A stretch of DNA of 64,000 nt, taken from Caenibius tardaugens NBRC 16725 (GTDB taxonomy: Bacteria > Pseudomonadota > Alphaproteobacteria > Sphingomonadales > Sphingomonadaceae). The notes beneath the pieces are model-generated. The model was given only the letters and a program-made list of their open reading frames with translations, did no database searches and had not been told where the DNA came from. A program made the position numbers and the translations under genes. The DNA lies in NCBI RefSeq assembly GCF_003860345.1, contig NZ_CP034179.1, positions 1,178,001 to 1,242,000 of the forward strand, written 5' to 3'. Every line of letters starts with the position of its first letter. Within the stretch, counting starts at the first letter, position 1. Of the stretch, positions 1-64,000 are shown one piece after another.

Positions 1-1
1 C

Positions 2-826
2 GATCTCAAAGAGTTCATCCCTGCCCTCCTCTCCGTCGACTATGCGGGCCCTTGCGACGATCATCGCGAATGGCTGGAATGGTCGCGCGAACGCAATCGC
101 CGGTTTCCAGCCGTCCTGCCCGAATACCGCGATCACGGCCCCTCGGTGCATCCCTATGTCGCGATGGACGCGCTATTTGCGCAATTGGGGGAAGACGATG
201 TGATCGTCACCGGCAATGGCAGTGCCTGCGTGGTCAGCTTCCAGGCGGCGCAGATAAAGCGCGGGCAACGCTTGTGGACCAATTCCGGCTGCGCGACGAT
301 GGGATACGATCTGCCTGCCGCCATCGGCGTTCACGCGGCCACCGACGGCAAGCGCAGGGTCATCGCAATCGCAGGCGATGGCAGCATCATGATGAACCTG
401 CAGGAAATGCAGACGATCGCGGGCTATGGCATGCCGATCAAGGTCGTGCTGATCAACAACAGCGGCTACGTTTCGATCTTCCAGACGCACCGCACCTTTT
501 TCAACGGCGTGGAAGTCGGCGGCGGCCCCAAAAGCAATGTCAGCTTCCCCGATTTCCGGCGCGTGACGGAAGCGTTCGGGTTTACCTACCTGCGGGCCGC
601 ATCGCATGCGGAACTGCCCGGCGCGATCGCTGCCATGCTGGCAACCGATGGCCCCGTGCTGTGCGAACTGATCGTGGACGAACATGTCGCCTTCGCGCCG
701 AAACTGGGCGCAAAACAGCATGCCGACGGACGCATTACGTCCCCCGCACTGGAGGATCTGTCGCCATTCCTGCCGCGCGAAGTGCTGCAGCAGAACATGC
801 GCATCGCGCTGCTGGACGAAGAATGA
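2..826 (+). CDS. Thiamine-diphosphate-dependent enzyme, C-terminal part (gene starts before the window)
   Basis: The reading frame is open from the first bases, so only the C-terminal ~274 residues are visible. They contain the ThDP/Mg-binding signature: GDGS at 374-385, followed 27 codons later by the Asn-Asn pair at 455-460. This is the pyrophosphate-binding domain of the acetolactate synthase/pyruvate decarboxylase superfamily. The N-terminal domain is not in the window, so flavin dependence and substrate cannot be judged. The next genes make CDP-4-keto-6-deoxyglucose. In yersiniose biosynthesis the ThDP enzyme YerE adds a pyruvate-derived two-carbon unit to a CDP-keto-sugar, so a branched-sugar role is a reasonable inference. 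The stop overlaps the next start by 4 bp (ATGA), indicating translational coupling. Confidence 0.8.
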   Translation, partial: DLKEFIPALLSVDYAGPCDDHREWLEWSRERNRRFPAVLPEYRDHGPSVHPYVAMDALFAQLGEDDVIVTGNGSACVVSFQAAQIKRGQRLWTNSGCATMGYDLPAAIGVHAATDGKRRVIAIAGDGSIMMNLQEMQTIAGYGMPIKVVLINNSGYVSIFQTHRTFFNGVEVGGGPKSNVSFPDFRRVTEAFGFTYLRAASHAELPGAIAAMLATDGPVLCELIVDEHVAFAPKLGAKQHADGRITSPALEDLSPFLPREVLQQNMRIALLDEE

Positions 827-1227
827 GCGGTTTCGCTGGCAAGCAGGAACGACCGCTCCGCTTTCTCGTCGCAGGCGGGATCAACACTGTGCTGGGCCTG
901 TCGTTCTATCCCGTGCTGCTGTGGGCCGTACCCCTGATGCGCGCGCATTACATGGTCGCATTGGGGATCGCGCAAGTGGTTTGCCTGTGCTTTGCCTTCA
1001 CCCTCCACAAGTTCGCGGTGTTTCGGACGCGCGGCCATATCGTGCGCGAGTTTGCGCACTTCGCGAGCTTCTACCTGTTCAACTATGCGGTGAACTGGGC
1101 CGCGCTGCCACTACTGGTCGAAGGTGCCGCGATCCCGCCCGCGATCGCGCAAACCGGCTTCACGCTCGCGCTGATCGTCGGCAGCTATTTCTGGCACAGC
1201 CGCGTAACCTTCAGGCCGCGCGGCTGA
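823..1227 (+). CDS. GtrA family membrane protein (putative polyprenyl-linked sugar flippase)
   Basis: A 134-residue protein with four hydrophobic segments and the GtrA N-terminal pattern: a basic start, then RFLVAGGINTVLG, which matches the usual FlxVGxxNTxxx block. GtrA proteins are thought to flip undecaprenyl-phosphate-linked sugars across the inner membrane for surface polysaccharide modification. The start is the ATG at 823, inside the stop of the ThDP gene (ATGA). An in-frame extension upstream is only the shadow of that gene. The 3' end overlaps the end of the convergent dehydratase gene by 17 bp. The polysaccharide locus context agrees with the family. Confidence 0.85.
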   Translation: MSGFAGKQERPLRFLVAGGINTVLGLSFYPVLLWAVPLMRAHYMVALGIAQVVCLCFAFTLHKFAVFRTRGHIVREFAHFASFYLFNYAVNWAALPLLVEGAAIPPAIAQTGFTLALIVGSYFWHSRVTFRPRG

Positions 1228-2292
1228 TGCCTGCCGCAAAACGTGCAGCATAGTCCGCGATCTGCCGCTGCGTCACGGCCCGCGCATCGCCGCCCGAACC
1301 CACCGCCTTGTGCCATGCCACAATCCAGGCAAGCGCCTGATCGAGCGTCAATACTGGCTGCCAGCCCAGCGCGGCACGCGCTTTTGCACAATCGAGCCGG
1401 AGCAAGCCTGCCTCGTGCGGACGCGGGCCGGTATCGGCCATGGCCGCCGCCGCATTGCCCCCCAGGCCGCGCGCAACCGTGCAACAATCCACGACACGGC
1501 GCGCGCATCGTCGTCCGCCGGGCCGAAGTTCCATGCATCGGCAAACACGCGTTCGCCCGCGATCAGCCGTTCGGCAATCATCAGATAGCCGCCCAGCGCC
1601 TCCAGCACATGCTGCCACGGCCGCACCGCATCCGGCGCCCGGATCAGTGGCGCGTCGCCTGCTTCGAAGGCGCGAATGAGATCGGGGATCAGGCGATCCG
1701 CCGCCCAGTCCCCACCACCTATGACATTGCCCGCCCGCACTGTGGCCAGCAGCGGCCCATCGGCGAAGAACGACTTGCGCCACGCGGATGCGACCAGCTC
1801 CGCACAGCCCTTGCTGCTGCTGTAGGGATCATGCCCGCCCATCGGATCGCTTTCGCGATAGGGCCAGACCCATTCCCGGTTTTCATAACATTTGTCGCTG
1901 GTGACGCATACGATCGCTTTCACGCCGGGCACATTCCGCGCCGCTTCCAGCAGATGCACCGTCCCCATGACATTGGTTGCGTAAGTTTCGACAGGGTCCG
2001 CATAGGACTGGCGGACAAGCGGTTGCGCCGCGAGATGGAAGATCACATCGGGCGCCGCCCGTTGCACAGCGGCCAGCAAGGCATCGGCATCGCGCACATC
2101 GCCTTCGGTGTGATCGATCAAATCGCCCAGATTTGCCGCCGCGAACAGGCTCGGCCGGGTCGGTGGCGCCAGGGCATAGCCGCTGACCCTGGCCCCCATC
2201 GCGTGCAGCCACAGACTCAACCAGCTCCCCTTGAAGCCCGTGTGCCCGGTGATCAGCACCCGGCGGCCCGCCCATGGCGCGCTCACCAGCAT
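1211..2292 (-). pseudogene. rfbG: CDP-glucose 4,6-dehydratase, frameshifted near the 3' end
   Basis: An extended short-chain dehydrogenase converting CDP-glucose to CDP-4-keto-6-deoxyglucose. The first frame shows the nucleotide-binding TGHTGFKGSW block, the active-site YSSSK and the family-typical WNFGP stretch. The frame is lost at a run of six C on the + strand (1458-1463). The remaining C-terminus (DTGPRPHEAG, LDCAKARAALGWQP) continues in another frame to the stop at 1211-1213. One additional G in the G6 run of the coding strand would restore a full-length protein (WGGNAAAAMAD). Start 2292 is chosen because it places about eight residues before the GRRVLITG strand, as in the family, and overlaps rfbF by 10 bp. 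An in-frame start at 2319 is also possible. The shift may be real or a sequencing error. Confidence 0.8.
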
Positions 2293-3056
2293 TTCCACGG
2301 AGCCGCGCCCGTGCTCCACAATTCCTCGAGATAGTTCCTGTCGCGCAGCGTATCCATCGGCTGCCAGAAGCCCTTGTGGCGATAGCCGACCAGTTCACCC
2401 CCGCGCGCCAGTCGTTCGAGCGGCCCACTTTCCCAAACCGTGTCCGGGCCATCGACAAGATCGAGCACCGAAGGGTCCGCCACGAAGAAGCCGCCGTTGA
2501 TCATGCCGCCGTCGCCAGCCGGCTTTTCCCGAAAGTCGATCACGCGTTCGCGTTCGAATTCCAGCGCGCCAAAGCGCCCCGGCGGGGCAACGGCGGTGAT
2601 GGTGGCGCGATGGCCGTGCGCTTTGTGGAAAGCCACCAGTGCGCCGATATCGATATCGGCCACGCCATCGCCATACGTAAAACAGAAGGGTTCAGCCGGA
2701 TCGAGATAGGGTTTGATCGCGCCCAACCTGCCCCCGGTCATGGTTTCCGATCCGGTTTCGACCAGTGTGATCCGCCACGGTTCGCTGCGGGCGTAATGCA
2801 CTTCCATGCCATTGCCGTTGCGCAGATCGATCGTCACATCCGAAGTGTGGAGGAAGTAGTTCGCGAAGAACTCCTTGATCAGGTAGCCCTTGTAACCAAG
2901 GCAGATGACAAAGTCGTTCAGCCCGGCGGCGGAATAGATCTTCATGATGTGCCAGAGGATCGGCATGCCGCCGATTTCGACCATCGGCTTGGGCCGCACG
3001 GCGGTCTCTTCGCCAAGCCGCGTGCCAAGGCCGCCAGCCAGAATTACGGTTCGCAT
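2283..3056 (-). CDS. rfbF: Glucose-1-phosphate cytidylyltransferase
   Basis: A 257-residue nucleotidyltransferase making CDP-glucose from CTP and glucose 1-phosphate, the first step of CDP-deoxysugar synthesis. It carries the N-terminal GGLGTRL loop, the KPM motif, the IGGMPILWHIMK helix and the FCFTYGDGVAD metal site. 257 residues is the usual family length. The frame is open further upstream, but family length and a GGAG five bases before the ATG at 3056 favour that start. A second ATG lies at 3059. It is followed by the dehydratase with a short overlap, so the two are one operon. Only 28 bp separate this start from that of the divergent glycosyltransferase. Confidence 0.93.
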   Translation of the reverse strand: MRTVILAGGLGTRLGEETAVRPKPMVEIGGMPILWHIMKIYSAAGLNDFVICLGYKGYLIKEFFANYFLHTSDVTIDLRNGNGMEVHYARSEPWRITLVETGSETMTGGRLGAIKPYLDPAEPFCFTYGDGVADIDIGALVAFHKAHGHRATITAVAPPGRFGALEFERERVIDFREKPAGDGGMINGGFFVADPSVLDLVDGPDTVWESGPLERLARGGELVGYRHKGFWQPMDTLRDRNYLEELWSTGAAPWKCW

Positions 3057-3084
3057 CATCGCTCCACGTCTTGCATTCGAAACG

Positions 3085-4770
3085 ATGACGGACCCATGCC
3101 CCCAACCCCGTAACAGAGACCGGATGCGCTGGATTGCACCCGGCCTCCTGATACTGATACTGGCCCTTGCCACCGGCTTGCGGCTGCGCGGTGTCGATTT
3201 CGGATTGCCCGCACTGAACGACCCGGACGAACCTTTGTTCATGATGACGGCGTTCGACATGCTGCGGAACCGGAGCCTCAATCCGGGGTGGTTCGGGCAT
3301 CCCGGCACGGTCACGCTCTATTGCCTGGCCCTGATCTGTCTTGCTGTCGGGGTGTTCGGTGCGCTGACCGGGCGCTTCAGCGGGGCGGACCAATTTGCCA
3401 GCGCCGTCTATGCCGATCCCGCGATTGTGTTCCTGCCTGCCCGTCTGTTTATTGTCCTGTGCGGGGTGATCTGCGTCTATCTCACTTATCGTATTGGCAA
3501 ACGCTTGGGGGGCGAAAGGGTCGGTCTGATGGCCGCCGCGCTTCTCGCGATCAACAGCATTCATATCGAATATTCGCAGATCATCCGCACCGATATGCAG
3601 GCCTCGGTCTTCATCCTGCTCTGCATTCTTGCCGCGTTGGGCATTCTGGAGAACGGACGCGAGCGGCACTACCTGCTCGCCGGGTTATGGGTCGGTCTTG
3701 CCGCCGCAACGAAATGGCCCGCCGCACTGGTCGCCATCGCGCCACTCTGCGCGGGTCTGGCCCGGATGCGGCAGGGCAAGCACGAAGGCGATCTCCTGAT
3801 CCTGTCCTTGCTTACCGCCCCGGTGGCGCTGTTTTGCGCCTCCCCCTATCTCGTGCTCGATTATCCGGCCGTCCTGCGCGATCTGGCGGGCGAGGCACGC
3901 CCGATCCATCCGGGGGCAACCGGCGGTGGGTTTCTGGCCAATCTGGCATGGTATCTATCGCAGCCACTTGCACGATCGTTCGGTTATGCCGGTCTCGCCG
4001 CAGCCGCGCTCGGACTGGCCATCGCCGCACGCCGCGACCGGCGCTGGCGGCTAGTTATCGTGCCGTTTGTTCTGCTGTTCCTTGCAACGCTGTCGCTCCA
4101 GCAGCTCGTCTGGACCCGCTGGATCGTGCCGATCCTGCCCCTTCTTGCGCTGGGCGGGGCCTATGCCCTGTGTGCCGCCGCAGAGGGGCTGCGATCCCGC
4201 GGCTTCCGCCATGCGGCGATCGCGGGATGGGCTGCCACGGCGTTTGTGATGCTGCCCATGCTGCATGCCAGCGTCATGCGCGGGACGGAAAGAATGCACG
4301 ACACCCGGCAGGCCGCATCCGCATGGATCACCGCGCACGTCCCCACAGCAACCACCCTGCTGGTCGAGGATGCCGCCATCGACTTGCTCGGCAAGGGCCA
4401 CCGCCTGCTTTTCCCGCTGGGTTCCGCCGGATGCATCAATGCCCGTCAGGCACTCGCCAGCCAGATGGAATATCAGGAGGTAGCCGACAAACGTGCGTCC
4501 AGCCCGCTTGTCGATCTCGGCCATGTGGCGCGCGACAAGATTGAAACCTGCCGGGCCTCTTACGCGATACTCAGCCATTATGATCGTTATCGCGCGGCCC
4601 CCGATGCCTTTCCCGATGCACTTGCCCGGTACCATGACCTGCTGACGGATGCCCGGCTCGAAGCGCGCTTTACCCCGCATCCGGGATCAAGCAGCGGCCC
4701 GACAACCTATGTGTTCCGGCTGGCCGAAAGAGGCTGTCAGACCAACAACGATGCCCCTCGGCAATGCTAG
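3085..4770 (+). CDS. Family-39/ArnT-type membrane glycosyltransferase
   Basis: About 561 residues with roughly ten hydrophobic segments. The first periplasmic loop holds DPDEP (near residue 38), the acidic motif typical of lipid-carrier-dependent transferases of the PMT/ArnT/GT39 superfamily, followed by WFGHPG. Such enzymes transfer a sugar from a polyprenyl-phosphate donor to an acceptor on the periplasmic side. The start could also be the ATG at 3124, since no strong ribosome site precedes either. It is divergently transcribed from the CDP-sugar genes, so the link to them is by position. The C-terminal ~170 residues are a soluble domain without recognised motifs. Confidence 0.75.
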   Translation: MTDPCPQPRNRDRMRWIAPGLLILILALATGLRLRGVDFGLPALNDPDEPLFMMTAFDMLRNRSLNPGWFGHPGTVTLYCLALICLAVGVFGALTGRFSGADQFASAVYADPAIVFLPARLFIVLCGVICVYLTYRIGKRLGGERVGLMAAALLAINSIHIEYSQIIRTDMQASVFILLCILAALGILENGRERHYLLAGLWVGLAAATKWPAALVAIAPLCAGLARMRQGKHEGDLLILSLLTAPVALFCASPYLVLDYPAVLRDLAGEARPIHPGATGGGFLANLAWYLSQPLARSFGYAGLAAAALGLAIAARRDRRWRLVIVPFVLLFLATLSLQQLVWTRWIVPILPLLALGGAYALCAAAEGLRSRGFRHAAIAGWAATAFVMLPMLHASVMRGTERMHDTRQAASAWITAHVPTATTLLVEDAAIDLLGKGHRLLFPLGSAGCINARQALASQMEYQEVADKRASSPLVDLGHVARDKIETCRASYAILSHYDRYRAAPDAFPDALARYHDLLTDARLEARFTPHPGSSSGPTTYVFRLAERGCQTNNDAPRQC

Positions 4771-4801
4771 TGATCAGCCATTGTGTACCGCCATCGGCCA
4801 C

Positions 4802-4830
4802 AAAAAAGGGCGGCATAGAGCCGCCCCTTT
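4802..4830 (-). terminator. Rho-independent terminator between convergent genes
   Basis: A 7-bp GC stem (4808-4814 with 4820-4826) and a 5-nt loop are flanked by six A on the + strand. Read on the - strand the hairpin is followed by six T, so it terminates the TonB receptor transcript 20 bp after its stop. It may also stop the glycosyltransferase transcript. Confidence 0.8.
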
Positions 4831-4848
4831 CCGTCTCTATACCCTGCC

Positions 4849-7182
4849 TCAGAATTCGAACTTCACATCCACGCCATAAGTACGCGGTTCGGCGAAGATG
4901 ACCCCGGCAAAACCGAGTGAGCCGAAATCGATCCCCGAGTAGAGATACTTCTTGTCGGTGATGTTCTTGCCCCACAGCGACACCGTGGCGCGCGTCGGCC
5001 CCAGATCGATATCGGACAGGGCCAGCCGCGCATCGAAACGCCCCGCTCCGCCATCCGACATCCCCTGATTGAACGGGTTCAGCCGATCGAGCGGGTGGAA
5101 ATAGATCCGGCTGCGATAGGTCCAGTCCAGCCGCGCCAGGAGCGTACCGACGTTTTCAATCGGCGTTTCATACTGAATGCCCGCATTGGCCGTGGTGCTG
5201 GCCGAATAGCCAAAGTGCGCTTCCTTGGCGACGTTGACCAGTTCGTTCGTCTTGCTGTCGCGGATCATGAAGGTCTTGTATTTGCGATCCACGTAACCGA
5301 CCGAGGCATTGAGTGTCAGCCCTGCAACCGGTTGTGCCAGAATTTCCGCCTCAACCCCCGTGTAGGTCGCCTTGCCTGCGTTCACGGTGATGCTGGAGGC
5401 GCCGCCGCTACCAGCCATAAACTGGCTGACCTGCAAATCCTTGTAGCGCGCGTGGAATGCCGTCAGGTTGAACCTGACCCGGCGATCCAGCAATTCGGTT
5501 TTCAGGCCCGCTTCATAGGAAATGATCTTTTCGGGATCGAAGCTGCCGCCGACCGAACGCGGATTGAACCCGCCCGACTTGTAACCCGTCGTCGCCCGCA
5601 AGTATCCGAGGATATCGTCGGTGAACTTGTAGTCGGCGCTCACTGCCCAGTTCACCTGGCTGAACTTGGCCCGCTCGTCACGAATGATGCTGGCAGCCTG
5701 ATCCAGATGCTTGCGGTCTTCGGTATAGCGCAAACCGCCAGTCAGGCTCAGCTTGTCCGTTGGGCGGAAAGTGACCTGGCCAAACACGGCGCGCGATTCA
5801 GACGTGTGCCGATAATTGAGCTGAGCGGGGATCGAAATGCCCACCTGGTTGGAAATCACGCCATTACCCAGATCAACCGGGGCGGGCGCTGGCAGAACGA
5901 GAGTAAGCTGTTGCGGATTGTTCTCGTGCGCTTTTTCCTTGAAGTAGAAAGCACCGAGAACGAAGTCGATCTTGTCACCCACTTTGCCCAGCAGGTTGAG
6001 TTCCTGCGAGAACTGTTTCTGCCCACGATCCGTGTACGCGGTGAACAGATTGACCGTATTCACACCCAGCGGCTTATACGCAAAATAAGGTGGCTTCGCC
6101 AGATACAGCGGGCTGATCGTGAATCCTTTCAACCCGGAATTCCCGTCAAGATCCGTCGCGGAAACCGTGTTGTCCCATTTGCGCAACCCCGTCAGCGAAC
6201 GCAGCGTCAGGCTGTCGGACAGGTCGGCCTCGATCGTCAGCGTATGACCGCGAACCTTGTCATGCATCGGTCCCTGATCAAGCCGCAGCGTACGTTGCCG
6301 TTCCCGCGAAATCTGCAGTGGATTGCCGCCCAGAGCCGCCGAATGCGACAGGTACTGGAGAATATCCGGCCGCAGGAACGCCAGCTGGAACGGGATCGCC
6401 GTGCTCTTCGTATCGTTATAATCGAAGGCATAGTCGACCCGGATCGGGCCGCCGTTATCGAACCGTGCGGCAATGCGGAACGCATCGGTATTATAGGCGC
6501 CGGGATCGCGCTTGCCCGGCTGGTTCAGATCGTTGGCATAGCCATCACGCTGTTTGTGCAGGTACGACAGTTTGAACTTCAGACCGGAATTGCCGATCTC
6601 GCCCGTATCCACGCTGGTGCGGGACTGGAAGTAATCGAACCGGCCATAGCTGAACGTTTGCGTGGCTTTGAAGCTGTCGGCGGGCTTTGCCGTGATGAAG
6701 TTGACCGCACCGCCCGTGGTATTGCGGCCATAGAGCGTACCCTGCGGGCCACGCAGAACCTCCACCCGTTCCAGATCGACGAGATCGAACACCGAACCGG
6801 CGGTGCGCCCGATCACCACGCCATCGACATAGATACCGACAGGCGAATCCGCCGTCAGAACAGGATCGGTTTCCCCAATGCCGCGAATATGGATGGCAAT
6901 ATTGGTGGTGGACGAAGGGGATAGCGTGGTGGTGAGGTTCGGGGCTGCCGCGCTGATATTGCTGATGTCCGTGATACCGCGCGCCTCGATCGTTTCTGCT
7001 GTCAGCGCGCTGACCGCAAGCGGCGTATCCTGAAGGTTTTCACTGCGCTTCTGCGCGGTAACGACAATTTCCTGAAGCCCCGCGCTTTGTGGTGCGGCGT
7101 CCTGTGCCAAGGCCACGCTGCCCCACATAAGTGCCGCGGCCGACACCCCGGCCATCACAGAATAATCCCGGTAGTTCCTCAC
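4849..7182 (-). CDS. TonB-dependent receptor
   Basis: An outer-membrane active transporter of ~777 residues. It has a signal peptide ending ...SVALAQ, an IVVTAQKR TonB-box/plug start, plug motifs IRGIGE and EVLRGPQGTLYGRN, and a beta-barrel ending in KFEF with the terminal Phe needed for barrel assembly. An ATG exists at 7197. However, GGGAGAG lies six bases before a GTG at 7182, and the peptide from there is a cleaner signal sequence, so 7182 is preferred. It is followed by a terminator and preceded by the PhoD operon on the same strand. The substrate is unknown; the neighbouring phosphatase suggests an organophosphate, which is only inference. Confidence 0.9.
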   Translation of the reverse strand: MRNYRDYSVMAGVSAAALMWGSVALAQDAAPQSAGLQEIVVTAQKRSENLQDTPLAVSALTAETIEARGITDISNISAAAPNLTTTLSPSSTTNIAIHIRGIGETDPVLTADSPVGIYVDGVVIGRTAGSVFDLVDLERVEVLRGPQGTLYGRNTTGGAVNFITAKPADSFKATQTFSYGRFDYFQSRTSVDTGEIGNSGLKFKLSYLHKQRDGYANDLNQPGKRDPGAYNTDAFRIAARFDNGGPIRVDYAFDYNDTKSTAIPFQLAFLRPDILQYLSHSAALGGNPLQISRERQRTLRLDQGPMHDKVRGHTLTIEADLSDSLTLRSLTGLRKWDNTVSATDLDGNSGLKGFTISPLYLAKPPYFAYKPLGVNTVNLFTAYTDRGQKQFSQELNLLGKVGDKIDFVLGAFYFKEKAHENNPQQLTLVLPAPAPVDLGNGVISNQVGISIPAQLNYRHTSESRAVFGQVTFRPTDKLSLTGGLRYTEDRKHLDQAASIIRDERAKFSQVNWAVSADYKFTDDILGYLRATTGYKSGGFNPRSVGGSFDPEKIISYEAGLKTELLDRRVRFNLTAFHARYKDLQVSQFMAGSGGASSITVNAGKATYTGVEAEILAQPVAGLTLNASVGYVDRKYKTFMIRDSKTNELVNVAKEAHFGYSASTTANAGIQYETPIENVGTLLARLDWTYRSRIYFHPLDRLNPFNQGMSDGGAGRFDARLALSDIDLGPTRATVSLWGKNITDKKYLYSGIDFGSLGFAGVIFAEPRTYGVDVKFEF

Positions 7183-7496
7183 TGTGTTCTCTCCCATGTT
7201 CTTTCATTCTTCTTCAAGAGACATCCAGACATGGCCAGAATCCAGCCAACAATCATTTTTGATTTCACGGATGCCACTTGCCGAACCGATATTAACGGCG
7301 CTCATTCCGTTGTCATTTCTCATATCAAATCACTTTACGAAAATGGCCATTATTTCATGTTGATACTTCAATACAATGCTGGGCATTCTCCTTCCTTTCG
7401 CACGCAGATGGCTTTCACCATCCCGCCCGACACGTTTTCCGCGCACCAATGCAAACCGCGCACCCACGTCAGCGAAAGCGGTGGCGCACATAAGTT
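7183..7496. other. Intergenic region upstream of the TonB receptor
   Basis: About 310 bp, less GC-rich than its surroundings, with no convincing gene. Open frames here are short and lack ribosome sites. It must contain the receptor promoter on the - strand. No clear operator was recognised. Confidence 0.5.
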
Positions 7497-7525
7497 GAAG
7501 GCGGAGTCATAATGACCCCGCCTTC
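7497..7525 (-). terminator. Strong hairpin after the PhoD operon
   Basis: An 8-bp arm (7497-7504 with 7518-7525) encloses a second 5-bp palindrome (7506-7510 with 7512-7516), giving a nearly continuous stem. It lies 21 bp downstream of the membrane-protein stop on the - strand. No T-run follows, so it may be a processing or weak termination hairpin. Confidence 0.5.
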
Positions 7526-7545
7526 CGCTTTGCAGAAAAGACGAT

Positions 7546-8223
7546 TCAGTTTTTCGTCGAAGTCTTCGGTGTGCGCAGGCCCCAGGCGGCTATCCCGAAT
7601 AGGCCAGAGGCGAATGAGATGAGCGTAAGTGGCGGCATGCCGCCGGGCCAGGTCGAAGGGTCGAACCATGTCGCGATGGCGGGCAAGGCCGCGTGGACCC
7701 CGGCCGCCAGAGCGACCAGCGCCAAGGCACCGTGCCGCAGCGGGAACGTCCATTGGCTTGACCGGCGCGCACCAAGTTCCATCACGGCCATGACCGCCGC
7801 GCCAAGCGTCAACGAAAGCCCTGCCGTAAACGTCAGTTTCCCCGCGTCGAACAGACGTGCGTAGTAGCCGGGGTTCAACAGCGCGAAGGATAGCAGGCTG
7901 TGCGTCAACGCCAGCGCGCCCGCAGTTGCCATCAGCAGCGATGTCGGCCTGTTCGCCTGCCGCCACCGAAACACCCTTGCGACGATCATCAGCAAGGAGG
8001 CGACGGCAAGCGCCTTGTTGAGGGTATAGGCTGGCCAATCGACCCAGGGCACCCCTTTGAACACATTGTAGCGCAGCGTTGCATAACCCGTGGCCGCGAG
8101 GAAAAGCGCGGCAATCAGCCCCGCTTCACTCCGCACGTCGGCACCATTTGCCGGCTCATGACGAGCCGGCAAGCGGGGTTCGGCGGACGCATCGCGATGG
8201 AGCAGGTCGGGGACCGTGCTCAC
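7546..8223 (-). CDS. Multi-spanning membrane protein of unknown function
   Basis: A 225-residue protein with five or six hydrophobic segments and a hydrophilic N-terminal ~30 residues. The pattern of short loops with Asn and His inside helices (LNKALAVASLL, LALTHSLLS) is loosely like ferric-reductase-type membrane domains, but this is not enough to name it. It starts with GTG at 8221-8223, overlapping the stop of the phosphatase gene (GTGA), so it is translationally coupled to it. Function is not assigned. Confidence 0.6.
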   Translation of the reverse strand: MSTVPDLLHRDASAEPRLPARHEPANGADVRSEAGLIAALFLAATGYATLRYNVFKGVPWVDWPAYTLNKALAVASLLMIVARVFRWRQANRPTSLLMATAGALALTHSLLSFALLNPGYYARLFDAGKLTFTAGLSLTLGAAVMAVMELGARRSSQWTFPLRHGALALVALAAGVHAALPAIATWFDPSTWPGGMPPLTLISFASGLFGIAAWGLRTPKTSTKN

Positions 8224-10199
8224 TGAGTTATCCCGCCCAGGGCCTTCACGGTCTCTGCCGGAACGGGCCTGGGCGTGGCCCGTGCATCGCTGGTCGAGAC
8301 CGAATGGGCAAAAACAAGATCACCACTGTAGCCATCACGAAATTCGAAAATGACCTGCGGTTCGGGATAGGCCTGCCAGCGATCCTTGCCGCCCTGTTCG
8401 GGGATGTTGAAGGCGTTGTTGACGCGGATGATCGTGTAGATCGGCCAGCCCTTGCCCCGCGCCTGACCTCCGTTGCCACCGCTGTCGTTGCGATACTGGT
8501 TGCTGGCCCAGAGGACGTTCACCAGCCGGTCGCCCGACTTGTACCACCCGGCCGGCGGTGAGCCCCCGGCATCGCCGATACGGTGGTTGCTACTGGTGTG
8601 GGGGCCGCTGGCGACATCGTAAACGCCCGGCGCAATCCGCGCGACGAACGACTTGTGCAGATCGCCCGTCAGGAAAAATACGGGTTTGCCGAGCGCTTCG
8701 GCAACCTTCAGCAGTTCCTCGCGTTCGTGGAGCTGCGCCGTCCAGCCGTCGTCCTTCGATGCGCCACCCGAACCGGCACCATACCAGGCACCGTTATCAT
8801 GCGGGACGGCCAGGTTGACCGAGGAGACGATGAAGATGAAGTCCGCATCGCTCTTGCGCAGTTCATCGATCAGCCACGCTTTCTGCGTCGCACCGAGCAT
8901 GGAGGTTTTCGGGTTCGCCAGATTGGCCTTGTCATGCAGCGTCCGGTTCGAACGCGTATCGAGCAGGAAAAAGTCGGAGTTCGAAACGCGGAACTTCGAA
9001 AACAGGTTACTGCCGATCGAATAGCGCACATCTTCGGTCACGTTGAACGACGGTTCGATTTCCACGCGGTGGCGATCGATCACGCGGGCTATGCGATAGA
9101 CACCGGTATTGCCGAAACCCCACAGCACGTGCAGGTTCGAATACTTCTTCGGATCGAGCTTCGTGAAATCCGCCTGCGGATCGGTGAGCACATTCGTGCC
9201 GGCCTGAATTTTCGCGGTGCCGAATACCGAAGGTTGCTGATTGCCGATGTCGGGATTGCTCCATCCGACATAGTCGCGCCAAGCGGCAACGGCCGGATCG
9301 CGGAAAACGGCCCGTTCCACGTCATGCTGCAGATCATCCCGGTTGAGATCCTGCTGCCACGGCTTGCCCCGCGCGTCGATCCGGAAGCCGGTTTCGCCGG
9401 AACCTGTCACGTCATTGAGGATTTCGTGATCGTCGAGCGTCACAAACAGCGGCACCTCACGGTAGAAATCCGCCAAGGCCTGCGACCCTTCAAGGTAGAT
9501 CTTGTAGTTGTTCCAAACGCCAGCAATGCCTTTGGCATTGTTCGCTATCTTCGGCAGTTTGGTAATACCGTTGGCCGCGGCCCATTCCTGCTCGGTCTGT
9601 TCACGACCCTTTTCATAGAGCCAGTCGCCATTCTGAATCTGGAAGTGAATGCGATCTTTCAGTTCGGCCAGCATGCGCGTGTAGGTGGGTGGCAGTGGCC
9701 GGTTGCTCTGGTTGTTGCCCGTGCCGATCTCGAAGGCAAAGTTGAACAGGCCTTTCGGATTGACCTTCGCGTCGACATAGTCGGCCGCTGCGGGCAGTGT
9801 CAGGAAGCTGTTGATTTTGCCATCGACGCGGGTGTCGGCCAGTTTTCCATTCAATTCCAGCGCATAGTAGTATTTGGTGCCCGGCTTGAGGCCCGTCAGT
9901 TGCGCCCAGCCGGTCGCATCGTGATCCCAGTTCGTTGTCACTGGCGCAGAACGCTGCGGGTTCGCAAGATCGGGGGATGTCGAATAGACCACGCGGAAGG
10001 TCGCCGGTGCGCGCGTCCGCGCCCAGACACGGATGGATGTCGTGCTGACATTACCAAGTTGGGGCCCATGGGTGAAGCCGTCGAGCTTCTCCACGGCGGG
10101 CGCTACCGCTGTGGTTTGTGCCACGCCTGCCTGCGGCGCCAGCGTGAAAGCGAATAGGGCAAGCGCACCGATACGGCGCTTCATCGTAAATCTCGTCAT
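8220..10199 (-). CDS. PhoD-like alkaline phosphatase/phosphodiesterase
   Basis: A 659-residue exported hydrolase. An N-terminal signal peptide (cleavage near AGVAQ) is followed by a fibronectin-like domain (residues ~40-135). The metallophosphoesterase domain of the PhoD family then carries metal-ligand motifs QNGDW (~189-193), LDDHEILND (~255-263) and TGDLHKS in the C-terminal third. PhoD enzymes cleave phosphate mono- and diesters in the periplasm or outside the cell. An ATG five codons downstream (10184) is an alternative start with a simpler signal peptide. It forms an operon with the coupled membrane protein and lies upstream of a TonB receptor. Confidence 0.85.
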   Translation of the reverse strand: MTRFTMKRRIGALALFAFTLAPQAGVAQTTAVAPAVEKLDGFTHGPQLGNVSTTSIRVWARTRAPATFRVVYSTSPDLANPQRSAPVTTNWDHDATGWAQLTGLKPGTKYYYALELNGKLADTRVDGKINSFLTLPAAADYVDAKVNPKGLFNFAFEIGTGNNQSNRPLPPTYTRMLAELKDRIHFQIQNGDWLYEKGREQTEQEWAAANGITKLPKIANNAKGIAGVWNNYKIYLEGSQALADFYREVPLFVTLDDHEILNDVTGSGETGFRIDARGKPWQQDLNRDDLQHDVERAVFRDPAVAAWRDYVGWSNPDIGNQQPSVFGTAKIQAGTNVLTDPQADFTKLDPKKYSNLHVLWGFGNTGVYRIARVIDRHRVEIEPSFNVTEDVRYSIGSNLFSKFRVSNSDFFLLDTRSNRTLHDKANLANPKTSMLGATQKAWLIDELRKSDADFIFIVSSVNLAVPHDNGAWYGAGSGGASKDDGWTAQLHEREELLKVAEALGKPVFFLTGDLHKSFVARIAPGVYDVASGPHTSSNHRIGDAGGSPPAGWYKSGDRLVNVLWASNQYRNDSGGNGGQARGKGWPIYTIIRVNNAFNIPEQGGKDRWQAYPEPQVIFEFRDGYSGDLVFAHSVSTSDARATPRPVPAETVKALGGITQ

Positions 10200-10851
10200 A
10201 AGGATATTGGCCTTGTGGAAGTCCGCTCCTGCCAGGCCAGAAGATGCACGCTGCGGCCGCCTGTAACAGCGTCACCGGCAGGAATGCCGTCATCCTCGGG
10301 CACATGACCGGGCGATCATGCAAATGGTAGCCGCAAACCGACACGCGCCCCAATCGGCACATGAACCGGTCGACAACGTGATCGAATGGAACGGTCCAGT
10401 GGTCTGGCGCCGCAAATTGGCCCTGAAACCTGGCGGTGTCGCCCCGGAATCATGCGATAAGCCATGATTACGCGGGACCGGAATACTCGGAATCCGCGGG
10501 CCAGATCTTAAAAAACGCGCGGCATCTATGGCCATCGATACCGCGCCCAACAAAGTCTACTTATTTGATTGAAATCACTGTCGTCAGCAAAGTTTTGTTT
10601 GCACACCCCAAAGCCGGGCTTGTTCCGGCACTATCTGGAAAACAGTGCGCATCAGGCTGACAACGCGAACGTGGCGCCAGACAATACCGTTCCAGCCTAC
10701 CCCCCGCACCGATACGGACCCCGGCGATCATTTCTACTTTCTGGAACAGTTGGGGTGATTTTATCTGTCTGGCTGGCACAATTAGTCCATTCTAAACCTC
10801 TCCTCACCCCCGATCCTAGCGGGGCCGCAAAATTCCAGAGGAGAGCCAGCC
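10200..10851. other. Long intergenic region between divergent units
   Basis: About 650 bp with no supportable gene. It holds the divergent promoters of the PhoD operon and the hydrolase operon. One clean inverted repeat is visible (AATCATG at 10448-10454 with CATGATT at 10463-10469), a possible operator. The bases just before 10852 give a good ribosome site (GAGGAGA). Confidence 0.5.
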
Positions 10852-11511
10852 ATGTCGATCAAAGCCACACCGACCCCTGCCAAATCCTTGCTGGAGCCGG
10901 GCAACCACGCGCTGGTACTCATCGATTTCCAGTCGCAAATGGCCTTCGCCACCAAATCGATCGCCCCCGAATTGCTGCGCAACAACGCGGCGTTGCTGGC
11001 CAACAGCGCTGCGGGCTTCGATGTCCCGACCATTCTGACGACCGTCGCCGAAAAGAGCTTCTCCGGCCCGATGTTCAGCGAAATCACCGATGCCTTCCCC
11101 GGTCAGCCAATGCTTGACCGCACCAGCATGAACACATGGGAAGACCCGGCAGTGATTGCGGAAGTAAACCGCATCGGCAAGGATCGCCTCGTCTTTGCGG
11201 GCCTGTGGACGTCGGTGTGCATTGTCGCTCCGGTGCTGTCTGCGCTCGATCAGGGCTACGAAGTCTATGTGATCACCGACGCCAGCGGCGATATCTCGGA
11301 AGAAGCGCATGACCGTGCGGTCGAACGCATGGTGCAAGCTGGCGCCATACCGATGACTGCCCTGCAGTATCTCCTCGAACTGCAGCGCGACTGGGCACGG
11401 GCCGCGACCTACGACCTGACCACCGGCATCGCCCGGAAATGGGGCGGCGCCTATGGTTTGGGCATTACTTACGCCCGGACGATGTTCGACGCATCGGAAG
11501 GCGGTCACTGA
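10852..11511 (+). CDS. Isochorismatase-fold cysteine hydrolase, YcaC-like
   Basis: A 219-residue cytosolic hydrolase of the isochorismatase-like superfamily. The strand-1 Asp25 (LVLIDFQ) and the nucleophile Cys123 in WTSVCI are visible; Lys68 is a candidate for the third catalytic residue. Overall layout (PTILTTVAEKS, FAGLWTSVC, VITDASGD, MVQAGA) matches YcaC-type proteins, whose substrate is unknown. The ribosome site GAGGAGA precedes the ATG. It heads a run with an XapX protein and an amidohydrolase, a combination I recall from other proteobacteria, suggesting amide or imide hydrolysis. That role is inferred. Confidence 0.85.
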   Translation: MSIKATPTPAKSLLEPGNHALVLIDFQSQMAFATKSIAPELLRNNAALLANSAAGFDVPTILTTVAEKSFSGPMFSEITDAFPGQPMLDRTSMNTWEDPAVIAEVNRIGKDRLVFAGLWTSVCIVAPVLSALDQGYEVYVITDASGDISEEAHDRAVERMVQAGAIPMTALQYLLELQRDWARAATYDLTTGIARKWGGAYGLGITYARTMFDASEGGH

Positions 11512-11680
11512 TCCCCTTCAGGCAAGGGGATAGCCCGGCTCACCGCTTGCGTGCTTCCGGCTGATCTTCCCGCAGCGGACCGGAGGAATTTCTCATGGGA
11601 TTTACCGCCAACCGACAGCACCGGAGCTTTTCACGAGGATGGGCGTTCGAGAAGGACAGGCCCAACGGGAGGACGGATCG

Positions 11681-11929
11681 ATGAAAATCTATCTTATTGC
11701 ATTGGGTGCCGGGCTACTGGCAGGCTTTGTCTATAGCCTGCTCGGCGTCCGATCCCCTGCCCCGCCGGTTGTCGCGCTCATCGGCCTGGCCGGGATTTTG
11801 CTGGGCGAACAGATCGTCCCCATCGCCAAAAGACTGTCCGACCGTGCCGAACTGGCCCGTTATGTTCGCGACAATTGCGCGCCGCAGATCCTGGGCACCC
11901 CCACCCCTCCTGCGGAGCATGATTCATGA
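11681..11929 (+). CDS. XapX domain membrane protein
   Basis: An 82-residue protein with two hydrophobic helices and the XapX signature (GLLAGFVYSLLGVRSPAPPV, then LAGILLGEQ). Such small proteins are found near purine/xanthosine-type or amidohydrolase genes, and their function is unknown. The start at 11681 follows GGGAGGA. The stop overlaps the amidohydrolase start (ATGA), so the two are coupled. The 169 bp before it hold no gene. Confidence 0.85.
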   Translation: MKIYLIALGAGLLAGFVYSLLGVRSPAPPVVALIGLAGILLGEQIVPIAKRLSDRAELARYVRDNCAPQILGTPTPPAEHDS

Positions 11930-13860
11930 ACCCAATCACCCGCCGCGAGGCGCTTGCGGGCGCTGCCACGACTGCCCTCCTCACTGCAACGGAAAGCTTT
12001 GCCATGTCCCAGTCCGATCTGATCATCGTCAATGCCAAGGTGACCACGCTCGACCGCGCCAATCCGCAGGCCGAAGCTGTTGCGATCCGCAACGGCACGT
12101 TCCTCCATGTCGGCACCGAACAGGATGTCCGCGATGCCGTCAGCCCCGGTGCGACTGTGATCGACGCCAAAGGGCGCCGTCTGATCCCCGGCCTGATCGA
12201 CAGCCACATCCATGTCATTCGTGGCGGGCTCAACTATAATATGGAACTGCGCTGGGACGGCGTGCCAAGCCTTGCCGATGCCATGGCCATGCTCAAAAAG
12301 CAGGTCGCGAACACCCCCCCGCCGCAATGGGTGCGGGTGGTCGGTGGCTTTGCCGAGCATCAGTTCGTCGAGAAAAGGCTGCCGACGCTTGACGAAATCA
12401 ATGCCGTCGCACCGGACACGCCCGTGTTCATCCTCCATCTTTATGATCGCGCCCTGCTCAACGCCGCGGCGCTGCGGGTCGTGGGCTATACCAAGGACAC
12501 CCCAAACCCGCCGGGTGGTGAAATCGTTCGCGATGCAGCGGGCAATCCCACCGGGCTCCTGCTTGCCCAGCCCAATGCCACGATCCTCTACGCCACGCTC
12601 GCCAAGGGGCCGAAGCTGCCCGAAGAGTATCAGGTCAATTCGACGAAGCATTTCATGCGCGAACTGAATTCGCTGGGTGTGACCAGCGTGATCGATGCGG
12701 GCGGCGGCTATCAGAACTATCCTGATGACTATGCGATCATTGAAAAATTGCATCAGGATGGCGAACTGACCCTGCGCATCGCCTACAATCTCTTCACCCA
12801 GAAACCGAAGGAAGAGCTGAAGGATTTTGCCACCTGGTCCACGCAAGTGAAGCCCGGTGATGGCGACGACACCTATCGTCATAACGGTGCGGGCGAAATG
12901 CTGGTCTATTCCGCCGCCGATTTCGAAGATTTCCGCGTCGAACGGCCCGACATGCCGCCCACCATGGAAAGCGATCTCGAACCCGTGGTGCGCCTGCTTG
13001 CCGAGCGTCGCTGGCCATGGCGGCTTCATGCCACCTATGATCAAACGATCAGCCGCGCGCTCGACGTGTTCGAGAAGGTGAACCGGGACATCCCCCTGCA
13101 AGGCCTCAACTGGTTCTTCGACCACGCCGAAACCATCAGCGAACGCAACATCGACCGCATCGCCGCGCTGGGCGGCGGCATCGCGGTGCAACACCGCATG
13201 ATGTATCAAGGCGAATATTTCATCGAACGCTATGGCGCCCGGGCCGCCGAAGCAGCCCCACCGATCAAGCGCATGATGGCGGCCGGCCTGCCGGTCGGCG
13301 CGGGCACCGATGCGACACGCGTCGCAAGCTATAACCCCTGGGTGTCGCTCTCGTGGCTCGTCACCAGCAAGACGCTCGGAGGCACGACGCTCTATCCGGT
13401 GCGCAACCGCCTCGACCGTGAAATGGCGCTGCGGTTGTGGACGGAAAAAAACACATGGTTTTCGAACGAAGTGGGCAAGAAAGGCCAGATCAAGACGGGC
13501 CAGCTCGCGGATCTCGCATTGCTGTCCGACGATTATTTCAGCGTCGCGGAAAGCGAGATCGTCCATTTGCGCGCTGTGCTCACCATCCTTGGTGGCAAAG
13601 TCGTACATGGCGAGGGCGATTACGGCCCCATCGCCCCCGCGCTGCCTCGGGCCATGCCCGAATGGTCGCCAGTGGCAACGTTCGGGGGTTATTATCGTCG
13701 GCCCGAAGGGGACGCACAGAAGATGGCCTCGGCTTGCGGCTGCGCCTCATCCTGCGCGGTGCATGGTCACGATCATGCCGCTGCGCTGGGGCAGGCATTG
13801 CCCGTTGCCGATGTCCAGAGTTTCTGGGGCGCCTTCGGCTGCGGTTGCTGGGCAGTCTGA
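11926..13860 (+). CDS. Exported amidohydrolase (YtcJ-like) with a Cys/His-rich C-terminal tail
   Basis: A 644-residue metal-dependent hydrolase. The N-terminus has a twin-arginine-like signal (TRREALAGAATTALL). The amidohydrolase barrel begins near residue 30 with the metal-binding His94-x-His96 of IDSHIH, later FDHAE and a GAGTDATR strand end. After the barrel, the last ~44 residues contain five Cys (604, 606, 610, 639, 641) and three His (613, 615, 617), ending in FWGAFGCGCWAV. This tail is not part of the catalytic fold and looks metal-binding. The gene is coupled to the XapX gene. Substrate unknown; related enzymes act on cyclic amides or ureido compounds. Confidence 0.85.
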   Translation: MNPITRREALAGAATTALLTATESFAMSQSDLIIVNAKVTTLDRANPQAEAVAIRNGTFLHVGTEQDVRDAVSPGATVIDAKGRRLIPGLIDSHIHVIRGGLNYNMELRWDGVPSLADAMAMLKKQVANTPPPQWVRVVGGFAEHQFVEKRLPTLDEINAVAPDTPVFILHLYDRALLNAAALRVVGYTKDTPNPPGGEIVRDAAGNPTGLLLAQPNATILYATLAKGPKLPEEYQVNSTKHFMRELNSLGVTSVIDAGGGYQNYPDDYAIIEKLHQDGELTLRIAYNLFTQKPKEELKDFATWSTQVKPGDGDDTYRHNGAGEMLVYSAADFEDFRVERPDMPPTMESDLEPVVRLLAERRWPWRLHATYDQTISRALDVFEKVNRDIPLQGLNWFFDHAETISERNIDRIAALGGGIAVQHRMMYQGEYFIERYGARAAEAAPPIKRMMAAGLPVGAGTDATRVASYNPWVSLSWLVTSKTLGGTTLYPVRNRLDREMALRLWTEKNTWFSNEVGKKGQIKTGQLADLALLSDDYFSVAESEIVHLRAVLTILGGKVVHGEGDYGPIAPALPRAMPEWSPVATFGGYYRRPEGDAQKMASACGCASSCAVHGHDHAAALGQALPVADVQSFWGAFGCGCWAV

Positions 13861-13998
13861 GCCTTGGCCTCTCCCAAGCGCCCGTCCGGGCAAATCGCGC
13901 ACCCCGGTGACGCGCATGTGTGAAACCTGTATGTGCCGCAAACATGCGGCAGGGATCGATGGCTTGCAATACAAGGTGATAAGGCAGGAGCGCGGACA

Positions 13999-15585
13999 AT
14001 GACCACGACACCCGCTTCCGCTGCGGAACAACCGCTGGCCAGCCCGATGTTCCGCGCCTTGTGGATTGCGACCATCGTATCCAACGTCGGCACCTGGATG
14101 CACGATGTCGGCGCGGGCTGGCTGATGACGTCGCTGTCACCCGATCCGTTGATGGTTGCGCTGGTGCAGGCAGCGACCACCTTTCCAATGTTCGCACTGG
14201 CGCTGCCCGCAGGTGCGCTCGCCGACATCATCGACCGCCGCCGCCTGCTGATCGGTGCGCAACTGTTCGGACTGGTCGGGGCCGCCGGGCTCGCCGGCAT
14301 TACACTTGCGGGTTTCACGACCGCGTGGATTCTGCTCGTCTTCACGGCCCTGATTGCTGTCGGCGCGGCCTTTTCGGCCCCGGCATTTCAGGCGATCGTC
14401 CCCGAACTGGTGCCAACCAAGGCGTTGCAGCAGGCGGTTGCGCTCAACTCGCTGGGGGTCAACATTGCCCGCGCCATCGGCCCCGCACTGGGCGGTGTGA
14501 TCATTGCCGCATCGGGCCCGGCCGCAGTCTTCGCGGTCAACGCCCTGTCGGTTATCGGCGTTATCATCGTGCTTGTCCGCTGGCGCCGCACGATCCCCGA
14601 ACGCAGCCTGCCCGCCGAACATATGATCGGCGCCATGCGCGCAGGCCTGCGTTATGCCATGCGTGCCCCCGAACTCCAGATCGTGCTGGTCCGTTCCGTG
14701 GGCTTCTTTCTGTTCGCCAGCGGCCTGTGGGCGCTCCTGCCGATCATTGCACGGCGCGATCTCGGTCTGGGTCCGGCGGGCTATGGCGGGTTGCTGACTT
14801 TCATGGGCCTGGGCGCGATTGCCGGGGCGATGCTGATGCCCAGGCTGCGCGGCCGGATAAGCGTCAACATGATTGCGCTGGCGGCTTCTGTGATGCTGGC
14901 AGGGGCAATGGCGACGCTGGCGACAGTCACCAATTTCTGGTCGGCCTCTGCGGCGCTCTTCGGTGCGGGCCTCGCGTGGATTGCCATGATGGCGACGCTC
15001 AATGGCGGCGCACAGGCAACATCGCCCGGCTGGGTCAAGGCGCGCGCGCTCGCCATCTACCTCCTGATATTCCAGGGATCGATGGCGGGGGGCTCGGCAC
15101 TCTGGGGCACGGTCGCCTCGCGGATCGGCGTGCCATCAACCCTGGGTATAGCGGCAGGACTGCTCGCAGCGGTCGCACTGATCCTCGCATGGCGCGCTCC
15201 CTTCGACCGCACCAGCACGCTCGATCTGGCCCCTTCGGCGCATTGGCCGGCACCGCTGGTGGACGGTGGGGTGGAACATGACAGCGGGCCGGTGCTGGTT
15301 ACCATCGAATATACTATCGCCCCCGAGAAAGTCGCCGATTTCTTCGACGCGATGCAGGACATGCAGCGTATTCGCCGCCGTGACGGGGCAATCCATTGGG
15401 GCGTGTATGAAGACACCGCACACCCCGGAACTGTGATCGAGACTTTCACCGTCGAAAGCTGGCTTGAACATCTGCGCCAACATGATCGCGTGACCAACGC
15501 CGACCGCGTCTATCAGGATGCGCTGGCCGAATTCCACATAAAGGAAACCCCGCCAAAGGTCCGTCATTTCGTCACCCGCTCATGA
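13999..15585 (+). CDS. MFS exporter with a C-terminal ABM-like domain
   Basis: A 528-residue major facilitator of the EntS/DUF894 type, with about 11-12 hydrophobic segments in residues ~15-410. After the last helix there is a soluble ~110-residue domain beginning VLVTIEYTIAPEKVADFF, with the look of an antibiotic-biosynthesis-monooxygenase-like dimeric alpha/beta barrel, often found at the end of this exporter subfamily. The start at 13999 follows GCAGGAG; the open frame extends further upstream without a ribosome site. It lies 138 bp after the amidohydrolase and may share its transcript. Confidence 0.85.
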   Translation: MTTTPASAAEQPLASPMFRALWIATIVSNVGTWMHDVGAGWLMTSLSPDPLMVALVQAATTFPMFALALPAGALADIIDRRRLLIGAQLFGLVGAAGLAGITLAGFTTAWILLVFTALIAVGAAFSAPAFQAIVPELVPTKALQQAVALNSLGVNIARAIGPALGGVIIAASGPAAVFAVNALSVIGVIIVLVRWRRTIPERSLPAEHMIGAMRAGLRYAMRAPELQIVLVRSVGFFLFASGLWALLPIIARRDLGLGPAGYGGLLTFMGLGAIAGAMLMPRLRGRISVNMIALAASVMLAGAMATLATVTNFWSASAALFGAGLAWIAMMATLNGGAQATSPGWVKARALAIYLLIFQGSMAGGSALWGTVASRIGVPSTLGIAAGLLAAVALILAWRAPFDRTSTLDLAPSAHWPAPLVDGGVEHDSGPVLVTIEYTIAPEKVADFFDAMQDMQRIRRRDGAIHWGVYEDTAHPGTVIETFTVESWLEHLRQHDRVTNADRVYQDALAEFHIKETPPKVRHFVTRS

Positions 15586-15638
15586 CGGCGCACATCCATG
15601 TCCCGCATGGGAAGCGCGGCAAAACCTGCCCGCAGGGT

Positions 15639-16568
15639 CTACAGTTCGGGCAACCCGGTGGCCTCGGCATCATGGCGCCCCAGTTCAACGAACTGTTCGA
15701 GAAGCCATGAGGCCGCAGGGCCGGGCGGTGTGTCCCGCCGCCATACGCCCGCAAAGCGATAGATGCCGCCGGGATAATCGGGCATAGCGAGCTGGACCAG
15801 CGTGCCTGCGGCCAGATCGGACTGGATCAGTGGCAGTGGCATATTGCCCCAGCCGACCCCTTCACGCAGCAAGGCATGCTTGGCGCCCAGATCCGCAAGG
15901 CGCCATGTCGTGGGGCTCATCACCGAATAGTCCTGTCCTTCGGTGAAGCGCGATCGATCGGTCAGCACGAGCTGGGTATAATCGCGCCCCGCAACCGGCG
16001 GAATGCGTTCCATCCGGCCCAATGGATGATCGGGCGCGGCAACAGGCACCATCACAATGGCACCGGCGGCCACGCATTCGACACCTTCGACCCCGGCTGC
16101 AAGCGGACCCGAAATGCCGACAATCGCCTTGCGATCGAGAACCATCTCGGTAATCGCCCCCAATGCTTCGACATGCAGGTGCAGCTGGACGGTCGGGAAC
16201 TTCTTGGCAAAAGCGCGCAACACCCTGCCCAGCCGGTCAGCAGGCAGCATCACATCAACCGCCAGATCGATCTCGGCTTCGAGACCGTCAAGCAGACCTT
16301 TGACCTTGGCGCGCAGCCGGTCGATGCCGAGCGATATCCCGCGCGCTTCTGCCAGTAGCGCACGGCCTGCCGCGGTAACCTGCGGCTTGCGCGTTCCTTC
16401 ACGCTCGAACAGCGTCAGTCCGAGCTGCGCTTCGAGGTTGGAGATACCATAGCTGATAACCGACACCGCGCGATTAAGCCGGCGCCCCGCCGCTGCAAAG
16501 CTGCCTGTGTCCACGATTGCGAGAAAGATACGCAATTGATCGAGCGTTGGCGTGCCGGGGTTGTTCAC
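15639..16568 (-). CDS. LysR family transcriptional regulator
   Basis: A 309-residue protein with a winged helix-turn-helix at residues ~7-66 (LRIFLAIVDTGSFAAAGRRL, LEAQLGLTLFER) and a LysR effector-binding domain after residue ~90. It starts with GTG at 16566-16568, preceded by GAGGAAG. It is divergent from the pirin gene with 115 bp between, the classic arrangement in which the regulator controls the pirin gene and itself. The inducer is unknown. Confidence 0.92.
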   Translation of the reverse strand: MNNPGTPTLDQLRIFLAIVDTGSFAAAGRRLNRAVSVISYGISNLEAQLGLTLFEREGTRKPQVTAAGRALLAEARGISLGIDRLRAKVKGLLDGLEAEIDLAVDVMLPADRLGRVLRAFAKKFPTVQLHLHVEALGAITEMVLDRKAIVGISGPLAAGVEGVECVAAGAIVMVPVAAPDHPLGRMERIPPVAGRDYTQLVLTDRSRFTEGQDYSVMSPTTWRLADLGAKHALLREGVGWGNMPLPLIQSDLAAGTLVQLAMPDYPGGIYRFAGVWRRDTPPGPAASWLLEQFVELGRHDAEATGLPEL

Positions 16569-16591
16569 TTTTCAACTTCCTCGAAGAAACT

Positions 16592-16604
16592 GATAAATAT
16601 TATC
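16592..16604. promoter_or_regulatory. Candidate LysR operator between lysR and pirin genes
   Basis: An inverted repeat of GATAA and TTATC with a three-base centre lies inside the 115-bp divergent region and resembles LysR-type T-N11-A boxes. Assignment is by position and symmetry only. Confidence 0.5.
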
Positions 16605-16683
16605 CCACTAATCAAGAGGATGGGCAATCACTAACTAGGTTCTCGACCGGTCACCGATTCACGGGGGCCACTGGAGACAGACC

Positions 16684-17382
16684 ATGATCGAACTTCGTCC
16701 TTTCGACAGCCTCGGCGGCGCCAATCACGGCTGGCTCGACGCCAAGCATCATTTTTCCTTTGCGGACTATCACGATCCCGCGCGCACCAACTGGGGCAAT
16801 CTGCGTGTCTGGAACGACGATACGATCGCGCCACAAACCGGCTTTCCGCCGCACCCGCACCGCGACATGGAAATCATCACGTATGTTCGTGAAGGCGCGA
16901 TCACGCACGAGGACAGCCTCGGCAACAAGGGCCGCACCGAAGCCGGTGATGTGCAGGTGATGAGCGCCGGGACGGGCATTCGCCATTCGGAATACAATCT
17001 CGAAGATGTGACGACAAAGATTTTCCAGATCTGGATCATTCCGACCCGCGATGCCGCAGCCCCGCAATGGGGTGCCAAGCCTTTCCCGAAAGGGGAACGT
17101 TCGGGCAAGTTCGTCACTTTGGCGTCAGGCTTTGCAAACGACAGCGATGCCCTGCCGATCCGCACTGATGCGCGCGTCCTCGGCGCTTCGCTGAAAGCGG
17201 GGGAAACGGCCGAATACCCGCTGGGCGATGGTCGTCGCGCCTATCTCGTCCCGGCGACGGGTGCGGTGCAAATCGACGATATCGCCGTCAACGCCCGCGA
17301 CGGTGCGGCAATCCGCGATGTGGACATGGTGCGCGTCACGGCGCTGAAAGACAGCGAAATCATCCTTGTCGACACCGTTTGA
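16684..17382 (+). CDS. Pirin family protein
   Basis: A 232-residue bicupin. The metal ligands expected in pirins are present: His57 and His59 in PPHPHRD, His101 and Glu103 in IRHSEYN. Some bacterial pirins have quercetinase activity, and others modulate enzymes under oxidative stress, so no single reaction can be claimed. The ATG follows CTGGAGAC. It stands alone, divergent from the LysR gene, and ends in a hairpin terminator. Confidence 0.92.
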   Translation: MIELRPFDSLGGANHGWLDAKHHFSFADYHDPARTNWGNLRVWNDDTIAPQTGFPPHPHRDMEIITYVREGAITHEDSLGNKGRTEAGDVQVMSAGTGIRHSEYNLEDVTTKIFQIWIIPTRDAAAPQWGAKPFPKGERSGKFVTLASGFANDSDALPIRTDARVLGASLKAGETAEYPLGDGRRAYLVPATGAVQIDDIAVNARDGAAIRDVDMVRVTALKDSEIILVDTV

Positions 17383-17391
17383 AATGACGGA

Positions 17392-17428
17392 AATGCGGGG
17401 CCCGGGCCTATACCCCTGACCCCGCATT
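17392..17428 (+). terminator. Terminator hairpin after the pirin gene
   Basis: A perfect 9-bp inverted repeat (AATGCGGGG at 17392-17400, CCCCGCATT at 17420-17428) begins 10 bp after the pirin stop. No long T-run follows. Confidence 0.6.
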
Positions 17429-17442
17429 CCCCCTCAAGGCCA

Positions 17443-17483
17443 GCATGTGCGGTTGCCTCGGGGCAATCGGCAACAGCACATGC
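17443..17483 (-). terminator. Compound hairpin after the TonB receptor gene
   Basis: Nested inverted repeats: GCATGTGC/GCACATGC (17443-17450 with 17476-17483) enclosing GTTGCC/GGCAAC (17452-17457 with 17469-17474). It lies 13 bp beyond the receptor stop on the - strand and probably ends that transcript. Confidence 0.6.
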
Positions 17484-17496
17484 CTTTGGCATCCCT

Positions 17497-19818
17497 CTAG
17501 AATTCGATGGTCATATCCAGACCATAGGTTCGCGGCTGACGGAAGAAGCCGACGATAACGGACCCCACGTCCGCCGCAAATTCCAGGTTCTTCTTGTCCG
17601 TTATATTGCGCACGAAGAACGAAACCTGCGCCTTGGCCCCGCCCAGATCGATGTCACTCAACGATGCCCTCGCGTTCACCTGCCAGAACGCATCGAGAGT
17701 CACGAGATCGTTGAGCGCTGCGCTGGCATAGGCCTCCTTTGCCGTGAGCCGGGTCGTACTGCGGTAGGTCCCGTCCAGTCTGAAGGAAGCCGTCCCGACA
17801 TTCTCGATCGGCACGCTCAACTGGCCGAACACCTGGCTGGTCCAGCGCGGCCGGCTGGTCGGGATAAGGCTGTCGGCCACGTCTTTCCTGACGCCGCCCA
17901 CAACCTGTATGTATTCCTTGTACTTGAAATCCGTGAAGGCAAGGTTGCCGCCGAACGTCAGATAGGATGTGGGTGCGGCCGTGACTTCGAGTTCAAGGCC
18001 CTTGATGTTGGCCTTGCCGGCATTTTCAATAAAGGTGACGCCCTTCTCGAACAGGGTGACCTGCAGGTTTTTGTACTGTGAAACATAGGCGGCCGCGTTA
18101 ACCCGCAGTCGCTTGTCCAGAAGGTCGGCCTTGATCCCGACTTCGTAAGAGGTCAGCTCTTCCGGCTCGAACGGAATGGCGCTGCGGATACCCCCCGCGA
18201 TATAGCCGGTGGAAACCTTGCCATAGGCCATGACATTGTCGGTTGGGCGATAGGTGACGGTGGCCAGCCAGTCGGTGTGCTTGAACTTCCGTTTGACGGC
18301 AAGGCCAGCGGGAAATGCCGAAGTTACGTCGCGGTAATAGCGGGAATCCTTGGTAATGCGTGCGCCAGCCGTGACATCGAGCCGATCCGTGATGTGCAGC
18401 GTCCCCTGCATGAAGGCCGCGATCGACCGGTTGCGCGCCACCGTTGCCATATAGGGCACGGCACGCGGCGCAGGATCAAAGTTGGGGATGGCGGTGAAGG
18501 AAAACTGGTTGAACAGCGAAGGAATACCATCGGCATTTTCCACGAAATAGAAGGCACCTGCGACGATATCCAGCAGACGGGTCTTGGCCGTGATCTGGAA
18601 TTCGTTGGTGAACTGCCGTTGTTTTTGCGGCGATCCGCCGACTGTCGCGAGAATTTTGTATGGTTGCCCGCTGCCGGACGGATCGCGCAAGGCATTGCCG
18701 CCGCCGATATCATTGCCGCCAACATCTTCGTCAAAGCCGCGCCAGGCCGCAATATTCTTGATCTCGACCGTGTCCGACAAGGCCAGGCTTGCGGTAAGAC
18801 TGTGGCCGAACACTTCCAGCGTGTTCACGGACATCATATCGTTGGCCAGTGCACCAAGACGTTTGGTGCTGACCAGATTCATGCCGCCAAGCGCGGGCTG
18901 GGCCGCATAGATCGCTTTGGCCGCTGCGCCGCCCGAACCTTCGCTGAAAGCCAGAACCTGGACGCCGGGTTGCGTTGCCTTGCGGTCGGTATAATCGAAA
19001 CGATAATCGAGCTTCAGCGGGCCGCCGTTATCGAACCGCACCGCCGCTTCAACCGCATCGACATTCTGCATCCCGAGTGTCTTTGCCGATACGATCTTGC
19101 CGACATGGCCGTTCGAACGCCGGGTAAAATCCCATGCGACACCGGGGGTCAGATTGCGCACCGAACCGCGCTCTTCATCGTGCAAATAGGTCAGCGATGC
19201 GGACAGGCCCTGCCATTCGGGCGTATCAATGCGCGCGCGCAGGCGGCGGCCCGCATAATTACTGATCGATACATCCAGCTTGGCCGCCAATTCGCCACGC
19301 GGCCCCTTGGTGAGGATATTGATCGCGCCGCCCGTGGAATTGCGGCCGAACAGCGTCCCCTGCGGCCCGCGAAGCACTTCGATACGTTCGATCTCGGCAA
19401 GATCGAACAACGAACCATTGGCCCGGCCGAGATAGACATTGTTGATATACATGGTGATGCCCGCATCGACCGTCAGCCCGGTGGAACCGGTTGTAATGCC
19501 GCGCATCTGCATCGCTGGCAGATTGGCGCTGCCCGACTGCCCGTTGACAATCAGCCCGGGGGCAAGTGCCGACAGATCGCGCACATTCGTGACCCGCGCA
19601 TCTTCAAGCGCCTGCTTGGACAGGGCGGTCACCGCGACCGGCACGACCTGCAAATTTTCGGCCTGCTTTTGCGCGGTGACAATTATTTCCTCAAGGCGCC
19701 CCGAACTGGCGCGCCCATCCCCTGCCTCCTGCGCATAAGCCAGACCAGGCACCATCGCAGGCCCACATGCCGTGCCCACGAGCAGAGCGATACGCATGAC
19801 ACGATTTACCATTTTCAC
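17497..19818 (-). CDS. TonB-dependent receptor
   Basis: A 773-residue outer-membrane receptor. It has a signal peptide (cleavage after GLAYAQ), EIIVTAQKQ at the plug start, MRGITTG and EVLRGPQGTLFGRN in the plug, and a barrel ending in MTIEF. A GTG at 19818 has GGGGAG eight bases upstream; the ATG two codons later is spaced less well. The same-strand neighbour upstream is a secreted phosphatase, repeating the receptor-phosphatase pairing seen at 4849-10199. The ligand is unknown. Confidence 0.9.
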   Translation of the reverse strand: MKMVNRVMRIALLVGTACGPAMVPGLAYAQEAGDGRASSGRLEEIIVTAQKQAENLQVVPVAVTALSKQALEDARVTNVRDLSALAPGLIVNGQSGSANLPAMQMRGITTGSTGLTVDAGITMYINNVYLGRANGSLFDLAEIERIEVLRGPQGTLFGRNSTGGAINILTKGPRGELAAKLDVSISNYAGRRLRARIDTPEWQGLSASLTYLHDEERGSVRNLTPGVAWDFTRRSNGHVGKIVSAKTLGMQNVDAVEAAVRFDNGGPLKLDYRFDYTDRKATQPGVQVLAFSEGSGGAAAKAIYAAQPALGGMNLVSTKRLGALANDMMSVNTLEVFGHSLTASLALSDTVEIKNIAAWRGFDEDVGGNDIGGGNALRDPSGSGQPYKILATVGGSPQKQRQFTNEFQITAKTRLLDIVAGAFYFVENADGIPSLFNQFSFTAIPNFDPAPRAVPYMATVARNRSIAAFMQGTLHITDRLDVTAGARITKDSRYYRDVTSAFPAGLAVKRKFKHTDWLATVTYRPTDNVMAYGKVSTGYIAGGIRSAIPFEPEELTSYEVGIKADLLDKRLRVNAAAYVSQYKNLQVTLFEKGVTFIENAGKANIKGLELEVTAAPTSYLTFGGNLAFTDFKYKEYIQVVGGVRKDVADSLIPTSRPRWTSQVFGQLSVPIENVGTASFRLDGTYRSTTRLTAKEAYASAALNDLVTLDAFWQVNARASLSDIDLGGAKAQVSFFVRNITDKKNLEFAADVGSVIVGFFRQPRTYGLDMTIEF

Positions 19819-19886
19819 ACCCGGATCTCCCCAATTTTTTGTCGTTTGCTACTGTTTTGAATACGATCGACCTTGCCCGCCGCCGC

Positions 19887-21005
19887 TCATTGTCCTGGCT
19901 GCAGAAATTTCGTCTTCAGATCGGAAATGACCCGGTCATCGAGCCCGAGCCCCTGCTTCAAATAGTTGTCGAAAGTGCCGAAAACGCGCGTGACTTCGTC
20001 AAAGGCGGCGTCGAGATAGGCCGCATCGACGCGTTCCAGCGGAACGAACGCCGTTCCTTGCCCGTGAGCGCCAGCCTCAATTTCGTGTTCCCGGTAACGG
20101 TTGCTCAGCAGATAGTCCGCATAGACCGTTTCGCGCGGTACCCCCAGAAGCGTGAGCAGCACTGCCGCGCCCCAGCCGGTGCGATCCTTGCCCGCCGTAC
20201 AATGGAACAGGACCGCTCCATCCCCATCGGCGGCCAGCGTATGAAACAGCCGGGCATAGGCCTGCCGTGCGGCAGCCGATGACACCATGGCCCGGTTCAA
20301 CTGAACAATCGCATCATATTCACGCCCGCTGGCGATCAACGAACCGACATCGACTTGTGGGTCTGAAGCGTCTGCAAAGACATCTGCGACCACATAACCG
20401 GCTCCACCCGGAAGCACGTCAGGCGCGACTGTCCGCTCCTGCACATGCCGCAAATCGATGACGGTTCGGATACCCAGGCGATCGAGCGCCTGCCGATCGG
20501 CACGCGTAAGCCCCGCCAGGGCATTGGAACGATAGATTGCCCCCATGCGCACCCAGTCGCCTGCCGCAGTGCGATACCCCCCGGCATCGCGCAAGTTGGA
20601 CAAGCGACGGCTCGAAATATCGCGTTCCGCCAGCACAAGGGCAGGCCCGCAGTCGGGCGTCAGGCGGAAGAACGGGCGCTGCCCGGCATGCCGAACGGGA
20701 ATAACAACTCTGCCTGAGGCTGCCCCATGCCAGCCCGCCTTGTCCCGTTCTGTCAACGTGCGGCCTGCCAGCGACACGACCACCTGCGTGGTACCGATGG
20801 CCTGCCAACTGACGACATAGCCCTTTGCCGTATGCTGGACATCAGCCGTAACGAAGGAGGCGCCCAGCCTCCCAATCCCGTCGGTTACCGGGCACATTTC
20901 CGCAGCGATCGCCCGTCCATCAGAAAAGAGGCCGTTCGCCGATACCGTCCAGCCCGCCACGAGGCATGCAGCAGCGCAGCGCATACCCTTGGCCTCAAAC
21001 GTCAT
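19887..21005 (-). CDS. Secreted tyrosine-phosphatase-family protein
   Basis: A 372-residue protein with a signal peptide, an N-terminal beta domain (residues ~45-125) and a bacterial Tyr-phosphatase domain of the Y_phosphatase3 type. Key elements are NLRDAGGYRT (137-146), YRSNAL (158-163), DLRHVQER (184-191) and the P-loop HCTAGKDRTG with nucleophile Cys269 and Arg275. The family removes phosphate from phosphotyrosine, phosphoinositides or phytate-like substrates. Export points to scavenging, not signalling. A second ATG at 20984 is possible. It stands 68 bp upstream of a TonB receptor on the same strand and may be co-transcribed with it. Confidence 0.85.
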   Translation of the reverse strand: MTFEAKGMRCAAACLVAGWTVSANGLFSDGRAIAAEMCPVTDGIGRLGASFVTADVQHTAKGYVVSWQAIGTTQVVVSLAGRTLTERDKAGWHGAASGRVVIPVRHAGQRPFFRLTPDCGPALVLAERDISSRRLSNLRDAGGYRTAAGDWVRMGAIYRSNALAGLTRADRQALDRLGIRTVIDLRHVQERTVAPDVLPGGAGYVVADVFADASDPQVDVGSLIASGREYDAIVQLNRAMVSSAAARQAYARLFHTLAADGDGAVLFHCTAGKDRTGWGAAVLLTLLGVPRETVYADYLLSNRYREHEIEAGAHGQGTAFVPLERVDAAYLDAAFDEVTRVFGTFDNYLKQGLGLDDRVISDLKTKFLQPGQ

Positions 21006-21492
21006 GACCTGCCACCAGCAACCTCACCATCTGCCCCGCACCATATTAGGTACACTCGACATATATAAGGTATATTTGACATATTAAGAGTCAATATGAA
21101 AAATTCATCACCACATAAGGCGCGTAAATTCCCGATTTATCGGTATATTTTATGGATAAATTTGAACATCTTCAAAAAGGAAAACGGCAGTTTTTATTAT
21201 AGGTACATATGAAATATCATGCGGCGTTGAGCGACAACGAGTCTCGCTGGCGGTCATGGATGGCGAGAATGGAGATGCAGCCTCAGCCACAAGATCGCGC
21301 GCATGATTGCCACCGCCGGTTCCGGGAGAACCCGCGGGATACCCAAAGGCCAGACCACCCGGCGCGATACCTTTATCCACCCCATTCCCGACGCGGACAG
21401 GTGATCGTCATGGCAGAGCCATCATGATCAGTGAGCGCACAGCCCCCGACTATCGCCAACATGCGGCATGCCGATTGGGCGCACACTGCACA
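21006..21492. other. AT-rich intergenic region
   Basis: About 490 bp without a supportable gene. The part at 21040-21220 is strikingly AT-rich for this genome and holds the promoter of the phosphatase gene and a tandem repeat listed separately. The rest looks like untranslated or decayed sequence behind the TetR fusion gene. Confidence 0.5.
21046..21085. repeat. Two adjacent imperfect 20-bp direct repeats (possible operator)
   Basis: Copy one (21046-21065) and copy two (21066-21085) agree at 15 of 20 positions, sharing A-GGTA and GACATAT. They lie 41 bp before the phosphatase start in its promoter region, where tandem operator half-sites would be expected. No regulator can be assigned. Confidence 0.5.
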
Positions 21493-22854
21493 TCATGCGG
21501 CGATATGGAATTCCGCCACCGCAGCCACGCCCAGACGCTCCCGTATTGTCGGCACACGCAGACGCAGAAACGCCGCCGCCCGCTCCGGATCGCGGCTGGC
21601 CTCAGCCAGGAACCCCGCCCCAAGGAGCCAGATGGAGAAAAGATGCCGCCTGAAATCATCCGGGTGGAGATGAAGACTGGCTGGCGGATTGCGCCAGAAA
21701 TGCCCGCCTCTCATCATGCGGATAGACCAGGCGTGAAACTGAAACTCCGGCTCTGTCGCCCCCGCGCTCAGGGCCTGAAAGGACAACAGATGCGCCCGCA
21801 CACCCGCGATATCCGCCAGCGCGACAGACAGCGTCGGCTCTTCCTCGTTTGCCAGTGTACGCCCCGGCCACGCCTGCCGGCTGTGTATCAGGCGATAGGC
21901 ACCGTAAAAGATCTGGGCGCTCGTCGGGATATGATAGGACACCACGGATACCGATGTCTTGGCCTTGGCCGCCAAGGCACGATAGGTCATGGCGGTCAGC
22001 CCGCCTTCCGCAAACAGGGCAACGGCTGCCGCATAGAGCGGCTTCGGCATATTCGACGGACGTCCCGGGCGGCTTGGCGCAGGCGGCTTCTCCTGCGCCA
22101 GAATGGGCGCCAGTTCCGCATTTTCGCGACCGAACCAGAACGGCACCTCGGCCAGATCATCTGCGACCAAACCGCGTTTATAGGCGACGGCCTTTTCCAT
22201 CACCTCCTGATTGACCAACGCGATATTCGGCATCTTCGCACAGCCAAGGGATAAAAGTTCCAGCCCAAGGGACACTTCTGCCAGAAAGCGCCTGTCATAA
22301 TGCGCGCCCGCAAGCCTGCGCACCGCCAGCAACCGCGAGGCAACCCAACCGCGCGCTGCCGCGCGCCCACTGCCGTGCCTCGCCAGATGGGCAGCGGCCG
22401 TAAGCTCCCCCACCGTTTGTCCGTAGAACACCCCCAGACGGTGCCCCAGTGCGGCGCCCAGACGTGCCGCTACGTGATCGTCATGACGCCTGACAGCAGA
22501 CTGCACGCCATCCTCATCCGGCATCTCCAACGATGCCGCCGCGCGCAGCAGGATCTGTTCGCACGCCTGATTCAGCAGGTCGCCAAGCGAGGCGAAATGG
22601 TGCTGTACCGTCGGCAGGGTCACACCCGCCGCCTCCGCCGCAGCACGCAGGGACAGGCCGCGAATGCCGGAAACCTCAAGAATGCGCACCGCCGCCTGCA
22701 GGACCCGTTCGCGCCCACCAATGGCTTCCCCACCCGATCCATCCCGCTTGTCAGCAGCAACCGATCTGCCGCGAACTGTTTTGCCGGATTTTCTGGTTTC
22801 GGTTTGCGCAGACATAGAGGCTTCGTAACGCTTTCCCGACTGCCAACGCAACAT
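21493..22854 (-). CDS. Regulator composed of two fused TetR-type units
   Basis: A 453-residue protein with two complete TetR-like helix-turn-helix regions. The first is at residues ~47-100 (RVLQAAVRILEVSG, AAAEAAGVTLPTVQHHF); the second is at ~271-325 (YAAAVALFAEGG, RALAAKAKTSVSVVSYHI). Each is followed by a helical stretch of TetR ligand-domain size, ~150 and ~130 residues. A proline-rich linker (near 257-268) joins them. Typical TetR proteins are ~200 residues with one such domain, so this may act as a built-in dimer. It is divergent from the multicopper oxidase operon with 193 bp between, making it a likely regulator of it. A start at 22815 is also possible. Confidence 0.8.
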   Translation of the reverse strand: MLRWQSGKRYEASMSAQTETRKSGKTVRGRSVAADKRDGSGGEAIGGRERVLQAAVRILEVSGIRGLSLRAAAEAAGVTLPTVQHHFASLGDLLNQACEQILLRAAASLEMPDEDGVQSAVRRHDDHVAARLGAALGHRLGVFYGQTVGELTAAAHLARHGSGRAAARGWVASRLLAVRRLAGAHYDRRFLAEVSLGLELLSLGCAKMPNIALVNQEVMEKAVAYKRGLVADDLAEVPFWFGRENAELAPILAQEKPPAPSRPGRPSNMPKPLYAAAVALFAEGGLTAMTYRALAAKAKTSVSVVSYHIPTSAQIFYGAYRLIHSRQAWPGRTLANEEEPTLSVALADIAGVRAHLLSFQALSAGATEPEFQFHAWSIRMMRGGHFWRNPPASLHLHPDDFRRHLFSIWLLGAGFLAEASRDPERAAAFLRLRVPTIRERLGVAAVAEFHIAA

Positions 22855-23003
22855 CAGGCCTTCCCCGTCCGGGGATTGCGGTGCGCAGCACAGGGCATGA
22901 TCCCCACCCTGACGGAACCTGCGACGACGTGGGCAAGCAAGATCGCGTCAAAGCGATATATTGAAAAACCTCTGCAAGCGTGTCATCTTCCGACTCACGT
23001 TAA

Positions 23004-23009
23004 TATAAT
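23004..23009 (+). promoter_or_regulatory. Candidate -10 box of the multicopper oxidase operon
   Basis: A perfect TATAAT lies 38 bp before the first gene of the operon. No good -35 box is found 16-18 bp upstream, which would fit an activator-dependent promoter. Located in the divergent region shared with the TetR fusion gene. Confidence 0.4.
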
Positions 23010-23047
23010 TACAGAGTCGCATTCACTCCACTCGGGGGAGACAGGTA

Positions 23048-23698
23048 ATGGCGGCGACTGTGCAGACTTTTTCCAGAGATCGACTTCCCTCTGATTTCGG
23101 ATCGGAAGGCAGAATCCGGTTTATCAAGGATTTTACCTGGGGCTGGAAAGCAAAAGACCGGACAAACGTCGAACCCGGCACAATCATATTACCGCAAACT
23201 TCCGGATTTTTTTGTCTTATTGACGATCCACGCCACAATGGCTCCGGACTTCGCAAGTATCCGGGTTCCGATATGACACAATTCTCCATCGTTCATGGTG
23301 ATGGAACCGTGACATACGGCAATAAAGGCGCGCGCCTGTATTGGGCCAATGTCACCATCCCTCCGGGCGGAAAACTGCAGTTTCATTATATTTTCCTGCG
23401 CGGCGAATGGAACAATCCGCACAACGCCTTCGCGCAGTTCCTTGCGGTCGCAAACGACGGCAGGGTCATCACAAAACGCAAGATCGCGCAAACCTGCGAT
23501 CCTGGCCCATCGGAAAGCGGCACGTATTATCGCTGGCGCGCGTTCGGACCCGTAGAATTCGCCCAGGGCTTTTCCGGCGCACTGCAATGGGTCGTGAGCA
23601 ATGGCCAGCGCTGCAACAACGGCGACGCGCACGTCGATGCCGACACCGATCTCTATCCATCGGCGCTGGCACTGGATTTTATTTCAATCATCGCCTGA
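23048..23698 (+). CDS. Protein of unknown function, first gene of the oxidase operon
   Basis: A 216-residue protein rich in aromatic residues and short beta-like stretches (FIKDFTWGW, LYWANVTIPPGGKLQFHYIFLRGEWN). No signal peptide, membrane segment or recognised catalytic motif. The three Cys (FFCLIDD, QTCDPG, QRCNNG) are scattered. The ATG follows GGGGAGACAG. It lies 15 bp upstream of the giant oxidase gene on the same strand and is therefore very probably co-transcribed. Beta-sandwich or lectin-like folds are possible, but nothing in the sequence proves this. Confidence 0.65.
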   Translation: MAATVQTFSRDRLPSDFGSEGRIRFIKDFTWGWKAKDRTNVEPGTIILPQTSGFFCLIDDPRHNGSGLRKYPGSDMTQFSIVHGDGTVTYGNKGARLYWANVTIPPGGKLQFHYIFLRGEWNNPHNAFAQFLAVANDGRVITKRKIAQTCDPGPSESGTYYRWRAFGPVEFAQGFSGALQWVVSNGQRCNNGDAHVDADTDLYPSALALDFISIIA

Positions 23699-23713
23699 CA
23701 CAAGGAGGGGCAC

Positions 23714-26700
23714 ATGGTGGAGGACAAACCGCATGGTGCAGGTGTCCGGCGACCATTCCGGCTGCATCGGCTCGCAATCGCTGCCGCCGGTCTGGCGTTC
23801 GCCCCGTTGACGCCCGCCGCCGCAGAATCCGTACGCGCCGAAACCACAGAGAATACCGCCAACGGGACGCAGCCTTCTGCCGCCGGGGGCCGCGTGGTCT
23901 ATGCCGATGTCGTCGCGATCAACCAGCCGCTCGTTTACAACCGCTTTGGGTCCACCAATCCCTGGGGCATGATCTATGCCCTGCGCGATCATGTTGAAGG
24001 CTGCACCCGCGCGCCCGGGCGCCCGGGCGGGGTCGAAGATGCCAGCAAATGCCGTCCGGGCAGCGCCATGCTCAAACCCGACATCCGCCCGCGGCCGCTG
24101 GTCCTGCGGATCAATGAAGGCGACCGGCTGGTCGTGCGGTTCCAGAATCTGCTGATGCCCATGCCATCGCGCACCCGCCCGCTTACGCCCGATGCGGTGG
24201 GTGGTGTGACAATCCCCCCAGCCCTCGTCACCCCGCAAAAACTGGTGGAAGCGGTCGAACCGGGCGAACCACCCGAACAGGAAACGGTTGATCCCCGCAC
24301 CATTCCCGATCCCCCGAACGATCCCACCACCCGCCTTGCCAGCATCGCCATTGTCGGGCTGCGCACAGCAAATGGTGCGGATGGCACCGCAACCGGGTTG
24401 ATCGGCATCGCGCCCGGGGCCACCACCGAATATACCTGGTTTGGCGACAAGCGCGGCAGTTACTTCTTTTCCAGCCTTTCCGCCGTTCAGGGCGGCGAAG
24501 GCGATGGCGGATCGCTGACGCACGGGTTGTTCGGCATGGTGGTTGTCGAACCGGCAGGGGCACAGGTCTATCGCAGCCAGATTTCCGCAGAAGACATGGC
24601 CTGCCTGCGCAATGAGGCGGGCAAGGGTGACGGCTGCGAAAACAGCGCGGCGGCAGGTCCTGTCAACTACCACGCCGCACGCAACGGCAAACCCGTTGCC
24701 GCCATGCTCCTGAGCCAGAGCGACGGCAGCTTTCGCATTATCCATTCCGATCTGACGGCGATTGTTGCACCAGCCGTGCCCGCCGGTGCCGCCCCTTGCG
24801 CGCACAAGGCATCGGCCACCGACAATGACAGGGGCCGGATGGACAGTTGGCGGCGGCCTGCGCATTGCCCCTACCGCGAATTTTCGATCATCTTTCATGA
24901 TGAACTGAAAACGGTTCACGCCCCGGCCTATGCCATTCTCAACGGCCCGACGCTCGATCCCGGCAACCCGCGCGATACCTGGGACAAGGCGCAGGCACGG
25001 CACAAACAGATTGTTGGCGCGCGCGATGGCTTTGCCATCAATTACGGCGCCAGCGGCATGGGCACGGCCCTGATTTCCAACCGTGCGGGTGTCGGCCCGG
25101 CGCGCAATTGCGTGGATTGCGCCTACGAAGAGTTCTTCCTGCAAAGCTGGGCGAACGGCGATCCGGCCCTGTTACCACAATATGCCGACGATCCCAGCAA
25201 CGTCTATCACAGCTATCTCGGCGATCCGGTGGAGTTTCACAACGTCCACGCCGGCCCGAAGGAAACCCACGTGTTCCATCTGCACGCCCATCAGTGGCTG
25301 TCGCAGGAAGGAAACAGCGCGGCCAATTATCTCGACAGCCAGACAATCGGGCCATTCCAGAGCTTCACCTATCAGATCGAATACGGGGGCAGCGGCAACC
25401 GCAATCTCGGCCCCGGCGATTCCATTTTCCATTGCCATCTCTACCCCCATTTCGCGCAAGGCATGTGGGGCCTGTGGCGCACGCACGACGTGTTCGAGGA
25501 TGGCACCCGGCTGCTGCCCGATGGCGGCGGACTGAATGCGGTACCCGGCACCACCCTGACCGAATGGCAGGGCCCGGGGACCGATCCGCTCACCGGGCAG
25601 ACACCGAAAATGGTGCATGCCAACGGTATGGTGACCGGCGGAACCCCAATCCCGGCGCTTGTCCCCCTGCCCGGCATGGCGCTGGCCCCGCAACCCACTT
25701 ACGCCGCGAACGGTATGCCCGGTTATCCCTTCTATATTCCGGGCAAGCCGGGCTTTCGTGCGCCGCAACCGCCGCTCGACATGGCGCAAGATGGGGGGCT
25801 GCCGCGCCACATCACCGGTGCCGGTGTCCGCACGGCCTTTGGCGAAAAGCTGGGCAACCCGGCCACGGCCACGCGCCTGCTTAACAAGGGGCTGGAAAAT
25901 GGCGATCTGACCTTCGAAATCGAACAGGTTGCGCTCACCATTCTGCCGCAAACGGGCACCGCGCTGGAACGCGCGGCCATGGCTTTCCATGCACAGGCCA
26001 GCACTGCCAACGGGTTTCGCCTGAATGGCCGTCCGGCCGCAGCCGGATCGCCCTATGGCAATCCCTGTCCAGCCAAGGCACCACACGTGCAGTACAATGC
26101 CTCCGCGATTGAAACCAACCTGCTGGTCAACCGCTACGGCTGGCACGATCCGCAGGCGCGCATCAATGTTCTGGACGGCGATCTGCCGAAATTCCAATGG
26201 GCTGCACAACGCAGTACCCGCACACCGCAAGCGGCCGATCCCTTCTTTTTCCGGGTGCATTCGGGCGATTGCGTCACTTTCCGCCACACCAACCGAACGT
26301 CCAGCAAAACCGGGCGCGATCCGTTTCAGGTGGCCGCCCCGACCGACATTATCGGCCAGCATATCCATCTGGTGAAATTCGATGTCACATCGTCCGACGG
26401 TTCCGCCAATGGCTTCAATTACGAGGACGGTACGCTGGCATCGGGTATTATTGCGGAACTGATCCATGCGTCGTCCGTGCCCGGCGGATCGGTCACCGGG
26501 GAAGACGGCAACCCGGCCGTCTTGACGCTGCCTGTCGATCCCGAGGCGCGCTATCAGGCGACCTACCAGAGATGGTGGGCCGACCCACGCCTTGATGCTG
26601 CAGGCAAGGACCAGACGCTGGGCACGGTGTTCACGCACGACCATTTCGCGCCCTCCAATATCCAGCAGCACGGATTCTATAACGCGCTGATTGTCGAGCC

Positions 26701-29335
26701 GAAGAAATCCCGCTGGCGGCATCCCGATGGCACGCCCATGCCCAAGCTGGGGCCCGACGGATCGGGGGGGGCGGTGGGGACGCAAGCGATCATCGCCACG
26801 CCATCATCGTCGGGCGCAGCCGCCTATCTGCGCGGCAACCGCCGGGAATTCGTGCTGGCCGTGGCCGATTTCGCGCTGCTCTATGACGGCAGCGGCCCCA
26901 ACAGCGCCTATGCCATCGACGATTATCCGACTGCGGATGGCGATCGTGTGACCTTTGCCGCCAATGGCCGCCCCATCGCCCCGCCGCAGCGGCCGGAAGC
27001 GATTTCCGTCGATCATCACGATCCGTTTCTGTTCAACTACAAACTGGAACCCATGCCGGTGCGTATGGGCGATTACAGCCAACGCTGGCACCAGTACACC
27101 GGGCAGAAGGGCGATGCGGCTTACGCCTTCTCGAGCTTCGTACACCGGCAGACCGACGCATCACTCGCCCCCGTACTATCGGCAGCATTGCCAAAATGCC
27201 CCGGCACCGGGCGGCGCACTGATCTCGACGCGATCGACCAGCGCTGCAATCACACCGATGGCGATCCCTCCACCGAAATTTTCGAAGCCTACGTCGGCGA
27301 TAAGGCGATTGTGCGGCTGATACAGGGCGCACAGGAAGTGCAACACGTTTTCGAGGTCAACGGCCTGTCATGGCGCCGCCAACCGGGCGATCCGGCCAGC
27401 CCGCGCGTGGCATCGCAGGAAATCGGCATCTCCGAACACTTTGAAATGGATCTGGATATGCCGCTCTCCTCGCGCACGTTCCACGCAGTCGAACCGGTGG
27501 ACTTCCGTTATGGCGCAGGAACGGTCGACGCCACCTGGAACGGTGCCTGGGGCCTGATCCGCACCTATCCCGATCGCAAGCGCGCGCTCGACCCGGGCCG
27601 TGGCGATTTCTGGCAGAACCGTACCCTTGCAGCCCATGACGCGGCGGCAGGCCCAGCGGCACGCCCGGCAGTGCGCCCGCGCGTGGCCTGCCGCCTGGCC
27701 GATATCGACGGCAAGCGCGCCACAGACTGCGACAGAAACGGTGCCTATGCCGCGGAAGACGGCGGTTCGGTGCGCACGCCCCTGGGCACCTATTCCGTGC
27801 TGCGAGGCGAAATGCTGCCCGATTTCACCAAGGCATCAGGCATGAAGCAGTTCCACATACGCAAGTTCTGCATCGCGGTGAAACAGGGCGAAATCGTCTA
27901 CAACCGCCGCGAACGGATCAGTGATCCACAAGGTCTGCGATACGAGGCGGTGACCGACGACACGATGACCGGTGTGGAAAGCGGCCATGTGTTCACCCCG
28001 GCCGATGTAGCCAACGAAGTCGCGCTGCAACAGATCGTACAAACGATGCGTTGTGAAACCCCGCATCCCGCCACACGCACCAGCCCGCTGGTCCTGCGTA
28101 TGAACGCGGGTGATTTCGCCATTGTGGATCTGCGCAACGATCTGCCTTCCGCAACGGTATCTTATTCGCAAACCGGCAATTCGGTGCTGCCGCCGATCGT
28201 CCCCTCATCCAGCCAAACCTCCCCAAGCGGCAAGGATATTTCCGATCGCACCGCGGCGGACCGGCTTGATCCGAGCAGCCGTGTGTCCATCGTGCCCCAA
28301 CTGGTCACACATAACCTGCGCAATTCCGCCGGTATGGCCGTGGGCGCCAATGAAACGGGCGACGAAACGTCCGGTGAGGTGCTTCATACCGGCTATGCCA
28401 GCGCCGATCCGGCGGGGCGTCATGCGCGGCAGCAGATATGGTTTGCCGGTACCTTTGCCACCTTACGCAAGAAATCGGCACCATCCGGCTTCCGCGCGTT
28501 CACCCCGTTTGCCACCGATCGCGGCATGGTCGCCGCACTTGCCTCGCTTGCCGATCCTGTGAAACATCCCGGCATGGGGCTGGTCGGGGCGCTGGTTATC
28601 GAACCGGCCGGTGCCACGTGGCAGATCGATCCCGGCGATCCCACACTGGCGCGGGTCACATTGGCTGACGGACGCAGCCACCGCGAAGCCGTGCTGGTCT
28701 ACCAGGATGGCCTCAACCTCAAGACTGAAACGGCGCGCCACCGGGAGCCCGGCGGCCCGCTGACGCCCGAAGAGCGTGCGGGCACGGCCACCATTCCGGA
28801 TTGCCATATCTGCGACGATACCTACGACAGCGGGGATATTGCGGTGAATTACCGGACCGAACCGTTCTGGGCCCGGCTCAACCAGAGCTGGCGCAGCGAC
28901 AAGGTCAATCCGGAAACCGGCCAGCCGATGCTGGTGGACCTCAATGCCGTGTCCATACCGCGCGATATCTGGTTCAACCCGGTCGGCGGGGCGGGGTCAG
29001 GCGCAAAGATCGAAACACCCGTTATCCCGGTGATCGACGGTGAAACGCTGGTCATCCATGCCGTCCATCCCGGCGGGCGGGCACGCCAGCGGGCACTGGT
29101 CACCAATGGCCACCGGTATCTTGATCATTCCCTGCCCAAGTTCGGATCGCCTGCATCGGCGCTGCTCGCCCCGCGCAAGGCAACCAGCGCCGTGATCGAC
29201 CGGGTGGAACACGGGTGCTGGCTATGGCGCGATGGCCCGGCCCAGTTCGTCGGCGGGGGCGCATGGGGCATGATCGTGGCACAGACGCAAGGCGTGAATG
29301 GTTCCGTCGATCAGGTTTGCCCTGCGCATGACTGA
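23714..29335 (+). CDS. Giant multicopper oxidase with permuted copper motifs (MnxG/MofA-like)
   Basis: A 1873-residue exported oxidase with a basic, twin-arginine-like signal segment (residues ~11-37). All four copper motifs are present, but the usual C-terminal pair comes first: His519-x-x-His522-x-His524 and His573-Cys574-His575-x3-His579-x4-Met584. The usual N-terminal pair follows: His883-x-His885 and His975-x-His977 with His986 close by. So type 1, 2 and 3 sites can all form. The region beyond ~1100 contains further cupredoxin-like strands without copper ligands. Ordinary laccases have ~500 residues. Size, permutation and operon partners (SCO, cytochrome c) recall bacterial Mn(II) oxidases such as MnxG and MofA. 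Manganese as substrate is an inference. Confidence 0.85.
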   Translation: MVEDKPHGAGVRRPFRLHRLAIAAAGLAFAPLTPAAAESVRAETTENTANGTQPSAAGGRVVYADVVAINQPLVYNRFGSTNPWGMIYALRDHVEGCTRAPGRPGGVEDASKCRPGSAMLKPDIRPRPLVLRINEGDRLVVRFQNLLMPMPSRTRPLTPDAVGGVTIPPALVTPQKLVEAVEPGEPPEQETVDPRTIPDPPNDPTTRLASIAIVGLRTANGADGTATGLIGIAPGATTEYTWFGDKRGSYFFSSLSAVQGGEGDGGSLTHGLFGMVVVEPAGAQVYRSQISAEDMACLRNEAGKGDGCENSAAAGPVNYHAARNGKPVAAMLLSQSDGSFRIIHSDLTAIVAPAVPAGAAPCAHKASATDNDRGRMDSWRRPAHCPYREFSIIFHDELKTVHAPAYAILNGPTLDPGNPRDTWDKAQARHKQIVGARDGFAINYGASGMGTALISNRAGVGPARNCVDCAYEEFFLQSWANGDPALLPQYADDPSNVYHSYLGDPVEFHNVHAGPKETHVFHLHAHQWLSQEGNSAANYLDSQTIGPFQSFTYQIEYGGSGNRNLGPGDSIFHCHLYPHFAQGMWGLWRTHDVFEDGTRLLPDGGGLNAVPGTTLTEWQGPGTDPLTGQTPKMVHANGMVTGGTPIPALVPLPGMALAPQPTYAANGMPGYPFYIPGKPGFRAPQPPLDMAQDGGLPRHITGAGVRTAFGEKLGNPATATRLLNKGLENGDLTFEIEQVALTILPQTGTALERAAMAFHAQASTANGFRLNGRPAAAGSPYGNPCPAKAPHVQYNASAIETNLLVNRYGWHDPQARINVLDGDLPKFQWAAQRSTRTPQAADPFFFRVHSGDCVTFRHTNRTSSKTGRDPFQVAAPTDIIGQHIHLVKFDVTSSDGSANGFNYEDGTLASGIIAELIHASSVPGGSVTGEDGNPAVLTLPVDPEARYQATYQRWWADPRLDAAGKDQTLGTVFTHDHFAPSNIQQHGFYNALIVEPKKSRWRHPDGTPMPKLGPDGSGGAVGTQAIIATPSSSGAAAYLRGNRREFVLAVADFALLYDGSGPNSAYAIDDYPTADGDRVTFAANGRPIAPPQRPEAISVDHHDPFLFNYKLEPMPVRMGDYSQRWHQYTGQKGDAAYAFSSFVHRQTDASLAPVLSAALPKCPGTGRRTDLDAIDQRCNHTDGDPSTEIFEAYVGDKAIVRLIQGAQEVQHVFEVNGLSWRRQPGDPASPRVASQEIGISEHFEMDLDMPLSSRTFHAVEPVDFRYGAGTVDATWNGAWGLIRTYPDRKRALDPGRGDFWQNRTLAAHDAAAGPAARPAVRPRVACRLADIDGKRATDCDRNGAYAAEDGGSVRTPLGTYSVLRGEMLPDFTKASGMKQFHIRKFCIAVKQGEIVYNRRERISDPQGLRYEAVTDDTMTGVESGHVFTPADVANEVALQQIVQTMRCETPHPATRTSPLVLRMNAGDFAIVDLRNDLPSATVSYSQTGNSVLPPIVPSSSQTSPSGKDISDRTAADRLDPSSRVSIVPQLVTHNLRNSAGMAVGANETGDETSGEVLHTGYASADPAGRHARQQIWFAGTFATLRKKSAPSGFRAFTPFATDRGMVAALASLADPVKHPGMGLVGALVIEPAGATWQIDPGDPTLARVTLADGRSHREAVLVYQDGLNLKTETARHREPGGPLTPEERAGTATIPDCHICDDTYDSGDIAVNYRTEPFWARLNQSWRSDKVNPETGQPMLVDLNAVSIPRDIWFNPVGGAGSGAKIETPVIPVIDGETLVIHAVHPGGRARQRALVTNGHRYLDHSLPKFGSPASALLAPRKATSAVIDRVEHGCWLWRDGPAQFVGGGAWGMIVAQTQGVNGSVDQVCPAHD

Positions 29336-31133
29336 AACCCGTACGTTTGCACACCGCTGGACATTGCTGCTTACCATGGCTCTGGCTGTGCCGCACCCCG
29401 CAGTCGGCGAGGAACAGGCAGCGGCAGGCCGCTTCATCACCGTGTCTGTGGTGGGCACCGACACCACGCGGAAAAGCGGCATCCCCCAGCCGGACAAGGC
29501 CGCACGCATCACGGTCAGCCTGCGCGATCCGGCCAGCGGCTTTGCCATGGGCGGGGTGGGCGTGGCCGCATGGATCGTCCCCGATGACGGGCAAAGCTGC
29601 GAAGACTGGTACGCCCGCGTCGGGCGGGTGGGCGAACTGCCCGCCAATGTCATCCCGCTGCTGGGTTTCGACATCGTACAGGCGACACAGGACCATCGGC
29701 TGGCGCTGGTCGATCCGCTGCTGGACCTTGCCAGCGCCAATATCCGTTCGGTGACGACGCTCCCCGCCCCGATCAAGGCGTGGAGCGTGGCCGCCGACGG
29801 GCAAACGCTGGCCATTATCGATGCAGCGACAGGCGCATTCTCGCTGATCGAACCGGCTTCGGGAAGCGTCCACCCTGTCGCCTTGCCTGCGCCGGTCCAT
29901 GCATTGGCAAGTGATGACAAGGGCTTCTGGGCAGGGTTGGACAATGGGCAGGTGCTGGCGATCAGCCCCGATGGGACTCTCGCCCCCGTTCTGCCGCTTG
30001 GGCAATCGCCTGTCATGATTATCCCCGCCCCTCTGGCAGAACCCGTGGCGCTGTCTGCCGATGGCCACGCACGCCGGTTAGGTTCTGCCGAGGGGCCTGC
30101 CATAACCTTCCCCGGCCCGGTTCGCGGCGGGGCAATTGCGCCGCTGGCTAACAGCCTGTTCGCCTTGTCGGAAGACGGGCAGCACCTTTATGTTACGGAC
30201 CTCGATAATCCCGAGACCTCCGCCCGCATCGCCCTGGGCTTTCCTGCGGACCGGATCGCGGCCAATCCGTCAGGCCGATGGATTGCCCTGGCAGACAAAG
30301 CGGGCGCAACCATCGCTATCCTCGACACGCAAACCATGCGGGTGCGCTGGACCATCGCCATGCCCGATCCGGTGGTGGAAATGACGTTCAGCGATGCCTT
30401 TCTCTATTTGATGCATCGCCATCAGGGCGGCGTTACCCGGGTGATCTTTGATCCTGACGGATCGGCCCCGGGCCTCGCCGCCATTGCCGCCGGGGTTGCT
30501 TCGGATGAACCCCAGACGGCCGGGCCTCTGCCCCGGCTGGTGCGCATTCCCGCTGGGGGTGTGCTGGTGGCCAGCAACCGGGAACGGCGCGCCTATATCG
30601 TATCGGAAAGCGGCGCACAGGCGGCCATGGCCATGGTTCCTCTGCGCGCCGGGCTGACCGCCGGAGTGGTCATCCGCCAGCGGGGCATGCTGCCCGGTGC
30701 CACACGCGGGACCTATACCGGGCGGTTTACCGCGCCCGCCGCCGGATCGTACAAAGCGATTATCCGCACGGATGCGCCCGAAATGCTGCAATGCCAGAAC
30801 TTCACTGTCGGTAGCCCCTCACCACGGCAAATCGCCACTGCAAAGCCTGCGCAACCTGCATCGGGCGCGATGTCCGCCACAGTCGAAGGCAATGCCATCC
30901 GCATCCGGCTCTCCGGTGGTGTGGTCAGCGCATCGCGCGCCATGCTGATGCACCCGGGTGGCGGATGGCGGCAATTTCTCACCCCTGACAAGACCGGAAC
31001 GGACGTGATCCTGCCCATGCCTCAGCCATTGCCCCCGCCCGGCCCCTATCAGCTTTACGTCGAAGTCACGCGCGCTGACGGGGCAAGCGAAACGCTGAAT
31101 ACCACCCTTGACTGGAAAGGCCCCCAATCATGA
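29328..31133 (+). CDS. Secreted beta-propeller-like protein of the oxidase operon
   Basis: A 601-residue protein with a signal peptide (cleavage near PAVGEE). After an N-terminal domain of ~95 residues come repeated ~40-residue units resembling propeller blades (WSVAADGQTLAIIDAATG, ALASDDKGFWAGLDNG, ANPSGRWIALADKAGATIAILD). A C-terminal immunoglobulin-like part ends with YQLYVEVTRADG. The repeats fit YVTN/WD-like propellers, though exact blades were not aligned. The start at 29328 overlaps the oxidase stop by 8 bp; an earlier in-frame ATG at 29298 would lie deep inside the oxidase gene. It may serve as a scaffold or partner of the oxidase. Confidence 0.7.
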   Translation: MTETRTFAHRWTLLLTMALAVPHPAVGEEQAAAGRFITVSVVGTDTTRKSGIPQPDKAARITVSLRDPASGFAMGGVGVAAWIVPDDGQSCEDWYARVGRVGELPANVIPLLGFDIVQATQDHRLALVDPLLDLASANIRSVTTLPAPIKAWSVAADGQTLAIIDAATGAFSLIEPASGSVHPVALPAPVHALASDDKGFWAGLDNGQVLAISPDGTLAPVLPLGQSPVMIIPAPLAEPVALSADGHARRLGSAEGPAITFPGPVRGGAIAPLANSLFALSEDGQHLYVTDLDNPETSARIALGFPADRIAANPSGRWIALADKAGATIAILDTQTMRVRWTIAMPDPVVEMTFSDAFLYLMHRHQGGVTRVIFDPDGSAPGLAAIAAGVASDEPQTAGPLPRLVRIPAGGVLVASNRERRAYIVSESGAQAAMAMVPLRAGLTAGVVIRQRGMLPGATRGTYTGRFTAPAAGSYKAIIRTDAPEMLQCQNFTVGSPSPRQIATAKPAQPASGAMSATVEGNAIRIRLSGGVVSASRAMLMHPGGGWRQFLTPDKTGTDVILPMPQPLPPPGPYQLYVEVTRADGASETLNTTLDWKGPQS

Positions 31134-31735
31134 CCCCCCCGCACCCGGGCGGCCTTACCCGACGCAGCGTTGTGACAGGCGCGCTGGCCGCCGCGTTCAT
31201 ATCAGGCGTCAGCCCATCCAGCGCCATGGCCGCCAATGCGCCTGCAGCCCGTTTCCCGGTGCGGCTGCGCGACATGATGGTCACCGATGCGCGTTCGCGC
31301 ACCCGCTTCATGCTGCTGCGCGATCTGGTGCGGGATCGGGTGGCCGTGATCAGTTTCATGTTCACCGGATGCTCCACAATATGCCCGATGCAGGGCAACC
31401 TCCTGTCCGGCGCGCAAAAGCGATTGGCCCGCGAGATGGGTGAAACCGTAATCTTCGCCTCCGTCTCGATCTCGCCGCTGACCGATACGCCCGAAGCGCT
31501 GGTCCAGTTTGCCAACACCTATGCCGCAGGGCCCGGATGGCATTTCCTGCGCGCTGGCGTGCCCGAAACCCAGCGCTTTCAGGAAGGGTTCGACGGCCTC
31601 GTGCCCCGGATCGAAGATCACCCGCCGATGATAGCCATCGGCCGCACCAGCAATGCAAGCTGGAGCAGGCTGTACGGTACCCCTTCCCCCGCACAGATTG
31701 CCACAGAAGTGCGCCGATGGCTTGCCCGCGCCTGA
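31130..31735 (+). CDS. SCO1/SenC family copper chaperone
   Basis: A 201-residue exported thioredoxin-fold protein. The copper-binding Cys81-x3-Cys85-Pro (TGCSTICP) and the distal His164 (EDHPPM) expected of SCO proteins are both present. A twin-arginine-like signal (LTRRSVVTGALAAA) precedes them. SCO proteins deliver copper to, or reduce the cysteines of, copper sites, classically CuA of cytochrome oxidase. Here the obvious client is the multicopper oxidase of the same operon. The start overlaps the previous stop (ATGA), and the end overlaps the next gene by 19 bp. Confidence 0.9.
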   Translation: MTPPHPGGLTRRSVVTGALAAAFISGVSPSSAMAANAPAARFPVRLRDMMVTDARSRTRFMLLRDLVRDRVAVISFMFTGCSTICPMQGNLLSGAQKRLAREMGETVIFASVSISPLTDTPEALVQFANTYAAGPGWHFLRAGVPETQRFQEGFDGLVPRIEDHPPMIAIGRTSNASWSRLYGTPSPAQIATEVRRWLARA

Positions 31736-32928
31736 CTTTTCCCCTTCGCCTGCTGTGTGTGGCGCTGCCACTCCTGTTCGCCGCCCAGGCCGATGCAGCA
31801 GGCGATGATCCCGCCATTGCCATCGGGCGCGATATCTATGAACGGGCACTTGGGCATGACCCAATCGCCGTGAGATTCGCTGGCGGAGACTGGATGCCCG
31901 CCGCACCGGGGCATGCCTGCCGATCCTGCCACGGCGATTCCGGTGAAGGGGGAAGCGAAGGGACGATCGTTGCCCCCGCACTGCCTCCGCTTGCCGCCAA
32001 GGCCGGTGATCGCTGGTCCGTCTGGCTGGATAACGCCCTGCGCCGCCACAAGGGGCTGAATGGACAGCCCCTGAATGCCGGAATGCCGGAATACCAGCTT
32101 TCGCCATCGGACAAGGCCAGTCTGGGGGCTTATCTGCGTGCCTTGCCGCAAGTGGACGTGCCCGGCGTCAGCGCAGACACCGTCACCATTGGGGTCACAT
32201 CCCGGAATGCCGGCCTCAGTCCCGCAGGGCTCAGAATGCTCTTTGCGGAACTCGACAAGCTGGCAGTTTCCATCAACGGACAGGGCGGGATATTCGGGCG
32301 TCGCATACGTTTTTCCGAACAATCCGGGGCTATTGATGCCTTGCTCAATCTGGTGTGGAGCCGCGACGGCACGACATCGGAGCCCACATTGACCATACAG
32401 CCTCTTGAAAACAACGTGACCGGAGGCCCCATTTGCGGCGCTCTCGATCCTGCCCAGGCGGACCGCACGCGCACCCTGATCAGTTGGAGCGAGAAACAGG
32501 GAATGCCAGCCGCCATAGCCGGTGAGAGCGGTGAGATTGCGGGAAAAGCGATTGTCATCCCGCACGACTACACGATCACATCAGAGCAAATGTCTGGAGC
32601 AAGCGTGGTCTATGTCCCGGCGGAGATCGCCAAACGCTGGCCCCCGGCCATGCAAGCCGGCCATGTGCGGATCTTCGCACCGGGCGACCTCGCGAAACGA
32701 ACCGCGTTGGCGGCGACCTTGATCGATGAAAATGCCGCCAACCCACGCGATGCTCTGGTCGCAGGCATCTATCTGGAAGGCGTCACCCTCATTGTCGATG
32801 CACTGAAAGACACGGGTCGGCGTATTCGCCGAATGGGTTTTTGCGATACATTGCGCAATCTGTCGCGCGCCCGGCAATCGATCTCGATCATTACCGAAAA
32901 CGACGTCCTCGTCACTCCAGTGGAGTGA
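31717..32928 (+). CDS. Cytochrome c domain fused to a periplasmic-binding-protein-like domain
   Basis: A 403-residue exported protein. After a signal peptide (to ~residue 28), one class I cytochrome c domain has the heme site Cys68-Arg-Ser-Cys71-His72 and the likely axial Met123 (NAGMPEY). From ~residue 155 the sequence changes to one like branched-chain amino acid receptors (VTIGVTS, then INGQGGIFGRRIRF), running ~250 residues. I know of no common family with this combination. MofC of the Leptothrix mof operon is also reported as a heme protein beside a giant oxidase. A likely role is electron acceptor for the oxidase with a sensing or docking module. The ATG lies inside the SCO gene. Confidence 0.75.
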   Translation: MACPRLTFPLRLLCVALPLLFAAQADAAGDDPAIAIGRDIYERALGHDPIAVRFAGGDWMPAAPGHACRSCHGDSGEGGSEGTIVAPALPPLAAKAGDRWSVWLDNALRRHKGLNGQPLNAGMPEYQLSPSDKASLGAYLRALPQVDVPGVSADTVTIGVTSRNAGLSPAGLRMLFAELDKLAVSINGQGGIFGRRIRFSEQSGAIDALLNLVWSRDGTTSEPTLTIQPLENNVTGGPICGALDPAQADRTRTLISWSEKQGMPAAIAGESGEIAGKAIVIPHDYTITSEQMSGASVVYVPAEIAKRWPPAMQAGHVRIFAPGDLAKRTALAATLIDENAANPRDALVAGIYLEGVTLIVDALKDTGRRIRRMGFCDTLRNLSRARQSISIITENDVLVTPVE

Positions 32929-33436
32929 GGACAAGAGGTATCACGCCCCGGGGCAGCGAGGCAGCCCCAGACTTACCCCTTTCAATTGAAAGGCATAGCG
33001 AATCGCAATTCGCTGCAGACCCTGCCAATGCCAAGGCACCAGGGATCGTCATTATTGTTCGCGACATGATGGGAAAATTTCCAATACTTGTAATAATGCG
33101 AATTTTATCGTCCAATTCTCGGCAACATCATGGACGACAGGTGTGTCGAAAGAAAATTTCAGACCGCCTCGAATTTGAAGGACAAAATATCGATATATTT
33201 AAGATACATAAGAACACTTCATATACACCAACCTCAACAGAAGGCTTATGAGCGCCAGCGCGATGAGGGGCGGTCCGTGCCAAAAAAGCGGCCATCAGAG
33301 TGTCGCGATTACTCCAGATCCCCTTATCGTACTGGAATAGAATAGTAATTTGTGTTTATTTGATCATCTTACGAGCTTACCATTCGTCATGACGGGTCCG
33401 CGCGGTTGTTGTTTAGCTGATTGGGGACGTCAATTC
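32929..33436. other. Intergenic region, AT-richer than its surroundings
   Basis: About 510 bp after the oxidase operon. Open frames exist, but none has a ribosome site or recognisable protein character. It should hold the operon terminator and the promoter of the LuxR-type gene. No clear hairpin with a T-run was found. Confidence 0.5.
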
Positions 33437-34087
33437 ATGGATGCACTGCATTCGAGCACCACTGGGGGGCCGACCAAAGGGGCTGATGGGGATGATTTCA
33501 GTAATCTTCCGCTCACGGTATTGCTTGATCAGTCGATCGTGGCAGTCGAACGGATTCTGACCTGCTGGTCATTACTGGACGCACGCCCACGTTTGATTAT
33601 CAAACGGAATCGCAATCTCGTAGCCTGCTGCCAAAGCACGCAAGCCATAATTGCGGCGGGCGATTTCCTCCGGTTGGAGCGTGGACGGGTCACTACGGCT
33701 CATGAGAAGGATTTCGCGAGGTTCGCGACTGCGGCGGCGGCACCGACGCATGAAACGATCACCGTGCTCTTGCGACATGGTCGCGACGATGCGCACATGA
33801 TCGTTCGCGCAATCGCCATCAATGATGATCTGGTTTGCCTGTCGTTACAGAATGCCAGTGGGGAACACGCCATCAGATTGCCCGATCTGAAGATCGCATT
33901 CCGTTTGACGCAGAGCGAGGCCCGCATCGTGCAAGATCTTTGCAACGGCCTCTCCCCCCAGCAGATCGCCGTTCGAAACAGTATTTCCATACATACTGTC
34001 CGCGCCCACCTGCGGCGATGTTATGACAAGCTGAATATCACCAATCGCGAACAACTCTGGCACCGTTTAAGCGCCTATCAGATGTAA
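33437..34087 (+). CDS. LuxR-type DNA-binding regulator
   Basis: About 216 residues. The C-terminal ~60 residues form a LuxR/GerE helix-turn-helix (LTQSEARIVQDLCNG, QQIAVRNSISIHTVRAHL, YDKLNI). The N-terminal ~145 residues lack a receiver Asp pattern and a clear autoinducer domain; they could be PAS-like. The frame is open to 33350, but the ATG at 33437 has GGGGA nine bases upstream. It sits alone between the oxidase operon and the amyloid operon, both on the same strand, and is a candidate regulator of either. Confidence 0.8.
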   Translation: MDALHSSTTGGPTKGADGDDFSNLPLTVLLDQSIVAVERILTCWSLLDARPRLIIKRNRNLVACCQSTQAIIAAGDFLRLERGRVTTAHEKDFARFATAAAAPTHETITVLLRHGRDDAHMIVRAIAINDDLVCLSLQNASGEHAIRLPDLKIAFRLTQSEARIVQDLCNGLSPQQIAVRNSISIHTVRAHLRRCYDKLNITNREQLWHRLSAYQM

Positions 34088-34403
34088 AACGCCAACCCAC
34101 CCCGGCTTCTGGCACCCTTCCTCCGAATCACCTCCAACACGCACCAACATGCGCGCATCTGCGCCTGCGCATCGGCACGCCCTGCACAATTGCAGTAGTT
34201 AAAAAAGACTAGGCCATGTCGATTATTACAAATTGACTAGTGTCAGTTGGGGATGTGCACGATTTCGAATCGTATTAATCCTGCATTCACAGCCAAAATC
34301 GGTCGCACAATGCAAAGTCTCTGATCTTTGCAAATAAACGTTGAAGTAATGGTGCTTCAGCGAGCGGTGGACCGATGTCTGCCATCGGGAACGGGGGTCT
34401 CCA
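34088..34403 (+). promoter_or_regulatory. Leader and promoter region of the Fap-like operon
   Basis: 316 bp without a gene. It contains a TTGACT at 34233-34238 and, further on, a near-palindrome ACGATT-TCG-AATCGT at 34259-34273 that could bind the adjacent LuxR-type regulator. The transcript start cannot be fixed by eye. Confidence 0.4.
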
Positions 34404-34889
34404 ATGTTCCGGTTGAGCGTGTCGAAGGCAATGCCAGGCAAAGGGTTCTGTGCAAACGTCGCAGCGGTTGCTCTGGTGATGTCAGTTGCAACCCCCGCAA
34501 TGGCAGGTGAAGGCGATTCCGATGTTCCGCCGGGCAGCTTCATCTATCAGCGTGATGTAGGGCCCCGCGCCGCCGAAGACCCTGGTGTACCGGGCAAGCC
34601 CTCCTACGTCGTTCTCGGCGGCAAGGACGTTATTTTCAGCGCACTGGGGCTTCAGCCTCTGAGCGATGCCGAACAGGCGCAAGTCACTGCGGCGCTGGAT
34701 CCCCGCAAAAACATCGTTTCTGACACCGTTGGGGCCGGTCTCGATATTCTCACATCCGATCGCGCAGGCACGCAGGCTTCGCTGAACGGCGAACACGGTG
34801 GCTATGTCGGAGATACGATCAGCGGCGCAATGAGTGTGGTCCCTGCCGCGATGGGCGCCTTGCGGACTGCCCTTGGAGTAGACCGGTGA
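34404..34889 (+). CDS. Secreted protein of unknown function, first gene of the Fap-like operon
   Basis: A 161-residue protein with a signal peptide (cleavage near TPAMAGE). The mature part of ~127 residues is small, polar and Gly/Ala-rich, with no amyloid repeat and no Cys. In Pseudomonas the first gene, fapA, encodes an exported protein of about 150 residues that affects subunit assembly. Position and length fit, but I see no sequence motif that proves homology. A GGGGG tract lies seven bases before the ATG. The stop overlaps the next start (GTGA). Confidence 0.6.
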   Translation: MFRLSVSKAMPGKGFCANVAAVALVMSVATPAMAGEGDSDVPPGSFIYQRDVGPRAAEDPGVPGKPSYVVLGGKDVIFSALGLQPLSDAEQAQVTAALDPRKNIVSDTVGAGLDILTSDRAGTQASLNGEHGGYVGDTISGAMSVVPAAMGALRTALGVDR

Positions 34890-35575
34890 TCCGCCCCCGT
34901 ATCACGCTTTCGGGCGCCATGATCTGCGTGGCGTGGAGCGTTATCGGTGCGCCGCAGCTTCATGCGCAGAGCACTGCCACGGCTGTGCAGGACGAAGTGG
35001 TCGTGACGGGGGCGCCTGAAGAGCCAGCCCCGGCCACCACGCCCGTTGCTGCAGCAACGGCAGGCACGGCTGACGCGGTCCCCGCCATTGCGGGGGTCAG
35101 CGGGAGGCTTGCCGTCAATCTTGCAAGCGGAATCGGCAATCAACAGATCAACGGCGCCGTTATCGCAATGGGCGAAACCGCGCTTGCCAGCGGCGTGGCC
35201 GCGCAGATGATGCTGGGCACCGACGACAGCGACCGGGCCACGCGGATCGCGCTGGAAGGTGATGCCTTCTCCCGCGTGTCCGGCATGGCCAGTATCAATA
35301 TAACGGCAGGTGCCCACAACCAGTCGGCAAACCTGGCCGTTCTTTCCCTTGGCAATCAAGAGGCGCTTTCGGATCAACTGCTTTCGCAGTCGCGCGCCTC
35401 GATCGAACCGAGCGGGTCCACTGGGGGCACCGGGGACCGGAATGACACCATCGAGATTGGTGGAAACACATTCCGGGACAACAGCGGACTCATCCAGGTC
35501 AACCTGATCGGCGGCGAGAGGAATTCCTCCGCCAACGTCTTCGTGCTGAGCGTGCTCGACGAAGAAATCCCTTGA
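34886..35575 (+). CDS. fapB: Fap-type amyloid subunit, FapB-like
   Basis: A 229-residue exported protein with a signal peptide ending QLHAQ, then a Pro/Ala-rich stretch. Three imperfect repeats of the Fap type follow, starting at residues ~73, ~133 and ~201: GRLAVNLASGIGNQQIN, SINITAGAHNQSAN and IQVNLIGGERNSSAN. The pattern G-x-V-N-x-A-x-G-x-x-N-Q-x-x-N is the hallmark of FapB/FapC fibre subunits. Three repeats separated by variable linkers also match them. The shorter of the two subunits in second position corresponds to FapB, the fibre nucleator. The mature protein has no Cys, unlike Pseudomonas subunits with a C-terminal CxxC. Start is GTG. Confidence 0.75.
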   Translation: MIRPRITLSGAMICVAWSVIGAPQLHAQSTATAVQDEVVVTGAPEEPAPATTPVAAATAGTADAVPAIAGVSGRLAVNLASGIGNQQINGAVIAMGETALASGVAAQMMLGTDDSDRATRIALEGDAFSRVSGMASINITAGAHNQSANLAVLSLGNQEALSDQLLSQSRASIEPSGSTGGTGDRNDTIEIGGNTFRDNSGLIQVNLIGGERNSSANVFVLSVLDEEIP

Positions 35576-35599
35576 TGATGTGTAGGAAGGAGATGGACG

Positions 35600-36625
35600 A
35601 TGAAATATCTGCTTTTGAGTGCAGTCGCGGCTTCGGCAATGCTTGCCGCAAGCCCCGCATACGCCAATCGTGATCGAGACCATGGTTCCGATATTGATGT
35701 CAATTATGAGAACAATATCAAAACCAGCATCGTTACCGATGTAGCCTATTACAAAGACGTCGCACTGGAAGGCACGGTCAGCCTCGAAGGGACGATCTCG
35801 GTCGACAGTTCAGCTGTTGCCGTGACGGACGTCAAGCAACTGTCCGGGCTCAACAACGTAACCTATCGCGAAGAAAATGAGCTGAATGGCGAAAATGGCT
35901 ATGTCAGCGATATTTTCGGACCGGGATGGAGCGAAGCCGGCAACGATCCCAACGACAACCTGACCAATGGGGTTCTCGAAGGGGCGATCCGTGTCGGCTA
36001 TTTCGCGCCGATCATCAATACAGTCGATGCATTCGATGTGAGCGGCGCCGGCAATATCGGGGTCAACCTGTCCGCCGGTTACTACAACATGCAGATGAAT
36101 TCTGCGACGCTGGCTTCCTCCAGTGTCCAGGACCCGGACGCCTCGGGTGGCTGGTCAGAAGCATCGACCACGTCGCTGCAAATGCTGGTGGGGACCTATC
36201 AGTATGGGGCAGAAACCGACGTTCTGCCGGAAGATGATCCGACAGATGGCGGCGGCGGCAACAACTTCCGCGATCGTAATACGGTCATGGGAGGCGCGGT
36301 ATCGGGCGATGGCAACATCGGCATCAACGCGGCGGCTGGCAGCTTTAACCAGCAGGCCAACCTGCTGACTCTGGCTGTCGCAACCGATGCGGCGCTGGCC
36401 GAAGCCAATTCCGGCTTGCTGCAAATCGCCGTGTTTAATGGCGTCGAACAGCAGGACAGCATCAACACCGTCGGCACGCTGACCATTGCGGATGCGTCGG
36501 GCAACATCGGCGTCAACATGGCGGCCGGTGTCGGCAACCAGCAGTTGAATTCGCTGACGATCGCAACCTCGCTGGCCAGCGGTGGTGGTGACGGCAACGG
36601 AGGAGGCGGCGGCGACGGCAGCTGA
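35600..36625 (+). CDS. fapC: Fap-type amyloid subunit, FapC-like
   Basis: A 341-residue exported protein with a signal peptide ending SPAYA. Three clear amyloid repeats: GNIGVNLSAGYYNMQMN (from 151), GNIGINAAAGSFNQQAN (238) and GNIGVNMAAGVGNQQLN (301). They are separated by long linkers rich in Asp, Gly and Ser. The repeat wording is very close to the GNxGVNxAAGxxNQQxN of Pseudomonas FapC, the main fibre protein. The C-terminus is a Gly/Asp tail. No Cys anywhere, so the CxxC known from Pseudomonas is missing. AGGAAGGAGA gives a strong ribosome site, as expected for an abundant subunit. A stable hairpin follows the gene. Confidence 0.85.
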   Translation: MKYLLLSAVAASAMLAASPAYANRDRDHGSDIDVNYENNIKTSIVTDVAYYKDVALEGTVSLEGTISVDSSAVAVTDVKQLSGLNNVTYREENELNGENGYVSDIFGPGWSEAGNDPNDNLTNGVLEGAIRVGYFAPIINTVDAFDVSGAGNIGVNLSAGYYNMQMNSATLASSSVQDPDASGGWSEASTTSLQMLVGTYQYGAETDVLPEDDPTDGGGGNNFRDRNTVMGGAVSGDGNIGINAAAGSFNQQANLLTLAVATDAALAEANSGLLQIAVFNGVEQQDSINTVGTLTIADASGNIGVNMAAGVGNQQLNSLTIATSLASGGGDGNGGGGGDGS

Positions 36626-36634
36626 CCTGATGCC

Positions 36635-36680
36635 TTTGGGAAGGGGATGACGTCGCTCCCTTTGTCCTCCCCTTCCCAAA
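36635..36680 (+). promoter_or_regulatory. Intercistronic hairpin between fapC- and fapD-like genes
   Basis: A perfect 13-bp inverted repeat (36635-36647 with 36668-36680) has a 20-nt loop and lies 10 bp after the fapC-like stop. No T-run follows, so it probably acts as a partial terminator or as an RNA-stabilising element that keeps subunit message above that of the export genes. Confidence 0.65.
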
Positions 36681-36698
36681 CTTTCCCTTCGAAGAACG

Positions 36699-37460
36699 AT
36701 GCAACAAGCAGGTGCGGAAATGTCCGAGCAGGCGCGATACAGGCAGATCAGAGGCGCGGGGTCACCCGTGCTTGCCCTGATCATGCTCGCCCTGTCGGGC
36801 TGTGTAACGGCACCCGATCAGCCCGCACCGATATGGCTGAGCCAGACATCCGAAGGTGCGCCGATTATCGAAAAGCAGGTGACCAGCTGGAAAGCGCTCA
36901 AGTTCAAAGATATTGTCAGGCAGCGCACTGATTTCAGCTGTGGGGCTGCCGTCCTCGCCACGATGTTCAACAAGGCGTTCGGATACGAGACCACGGAACA
37001 GCAAGTTCTCGTCAACATGCTGAAGATCGCCGATCCCGACGTCGTGCGGGAAAAAGGCTTCTCGTTGCTGGATATGAAGAACTACGTCCGCAACGTCGGC
37101 CTGGATGCAGAAGGATATCGGCTCAATTACGACGCGCTCGCCAAACTGCAGGCACCATCGATCGCGCTGATCAATATTCGCGGCTACAAACATTTCGTGA
37201 TCGTGCGGAAAGTCTTTCCCGATCACGTCGCCGTGGGTGATCCGGCGCTGGGTAACCGGCTGATGACACGCCGCGATTTCGAAGCGGCGTGGAATGGCGT
37301 TGCCTTCATCATGATGGGGCCAAGTTACAACCCCGCCAATGTACTGCTCGATCCGCCGGAACCCCTGTCCGCCAAGCGGCTGCTGGAACTCCACGCGGTC
37401 CTGCCGGGCGCGGAGACCGCCGAATTCGGCTTCGGTCCCGCCTATCAGTTCAGATTTTAG
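36699..37460 (+). CDS. fapD: C39-fold peptidase lipoprotein, FapD-like
   Basis: A 253-residue protein. A lipobox (ALSGC, Cys35) suggests a lipoprotein. The C39 papain-like domain then shows Cys81 (DFSCGAAV), His165 (YKHFVIV) and Asp181 (GDPALG), a complete catalytic triad. FapD of Pseudomonas is a C39-family protein required for fibre export, and double-glycine bacteriocin peptidases share the fold but are fused to ABC transporters. No transporter is present here, and the neighbours are amyloid subunits and a FapF-like barrel, so FapD is the best name. A start at 36720 is possible. Confidence 0.85.
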   Translation: MQQAGAEMSEQARYRQIRGAGSPVLALIMLALSGCVTAPDQPAPIWLSQTSEGAPIIEKQVTSWKALKFKDIVRQRTDFSCGAAVLATMFNKAFGYETTEQQVLVNMLKIADPDVVREKGFSLLDMKNYVRNVGLDAEGYRLNYDALAKLQAPSIALINIRGYKHFVIVRKVFPDHVAVGDPALGNRLMTRRDFEAAWNGVAFIMMGPSYNPANVLLDPPEPLSAKRLLELHAVLPGAETAEFGFGPAYQFRF

Positions 37461-37470
37461 GAGGCCCACC

Positions 37471-38412
37471 ATGTTCAGAAACACTTCTGGCCAGACATCG
37501 GGCAAGACGATGCGAAGGCATGCGGCAAGTGTTCTGCTGCTGTCTGCCAGTGCACCGCTGCTGATGGCGGCCTTACCCTACGAACGGGTTCTCATCGACG
37601 ATGATGTGCCGGTTGTCGGCACACGCCTGGGCACAGGCGGCATCGCGCAAACCCCCGTCATACCTACCTGGCGCCCCGCCATGGACAGGCTTGGAACACG
37701 CCTCGCCGATGTCGAACTGAGCGAGATGCGGGGCAAGTATATCACCCCCGATGCCGTGTCGTTCTTTGGCATTTCGATGCTGACGAGCTGGCAGGACCAG
37801 AACGGCGTGACGACTGTGGCCCGGCTGGCCTTCAACGTCGAATTCACGCAGCCGCCGGGCAGTTCGCAGCCCGTCCCGCAAGTCCTGGTCAACTGGGTTC
37901 GCGAAGGCGATCCGGGAATGGACGTGCGCGGCGTTTCCGATGGCTATGTCGCGCTGACATCCAGCCCGGATCAGGTACTGCCGGTCGGCGCGCTCGATAC
38001 TCTCAACGGGGCAGGTCAGGTCAATGTGATTGCCGGCGCCGACAATGCGGTTGGCAACACCATGCGGATCGCGATCGTTCCGCGCAGCGCGGTGACCGAT
38101 ATGGGAACGTCGGGCATGTCTCCGCTGTCCGCAACGCAAAACCACACGTTTGACGATGGCGATCAGTTGCAGTTCCGCGTGGCAGACAACCAGATCGGCC
38201 TGATCATGACCGGCGGTCATGGCACGGACAGCACGATGCAGATGGTAGGTGGGGATCTTGGGCAGATGCTGCAGCAAACCATCCTCAACAGCGACCAGAA
38301 CCACGTTCTGAACAGCGCCTCGATCGTGTTCGGTGTGAACACGTCCGTGCGCAATCTCGATCAGATCAATGCGGATGGCGCATTGTCAGCCATGAAGGGG
38401 TTTGGCTTTTGA
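37471..38412 (+). CDS. fapE: FapE-like exported protein
   Basis: A 313-residue protein with a signal-like hydrophobic segment (residues ~15-32). The conserved-looking block LSEMRGKYITPDAVSFFGISMLTSW lies near residues 80-105 and resembles the start of FapE proteins (an R-G-x-Y then F-G-x-x-M pattern). FapE is an extracellular minor component of Fap fibres. The protein contains a short repeat-like stretch, AGQVNVIAGADNAVGNTM, reminiscent of the subunit repeats. An AGGAGG ribosome site 11 bp after the fapD-like stop fixes the start. Longer than Pseudomonas FapE (~235 residues as I recall). Confidence 0.7.
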   Translation: MFRNTSGQTSGKTMRRHAASVLLLSASAPLLMAALPYERVLIDDDVPVVGTRLGTGGIAQTPVIPTWRPAMDRLGTRLADVELSEMRGKYITPDAVSFFGISMLTSWQDQNGVTTVARLAFNVEFTQPPGSSQPVPQVLVNWVREGDPGMDVRGVSDGYVALTSSPDQVLPVGALDTLNGAGQVNVIAGADNAVGNTMRIAIVPRSAVTDMGTSGMSPLSATQNHTFDDGDQLQFRVADNQIGLIMTGGHGTDSTMQMVGGDLGQMLQQTILNSDQNHVLNSASIVFGVNTSVRNLDQINADGALSAMKGFGF

Positions 38413-39026
38413 TATGGGGTAAAACGCTAGTCATCCGGGGGATGGCAATCGTCGGAATTGCAGCCATGGCCACAGGTTCTCCGATGGTCAGCGCGCAGCA
38501 GGCACCCGTCCATCAATTCGCGGTGGAAGGTGCGGGGCGTGTCAGTTGCAAGCAGTTCACGGCTTTATACAAGGATCAGAAATCTACAGATTATCAGCAT
38601 GTCATGGGGTTCGTGGAAGGGTACCTGACTGCGGCCAATCGGTACGAACCGAATACCTTTGACCTGACCCCATGGCATAACGCCGTCGCATTGGGGCTCA
38701 TCCTCGAAAAGCACTGCGGTGCCCATCCCGACGAAACGCTGGTCAGCACATTGCAGCGCATGGTCACCAGCTTCCGCCCGATCCGGGTGGCGAGTTTTTC
38801 GAAGTTGGTGGAAGTGGGCGACGACAAGAAGCGCACGATTGTTTACGACGCGGTGCTCAAACGCTCGCAGGCGGCGCTCCGAAACAAGGGACTCTATCAG
38901 GGTCCAGAGGACGGAATCTACACGCCCACGCTGCGCGAGGCATTCAAAAAATTCCAGCAACAGAAAAGCCTGCCTGCATCCGGACTGCCGGACCCGGCAA
39001 CGCTGTGGACCTTGTTGAACCCCTGA
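38409..39026 (+). CDS. Exported peptidoglycan-binding-domain protein within the Fap-like operon
   Basis: 205 residues. The N-terminal half (VSCKQFTALYKDQ to HCGAHPDETLV) resembles small Rap1a/HdeA-like domains with two Cys. The C-terminal ~55 residues are a PG_binding_1 module (LRNKGLYQGPEDGIYTPTLREA, FQQQKSLPASGLPD). The frame starts with TTG at 38409, overlapping the fapE stop. This gives a proper signal peptide with Lys/Arg before the hydrophobic core, whereas the ATG at 38442 would lack positive charge. I know of no counterpart in the Pseudomonas fap operon. It may anchor the export machinery to the cell wall. Confidence 0.75.
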   Translation: MIWGKTLVIRGMAIVGIAAMATGSPMVSAQQAPVHQFAVEGAGRVSCKQFTALYKDQKSTDYQHVMGFVEGYLTAANRYEPNTFDLTPWHNAVALGLILEKHCGAHPDETLVSTLQRMVTSFRPIRVASFSKLVEVGDDKKRTIVYDAVLKRSQAALRNKGLYQGPEDGIYTPTLREAFKKFQQQKSLPASGLPDPATLWTLLNP

Positions 39027-39074
39027 CGGGGCAAATGGCAATCGCGCCGTAACGGCGCAGGAGGGAGAAGGACC

Positions 39075-40457
39075 ATGACCGGACTCAGGATCACCAGATC
39101 GACCGCTGCAATCCCGCTATGCGTTGCCATGTTCACCTTGTTAAGCGAACCCGTGGCGGCGCAGGACGCAACCAGCCCGGTGGACGGAACCGGCAAGAAC
39201 GTCGCGACCGAAGTGTCGCAACTGCGGGCCAAAGTCACCGAACTGGAACAACAGCGGGCCGAAGCCATCGAACGCGTGGACGATTTGCTGGCGCGTGTGG
39301 AAATGCTCGAAATGCGCCTGGAAGCCGTACCGATTACCGAAGGGGAAGCACTGGCCATGCGGGGCCGATATTCGGCACCCACAACCCGCGCCGTCCCGGC
39401 TGATCCGGCCTTTTCCTACTGGCAAGGGGAAACCCCGCAGCAGGGGCTGCAAGGATCCAGTGGCGCTCCGGGCCGCGAGGAGACAGATGATCGCAAAGCG
39501 CCTGCCCCGACCGAAGCCGTGGTGGAAGTGGCGCAGCAACGGCAAGGCCGGTTCGGCGATCGTGTCGGGCTGGAACTGGGCCTCGATTACAGCCATTTCG
39601 ATAACGCCCGGATCAATCTGAACGGGTTTCTCGCGCTGGATGCGATTTTCCTCGGCACCATCAGCATCGATCAGGTCACGGCCGATATTTTCTCGGTCAC
39701 GCCAGCCCTGCGCGTGGGGGTGACGGACCGTCTGATCGTCAGCGCGGAAATGCCCTATCTCTACCGGATATCCAATTTCCGCTCGGGCGGTGCGGGCGGC
39801 AATGCCAGCGGACTGGTGGAGAAGACAGTACGTTATGACGGCTTTGGCGATATGACGGCGGGGGCCAGCTATCGCCTGTTCCGCGAAACCGCAGGCAGGC
39901 CGGATCTGGTGATCAATGCCCGGGTCAAGGCACCCACTGGCAAACATCCGTTCGGTGTCGAACTGATCGAAGTCGAAGGCAGCCAGGGCAACCTGTCCGT
40001 CCCGAGCCGCCTATCTACCGGATCGGGCGTCTGGGGCATGTCGATCGGCCTGTCCGCCCTCAAGACGATCGATCCGCTGGTCGTATTCGGCAGCCTGACC
40101 TATTTCCGGAATTTCCAGAAAGGCTTCAAGGATATTGACGAAGCTGAGGGCATGCAGCCCGGACGCGTCGATATCGGCGACGCATTTCAGGTGGGCGCGG
40201 GTGTGGCCTTTGCCCTGAACGAGAAATCCAGCATCAGCCTGTCCTATAATCAGAGGCTGGTGCAGCGGACCCGCATTCGCCGGGTGGGCGAGGACTGGCG
40301 CAATATTATCGGCAGCCAGGCCAATGTCGGCTTTGTGAACATCGGCGCGACCTTCTCTCTCGGCCGCCACCTGTCGTTGATCTCGACCGTGGGTGTCGGC
40401 CTGACCGAAGATAGCCCCGACCTGGCTGTCAGCGTGCGCTTGCCTTATCGCTTCTAG
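39075..40457 (+). CDS. fapF: FapF-like outer-membrane secretion channel
   Basis: A 460-residue protein. A signal peptide ends PVAAQ; residues ~43-86 form a heptad coiled coil (VSQLRAKVTELEQQ, RVDDLLARVEMLEMRLE). A Pro-rich linker follows, and from ~160 alternating hydrophobic strands form a beta-barrel ending in LPYRF. FapF of Pseudomonas has exactly this design: an N-terminal coiled-coil region gating a barrel that secretes FapB/C/E. The GGAGGGAGAAGGA ribosome site is very strong. It is the last gene of the operon. Confidence 0.8.
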   Translation: MTGLRITRSTAAIPLCVAMFTLLSEPVAAQDATSPVDGTGKNVATEVSQLRAKVTELEQQRAEAIERVDDLLARVEMLEMRLEAVPITEGEALAMRGRYSAPTTRAVPADPAFSYWQGETPQQGLQGSSGAPGREETDDRKAPAPTEAVVEVAQQRQGRFGDRVGLELGLDYSHFDNARINLNGFLALDAIFLGTISIDQVTADIFSVTPALRVGVTDRLIVSAEMPYLYRISNFRSGGAGGNASGLVEKTVRYDGFGDMTAGASYRLFRETAGRPDLVINARVKAPTGKHPFGVELIEVEGSQGNLSVPSRLSTGSGVWGMSIGLSALKTIDPLVVFGSLTYFRNFQKGFKDIDEAEGMQPGRVDIGDAFQVGAGVAFALNEKSSISLSYNQRLVQRTRIRRVGEDWRNIIGSQANVGFVNIGATFSLGRHLSLISTVGVGLTEDSPDLAVSVRLPYRF

Positions 40458-40590
40458 GCCGTGGAGAGACGCGACCCTCCCCAAAAAAAAGCTCATAGAT
40501 GAATTATTGCATCGCTGTTTCGTTTATGTAAGAATTTGCTTGCACTTCAGGCGCAGCGATCGCGAGGGCACAAAGGGGAGGAAGGCGCAT

Positions 40591-41460
40591 ATGGCCCTGA
40601 CCACCACCCACGGGCAAATCTGCACGGCAACCGTACGCGTGCACGTATACAATTATCAGTACGACGGGGATGGCCCCTATGTGCGGCAATCTCCCGCCGA
40701 TGTCCTAGCCCTGTTTGCCGCGCCTCCGAAAAATGCGATGGGCAGTTATCGCCGCGCAATGGAAACATCAGCCAGAGTCCCGCTCGGCCAAATGATGATT
40801 GTGCCCGCCCACACCGCCATTCAGGCAACCGGAGATTTCGGCGAACAGCGGCTTGCGACATGCACGATGCGGAGGCTCCTGCCAGACGATTTCGACATCG
40901 ACGACATCACACGGCAACGCGCCTGTGGCGATCTTCGCGAACCCAATATCCTGGCAGGAATGCAGCGACTGATCAGCGAGGCCCTGCAGCCCGGCTTCGC
41001 GTCCGACGTGCTCATCGATGGCCTGACCCGAACGCTTCAGGCTGATCTGGCGCGGCATTTTTCGGGCAGCGCATCTACGCTGCATTCCAAAATGGAGGCA
41101 GTGCATAGTGCGCTTGCCCCATGGCAATTGCGCAAGATTGAAAGTTTCACCAGCGAAGCGCAAGGATCACCCGTGCGCGTGGCGGCATTGGCCAACGAAG
41201 TCGGTCTCAGCCCCGGCCACCTGATGCGGGCCTTTCGCCAGAGCACGGGGCAGACGGTCCATGAATTTGTCGAACAGGTCCGCGTGGCCCGCGCCCGCGC
41301 CCTGCTTCTGGATACCGACAAGCCCATAAAACAGATTGCCGATCTCCTCGGCTTTTCCTCACCCAGCAGCTTCACGCTCGCATTTCGCCGCGCGACCGGG
41401 GAAAGCCCCGCCCGGCTCAGACGCAAGAGATCGGATGGTTTCGGAGAACCGGAGCAATAA
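40591..41460 (+). CDS. AraC family transcriptional regulator
   Basis: A 289-residue protein with a C-terminal double helix-turn-helix (ALANEVGLSPGHLMRAFRQ, then IKQIADLLGFSSPSSFTLAFRR) at residues ~195-280. The N-terminal domain (~170 residues) has no clear cupin motif. The ATG at 40591 follows GGGGAGGAAG; the frame is open upstream to 40507 without support. It precedes the TonB receptor and the P450 operon on the same strand, and probably activates them. Confidence 0.9.
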   Translation: MALTTTHGQICTATVRVHVYNYQYDGDGPYVRQSPADVLALFAAPPKNAMGSYRRAMETSARVPLGQMMIVPAHTAIQATGDFGEQRLATCTMRRLLPDDFDIDDITRQRACGDLREPNILAGMQRLISEALQPGFASDVLIDGLTRTLQADLARHFSGSASTLHSKMEAVHSALAPWQLRKIESFTSEAQGSPVRVAALANEVGLSPGHLMRAFRQSTGQTVHEFVEQVRVARARALLLDTDKPIKQIADLLGFSSPSSFTLAFRRATGESPARLRRKRSDGFGEPEQ

Positions 41461-41676
41461 CCTGCGCGCTGCATCGCTGCCCGATCACACCGGAATGTGC
41501 GTTTCGGAACACGATGTTCGATTCCGAATAAACACGTCCATCCCATCATGCCTGCGTCAGTGTTAGCCAGACCTCCTGACTGACCAATGACGCATGCCCG
41601 AAATGCATGCCTGCGCACGCACCGCGGCCAAAGGCAATAAACAGGAACGGGGCATGCCCATTCGAGGGAGGGTGCA

Positions 41677-43971
41677 ATGCTTACAGGCAAACACATATGG
41701 GCGAGTTTACTGATCAGTCCCGCCATTTTCGTCTTTTCTTCCCCAAGCCATGCGCAAAACGCGGAAGACAGCACGGGAAAGTTGCAGGACATTGTCGTCA
41801 CCGCACGCCGCACGTCCGAACTGCTGCAAAATACGCCGGTTTCTGTAACAGCTGTGCAAGGGCAGACGCTCGACAGGCTCAACATCATGGACGTTCAGGC
41901 CGTCCCGCAGCTGGTCCCCAATATCACCTTGTCGAAAGTGACCGCCAGCCCATCCACTGCGGCGATTTTCATTCGCGGGATAGGGAACACCGAATCGTCG
42001 CTCGTTTCGGAACAGGGAGTCGGGATCTATCTGAACGGGATCTATATCGCCCGATCGGCGACAGCCATTTTCGATCTGATCGACGTTGATCGGATCGAGG
42101 TGATGCGCGGCCCGCAAGGCACGCTGTTCGGGCGCAATTCCGTCGGTGGCGCGATCCAGCTGGTATCGAAGGTTCCTTCTCAGGACATGCACGGAGAAGT
42201 GAAAGTCGGTTACGGCACGAATAACGACTGGTTTTCGCGCGCGCGCCTGGAAACGGGGGAATTCGGGCCATTCCGGGCGGCCATCACTTATATGCATCAC
42301 CAACGGGATGGTTACGTCAACAACCACCTTACCAAAAAATCGCGCGACCCCGGCTTCCTGAACAGCGATTCCCTGTTCGCATCGCTGCACGGCGACTTCG
42401 GCAAGCTGACCGCTGATTACAGTTTCGATTACGACAATCGCCGGGGACAGGGATCGCTGGCTCAGATTGTCGCATCAACGGCAGATTTTTATAACTACTT
42501 CAGCCAATCAGAAGCATTGGGCGGTGCCCCGTTCCTGTTCGGTCCGGGGCGGCGCAGCGAAGGGCTGCAGGAAGGCGATATTGACCGGAAAGGCCGCTAT
42601 CGCACGGATACCCGCGCGACCATACAGGGGCATGCGCTGACTTTGGCTCTGGAAGTCAGCCCTGCCCTGACGCTCAAATCCATCACCGGTTATCGACGCT
42701 TCCGGCAGGATCAGGTTGTCAATGTGTCGGGCAATGCGCTGCTGAAGGGGATCGTGTACGATCCCGTTACCGATACGGCATCCATCCAGCCGGTCACGCC
42801 CTACAACAACACCGCCGAAGGCCATCACCGCCAGTTCAGTCAGGAACTGCAGGCGCTGGGCCAGATCGGCGACCTTAGCTACGTTCTGGGAGCATACTAC
42901 TTTCACGAGAAGGCACGCGAAGCGTTATACCAGAAGCTGACGTTCGTACTGCCCGGTGGCGGCGCGGGCGTGAACCTGAACCCGGTTCAGGCCTATGGCG
43001 GCACCACGCGCTCCACCGCCGCTTTCGGACAAGTCAGCTGGAAGCCTTCGGCGCTCGACGAACGGCTCGAAGTGACAGGCGGACTACGCTACACGTCGGA
43101 CAGGAAAACCATCCTGCTCACAGGCGACGTGCCGGATCTCACCGGGCGCAAATCTTTCCACAATCTGTCCTGGCTGGTGTCCGCATCCTACAAGTTCACC
43201 CCCGATGTTCTGGGCTATGTCCGGGTATCGACCGGGTATCGCGCCGGTGGCCTCAGCCCACGGACAAGCTTTCTCAACCCGTTCAAGCCCGAACGCGCGA
43301 CCGCCTACGAAGTGGGCCTCAAGACGGAACTGTTCGATCGCAGACTCCGCCTGAACCTGGCCGGGTTCCTGACGCAGTATCGCCAGTTGCAAATCAATCA
43401 GTTCAAGGCCGATGCCGGTGGGGCGACCACGCTCACCGTCAATGCCGGGAACGTCAATTACAGCGGGTTCGAGGCGGAATTTACGGCCATCCCGGTGAAC
43501 CGTCTGACACTGGATGGTTCGATCGGTTACACCCACGCCCATTTCAAGACGTTCTATTACCGTGATCCGCTCAGCAATGACCTGATCAACGTGGCCGATG
43601 AAGCGCGCATGCAGCAGGCCGCCAAAGTGAACGCACATATCGGCGCCCAGTACGTTGCTCCGCTCCCGTTTGGGCAACTGCTGGCCCGGGTCGATTTCAG
43701 CTATCGCGGCAAAGTCTATTACGGATCGCTGGACCGGGCCGCGCAGTTCAACCACGCTGTCAAATCGCCGCCGGACTACAACCTCAGGGCGCGTCTCGCG
43801 GTCACGGACATCGCGGTCGGCAGCGCCAAGCTGGAAGTGGGCGTGTGGGGTGACAATCTGACCAACGACAAGAATGTCGAATATGGTGTCGACTTCGGTT
43901 CGCTGGGGTTTGGCCTCGTCACTTACAAGCGCCCACGCTCCATCGGAATCGATACACGGATCGGGTTCTGA
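41677..43971 (+). CDS. TonB-dependent receptor of the catabolic region
   Basis: A 764-residue receptor with a signal peptide (SPSHAQ), DIVVTARRT at the plug start, IRGIGNTE and EVMRGPQGTLFGRN in the plug, and a barrel ending in TRIGF. A GAGGGAGGG ribosome site precedes the ATG. The gene lies 43 bp upstream of the alcohol dehydrogenase-P450 operon. It therefore probably imports the substrate of that operon. Confidence 0.9.
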   Translation: MLTGKHIWASLLISPAIFVFSSPSHAQNAEDSTGKLQDIVVTARRTSELLQNTPVSVTAVQGQTLDRLNIMDVQAVPQLVPNITLSKVTASPSTAAIFIRGIGNTESSLVSEQGVGIYLNGIYIARSATAIFDLIDVDRIEVMRGPQGTLFGRNSVGGAIQLVSKVPSQDMHGEVKVGYGTNNDWFSRARLETGEFGPFRAAITYMHHQRDGYVNNHLTKKSRDPGFLNSDSLFASLHGDFGKLTADYSFDYDNRRGQGSLAQIVASTADFYNYFSQSEALGGAPFLFGPGRRSEGLQEGDIDRKGRYRTDTRATIQGHALTLALEVSPALTLKSITGYRRFRQDQVVNVSGNALLKGIVYDPVTDTASIQPVTPYNNTAEGHHRQFSQELQALGQIGDLSYVLGAYYFHEKAREALYQKLTFVLPGGGAGVNLNPVQAYGGTTRSTAAFGQVSWKPSALDERLEVTGGLRYTSDRKTILLTGDVPDLTGRKSFHNLSWLVSASYKFTPDVLGYVRVSTGYRAGGLSPRTSFLNPFKPERATAYEVGLKTELFDRRLRLNLAGFLTQYRQLQINQFKADAGGATTLTVNAGNVNYSGFEAEFTAIPVNRLTLDGSIGYTHAHFKTFYYRDPLSNDLINVADEARMQQAAKVNAHIGAQYVAPLPFGQLLARVDFSYRGKVYYGSLDRAAQFNHAVKSPPDYNLRARLAVTDIAVGSAKLEVGVWGDNLTNDKNVEYGVDFGSLGFGLVTYKRPRSIGIDTRIGF

Positions 43972-44014
43972 TACTATTCCCAGCCCCCTGTTGCTGCATC
44001 AGGATTGGATACAC

Positions 44015-44950
44015 ATGAAAGCTGTGAAGTATCTGGATGGTTCGGTTCAGGTGGTCGATGTTCCCATACCGGAAGGGCCCGGTGTGCGAGTGCGGATCAG
44101 ATCGGCGGGGATATGCGGTTCCGATCTGGCCATGCTCGACAGCGGGTTCGAGATGGCAGGCATACCCGGTCACGAAATGGCGGGTGTACTGGCAGATGGC
44201 ACCCCCGTTGCCATCGAACCTGTCGCACCATGCGGGGTATGCGAATTCTGCCGGGCAGGCGACTACCAGGTTTGCCGTTCGGGGACGGAACGAATTTTCG
44301 GCGTGGGTCGCAACGGCGGCATGGCAGAGGAAATCGTTGTCCCGGAACGCTGCCTCGTCAGGCTTCCTTCAAAGGTGCAGGTGGACAACGCCAGCCTGAT
44401 CGAACCGCTGGCCGTGGCGATCCACGGACTACGCCGTGCCGGGGCGCGGCCGACAGACCGCGTGGTGGTAGTGGGCGCCGGTGCAATCGGGCTCTGTGCG
44501 GTGGCCGCTGCTGCCGCGATCGGCTGCACTGTGGCGCTGGCCGCGCGACACGATCATCAAAAGGCCGCAGGGGCCCGGCTGGGGGGCGGCGAACCGCACG
44601 GGGAATACGATATCGCGATCGATTGCGCGGGGGGAACCTCGGGGATTGCCGATGCCTGTGACTGGCTGCGTCCCAATGGCAAATTGCTGCTGCTGTCCGC
44701 ATCGTGGGAGGAGATCCGCCTGCCCGGGCTGGTGGTCGCCGCCAAGGAACCGGAAATCGTTGGTTCGACCATGTACGGGATGAGCGGTGTGGTTCGCGAT
44801 ATCGACAACGCCGCGGTCCTGCTCGGTCTCAATCCCGCCATCGCCAGCACGATCATCACCCACCGCTTCCCCCTTGTCGCTGCGGCCGAAGCCTTTGCCA
44901 TGGCGCGTGATCGCAGCGCGGGAGCGATCAAGGTCATACTGGAGCCCTGA
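44015..44950 (+). CDS. Zinc-dependent medium-chain alcohol dehydrogenase
   Basis: A 311-residue MDR enzyme. Catalytic zinc ligands Cys34 (GICGSD) and His53-Glu54 (GHE) and the structural-zinc set Cys73, Cys76, Cys79, Cys87 are all present. The Rossmann motif VVVVGAGAIG binds NAD(P). It is somewhat shorter than the usual ~340 residues. It oxidises an alcohol or polyol to a carbonyl; with P450 genes close behind, it may act on a hydroxylated product. The next gene starts 1 bp after the stop. Confidence 0.88.
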   Translation: MKAVKYLDGSVQVVDVPIPEGPGVRVRIRSAGICGSDLAMLDSGFEMAGIPGHEMAGVLADGTPVAIEPVAPCGVCEFCRAGDYQVCRSGTERIFGVGRNGGMAEEIVVPERCLVRLPSKVQVDNASLIEPLAVAIHGLRRAGARPTDRVVVVGAGAIGLCAVAAAAAIGCTVALAARHDHQKAAGARLGGGEPHGEYDIAIDCAGGTSGIADACDWLRPNGKLLLLSASWEEIRLPGLVVAAKEPEIVGSTMYGMSGVVRDIDNAAVLLGLNPAIASTIITHRFPLVAAAEAFAMARDRSAGAIKVILEP

Positions 44951-44951
44951 C

Positions 44952-45773
44952 ATGGTCGAATATTGCCTGGAGACCGTGAACTGGTCTCCTTATCTGGGTT
45001 TCGATCAACCTGATTTGCCAGCCATGGTCAGCGCAGCATCTGCCGCGGGCTACAAATGGATCTCGTTCGATCTGCCAAGCCTGACGCATCACACCACGCA
45101 CAAAGGTTCGCTGTCCCGCCTGCGGGCGCAGATGGACGAAAACGATGTGCGCATGCTCGCCCTGCATTCGCTCGCGATCAGTGACGACGGGCGGCGCACG
45201 AAGGAACTGGCACAAGAAGCCATTGCCGTGGGTCGAACCATGGGGGCGCTCTTTCTCCACGCCGGTGTCGTGACCACGCCCGACACCCGGATTGTCGATA
45301 TCACCCGCGAAGTCGAGGCAATGTGCCATGAAGGCGGCATGGAACTCGCGATCGAGTTTCTTCCGTTCCTGCCCCTGTCATCGATCGCACAGACCCGGGA
45401 ACTGCTCGATGCAGCCGGGCTGACCGGGCGTAATTTCGTGGTCGACAGTTGGCATTTCTTCAATGGCCCCGACGACCAGGACAAGGATGGCTGGGCGGCG
45501 CTTGCCAGCATCCCCGCATCGCGCATCGCCTATGTCCAGTTTGCCGACCATGGCCCCTTGCAAAGCGACGATCTTCTGTTCGAAACCACGCAAAACCGGG
45601 TGATCCCCGGAACCGGCAGTTTCGATCTGCAACGGTTTGCCCAAACCCTGCGCGCGGGCGGCTTTGACGGCGTTGTCGGCCCCGAAATCCTGTCCAGCCG
45701 GGTTCGGCAAATGCCCATCGAACAGGTTGCCCAACAACTTATCGCAGCCACCATGCCGTTTTGGAGCGAATGA
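44952..45773 (+). CDS. Sugar phosphate isomerase/epimerase-fold (TIM barrel) protein
   Basis: A 273-residue AP-endonuclease-2-type TIM barrel. Metal-ligand positions fit the family: LAIEFLPF (Glu), VDSWHFF (Asp, His), VQFADHG and GPEILS (Glu) at the ends of successive strands. The family includes xylose-isomerase-like enzymes, epimerases and dehydratases, and the substrate cannot be named. It starts 1 bp after the dehydrogenase stop and is 7 bp from the P450 gene, so it is part of the same operon. Confidence 0.82.
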   Translation: MVEYCLETVNWSPYLGFDQPDLPAMVSAASAAGYKWISFDLPSLTHHTTHKGSLSRLRAQMDENDVRMLALHSLAISDDGRRTKELAQEAIAVGRTMGALFLHAGVVTTPDTRIVDITREVEAMCHEGGMELAIEFLPFLPLSSIAQTRELLDAAGLTGRNFVVDSWHFFNGPDDQDKDGWAALASIPASRIAYVQFADHGPLQSDDLLFETTQNRVIPGTGSFDLQRFAQTLRAGGFDGVVGPEILSSRVRQMPIEQVAQQLIAATMPFWSE

Positions 45774-45780
45774 TCAGGCC

Positions 45781-47019
45781 ATGGATATCACAGCACACAG
45801 TTTCATGGATGCGGACATTCAGGAAAACCCGTTTGCCTATTACGATGCGCTGCTGCGGGATGCGCCAGTCTATTACATGCCGGAAATCGGCGCCTACGTT
45901 GTCAGCAAGTACAAGGACATCCAGTTCGCTGTCATGCACCCGGAAATCTGGTCGATCGACATGCGCAGCCTGCCGCGCGCCAACATGTTCCGATACCAGT
46001 CATCGCAGGATCTGCTCGCCGCCGAAGGTTTCCCGCGCGACACCCGGCTGACCACCGATCCGCCAGCGCACAACACCTACCGTTCGGCGCTGCGTGAGGC
46101 ATTTTCCCCGCGTCGGGTCCGCGCCCAAAGGGCATTTGTGCAGAGCGCGGTCGATGATCTGATCGCAACCATGCGCGGCAAAACCGCATGCGATTTCCTG
46201 CGCGAATTCTGCTGGTGGTTGCCGATGCGGGTGATCACGCACTTGCTGGGCGTGCCGTTCGAGGATGCGGCCCGGATCAAACACTGGTCGGATGTCTGGG
46301 TCGAACCTCTGACATATGGCCTGTCGGAAGAACGCGAACTCGTGGTCGCGCGCGAGGAGATCGCGCTCCAGCGCTACCTTATCGGCCATCTTGAATATAA
46401 ACGTCTGCATCCGGGTGAGGATGTACTGACCGACATGCTTAACGCCTCCATGCCCGATGGATCGCCCCTCCCGTTGCGCGAAATCGTCGGTCTTGCCGAA
46501 CATCTCATCGTCGGCGGCCATGAAACCGCCACCAGTGCCCTTGCCGCAGGTATGGCCATTCTCGCGCAAAGGCCGGATATCGTCGCCGAACTGCGCGCGG
46601 AACCGGACCTTGTTGAAGGGTTCGTCGAAGAGGTCCTGCGCACGGAATCCCCCAGTCAGGGGTTCTTCCGGCTCGCAGTACAGGATTACGAACTGCGCGG
46701 TGTAACCATACCTGCAGGCGCCATGGTCCACCTGCGATTTGCCGCTGCCAATCGCGATCCCGAACAGTTTGACAATCCACACCAGTTCGACATCCGGCGA
46801 AAGAATGTGAAGACGCATCTGGCGTTCAGCCAGGGCGTCCATCACTGCATTGGGTCTCCTTATGCGCGGCTGGAACTGTACACCGCGTTTCGCTCACTCA
46901 TCGATGCGTTTGACGATTTCCACCTGACCCCGGGCAGCGAACCGCTGTCGCATGTCCCGGGCTTGTCGTTGCGCACCTTAACCGGGGTCCCTCTCAGCTA
47001 TCGCGAACGACAGCCATAA
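45781..47019 (+). CDS. Cytochrome P450 (first of four)
   Basis: A 412-residue soluble bacterial P450. Heme-binding loop FSQGVHHCIG with Cys356; I-helix GGHETATS giving the acid-Thr pair; ExxR in EEVLRTE. It catalyses O2-dependent hydroxylation with electrons from a ferredoxin, but no ferredoxin or reductase gene is in the window. It sits in the operon between the isomerase-fold gene and a GlcG-like gene. The substrate is unknown. Confidence 0.92.
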   Translation: MDITAHSFMDADIQENPFAYYDALLRDAPVYYMPEIGAYVVSKYKDIQFAVMHPEIWSIDMRSLPRANMFRYQSSQDLLAAEGFPRDTRLTTDPPAHNTYRSALREAFSPRRVRAQRAFVQSAVDDLIATMRGKTACDFLREFCWWLPMRVITHLLGVPFEDAARIKHWSDVWVEPLTYGLSEERELVVAREEIALQRYLIGHLEYKRLHPGEDVLTDMLNASMPDGSPLPLREIVGLAEHLIVGGHETATSALAAGMAILAQRPDIVAELRAEPDLVEGFVEEVLRTESPSQGFFRLAVQDYELRGVTIPAGAMVHLRFAAANRDPEQFDNPHQFDIRRKNVKTHLAFSQGVHHCIGSPYARLELYTAFRSLIDAFDDFHLTPGSEPLSHVPGLSLRTLTGVPLSYRERQP

Positions 47020-47031
47020 GGAAAAGGCACC

Positions 47032-47457
47032 ATGCAGATCAGTGAACCGCGCGCCACGCTGACAATCGATGCCATTCAGGCCATGCTCAACGCCGCCACG
47101 GCCCGAGCGCGGGAACTGTCTGCCAAACTGCACATCGTGATTGTCGATCATGCCGGGAATCTCGCGGGATTTATCAGCTTTCCCGGAACCCCGCGCATCG
47201 CTGAAACGACCGCGCGCCGCAAGGCGTTGACGGCAGTCCACATGGGCCAGACGACCGAAGCCTGGGAGAATTATTTAAAATCCATCCCGGCCTCGGAACT
47301 GAAAATCATCGATACCATGCCCGACTATATTGCCGCGATCGGCGGGTATCCGATCATCGAAAATGGTCTGGTGCTCGGTGCCATCGGCGTATCCGGCGTC
47401 AGTCAGGAAGTCGATGGCGATGTGGCGGAGGCGGCGCTCCGTGCGCTGCATGGGTGA
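47032..47457 (+). CDS. GlcG/HbpS family protein
   Basis: A 141-residue protein with the family's pattern: LHIVIVDHAGNLAGF in the first half, TARRKALTAVHMG in the middle, and PIIENGLVLGAIGVSG near the end. Members bind heme or other small ligands, and some act in cobalamin or glycolate loci, so its role in a P450 operon is uncertain. No signal peptide. It ends with TGATG, overlapping the start of the dehydrogenase gene. Confidence 0.85.
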   Translation: MQISEPRATLTIDAIQAMLNAATARARELSAKLHIVIVDHAGNLAGFISFPGTPRIAETTARRKALTAVHMGQTTEAWENYLKSIPASELKIIDTMPDYIAAIGGYPIIENGLVLGAIGVSGVSQEVDGDVAEAALRALHG

Positions 47458-48284
47458 TGGCAGCGATAATGGCAGGATCGCCCTTCTCCGCCCTCGATAT
47501 GCAGGGGAAAGTCGCCCTTGTGACCGGCGCAGGCCGTGGCATCGGGCAGGCGACCGCGATGTTGCTCGCACGGCGCGGCGCGGCGGTCATGGTGGCGGAC
47601 ATCGATGGCACCGCCGCGCAGGCAACGGCACAGGCGATTTCGGCAAACCATGGCAGGGCCGCCCATCTTGCCATCGATATGACTGATGAAGATCAGGTCG
47701 CGGACATGATCGATCAGACCGTTCGAATGTTGGGTGGGCTGCACGCCGCGTTCAACAATGCGGGGATTGCCCGTGTGGGCCCGCTGCTCGCCCAGGCCCC
47801 TCTGTCGGATTGGCAACAGACCATCGATGTCAATCTCAAGGGCGTGTTTCTCTGTCTGAAATACCAGACCCGGCACATGGCCGAATCCGGCGGCGGGGCT
47901 ATCGTCAATGCCTCCTCCTGCGCGGCCCTGCTCGGCCAGCAACGCACGGCGGCCTATTGCGCTTCCAAGGCTGGGGTAATCGGCCTCACGCGCGCGGCCA
48001 TGGCGGAATATGGCCCCAGGCGCATACGGGTAAATGCCATCGCACCCGGTTCGATCGATACGCCGATGTTGCGGCAATCGGTCGGCGACGATGATGGCAT
48101 TATCGCGGCACTGGGCAAGGATTATCCGCTGGGCCGGATCGGGCATGTGGACGATGTTGCCGAAACCGCCGCGTGGTTGCTGTCCGATGCCGCATCATTT
48201 GTCACGGGCATATGCCTTGCGGTCGATGGGGGCTACACATCATCCGGCCCATGGGCGCATAATCCCGACGACGCGCCAGCCTGA
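47457..48284 (+). CDS. Short-chain dehydrogenase/reductase
   Basis: A 275-residue classical SDR. TGAGRGIG nucleotide loop, NNAG, then active-site Ser and YCASK (Tyr-x3-Lys), and IAPGSIDTPM after strand six. It probably oxidises a secondary alcohol made by the P450s. The ATG at 47457 overlaps the previous stop; a GTG one codon earlier and an ATG at 47469 are alternatives. Confidence 0.92.
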   Translation: MAAIMAGSPFSALDMQGKVALVTGAGRGIGQATAMLLARRGAAVMVADIDGTAAQATAQAISANHGRAAHLAIDMTDEDQVADMIDQTVRMLGGLHAAFNNAGIARVGPLLAQAPLSDWQQTIDVNLKGVFLCLKYQTRHMAESGGGAIVNASSCAALLGQQRTAAYCASKAGVIGLTRAAMAEYGPRRIRVNAIAPGSIDTPMLRQSVGDDDGIIAALGKDYPLGRIGHVDDVAETAAWLLSDAASFVTGICLAVDGGYTSSGPWAHNPDDAPA

Positions 48285-48303
48285 TCGCACAAAGGAGTAC
48301 GCT

Positions 48304-49482
48304 ATGCGCCGCGATATTCCCCAAGGATGGCGTATCCTCGAAATCAGCGCGCGTGACGATTACTACGAATACTGGAACGATATTCGTCGGCAATCGCCGG
48401 TGCATGATGCCGGGGACGGTCTCTTTGTCGTGAGCGGATGGGAACCGGCCCATGCAGGATTGCGCCATCCGGAGCTTTACGCCGGCAGCGGGGTGGCCGC
48501 CGCCTTCGGCTTTGACAGCGCCGTGGAGGCCGTGGTGCGCAACTGGCTGATGTCGCTGAATGGGGATGACCATCGGCGGGCCCGGGCACTGGTGGCGCGC
48601 GTCTTCACACTGCGCGCCGTAGCCGCGCTGGAGCATAAAATCCGCGCGATCACGCGCGATATCATGCGAGAATTCGTCCAGCAGGCGCAGCAGGCTCCCG
48701 CCAATTTCTCGCGCATCGCGGCGACACGGCTACCCTGCGAAATGATCCGGACGATGTTCGCCATCGATCCCGCCGAATGGACCGCGCAGGTCGAACCCCT
48801 GTTTCTGGGTGCAGCGGGGTCGCAGGATCATGCCTTCGCCGCAGTCAGCGGTCTGACCACGTATTTCCATCAGACCATCGGCAATCCCGGCACCTGTGAT
48901 CCTGACGGGATAATCGCCCTGCTGCGGGCCGCAGGCAGCGATGGCGACAGGTTGAGCGAAGCGGAAGTGATTGCAAACTGTGTGCTGATCGTGACCGCCG
49001 CGGTCGATACCACGGCAGGCCTGATCGCCAACGCGCTGGTGCGATTGATCGAGCATCCTGAGATTCTGGCGCGTGTCCGGGCAAACCCCGCGCTAATCCC
49101 GGCGGTCATCGAAGAAACGCTGCGGCACTGCCCCTCTGCGCCATCCTCGTCCCGCCATGCCGCCACGACTGTGGAACTCGGTGGTGTCACCATTCCTCAA
49201 GGCAGCGATATCTTCTTTTCGATCAGCGCGGCGAACCGTGATCCGGAAAGGTTTGCCCACCCCGACCGTTTCGACATCGACCGCCAGGAAACCGGCGCCC
49301 TGACTTTTGGTGGCGGGGCGCATTTCTGTCTGGGCGCGGGTCTCGCCCGCCTTGAGGCGCGAGTGGCGCTGGAAGAGATTCTGGCGATCACCAACACCAT
49401 CACACTGGCGGAACCGGTGCAATGGCGGACGGACAACCCCGTTGTGCGCGCACCGGCGAACCTGATGATCACCTGTTCATGA
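48304..49482 (+). CDS. Cytochrome P450 (second of four)
   Basis: A 392-residue P450 with heme loop FGGGAHFCLG (Cys342), I-helix TAAVDTTAG (Asp-Thr pair) and ExxR in EETLRHC. A little shorter than the others. AAAGGAG gives a good ribosome site. It is the last gene of the 44015-49482 operon; a bidirectional terminator follows. Confidence 0.92.
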   Translation: MRRDIPQGWRILEISARDDYYEYWNDIRRQSPVHDAGDGLFVVSGWEPAHAGLRHPELYAGSGVAAAFGFDSAVEAVVRNWLMSLNGDDHRRARALVARVFTLRAVAALEHKIRAITRDIMREFVQQAQQAPANFSRIAATRLPCEMIRTMFAIDPAEWTAQVEPLFLGAAGSQDHAFAAVSGLTTYFHQTIGNPGTCDPDGIIALLRAAGSDGDRLSEAEVIANCVLIVTAAVDTTAGLIANALVRLIEHPEILARVRANPALIPAVIEETLRHCPSAPSSSRHAATTVELGGVTIPQGSDIFFSISAANRDPERFAHPDRFDIDRQETGALTFGGGAHFCLGAGLARLEARVALEEILAITNTITLAEPVQWRTDNPVVRAPANLMITCS

Positions 49483-49525
49483 CCGATCCGGTTCCAACGC
49501 AATAACGCGTTGCCAGCCGCAGACC

Positions 49526-49570
49526 GGGGGGCGAACACCGCAGGTTGCGCAGCCTGGCAACTGGCCCCCC
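49526..49570. terminator. Bidirectional terminator between two convergent P450 genes
   Basis: GGGGGGC (49526-49532) pairs with GCCCCCC (49564-49570), and an inner GTTGC/GCAAC arm (49544-49548 with 49557-49561) extends the structure. It lies between the stops at 49482 and 49606. Confidence 0.65.
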
Positions 49571-49605
49571 TGCACCGTTCGCGCCGTCCTTCCGCGGCCT
49601 CGCGG

Positions 49606-50847
49606 TTACCTCTTGCGGAAATTGGTCTTCAGGGATTTCAGCGCATAGAACACGAAGCTCGGATGATATTGCATGTCCTGCTCGGGCACGGAAATGTCAT
49701 ACCTGTCAAAGGCGCTGGCAAAAAACGTCGCCAGTTCCAGTCTTGAAAGCATGTGGCCGATACAATGGTGCAACCCCGGCCCGAATGCCATGGATTCGCG
49801 ATTGTCCCTGTCCGCACGAATTTCGAGGGGGGCGTCGAATACCCTCTCGTCAACGTTGGCGCCAAAATTCATGATCCAGAGAAGATCGCCCTTCTCGATT
49901 TGCTGGTCATGCCAAGTGAAACTTTCGGCCGCGAGACGGGTCATCGCTTTCACCGTGCCGGGATAACGAAGCAGTTCGGTCACCACAGGATAGGCCGCTT
50001 CGGGATCGCCCCGCACCAGATCCTGAAGATCGGGGCGGCGGCAAAGCTGGACGATCTGCGTCGTCAGCGTGTGCGCGGTGCTTTCCGCCCCGGCCACGAT
50101 AATCGCGTGGAAGGATGCCAGCAATTCGTCCTGGCTCAGACGGGCCTTCCCATCGCGGGCCTGCACCAACAGAGAAATCAGGTCGTTACCCGGATTCTTC
50201 TCTCGATCGGCGATGAGATCGCTGAAGATCGCGTTCATGGTCTTCAGCGTTTCGTCGAGCTTGTACACCAGCGCAGGCGTGACCCGCGCCGCCGCCGTTG
50301 TGGCGGTAAAATCGGATACGAGCCCGAACAGGGTATTCCGTTCGGATTCCGGGATACCCAGAAGATGTTGGATGACCAGGGGGGGCAGCATCGCCGAAAT
50401 GCGTTCGCCAAAATCAATTTCGCCACCATCGCCGACATCATCCAGCAGACGATCGACAATCGACTGGATCAACGGCCCGAGCGAGCGCACGATTGCCGGC
50501 GTAAAGGCCTTCATCATCAAGGTCCGCACCCGCATGTGATCGCGGCCATCGAGGCGATTTACGGTCAGCGGGATATATTTGCTGACCGCAGAGACTTTGT
50601 CGCGATCCTCCTGCGGAATGTCGCGCAGAATCTGTTCCAGACCGCGCGCGGATGACAGGCGCTTGTCTGCATAGGCTGCTTTCACATCGGCGTGCCGCGT
50701 GATGATCCAGCCCCGGTTCCGCTCGCTCCAGAAGACGGGATTGTCCTGCTGGAGCGCCATGAGCGCTGGCCAGGGATTGGCCAGAAATGCCGGATCGGCG
50801 AAATCGATGTCGAGATCGGCTGTGTCGCCAGTGATCAATTGAGTCAT
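49606..50847 (-). CDS. Cytochrome P450 (third of four)
   Basis: A 413-residue P450. Heme loop FGPGLHHCIG with Cys362, I-helix AGAESTAH (Glu-Ser-Thr), and ExxR in TELLRYP. Convergent with the second P450 gene and downstream of an SDR gene (24-bp gap) on its own strand, so it belongs to the receptor-SDR-P450 unit 53906-49606. Substrate unknown. Confidence 0.92.
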   Translation of the reverse strand: MTQLITGDTADLDIDFADPAFLANPWPALMALQQDNPVFWSERNRGWIITRHADVKAAYADKRLSSARGLEQILRDIPQEDRDKVSAVSKYIPLTVNRLDGRDHMRVRTLMMKAFTPAIVRSLGPLIQSIVDRLLDDVGDGGEIDFGERISAMLPPLVIQHLLGIPESERNTLFGLVSDFTATTAAARVTPALVYKLDETLKTMNAIFSDLIADREKNPGNDLISLLVQARDGKARLSQDELLASFHAIIVAGAESTAHTLTTQIVQLCRRPDLQDLVRGDPEAAYPVVTELLRYPGTVKAMTRLAAESFTWHDQQIEKGDLLWIMNFGANVDERVFDAPLEIRADRDNRESMAFGPGLHHCIGHMLSRLELATFFASAFDRYDISVPEQDMQYHPSFVFYALKSLKTNFRKR

Positions 50848-50871
50848 GGAAAGTAATGTCCTTCGCAGCGT

Positions 50872-51630
50872 TCAGGCTACCAGCCCGCCGTCGACAACAA
50901 GCTCCGCACCCGTCACATATGTCGCCATATCGGACAGAAGAAATGCGGCCGCGTGCGCAATTTCAATGGGCTCAGCCAATCGCTGCATCGGGATTGATGC
51001 TTTGGCCCGGGCGAACTGTTCCGCATCCGCATCGATCGATCCTGCGATCATCGGGGTCATCACCAGTCCAGGCAGAATGGTGTTAACCCGCACACCACAC
51101 GGTGCGAGATCGCGCGCGGCAACACGGCTTATGCCGCGCACCGCCCATTTCGTGCTGACATAAACGATATCCTTGCTGATCGCGGGCGGCATCCCGGTGG
51201 CAGAAGCGATATTGACGATCGCCCCCTTTGCCTGGCTGCGCATGTATTCGCCAATGATCTGGACGCCCAGCAGGATACCCAACTGGTTTACCGATACGGT
51301 CCGATTGAAATCGGCCGCGTCAGGATCGGATCGCAAGGTTGTATTGCCTTTGACACCTGCGGCAGCAACCAGCCCATCGATAGTGCCAAACGCCGCCTTG
51401 CCCGCATCCAGCAGGCGCGCCCACGATGCCGGATCGCGGGTATCGTGCTGCACGAACAGACCACCGGCATCCGCCGCGATTTGCCTACCTTCCTGATCCT
51501 GAATGTCCGCAACGATGACCTTGGCCCCGTGCGATGCAAGCAACTGGCAAGTGGCCGCCCCGATGCCGCTTGCTCCACCCGTAACAATGACCGCGCGGTC
51601 AGACAGCAATTGCGATGGGATTTGAACCAC
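50872..51630 (-). CDS. Short-chain dehydrogenase/reductase
   Basis: A 252-residue classical SDR with TGGASGIG, an AAG motif in place of NNAG (LVAAAGVKG), and active site YVSTK. The chosen start is GTG at 51628-51630, preceded at good distance by GAGAGG. The frame is open to a TTG at 51684, but that stretch carries a strong hairpin and no ribosome site. It is part of the unit with the TonB receptor upstream and the P450 downstream. Confidence 0.9.
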   Translation of the reverse strand: MVQIPSQLLSDRAVIVTGGASGIGAATCQLLASHGAKVIVADIQDQEGRQIAADAGGLFVQHDTRDPASWARLLDAGKAAFGTIDGLVAAAGVKGNTTLRSDPDAADFNRTVSVNQLGILLGVQIIGEYMRSQAKGAIVNIASATGMPPAISKDIVYVSTKWAVRGISRVAARDLAPCGVRVNTILPGLVMTPMIAGSIDADAEQFARAKASIPMQRLAEPIEIAHAAAFLLSDMATYVTGAELVVDGGLVA

Positions 51631-51670
51631 GGGGCGTGCCTCTCGTTTTTCGTTTTCTCTTGAAACGGAT

Positions 51671-51699
51671 GCAGCCGCCCCCAATAGGGGAGCGGCTGC
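51671..51699 (-). terminator. Strong hairpin between receptor and SDR genes
   Basis: GCAGCCGC-CCCC and GGGG-a-GCGGCTGC pair with a four-base AATA loop. It lies 14 bp after the receptor stop on the - strand. With no T-run it may be a partial terminator that lowers expression of the SDR and P450 genes relative to the receptor. Confidence 0.6.
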
Positions 51700-51713
51700 C
51701 CTCCATCACACCA

Positions 51714-53906
51714 TCAGAAGGTGTATGCGGCTTCTACACCGAATACCCGGCCCTTTTGAATAGTCTGGAAGTAGCCGCCCGTCGGAATGATGGCGAGCGA
51801 GGCATTGGCCCCCATCCCCCGGTCATCGAGCAGATTGCGCCCATAAACGCTGAGTTTCAGGTTCGGCGCGGCAGCCGGGGAAAAGCCTATCCCGGCCGAC
51901 AGCAAATCCACTGACGGCAGGAAGGTGGTGTTGCTGTCCGTAAAGGGCGAACCGCCGCGATGATCGATATTGACGAACGCATTGAAAGACCCTGCACTGC
52001 CCAGTTCGGTGTCGTAGTACAGGCCTGCGCTATAGGTCCACGGCGCCAGACGCGGAATCTTGAGCGCCTTGTCGACCGCGTTGATCACGCCATCGCCATT
52101 CAGGTCTGCAATGACCTTGGTATATTTGCCATGGACATAGCCGAGCGAGCCACGGAAAATCAGGCCCTGTGCGAGCTTCAGCGAAGCCTCCGCCTCGAAG
52201 CCCTTGATCTCGATATCACCGGCATTGCCAATAAGCGTGGACACACCGTTGATTGTCACAGCAGTCTGTTCGCGCTGAACGTCAGCCACCTTGTTCCGGA
52301 ATGCGGCAACATTGAGGGACAGTCGACGATCGAAGAAGCGGCCCTTGAAGCCCACTTCGAGAGAGTTGGCGGTTTCGTCGTTGAACGGCCCCGGCGGCAC
52401 GCTGAGCGAGGCCACGCGCAAGTTGTATCCGCCCGCGCGAACCCCGCGGCTGTACAGGCCATAGGCCTGAACATCGTCATTGAACTCGTATTTCAGCGAC
52501 AGGCGCGGCGTAAAGCTGGTGAACTTTGACCGATCGTTGAAAGTGAAGTGGGTGCACCCTTCCATGAAGGTACAGGCAGGTGAAGCGGTGAAATCGCGCG
52601 GTTCGATATTCACACGCTTGCGATCTTCCGAATAGCGTGCGCCCACGCCGAACGTCAGCTTGTCGATGATTTCGATATCGGCGTTCGCGAAGATACCCCA
52701 CGATTCCTGATGCTGGATGCCGCCACCCCGGCCGACGCGATTGGCAAACAGCAACTCATCAAGCGTTTGATAATCGATCTTCTGCTTGAAGAGGAACAGG
52801 CCGGTCACGAAATCGATACGATCGGCAATCTTTACCGAATACCGCAGTTCGTTGCTCAGCTGATGCTGCTTGATGTAGCTTCCTGCATTGAAGCTATGGG
52901 CAGCCGAACCATCGTTGTCGCTGGTGACCATGACCTTGTAATCGCGATAGCCGAAGACATTGGTCAACCGGCCATTGCCGGGGCCGACATCGAGATTGGC
53001 TTCCACGACAAGCGAATTGTACACGAGATCGGATTCGCCGGGCATATTCGATTTGGTACCGAATTTCGGCGCCTTGACCGTGCCGCCCGGGTTGCTGTTC
53101 ACACTGCCGTCGCCATGGGCTTCACCGTGTTCACCGATAATCACGAATTCCACACCCGGCGCCGGAGTCAGCGAAAACGTGGGGCGCAGGAACCACGAAC
53201 GCGCCTTGCCATCGTTGCGGTCGAGCGTGACGTTCTTGAAATAGCCGCCATCCCGTTCGTAGTAACCGGCCAGACGCACTGCCAGAACATCCTTGGCCAA
53301 CGGGGCTTCGACAGCGCCGCTGATGGTGATGTCCGTTCCCGTGCCGCGCAAACCGCTTTCGACGGAAACTTTCGCATTTGCCCCGAAATCCCCGCTCGGA
53401 CGGCGGGTGCGCAGCAGAACGGCGCCGCCGGTGACGTTACGGCCAAACAGCACACCTTGTGGACCGCGCAGAATTTCGACCGATTCGATATCGTTCATAT
53501 CGATGATCGCGCCGTTGTTCGTGCCGAGATAAACGCCATTGATAACAGTCGCGACAGCAGGCTCGATGCTGGGCACCGAACTGTTCACGCCAAGACCGCG
53601 AATGGCGAAGTTCGCCGTGCCCTTGATCGAACCCACGTCATCCAGCTGTACGTTCGGCGCAGAATACGAGAGACTCTCCACACTGCGGAACTGCATTGCA
53701 TCAAGCTGTTCGCCGCTGAACGCGGTGACCGAAGAGGCGACGTCCTGCACACGTTCGCCACCAGCCTTCTTGGTTGCGGTCACGACGATATCTTCCATCA
53801 GGACATTCTGCTGTGTCCGATCGGTATCCTGCGCATGGGCCGGGGCTGCGACGCCCATCAGGGCAAAGACAGACGTGCCGAACAGAACGATATTCTTATT
53901 TTTCAC
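51714..53906 (-). CDS. TonB-dependent receptor of the catabolic region
   Basis: A 730-residue receptor. Start chosen at the GTG 53906, seven bases after GGGGAGGA, which gives a clean signal peptide ending APAHAQ; an ATG at 53927 lies upstream of this ribosome site. DIVVTATKK opens the plug; IRGLGVN and EILRGPQGVLFGRN follow; the barrel ends in EAAYTF. Its promoter carries one of the shared elements near the TetR gene, so its ligand probably induces the region. Confidence 0.9.
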   Translation of the reverse strand: MKNKNIVLFGTSVFALMGVAAPAHAQDTDRTQQNVLMEDIVVTATKKAGGERVQDVASSVTAFSGEQLDAMQFRSVESLSYSAPNVQLDDVGSIKGTANFAIRGLGVNSSVPSIEPAVATVINGVYLGTNNGAIIDMNDIESVEILRGPQGVLFGRNVTGGAVLLRTRRPSGDFGANAKVSVESGLRGTGTDITISGAVEAPLAKDVLAVRLAGYYERDGGYFKNVTLDRNDGKARSWFLRPTFSLTPAPGVEFVIIGEHGEAHGDGSVNSNPGGTVKAPKFGTKSNMPGESDLVYNSLVVEANLDVGPGNGRLTNVFGYRDYKVMVTSDNDGSAAHSFNAGSYIKQHQLSNELRYSVKIADRIDFVTGLFLFKQKIDYQTLDELLFANRVGRGGGIQHQESWGIFANADIEIIDKLTFGVGARYSEDRKRVNIEPRDFTASPACTFMEGCTHFTFNDRSKFTSFTPRLSLKYEFNDDVQAYGLYSRGVRAGGYNLRVASLSVPPGPFNDETANSLEVGFKGRFFDRRLSLNVAAFRNKVADVQREQTAVTINGVSTLIGNAGDIEIKGFEAEASLKLAQGLIFRGSLGYVHGKYTKVIADLNGDGVINAVDKALKIPRLAPWTYSAGLYYDTELGSAGSFNAFVNIDHRGGSPFTDSNTTFLPSVDLLSAGIGFSPAAAPNLKLSVYGRNLLDDRGMGANASLAIIPTGGYFQTIQKGRVFGVEAAYTF

Positions 53907-54077
53907 CAGGTATCCTCCCCAAATCATCTTGTTTCATGGAAAAGCGACAACCGCTTCCTATGCCGCGCCATCCGGCACCCTGTGGCGAGACCCCGAAGTC
54001 CGGAGCACTTCCTGCGAAGCCACTTCGGATCAAAACTCACTACCCGGCGACCAGACTCCAACGACATTTGATACGTT

Positions 54078-54126
54078 ACTGAGCTTATGATCAGTAATAT
54101 ATCGCTACTTTTTAAATGGTCAATAA
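54078..54126 (-). promoter_or_regulatory. Receptor promoter with shared TTATTGACCATT element
   Basis: On the - strand TTGACC (54123-54118) and TATATT (54101-54096) are spaced by 16 bp as -35 and -10. They are followed by an inverted repeat ACTGA/TCAGT (54078-54082 with 54091-54095) at the expected transcript start. The TATTGACCATT part also occurs at 58706. Confidence 0.5.
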
Positions 54127-54192
54127 GATTGTTGCATGCCCTCTGTCAGGCGATATGAACGGCAGGGAACGAAGCGGATAAGGAGCCAATCC

Positions 54193-54612
54193 ATGAGTGA
54201 GAACCTCGAAAAATCAAAACGGTGGCTAGACATTCTGGCGCGTGGCGCCGGAGAGGAATGGGCAGAGGTCGCGCATCCGGACCTTTCCATGCAGGCCCCC
54301 TTCATGCCAGCAGGTCGGCATGGGCGGACCACGGGAATCATCCCAAATCGCGATCGCGTCACCGCTTTCTGGAAGTCATGGGATTCATTCCGCTTTCACT
54401 CGGTAGACATCCATGCGGCGGCCGATGACAACAATCTGGTTTTTGTCACGGCAAGTTCAGAAGCGCGCACAGCCTGGGGATCGCCTTACGAAAACAAGTA
54501 CGTCATCATACTGCGCTTCGCAGACGGGAAAGTGATAGAACACCTCGAATTTCTCAATCCGCTTCCGGTTATAGAGGCGTTCGGCGATCGCCTTGCCCCA
54601 AAATCGGAATAG
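54193..54612 (+). CDS. SnoaL-like small protein
   Basis: A 139-residue protein with the NTF2/SnoaL cone fold pattern: an N-terminal helix, the middle WKSWDSFRFHS strand, and NKYVIILRFADGKVIEHLEFLNPLPV at the end, typical for this superfamily. Members are isomerases, cyclases or dehydratases, and many are of unknown function. AAGGAG precedes the ATG. It is divergent from the TonB receptor. Confidence 0.8.
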   Translation: MSENLEKSKRWLDILARGAGEEWAEVAHPDLSMQAPFMPAGRHGRTTGIIPNRDRVTAFWKSWDSFRFHSVDIHAAADDNNLVFVTASSEARTAWGSPYENKYVIILRFADGKVIEHLEFLNPLPVIEAFGDRLAPKSE

Positions 54613-54762
54613 AAACCTGGCAACTGCATGATGGCGGGCGCAGTTACATCCCACGGCATCGCGCTGTACGAAGACAAAGGCACTGGCCAGAACTGCGTCC
54701 AGCCAGTGCCAATTCCATCCGCAATCCTGGTTAACGCCTGATCGGTGCAAACCCGCCGATCA

Positions 54763-55329
54763 TCACTGAATCTCGGTTGTCGTCATGATTTCTTCGGAAT
54801 AGCGATTACCGCCGCCCCGGACGATGGCGATATCGCCGGTGCGCCAGCGGATATCGGTACGACGGATGGCAATGCGCCATTCCCCGTCAACGCGCACCAG
54901 ATCATCCTCATAATAACCGCCAAGCACACAAAACGCGCCGGAAGGATGATCATCCATGCGGTGCGTGCAGGTGAAGTTGCAACGCATCCAGGCCTTGTCG
55001 CCATCGATATCCACTTCGAAATTCGACAAAATCCAGTGGATGGAATCGATCCGGCCCAAAGTGAAGCGCGCCTGCGCAACACCGACCGCAAGACTGGCGC
55101 CCGGCGTGTTCGCCACTTCCGGACTGGCATAGTTGCGCCAATCGTTTTCTTCCGGATCGCGGATCAGGAACTGGGGATTGTCAGTGAAGCACGTGACATA
55201 CCGTTCAAGGTCAAAATTCTCGAGAGAGGAGGAATATCGGATCGCGACATCGATCACTTCCTGGCGTTTTGCCACGGATTCAGGTGTGTATGCGCGTGTT
55301 TTCTGAAAGCGGGGCTGGGCAGGTTTCAT
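54763..55329 (-). CDS. SnoaL-like / ring-hydroxylating-dioxygenase beta-type small protein
   Basis: A 188-residue NTF2-fold protein (VIDVAIRYSSSLENFDLERYVTCFTD at the start, GGYYEDDLVRVDGEWRIAIRRTDIRW near the end). No partner alpha subunit is present, so a stand-alone isomerase or dehydratase is more likely than a dioxygenase subunit. GGGAGAG lies before the ATG at 55329. It is the last gene of the unit with the P450 and the flavin monooxygenase. Confidence 0.78.
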   Translation of the reverse strand: MKPAQPRFQKTRAYTPESVAKRQEVIDVAIRYSSSLENFDLERYVTCFTDNPQFLIRDPEENDWRNYASPEVANTPGASLAVGVAQARFTLGRIDSIHWILSNFEVDIDGDKAWMRCNFTCTHRMDDHPSGAFCVLGGYYEDDLVRVDGEWRIAIRRTDIRWRTGDIAIVRGGGNRYSEEIMTTTEIQ

Positions 55330-55366
55330 GGGGCTCTCCCAATATGGTGTTGAACGTTGGCTGCCA

Positions 55367-56623
55367 TCACCCGCAGGTGACGGGCAATGAAGGAATGGCG
55401 AAGGTTTCCGAGCCTTCGAAACAAAGCTGGACATCCTCCGGCTTCGCGAGTTGCAGGGCGCTGCCGCGCTTGAGCATTTCTTCCGCGACAACGCGCATTT
55501 CCATCCGCGCGGTGGGCGCGCCGATGCACGAATGGCGCCCTAAACCGAACGTAAGATGCCTGTTTTCCGCCCGATCCAGCCGGAACTGATGCGGCGCTTC
55601 GAACTGTTGCGGATCGAGGTTCGCCGCCTGCCAGCACATGTAGACCGTATCGCCCTTCGCGATCCGTTTGCCATGCACCTCGTGGTCTTCGGTCACATTC
55701 CGATACAGCGCGAAAAACGGCGTCCACAAACGCAGCGTTTCTTCGACCGCTACCGGCATCAGATCCGCATTCCCGTTCAGGACATTGCGCACCTGCGGTT
55801 GCGCGAAAATATTCCATAACAACGACGTGATCGTCGATGCCGCCGTCCCGCTTCCGCCAATCAGCAGGGTGGCGATAACGCGCCCCACCTCTTCGGCATC
55901 GAGCGGGCGACCATCAAAATCGTAATTGGCCAGTACCGTCATGAAATCATCGCGCGGCGTATGGCGCCGTTCTGCCACAGCGCGCAGGCCCATCGCGGCA
56001 AGACTGTCGAAATTCTTCCGATATTCGGCGGAATCGCGCATACTGCCAAGAAGCTTCTGTGTGATGTCATGCACGCCGGACAATTCCGCATCACGCTCGA
56101 AACCAAGCACATAAAATATCGCGCGCTGGGGAATTTGGTGGGCAAGATCCGCCGCCAGATCGCCGCCACCGTTCGCCACGATCGCATCGATCAGTTCCGC
56201 CGCATCCGCACGCACCCGCTCCTCAATGCGCGCAGGCACCCCGGCATTCATGCCGGCGACCAACAATTTGCGCCATTTGCTATGCTCGGGCGGATCGCTG
56301 TTGATTGCCACCGCCTGCGGGTGATCCCGTATGTCACCCTTGGGCAATGGCCGCTGCACGGACGGCGAAGAGGCATAGAGGCCAAAATTCGTCAGGCCGC
56401 GTTTCACATCCTCGAAATTACGGAAAATGTGAAACCCGCCCAATTCCTCGCTGTAAGGCACCGGGTTGGTGAGACGGTCTCGATCCAGCAGGGCCCGCGC
56501 TTCAAGAGGCGTATAATTGTACGTACTGAAGCGCGAGAAATCTGCCGTTTCGGGTGGCAGCGCGGTATCGCTTGGCATCACGTTCTGCTGTGCCCGGTTC
56601 GCATCGTGCGCATTGTCCGACAC
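55367..56623 (-). CDS. Cytochrome P450 (fourth) with an unusual I-helix
   Basis: A 418-residue P450. Heme loop FGLGRHSCIG with Cys366; ExxR in EETLRLW. The I-helix reads IGGSGTAAS: Gly stands where most P450s have Asp or Glu before the conserved Thr, so proton delivery may differ. It starts with GTG at 56623, 4 bp after the upstream gene. It is co-transcribed with the acyl-CoA-dehydrogenase-fold gene and a SnoaL-like gene. Confidence 0.9.
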   Translation of the reverse strand: MSDNAHDANRAQQNVMPSDTALPPETADFSRFSTYNYTPLEARALLDRDRLTNPVPYSEELGGFHIFRNFEDVKRGLTNFGLYASSPSVQRPLPKGDIRDHPQAVAINSDPPEHSKWRKLLVAGMNAGVPARIEERVRADAAELIDAIVANGGGDLAADLAHQIPQRAIFYVLGFERDAELSGVHDITQKLLGSMRDSAEYRKNFDSLAAMGLRAVAERRHTPRDDFMTVLANYDFDGRPLDAEEVGRVIATLLIGGSGTAASTITSLLWNIFAQPQVRNVLNGNADLMPVAVEETLRLWTPFFALYRNVTEDHEVHGKRIAKGDTVYMCWQAANLDPQQFEAPHQFRLDRAENRHLTFGLGRHSCIGAPTARMEMRVVAEEMLKRGSALQLAKPEDVQLCFEGSETFAIPSLPVTCG

Positions 56624-56627
56624 AGGA

Positions 56628-57830
56628 TCAAACGCGCTCCAGCGGCACGATCATCTCTTCAAAGCCAAGCAGGCGCTGACCGAGAACCTCGTAAGCGAGA
56701 TCGCGGTTAAAGATGATATGACGCGATCCCATGTGATAATCACGCCAGTATCGCTGCGCCGGGTTGGTGTCGGCAAACCCCGACGAACCGAGCAAATCCA
56801 TCAGCCTGTCGGTGCAGTGCGACAGCAGTTCGGTGACAAGCCCGGCTTTGGCCCCTACTATCGCCCGCTCCCCGATATCGAGTTGCCGCTGCGCTTCGGC
56901 CGCATTGTCGGCAAGGCTGGTGGTTTCCTCCAGCAAGAGCTGTGCCGTCGCGATCTTGGCGGCCATTTCCCCGATCGTTGCCTGATACACCGGGGAATCG
57001 CAGCGCCGCGCATAACCCGTCACGTAGATGTAGGGCTTGTCCTTGCTGGCCAGCGCAACGTCCAAAAGACCCTGAACCGTGCCTACCAGAACCCCCAGCG
57101 CCTTGGCTCTGAGAACCGGAATACTCTGCCAATAATCAGACGGTTCGCTGCCGCCATGGGTGATTTCACCCAGCACAGACTTGTTGCAGAATTGATCGGC
57201 TCCGATCTCGATGTTGTCGGCAACCAGCGTTTCCGATCCGGTGCCCCGCATGCCCGCAACGATCCAGGTATGATCAATCTGCACATCGGCCATGCGCAGC
57301 AGTACGAGGTTAATTTCCCCGTTCGCGTCAGTCGCAGGGACAAGCGCCCAGTCCGCATGGTAGCAGGCCGACGCATAGGTCCACTTGCCCGTCACGAAGA
57401 AACGCCCGTCGCGCTCTTCCAGAGTGCCGCCGCCCACCTGTGGGCCGCAAACCTTGCCGATCGTGTCCCCGAACATCAACCGCTGCATCGGCTCGCTTGT
57501 CTTGCTTCCGATCCATGCCGTGGAATTGAGGATCGACACGACCCATGCGGTTGACGGGCAGCCTTTCGCGATTTCGGCGCAAAACAGCGCCATCGTCCGC
57601 GACGAGGCACCAAGTCCACCCCAACGGCGCGGAACCGCAAGGCTGAATGCACCCGTTTTCGTGATCGCATCGATAACTTCGGGGGCAACTTTTCCCGAAA
57701 CCTCGTTTTCAGCCGCATGCCGCTCAAGCAAGGGGCGCAGCGCCCGTGCCTGATCAATCAGGTCATCATGGAGGTCATATGCAAAGCGACCATTCGCTTC
57801 TTCAGCCTGCCGCGCGAAAGCGGATGTCAT
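56628..57830 (-). CDS. Flavin-dependent monooxygenase of the acyl-CoA dehydrogenase fold (HsaA/NcnH-like)
   Basis: A 400-residue protein of acyl-CoA dehydrogenase architecture. The C-terminal block RYWRDYHMGSRHIIFNRDLA resembles group D monooxygenases such as HsaA, which hydroxylate aromatic rings using reduced flavin from a separate reductase. The usual catalytic Glu of acyl-CoA dehydrogenases was not evident. WTYASACYHADW in the middle domain also fits the monooxygenase group. No flavin reductase gene is in the window. First gene of a unit with a P450 and a SnoaL-like gene; its promoter carries the shared 19-bp element. Confidence 0.75.
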   Translation of the reverse strand: MTSAFARQAEEANGRFAYDLHDDLIDQARALRPLLERHAAENEVSGKVAPEVIDAITKTGAFSLAVPRRWGGLGASSRTMALFCAEIAKGCPSTAWVVSILNSTAWIGSKTSEPMQRLMFGDTIGKVCGPQVGGGTLEERDGRFFVTGKWTYASACYHADWALVPATDANGEINLVLLRMADVQIDHTWIVAGMRGTGSETLVADNIEIGADQFCNKSVLGEITHGGSEPSDYWQSIPVLRAKALGVLVGTVQGLLDVALASKDKPYIYVTGYARRCDSPVYQATIGEMAAKIATAQLLLEETTSLADNAAEAQRQLDIGERAIVGAKAGLVTELLSHCTDRLMDLLGSSGFADTNPAQRYWRDYHMGSRHIIFNRDLAYEVLGQRLLGFEEMIVPLERV

Positions 57831-57894
57831 GCCAGTCTCCCAATAAATCTCGAAACCGCCGCCTCGTGAATCCGTGCGCCAGTATCGTCGAATT

Positions 57895-57920
57895 ATCAGT
57901 TACTGATCGAAAGGTCAATA
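57895..57920 (-). promoter_or_regulatory. Shared operator/promoter element upstream of the flavin monooxygenase operon
   Basis: On the - strand TATTGACCTTTCGATCAGT (57920-57902) matches the element at 58706-58724 with one difference. It overlaps a 13-bp palindrome ATCAGT-T-ACTGAT (57895-57907). TTGACC can serve as -35 with GATAAT (57897-57892) as -10. Confidence 0.6.
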
Positions 57921-57928
57921 ATTAGCGA

Positions 57929-58600
57929 TCATACGAAAATCAGCGTCTCGATCATCGCGATCGTTTCTTCCACTTCCGCACGTGTGAAGGGATTGCGCTC
58001 ACTCAGTTTTTCGTATTCCGCAGACACCGCAAACGGCACTGCGGCCATCGCGGTAATGGCAAAGCGAAGCCGATCTGGCCGAATAAACCGCACGAATCCC
58101 TCCTTCTGCGCTTCTTCGATCAGCTCGCACCAACGCGCATGTTCTTCACCAACGAAGGTTTCGATAAGCCAATCCAGACGATCCGACGGGCGATGCGCCT
58201 CAATCGTCATGAAACGGTGGAAATCGGGCATTTCCGCGAAGGTTTCTACCAGCGCGCGAATGGCGACACGTAACCGCTCCCTCGGAGAATCGGATCGCGC
58301 CTTCAAACTTTCCGCACGCGCCTTGCCCAAGCGGCTTGCCGTGTCCAGCGCCAGTTCTTTCCACAAATTTTCTTTTGAAACAAAATGGTATAACAGGAGA
58401 GATAGGGAAACACCGGCTTGTGCAGCGATATTGCGCACCGAAGCCCCATCAAATCCTGATGTCGCAAATTCTTCCATGGCTGCGGCCAGGACCAGACTGC
58501 GCACTTCTTCAGGGCGCCGACGGCGCCGTTTTTTCTCTGCTGGCACAGCTTCGTCGGCAGCGGCCGCTGCCTCGCCGTTATGGCCTTCCTTATCGTTCAT
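57929..58600 (-). CDS. TetR family transcriptional regulator
   Basis: A 223-residue repressor-type protein. Residues ~1-30 are a charged tail with a KKRRRRR stretch; the helix-turn-helix follows (VLAAAMEEFATSGFDGASVRNIAAQAGVSLSLLLYHF, residues ~35-75). The ligand domain has the look of regulators of aromatic or lipid catabolism. It lies between the monooxygenase operon and the VOC operon, divergent from the latter, and two near-identical elements flank it, so it probably controls both. The frame is open to 58729, but the ATG at 58600 gives normal length. Confidence 0.88.
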   Translation of the reverse strand: MNDKEGHNGEAAAAADEAVPAEKKRRRRRPEEVRSLVLAAAMEEFATSGFDGASVRNIAAQAGVSLSLLLYHFVSKENLWKELALDTASRLGKARAESLKARSDSPRERLRVAIRALVETFAEMPDFHRFMTIEAHRPSDRLDWLIETFVGEEHARWCELIEEAQKEGFVRFIRPDRLRFAITAMAAVPFAVSAEYEKLSERNPFTRAEVEETIAMIETLIFV

Positions 58601-58697
58601 CCCCCATGCGTAGCGACGACCAGCCTTACCATCAAGACAGTATGGTATCGCAATCCGCCCCGATGTCCCCCACCAACCACCCTCGGCGCGAGAATTA

Positions 58698-58725
58698 AAC
58701 TGACATATTGACCATTCGATCAGTT
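58698..58725 (+). promoter_or_regulatory. Shared operator in the divergent tetR-VOC region
   Basis: AACTGA (58698-58703) and TCAGTT (58720-58725) form an inverted repeat enclosing TATTGACCATTCGATCAGT (58706-58724). That inner element recurs upstream of the flavin monooxygenase operon. TTGACC may be a -35 box; the -10 is weak. Confidence 0.6.
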
Positions 58726-58819
58726 GCATTTAGGCATGCCCCGATCTGCGGCCTCGGGGCCGAGCCGAAACCCACCTTAAGTACGACCCTGTCCCATGGA
58801 CAGATCCGGGAGAGTATGA

Positions 58820-59380
58820 ATGACCGACAGTGCGCATCGTATGACGGGACGAAGCGGTCCCGATTACATCGCCCACTTTGTTATAAGAACGAATCATTTC
58901 GCCAAGACGCTTGATTGGTACAGAGAATTCTTTGACACCGTGGATGTGTATTATCAGGATGGCCTTGCCTTCCTGACATTCGACAACGAACACCATCGTA
59001 TTGCCATCGGGCAACTTCCCGATCTTACCGAACTGTCGGATACAGTGGCGGGCGTCGACCATATCGCGTTCACCATTCGCGATTTCACCCGTTTCATCGA
59101 AAACTATGAGCGCCTGAAGCAGACGGATATCGTGCCGTTCTGGGCGATCAATCATGGCCCCACGACATCGCTGTATTATCGCGATCCGAATGGCGTAAAA
59201 CTCGAAATCCAGACCGATAATACGTCGTATCCCGGCGGCCCTTCGGCGTTTTTCAAGTCGGATACCTTTGCCAGCAACCCAGTGGGTGTGGAATTCGATC
59301 CTGATCTTCTGGTTGAGATGTTTCGCGCTGGCGTGCCGAAAGACGACCTGATGCGCCAAGGGTCTGCGCCTTCCGCATAA
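58820..59380 (+). CDS. VOC family protein (possible extradiol-type dioxygenase)
   Basis: A 186-residue vicinal-oxygen-chelate protein made of two beta-alpha-beta-beta-beta modules. Candidate 2-His-1-Glu metal ligands are His19 (IAHFVIR), His81 (VDHIAFT) and Glu129 (VKLEIQT). This set is compatible with extradiol ring cleavage, glyoxalase-like isomerisation or other VOC chemistry. It heads a run with an FAH hydrolase, a CoA ligase-like gene and an FAD monooxygenase, which favours a ring-cleavage role. Confidence 0.8.
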   Translation: MTDSAHRMTGRSGPDYIAHFVIRTNHFAKTLDWYREFFDTVDVYYQDGLAFLTFDNEHHRIAIGQLPDLTELSDTVAGVDHIAFTIRDFTRFIENYERLKQTDIVPFWAINHGPTTSLYYRDPNGVKLEIQTDNTSYPGGPSAFFKSDTFASNPVGVEFDPDLLVEMFRAGVPKDDLMRQGSAPSA

Positions 59381-59428
59381 AACGCCAAACCGGATCAGAA
59401 ACACATAGCGGGAAGAGGAGAAACACCG

Positions 59429-60283
59429 GTGAAAATTGCGCGATACGAGATCGCAGGCCAGATCGAACTGGGCATCACCGATGGGCAATCGATGGCTAGC
59501 ATCAGCCGGAACATTTCCGGTGCGGGTAACGACATGATCGCGCTCATTCAGCGCTGGGATGAGCTTGGCCCACAGGTGGAAACGCTGCTGGCCAATCCCG
59601 ACCATGCCCTGTCGGAACTGCGACTGCTCGCCCCCATCGCCCGCCCCGGCAAAATCTGGGGTATCGGCCTCAACTACGCCGATCATGCCAGCGAAGCCGG
59701 TATTGAACTGCCCGAACACCAGACATGGTTCGTAAAGGCCAGCACATCGGCAAACGGCCCGTTCGATCCTGTCCAGCTTCCCGTGGCGTCTGCCGCGCTG
59801 GATTATGAAGCGGAACTCGTCGCTGTCATCGGACGCGGCGGCCGCCATATCCCGGCGGAAAGCGCGGGCGACGCCATTTTCGGCTATTGCGTGGGCAACG
59901 ATGTCAGCGTGCGGGATTGGCAGCTGCGCACGGGGCAGTTCTCGATCGGGAAATCGTTTGACAGCCATGCCCCGTTCGGACCGTGGATTGTAACGGCTGA
60001 TGAAATCGATGCCGCAACGCTTGGCATCCGCAGTTTCGTTAACGGCGAAATGCGGCAAAACTCCAATACCAGCCATTTGATCTTCAGCCCCGCCCAGCAA
60101 GTCGCCCATCTCAGTCAGGCAATGACCCTGGAGGCAGGCGATCTCCTGTTCACGGGTACGCCTGGGGGTGTTGGCGCCGCCATGACACCGCCGCGTTTTC
60201 TCGGTGAAGGCGATGTCGTGCGTGTCGAGATCGACGGCATCGGCCATATCGAAAACCGCGTGGAGAAGGAGCGGCCGGCTTGA
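59429..60283 (+). CDS. Fumarylacetoacetate hydrolase family protein
   Basis: A 284-residue protein with the FAH C-terminal domain: GIGLNYADHA, ALDYEAELVAVIG (metal-ligand Glu pair), GNDVSVRDWQ and LFTGTPGGVG. Members hydrolyse C-C bonds in acylpyruvates or hydrate or decarboxylate meta-cleavage products. The start is GTG after AGAGGAG. The stop overlaps the next start (TTGA), indicating coupling. Confidence 0.9.
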   Translation: MKIARYEIAGQIELGITDGQSMASISRNISGAGNDMIALIQRWDELGPQVETLLANPDHALSELRLLAPIARPGKIWGIGLNYADHASEAGIELPEHQTWFVKASTSANGPFDPVQLPVASAALDYEAELVAVIGRGGRHIPAESAGDAIFGYCVGNDVSVRDWQLRTGQFSIGKSFDSHAPFGPWIVTADEIDAATLGIRSFVNGEMRQNSNTSHLIFSPAQQVAHLSQAMTLEAGDLLFTGTPGGVGAAMTPPRFLGEGDVVRVEIDGIGHIENRVEKERPA

Positions 60284-62301
60284 CCAGCGCGGTTCAGGAA
60301 GGAAGCCTGCTCTGGACACCGGATGCGGCGTTCATCGAACAAGCGCAACTTACCCGTTTCATGCACTGGCTGAATGACGATCGCGGGCTTGTATTCAGTA
60401 ATTACGAGGATCTCTGGCGCTGGTCGGTCGACGATCTGGACGGGTTCTGGCGCGCGATCTTCGATTATTTCGCAATTGCCGCTGACGGCAACCCGGAAAC
60501 GGTGGTCGCCGGGGATACCATGTTCCTAGCCCGGTGGTTTCCCGATATCCGCGCCAACTACGCGGAACATGTTCTCAGGCATGAAGCCCGGGCGGCGGCA
60601 GACGAAATCGCACTGTACCACAGCACCGAAATCCGTCCGCTCAGCACGCTGACATGGGCTGATCTGGGTGGCAAGGTGCGCGCTGTTGCCACACGCCTGC
60701 GCGCCATGGGGATCGGGCCGGGCGACATGGTCGTGTCCTATATGCCCAATGTGCCGGAAACCGCGATCGCCATGCTTGCGGTTACTGCGATCGGCGCCAT
60801 CTGGTCGTCCGCCGCGCCTGAATTCGGCGCGGCCATGGTGCTGGACCGGTTCAGGCAACTGGAACCCAAACTGGCCTTTGTCTGCAACGGCTACAGCTTC
60901 AACGGACGCATTTTCGACAGGCGCACGGAAGTCGCGGAAATTATCGCGAATCTCCCCTCTCTCGAGCAGGTTATCCGGCTCGATTACGTCGATCTTGAAT
61001 GGGCTCCGTGCACGCTTCCCGCAACCGGCTTTGCAGAACTCCTTGCCGCGCCCGCCGTGCCGCGCGAGGCGTTCCGCTATGAACGCGTGGCGGCGGATGC
61101 CCCGCTGTGGGTGTTGTTCTCTTCGGGCACCACCGGCCTGCCCAAGGCCATTGTCCATTCGCATATCGGCATGATTCTCGAACAGTTGAAGAACATGGGC
61201 CTGAGTTGCAATCTGGGCCCGGGCAAACGCATGTTCTTCTACACCACCACCGGCTGGATGATGTGGAATTCGGTGATTTCGGCCCTCATTACCGGCGCAT
61301 CGGCCGTGCTCTATGACGGCAGCCCCACCTTTGGCGGTGTGGACATGCTCTGGAAAATGGCCGCCGCCACCGGCACCACCTCATTCGGTGCCAGCCCCAC
61401 GCTGGTCAAGAACATGCACGCCGCCGGTATCCGGCCCAAAGACATCTGCGACCTTTCAAAGCTGGACATGATCCTGCTGGGGGGTGCCCCCTCGACACCC
61501 GAAACATTTCGCTGGTTTTACGATCATGTGAAGGAAGACCTTTGGGTATCCTCGCAATCGGGTGGCACCGACCTGTGCAGCGGTCTGGTCACCGGGGTGG
61601 CGATCCAGCCGGTCTATGCCGGTGAAATTCAGGCGCGGGCGCTGGGTATTGCCGCCGATGTCTGGGACGATGCAGGCAACAGCCTCGTCGATCAGGAAGG
61701 GGAGCTTGTGGTAACCCGGCCCTTCCCGTCAGCACCGCTGCGCTTCCTCGGGGATACGGATAACAGCCGTTACCATGACAGCTATTTTTCCACCTATCCC
61801 GATGTCTGGCGGCATGGTGATCTGGCGAAAATCAACACGCGCGGCGGCGTCTACATCTATGGCCGGTCCGATTCCACGCTCAACCGCTATGGCGTGCGGA
61901 TCGGCACGGGCGAGATCTATCGTCCGCTCGACGATATCGCCGAAGTGGACGATGCGCTGGTCATTTGCTGCGAACTGGCGGATGGCGCCTTCTACATGCC
62001 GCTGTTCCTGACCTTGCGCCCCGATGCCGCATGGACCGAGGCACTCGAGGCGCGGATCGTTTCCGCCCTGCGCACCAAGGCCAGCCCCCGCCATGTGCCG
62101 GACGCCTTCGTCATCGCACCGGGTATCCCCTACACGCTGACCGGAAAGAAGATGGAAGTCCCCATCCGCAAGCTGATCATGGGCGTGCCTGCGGAACAAG
62201 CCGCCAGCCGTGACATCATGGCCCGGCCCGAACTGCTCGACTGGTTCGTGCAGTTCGCCGCCCGCCCCGAAATCGCAGAGCGGCGGCGGCAGAAAAATTA
62301 G
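60280..62301 (+). CDS. Acetoacetate-CoA ligase-like acyl-CoA synthetase
   Basis: A 673-residue adenylate-forming enzyme of the acetoacetyl-CoA synthetase type. The AMP-binding loop SSGTTGLPK, the TTTGWMMWN block typical of that subfamily, the YGRSDSTLNR hinge and the C-terminal LTGKKMEVPIRK with the catalytic Lys are present. It activates a short oxo- or branched-chain acid with ATP and CoA. In this operon the acid is probably a breakdown product. TTG start, overlapping the FAH stop. Confidence 0.88.
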   Translation: MTSAVQEGSLLWTPDAAFIEQAQLTRFMHWLNDDRGLVFSNYEDLWRWSVDDLDGFWRAIFDYFAIAADGNPETVVAGDTMFLARWFPDIRANYAEHVLRHEARAAADEIALYHSTEIRPLSTLTWADLGGKVRAVATRLRAMGIGPGDMVVSYMPNVPETAIAMLAVTAIGAIWSSAAPEFGAAMVLDRFRQLEPKLAFVCNGYSFNGRIFDRRTEVAEIIANLPSLEQVIRLDYVDLEWAPCTLPATGFAELLAAPAVPREAFRYERVAADAPLWVLFSSGTTGLPKAIVHSHIGMILEQLKNMGLSCNLGPGKRMFFYTTTGWMMWNSVISALITGASAVLYDGSPTFGGVDMLWKMAAATGTTSFGASPTLVKNMHAAGIRPKDICDLSKLDMILLGGAPSTPETFRWFYDHVKEDLWVSSQSGGTDLCSGLVTGVAIQPVYAGEIQARALGIAADVWDDAGNSLVDQEGELVVTRPFPSAPLRFLGDTDNSRYHDSYFSTYPDVWRHGDLAKINTRGGVYIYGRSDSTLNRYGVRIGTGEIYRPLDDIAEVDDALVICCELADGAFYMPLFLTLRPDAAWTEALEARIVSALRTKASPRHVPDAFVIAPGIPYTLTGKKMEVPIRKLIMGVPAEQAASRDIMARPELLDWFVQFAARPEIAERRRQKN

Positions 62302-62316
62302 ACGGAGAGAGACGAC

Positions 62317-63927
62317 GTGAACACTTTCGATACGGATGTCCTGATCGCCGGCGGGGGGCCAGTCGGAATGACTCTCGCGCTTGAACTGGCGCGGCATGGC
62401 GTCCGTTCCATCGTTGCCGAACGCAATACATCAACGACAGACCATCCCAAGATGGACCTCACCAACGGCCGGAGCATGGAACTGTTTCGCCGTCTCGGCA
62501 TCGTGGACAAGCTCCGCGCGGTGGGCGTCGCACAAAGCGAACCGCTCGATATCGTGTGGGCAACGGGGCCCCTTGGCCACGTCCTGCACCGTTTCGCCTA
62601 TCCCGCCCCGCAGGCCGCCGCGGAAATCACCCGGCTGAACAACGATGGCAGCGGTACGCGCGAGCCGTCGATGCGCGTTTCGCAGATCGTTCTGGAACCG
62701 GTGCTCAAGCAGGAAATCGACGCCAGTCCGGCCGTCGATGTGCGGTTTGGCTGGAAATACACAACGCTCGAACAAGATGGCGAAAGCGTGACGGCAACCC
62801 TCGTCAACAGCGAAACCGGTGAAGAGGTGCTAGTCCGTTCGCGCTATCTCGTCGGTTGCGATGGCGGCGGCAGCAAGGTCCGGCGCGATCTGGGTATCGA
62901 TCTCGAAGGCCAGCACGCCATTGCCCAGGCCTTCATGGTCCATTTTCAGAGCGAGGATGTCGACACGCTGGGCCGGTTTGGGCTCGCCTATCATTTGCAG
63001 ACGCTGAAAGGCACGATGATTGCGCAGAATGGCCGCGATATCTTCACATTGCACGTGGTCGGCTGTTCTCCGGATTCCGATCCCGCCGAACTGCTGCGCG
63101 ATTTTGTCGGGCGTGACTTTGACTTCGACATTCTGGTCGCCAATCCCTGGACGCCGCATGTCGTCGTGGCGACCGCTTACCGGTCGGGCAGAGCATTCCT
63201 GTGCGGCGATGCCGCGCACCAGTTCGTCCCTACGGGCGGTTACGGGATGAATACCGGCATCGGCGATGCGATCGATCTGGGCTGGAAACTCGCGGCAACA
63301 ATCACCGGCTGGGGCGGCGCAGCGTTGCTCGACAGCTATGACACCGAACGCCGCATAACCGCGATCCGCAATCGGGACATGGCCTTCGGCCATCTCGCAA
63401 CGCGCCTTGCCATCAATGAACAGCTCGCTCTCCATGCGGCCGATGCTTCCATCGACGAGCCGGATGCCGCCGACCGGCGGATCGCACTCGGCCATGCCAT
63501 TCGCGACCTCGGCAATGCAGAGAACGAGAGCTGGGGCATCGAGCATGGGTTCCGTTACGAAAATTCGGCAGTGAACGTCGATGACGGCATCGCGACCGAT
63601 TTCGATCCGATGCGCTGCCAGGGGCACATTCTTTCCGGTGGCAGGTTGCCCCATGTTGTTCTTAATGACGGACGCGCCCTGTTCGATCTGCTCGGTCCGG
63701 GCTTCACGCTTGTGGCCATCGGTACGTTCGATCTGACCGGCTTTGCCGAAGCCGCAGCCGACATACCCGCTACCGTTGTGTCACTCGAACGGGAAAGCGT
63801 GCTGGAACGCTGGCCTTCACGCCTGATCCTCGTTCGGCCCGATCAGCATGTCGCCTGGCATGGCACGCAGGTGCCAGAGGATTGGCGCTCTATTATCAAC
63901 ATCGCAACAGGCAGGAGTGCAGCATGA
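62317..63927 (+). CDS. FAD-dependent aromatic monooxygenase (PheA/TfdB/MhpA type)
   Basis: A 536-residue class A flavoprotein hydroxylase. The N-terminal GGGPVGMTLA binds the ADP part of FAD; the NAD(P)H/FAD motif is GCDGGGSKVR; the riboflavin site is CGDAAHQFVPTGGYGMNTG. The C-terminal ~140 residues form the thioredoxin-like domain seen in this group. It hydroxylates phenolic or polyketide-like rings using NAD(P)H. Start is GTG, with GGAGAGA upstream. It overlaps the next gene (ATGA). Confidence 0.9.
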   Translation: MNTFDTDVLIAGGGPVGMTLALELARHGVRSIVAERNTSTTDHPKMDLTNGRSMELFRRLGIVDKLRAVGVAQSEPLDIVWATGPLGHVLHRFAYPAPQAAAEITRLNNDGSGTREPSMRVSQIVLEPVLKQEIDASPAVDVRFGWKYTTLEQDGESVTATLVNSETGEEVLVRSRYLVGCDGGGSKVRRDLGIDLEGQHAIAQAFMVHFQSEDVDTLGRFGLAYHLQTLKGTMIAQNGRDIFTLHVVGCSPDSDPAELLRDFVGRDFDFDILVANPWTPHVVVATAYRSGRAFLCGDAAHQFVPTGGYGMNTGIGDAIDLGWKLAATITGWGGAALLDSYDTERRITAIRNRDMAFGHLATRLAINEQLALHAADASIDEPDAADRRIALGHAIRDLGNAENESWGIEHGFRYENSAVNVDDGIATDFDPMRCQGHILSGGRLPHVVLNDGRALFDLLGPGFTLVAIGTFDLTGFAEAAADIPATVVSLERESVLERWPSRLILVRPDQHVAWHGTQVPEDWRSIINIATGRSAA

Positions 63928-64000
63928 GCAATCTCGAAACCGCAGCCATCACATCGGCATGCAGCAATGTCATTGCCGCCTTTGCCGCCCACGTCGACAA
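63924..64000 (+). CDS. Start of a small protein, cut by the window end
   Basis: The ATG overlaps the monooxygenase stop; only 25 complete codons (MSNLETAAITSACSNVIAAF and a few more) are visible. The N-terminal helix with FAAHVD resembles the beginning of SnoaL/NTF2-fold proteins common in such operons. This is a guess, as the rest lies outside the window. Confidence 0.5.
   Translation, partial: MSNLETAAITSACSNVIAAFAAHVD

Follow-up and report, generated by a model that had tools for sequence, protein, structure and literature searches.

Does a run of seven genes in the sphingomonad Caenibius tardaugens NBRC 16725 encode a functional amyloid of the Fap type and, if so, what does it add to what is known about Fap? 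The genes lie in the order fapA-B-C-D-E-(extra gene)-F, all in one direction and all with open reading frames, at positions 34404-40457 of the window (the whole stretch of DNA that was analysed, 64,000 nucleotides), that is, within 6.1 kb. It is very probable that this locus is a divergent Fap biogenesis operon of a sphingomonad lineage. All six Fap proteins, FapA included, match NCBIfam Fap models, with E-values from 8.5e-5 to 1.8e-104, well past anything that chance would give, and FapC and FapF also match solved proteins. This bears out an earlier note on this DNA, which had proposed a fap operon with a FapE-like protein and the Pseudomonas gene order, and had named profile searches with FapB, FapC, FapD and FapF as the check (Table 1). 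fapA, which that note did not name, is present as well, so that all six components of Pseudomonas fapABCDEF are found in the same order. Further points of likeness to the Pseudomonas system are the three repeats of FapC, which follow the published motif, the C39 triad, and a FapF barrel homologous over residues 144-460, whereas the differences are an extra gene for a probably HdeA-like, peptidoglycan-binding protein between fapE and fapF, the lack of CxxC, a motif in the FapF linker, and scores below the NCBIfam cut-offs. None of the six window proteins reaches its curated equivalog cut-off. In a draw across the phylum, FapE is matched in 21 genomes, only 7 of which score above the cut-off of that model, so this threshold excludes most divergent systems. 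The window system is therefore filed as a divergent Fap system and not as an NCBI equivalog, and it is from the sequences that we infer the functions of its genes.

Table 1. Features of the fap locus and its neighbourhood in window coordinates; bits are given against the curated NCBIfam cut-off, and for fapD and fapE a later ATG was chosen as the start.
Feature	Position	Strand	Evidence
LuxR-type (GerE) regulator gene, TTG start per ORF list	33350..34087	+	Pfam GerE 2.4e-10
fapA, FapA homologue	34404..34889	+	NCBIfam chaperone_FapA 8.5e-5, 22.9 bits vs 110
fapB, predicted minor amyloid subunit, GTG start, three degenerate repeats	34886..35575	+	NCBIfam FapB 1.5e-19, 70.4 bits vs 190
fapC, predicted major amyloid subunit	35600..36625	+	NCBIfam FapC 1.2e-17, 64.6 bits vs 195; PDB FapC match
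FapC repeat 1 core, GNIGVNLSAGYYNMQMN	36050..36100	+	Direct reading; invariant columns in alignments
FapC repeat 2 core, GNIGINAAAGSFNQQAN	36311..36361	+	Direct reading; DNA repeat D1; invariant columns in alignments
FapC repeat 3 core, GNIGVNMAAGVGNQQLN	36500..36550	+	Direct reading; DNA repeat D1; invariant columns in alignments
Hairpin between fapC and fapD, 17-nt arms, 12-nt loop; candidate attenuator or mRNA 3'-end stabiliser	36635..36680	+	Inverted repeat I2
fapD, C39-family peptidase, predicted lipoprotein (LSGC), triad C/H/D	about 36720..37460	+	Pfam C39 5.4e-21; NCBIfam FapD 6.8e-67, 225 bits vs 330
fapE	about 37471..38412	+	NCBIfam FapE 1e-19, 70.7 bits vs 250
Leader-like motif in FapE, LADVELSEMRGKY, candidate FapD recognition site	37702..37740	+	Pattern and cross-trained matrix
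Extra gene, probable HdeA-like N-terminal and PG_binding_1 C-terminal domain, TTG start	38409..39026	+	Pfam PG_binding_1 1.1e-10
fapF, predicted coiled coil, linker and outer-membrane beta-barrel exporter	39075..40457	+	NCBIfam FapF 1.8e-104, 349.9 bits vs 700
Leader-like motif in FapF, in the linker that follows the coiled coil, ITEGEALAMRGRY, second candidate FapD site	39333..39371	+	[IMLV]RG aligned column

Fap genes in sphingomonads are already known. A 2013 survey placed Fap only in Beta-, Gamma- and Deltaproteobacteria, and the earlier note regarded a sphingomonad version as an extension of the range; this was rejected as the main finding because a 2018 review names Erythrobacter, Porphyrobacter and Novosphingobium, all sphingomonad genera like the carrier of the window operon, as having Fap (PMC6173800). 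The passage of that review on the three genera mentions neither a gene-level description nor the extra gene. A 2025 review with a GTDB survey reports Fap in many Pseudomonadota families and in other phyla. What seems to be new are the details of the extra gene, a leader-like motif, a hairpin after fapC and a LuxR-type neighbour. As a natural variant, the sphingomonad lineage makes the cut site of FapD testable, and also the question of whether a periplasmic helper anchored to the cell wall takes part in Fap export in addition to FapA.

Comparisons were made across 30 distinct sphingomonad loci and 14 loci from outside the class. The former exclude L023, L025, L026, L028, L029, L030, L033 and L035, taken as copies of L094, L078, L090, L084, L099, L082, L080 and L081, respectively, as their contigs are equally long. 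The latter are wide stretches from 14 of the 18 genomes with a FapE match (G802, G885, G949 and G979, represented by 3.7-kb loci only, were left out of the counts) and include the near-copies L071, L075 and L076. They provide 13 FapE proteins, because L074, whose FapE match holds a TAG, has no FapE frame, and 11 FapC proteins, because three of the loci have no gene labelled FapC. Counted apart were L061, from another alphaproteobacterial family, and L037 and L062, which are FapD-FapF pairs without FapB/C and do not count as Fap operons. The order ABCDE-extra-F is found in 28 of the 30 sphingomonad loci; L077 appears as BACDE-extra-F, an effect of its FapB frame, whose first start is upstream of fapA, and in L090 the contig ends inside fapC. 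In a FapD and FapF tree made by a quick method, the 30 loci form one clade (SH-aLRT 96), and L061 groups with the loci from outside the class (92, long branches, not starred). This tree does not support a single shared ancestor of all alphaproteobacterial Fap.

The earlier note described three repeats of the form GNIGVNxAAGxxNQQxN in each of the two subunits. For FapC this stands, best in repeats 2 and 3, but it is literally true only of FapC because the FapB repeats are degenerate (e.g., INITAGAHNQSAN and VNLIGGERNSSAN). The three FapC repeats are kept in relatives and match the published motif GN-G-N--aG--NqQN (PMC12392863), with NMQMN in place of NqQN in repeat 1. An alignment profile of FapC matches PDB FapC entries 9nqd (1.5e-17) and 9u4u (2e-17). 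The predicted FapC model has low confidence (mean pLDDT 60.6); among PDB entries, it best matches the FapC fibril 9u4u (E 5.5e-7, TM-score by target 0.53). As the note had also observed, the subunits have no CxxC: FapC has no Cys at all, and the single Cys of FapB lies in its signal-like N-terminus. The missing CxxC was considered as a lineage marker and rejected, as CxxC occurs in just 2 of the 11 FapC proteins from outside the class. FapA is a periplasmic chaperone in Pseudomonas; the sphingomonad FapA profile finds a gene adjoining fapB in 9 of the 14 outside-class loci.

The proposed C39 lipoprotein with a complete triad and the coiled-coil plus beta-barrel FapF are also borne out. The FapD triad C81/H165/D181 (253-aa numbering) is conserved in all 47 aligned FapD rows, and the window protein, a predicted lipoprotein, carries the lipobox LSGC. 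A lipobox pattern is present in 24 of the 30 sphingomonad FapD proteins, missing from the other 6, and present in 4 of the 14 from outside the class. The FapF barrel matches PDB FapF 5o65 over residues 144-460 (E 2.9e-76), preceded by a heptad-like region judged by eye in the alignment as the coiled coil. FapE matches no solved structure at E <= 1.

What FapD cuts was called unclear in 2017, in a study in which its active-site Cys was required for FapC secretion and in which the N-terminus of FapE, and perhaps the FapF linker, appeared to be processed (PMC5557850). A 2025 review describes FapE and FapF as the thought targets of FapD and gives no site in that account (PMC12822426). The sequences of the window lineage may point to where the protease cuts. 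A leader-like pattern occurs in all 30 sphingomonad FapE proteins, with H replacing R in three. The first matrix made from it was trained partly on rows that it scored, and cross-trained matrices serve as the independent version. With a matrix from sphingomonads only, the motif is found in all 13 outside-class FapE proteins (shuffle p <= 0.005) and also in L061 and L062, and an outside-trained matrix finds it in 30 of 30 sphingomonad FapE proteins. For FapF, [IMLV]RG stands at the aligned column in all 24 sphingomonad proteins placed in that alignment; the outside-trained matrix finds the motif in 17 of 30 at shuffle p <= 0.01 and misses it in 13. With the same matrix and threshold, control proteins give 0/29 for FapA, 2/29 for FapB, 2/30 for FapC, 0/30 for FapD and 0/30 for the extra protein, whose best site holds RG in 11 of 30 loci, never at a significant score; with the partly self-trained matrix, 5 of 29 sphingomonad FapB proteins also score at p <= 0.01. 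None of the 14 outside-class FapF proteins has a site at p <= 0.01, and the FapF motif is absent from L061 as well, which excludes a universal role for it as a FapD site. The motif shared by FapE, within and outside the class, and the sphingomonad FapF linker is a candidate FapD site. FapD might cut FapE and, in the sphingomonad lineage, the FapF linker at LxxxELxxMRG(K/R)(F/Y), which would open or recycle the FapF pore; the chances of this appear to be about even.

The strongest alternative is that the MRG motif is an element for binding or folding and not a cleavage site, which is a serious possibility, although somewhat less than an even one. The evidence for cleavage at MRG is sequence resemblance to C39 leaders, and the second glycine of a double-glycine leader is Lys or Arg in most FapE proteins here. 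The 2017 account favours GG/GA motifs, noting no canonical C39 sequence there, and estimates that about 70 N-terminal residues of FapE went unseen, more than the leader-like motif would give (PMC5557850). Against this alternative, the motif is found in the very two proteins for which processing has been reported or suspected (PMC5557850, PMC12822426). Near-canonical RGG forms, LSNEELADLRGG and LSDDELGEARGG, are present in FapE and FapF of the relative L062. The motif is also similar to the double-glycine leader pattern.

The extra gene, also pointed out by the earlier note as that of a peptidoglycan-binding protein, lies between fapE and fapF in all 30 sphingomonad loci and in L061, and in none of the 14 loci outside the class. 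Its C-terminal domain scores 41.9 bits with PG_binding_1 against a Pfam gathering score of 23, and the model matches 16 of 16 family members at the E-value used. The N-terminal domain is predicted to be helical, has two invariant Cys and probably resembles HdeA periplasmic chaperones: hhalign gives 97.8% with the intermediate L119 and, on repeating the comparison without it because of circularity, 81.3% (a small set of six and five proteins, respectively), whereas 20 column-shuffled controls give at most 2.2%. It differs from the HdeA family in its fusion to a peptidoglycan-binding domain. Pfam HdeA matches only 8 of the 16 family members (best E 0.0033; the window protein is not among the matches listed), and the HdeA-like folds retrieved by Foldseek are not significant (E 0.93-3.1). 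A literature search found no paper combining HdeA, a peptidoglycan-binding domain and amyloid. The protein is conserved, probably binds the cell wall and is a candidate helper. Together with FapA it might prevent FapB and FapC from aggregating in the periplasm close to FapF, a role that is conceivable for the extra protein but not the favoured expectation.

That the gene is instead an unrelated cell-wall hitch-hiker without a Fap role is improbable. Its family does occur without fap, in 4 of 27 genome-contig loci, including one on a contig of just 4.1 kb, and in 3 of the 6 matches of near-full length from a 398-genome draw across the phylum, but its constant place in the sphingomonad loci and L061, and the overlap of its frame with the fapE stop in the window, speak against a hitch-hiker. 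On a broader and rather doubtful proposal, the HdeA-like/peptidoglycan-binding protein would be a periplasmic holdase, tethered to the wall, that serves surface proteins prone to aggregation. In alphaproteobacteria it would have become the seventh component of Fap, whereas in other places it would be a neighbour of surface proteins of the exosortase type (PEP-CTERM or VPLPA-CTERM). On the same proposal, FapD would recognise a degenerate double-glycine leader (LxxxELxxMRG) in every FapE examined and in the sphingomonad FapF linker. As the leader would stand in both proteins, one protease would mature both the export adaptor and the pore.

Of the 30 sphingomonad loci, 21 have a hairpin after fapC (folding z <= -2) and the remaining 9 have z > -2, and outside the class 10 of 11 loci have one; after any other gene except fapF, the same threshold is reached in at most 2 of 29-30 sphingomonad loci. 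These counts come from folding against dinucleotide shuffles, single-base shuffles having been used in a first pass. The window hairpin has no clear T-run, and in L061 hairpins follow not only fapC but also fapE and the extra gene. No description of the hairpin was found in a literature search. Its occurrence both in the class and beyond it points to a common means of setting the ratio of subunits to machinery. Judging from its conserved place, it would lower downstream expression or stabilise the message upstream and thereby yield more subunits than machinery, which on balance appears probable.

Transcription of the operon may be controlled by the neighbouring LuxR-type regulator, a homologue of which, on the same strand, precedes the operon by 68-499 bp in 23 of the 27 distinct sphingomonad loci with upstream DNA. 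A sigma-70 promoter scan gave no excess over shuffles (4 vs 3.6). The curli regulator CsgD is also of the LuxR family. The curli (csg) system has a similar outline, with nucleator, major subunit and exporter, but differs from Fap in its subunit repeats and its exporter, and no Csg models are among the listed matches of the window operon proteins. The Fap proteins, whose N-termini look signal-like by eye, would be exported by Sec. By homology with Pseudomonas, FapB would nucleate FapC into a stacked three-repeat cross-beta fibre at the cell surface for attachment and biofilm formation. The predicted fibres of the window system would probably serve biofilms.

A decayed or silent operon that no longer makes fibres is very unlikely. 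The operon is sporadic, occurring in 15 of 298 family genomes (15 of 16 family matches are counted because L037 and L062, without FapB/C, are set aside), and none of the three same-genus genomes listed has a FapE match; nonetheless, the seven frames are open, the catalytic triad is intact, and the repeats and motifs are conserved. Least credible of all is a non-amyloid relative, that is, a FapD/FapF-type protease-exporter pair for a different surface protein, like Fil or the L037 and L062 pairs: FapD and FapF do match the FilB and FilC models, but FapA, FapB, FapC and FapE are all present, FapC matches a solved amyloid, and the Fap models fit better (225 vs 114.8 bits for FapD over FilB, and 349.9 vs 66.4 bits for FapF over FilC).

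The seven genes of the operon, which overlap or are separated by short gaps on the single contig of the source genome (4,358,096 bases), are best described as a divergent Fap system, because of the homology of every component and the gene order. NCBIfam Fap models match six of the products; none of the six window proteins reaches the curated equivalog cut-off, and the name "NCBI equivalog" is therefore unsuitable for this system. Window FapF matches the solved FapF barrel (PDB 5o65, E 2.9e-76), an alignment of FapC finds the two FapC sequences with solved structures (E 1.5e-17 and 2e-17), and the predicted FapC model, itself of low confidence, has the FapC fibril 9u4u as its top PDB match (E 5.5e-7; second match 4.6e-2). 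Three repeats had been claimed for each amyloid subunit: those of FapC agree with the motif derived, according to the text available of PMC12392863, from a GTDB-wide survey, whereas those of FapB are looser than claimed. The C39 triad reported for FapD is intact in 47/47 aligned rows, including that of the window, and the gene list was otherwise correct but left a FapA homologue unnamed. The functions given here to all components are sequence-based predictions.

Locations of the fap operon and of related features, with NCBIfam matches of the products
Feature	Location	Strand	Remark
fap operon (fapA-B-C-D-E-extra gene-F)	window 34404-40457	+	seven genes
FapA			NCBIfam E 8.5e-5
FapB			NCBIfam E 1.5e-19
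FapC			NCBIfam E 1.2e-17
FapD			NCBIfam E 6.8e-67
FapE			NCBIfam E 1e-19
FapF			NCBIfam E 1.8e-104
Extra (seventh) gene	window 38409-39026	+	between fapE and fapF
Hairpin, 17-nt arms	window 36635-36680		3' of fapC
Upstream genes	window 29298-32928		
Downstream genes	window 40507-43971		
Tandem fap arrays	L063 (G749:C78), 2736-12266		single genome
FapD-FapF pair	L037, 5205-8050		
FapD-FapF pair	L062, 4984-8554		
Second C39 peptidase match, host genome	G000:C1:500740-501090 (L002)		
HdeA-like/peptidoglycan-binding genes without fap	L100-L102, L114-L116, near 9.0-9.9 kb		
HdeA-like/peptidoglycan-binding gene without fap	L103, 212-871		

The earlier note was right about the observation and the name, but wrong about the range. 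Although a 2013 survey (PMC3792158, as far as its text was available) confined Fap to Beta-, Gamma- and Deltaproteobacteria, a fap operon in a sphingomonad is already known and not new, because Erythrobacter (printed "Erythobacter"), Porphyrobacter and Novosphingobium are named as carriers in the accessible part of the 2018 review (PMC6173800), and that of the 2025 review (PMC12822426) places Fap across many Pseudomonadota families and other phyla. The FapE model matches 16 of 298 genomes of the host family, 15 carrying the operon, in one case truncated by a contig end, and one carrying a FapD-FapF pair only; it matches none of the three same-genus genomes listed. Draws from the class and the phylum gave matches in 5/385 and 21/398 genomes, respectively, three in each case belonging to the host family. 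Within the class draw, one genome (G419) has the set B-C-D-E-extra-F and another (G443) a D-E-F set without FapB/C. Alphaproteobacterial FapD-FapF pairs without FapB/C occur at L037 and at L062, the latter with a short FapE-like protein. One genome carries tandem arrays, B-C-D-E and B-C-D-E-F, and a third, weak FapE match within a FapB gene; two clusters per genome were found in only three genomes in the survey of PMC12392863, as excerpted.

Three features make the operon noteworthy: a seventh component and a hairpin, both conserved, and a candidate FapD recognition motif that can be put to the test. The extra gene, whose product carries, as previously noted, a peptidoglycan-binding domain (Pfam), sits between fapE and fapF in all 30 distinct sphingomonad loci compared (the window and 29 others) and in L061, from another alphaproteobacterial family; it was found in 0/14 outside-class Fap loci, searched within 14-20 kb per locus. 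The N-terminal half of the protein contains two invariant cysteines and is predicted to be helical (mean pLDDT 78.7). Pfam HdeA matches 8/16 family members (best E 0.0033), and profile comparison with six HdeA proteins gave 97.8%, or 81.3% (E 1.2e-5) without an intermediate sequence; the highest value among 20 column-shuffled controls was 2.2%. With Foldseek, the peptidoglycan-binding half was matched at E 1.8e-2 at best, and folds resembling HdeA appeared only at E 0.93-3.1. The protein is probably an HdeA-like domain on a wall anchor and may act as a holdase. It is no substitute for FapA, since FapA was found in 29/30 loci, the remaining one being cut within fapC.

This combination of two domains is also found where the DNA covered has no fap genes, at 4/27 genome-contig loci (L100-L103, L103 on a contig of only 4.1 kb) and in three outside-class genomes (L114-L116). 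Judged by eye, a neighbouring gene in 7/7 of these loci encodes a protein with an exosortase-signal-like C-terminus, which suggests, from these few loci, a helper for exported surface proteins in general. NCBIfam sorting-domain cut-offs were exceeded by two of the five neighbours scanned (L103, VPLPA-CTERM; L115, PEP-CTERM, on the opposite strand); support was weak for L100 and absent from the scan for L114 and L116, and the L101 and L102 C-termini were assessed by eye only.

Double-glycine leaders follow the pattern LSxxELxxIxGG, which LADVELSEMRGKY, in the N-terminal part of window FapE, fits bar a few positions, Lys replacing the last glycine. A leader-like pattern is present in 30/30 sphingomonad FapE (His for Arg in three); a matrix trained on these finds it in 13/13 outside-class FapE, L061 and L062 (shuffle p <= 0.005), and an outside-trained matrix finds it in 30/30 sphingomonad FapE. 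Directly after the coiled coil, window FapF has the similar motif ITEGEALAMRGRY, as do sphingomonad FapF generally, with [IMLV]RG at the aligned column in 24/24 rows aligned. With the outside-trained matrix, 17/30 sphingomonad FapF reached p <= 0.01, whereas each of five control proteins did so in between 0 and 2 of 29-30 loci; a mixed-trained matrix detected 21/30 FapF, but also 5/29 FapB. None of 14 outside-class FapF has the motif. At L062, leaders in both the FapE-like (LSNEELADLRGG) and FapF-like (LSDDELGEARGG) proteins are near-canonical. Because the rows are homologous, such counts are not independent trials; the case for a candidate FapD site would rest on the cross-class FapE match, together with the resemblance of the motifs in two proteins that are unrelated. 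In the text available of PMC5557850, FapC secretion requires the FapD cysteine, the FapE N-terminus appears to be processed, the FapF linker perhaps too, no canonical C39 sequence is seen, and the FapD target is called unclear; FapE and FapF are thought to be FapD substrates in the corresponding part of the 2025 review. The host genome has a second match to C39 peptidases, located within a 718-aa open frame that is unlinked to fap.

Folding energy was scored in 80-nt windows after each gene, with a threshold of z <= -2. This was reached after fapC in 21/30 sphingomonad and 10/11 outside-class loci, and after fapF, the operon end, in 6/29 and 8/14. For each of fapA, fapB, fapD, fapE and the extra gene, between 0 and 2 of the 29-30 sphingomonad loci reached it; outside the class, none of 9-14 loci did so after fapA, fapB, fapD or fapE. 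L061 has a hairpin after each of four genes: fapC, fapE, fapF and the extra gene. By eye, the position is kept while the sequence varies widely among genera. A terminator-like T-run follows the hairpin in some relatives; that of the window has no clear T-run. A fapC hairpin or terminator is unmentioned in the available text of PMC3684753 and PMC3792158, and no such report was among the papers listed by a literature search.

Of 27 sphingomonad loci with upstream DNA, 23 have a co-directional LuxR-type gene ahead of the operon, three have only a weak opposite-strand match and one has none; the 14 outside-class loci gave no match within the stretch examined. Fap operons are described as lacking a CsgD-equivalent transcription factor in PMC3684753, as excerpted. 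Downstream of window fapF, an AraC-family regulator and, after it, a TonB-dependent-receptor-like gene (the latter by reading only) were left out of the operon. Upstream lie genes for an exported propeller-like protein, an SCO1-like protein and a cytochrome-c-domain protein, assigned by reading only.
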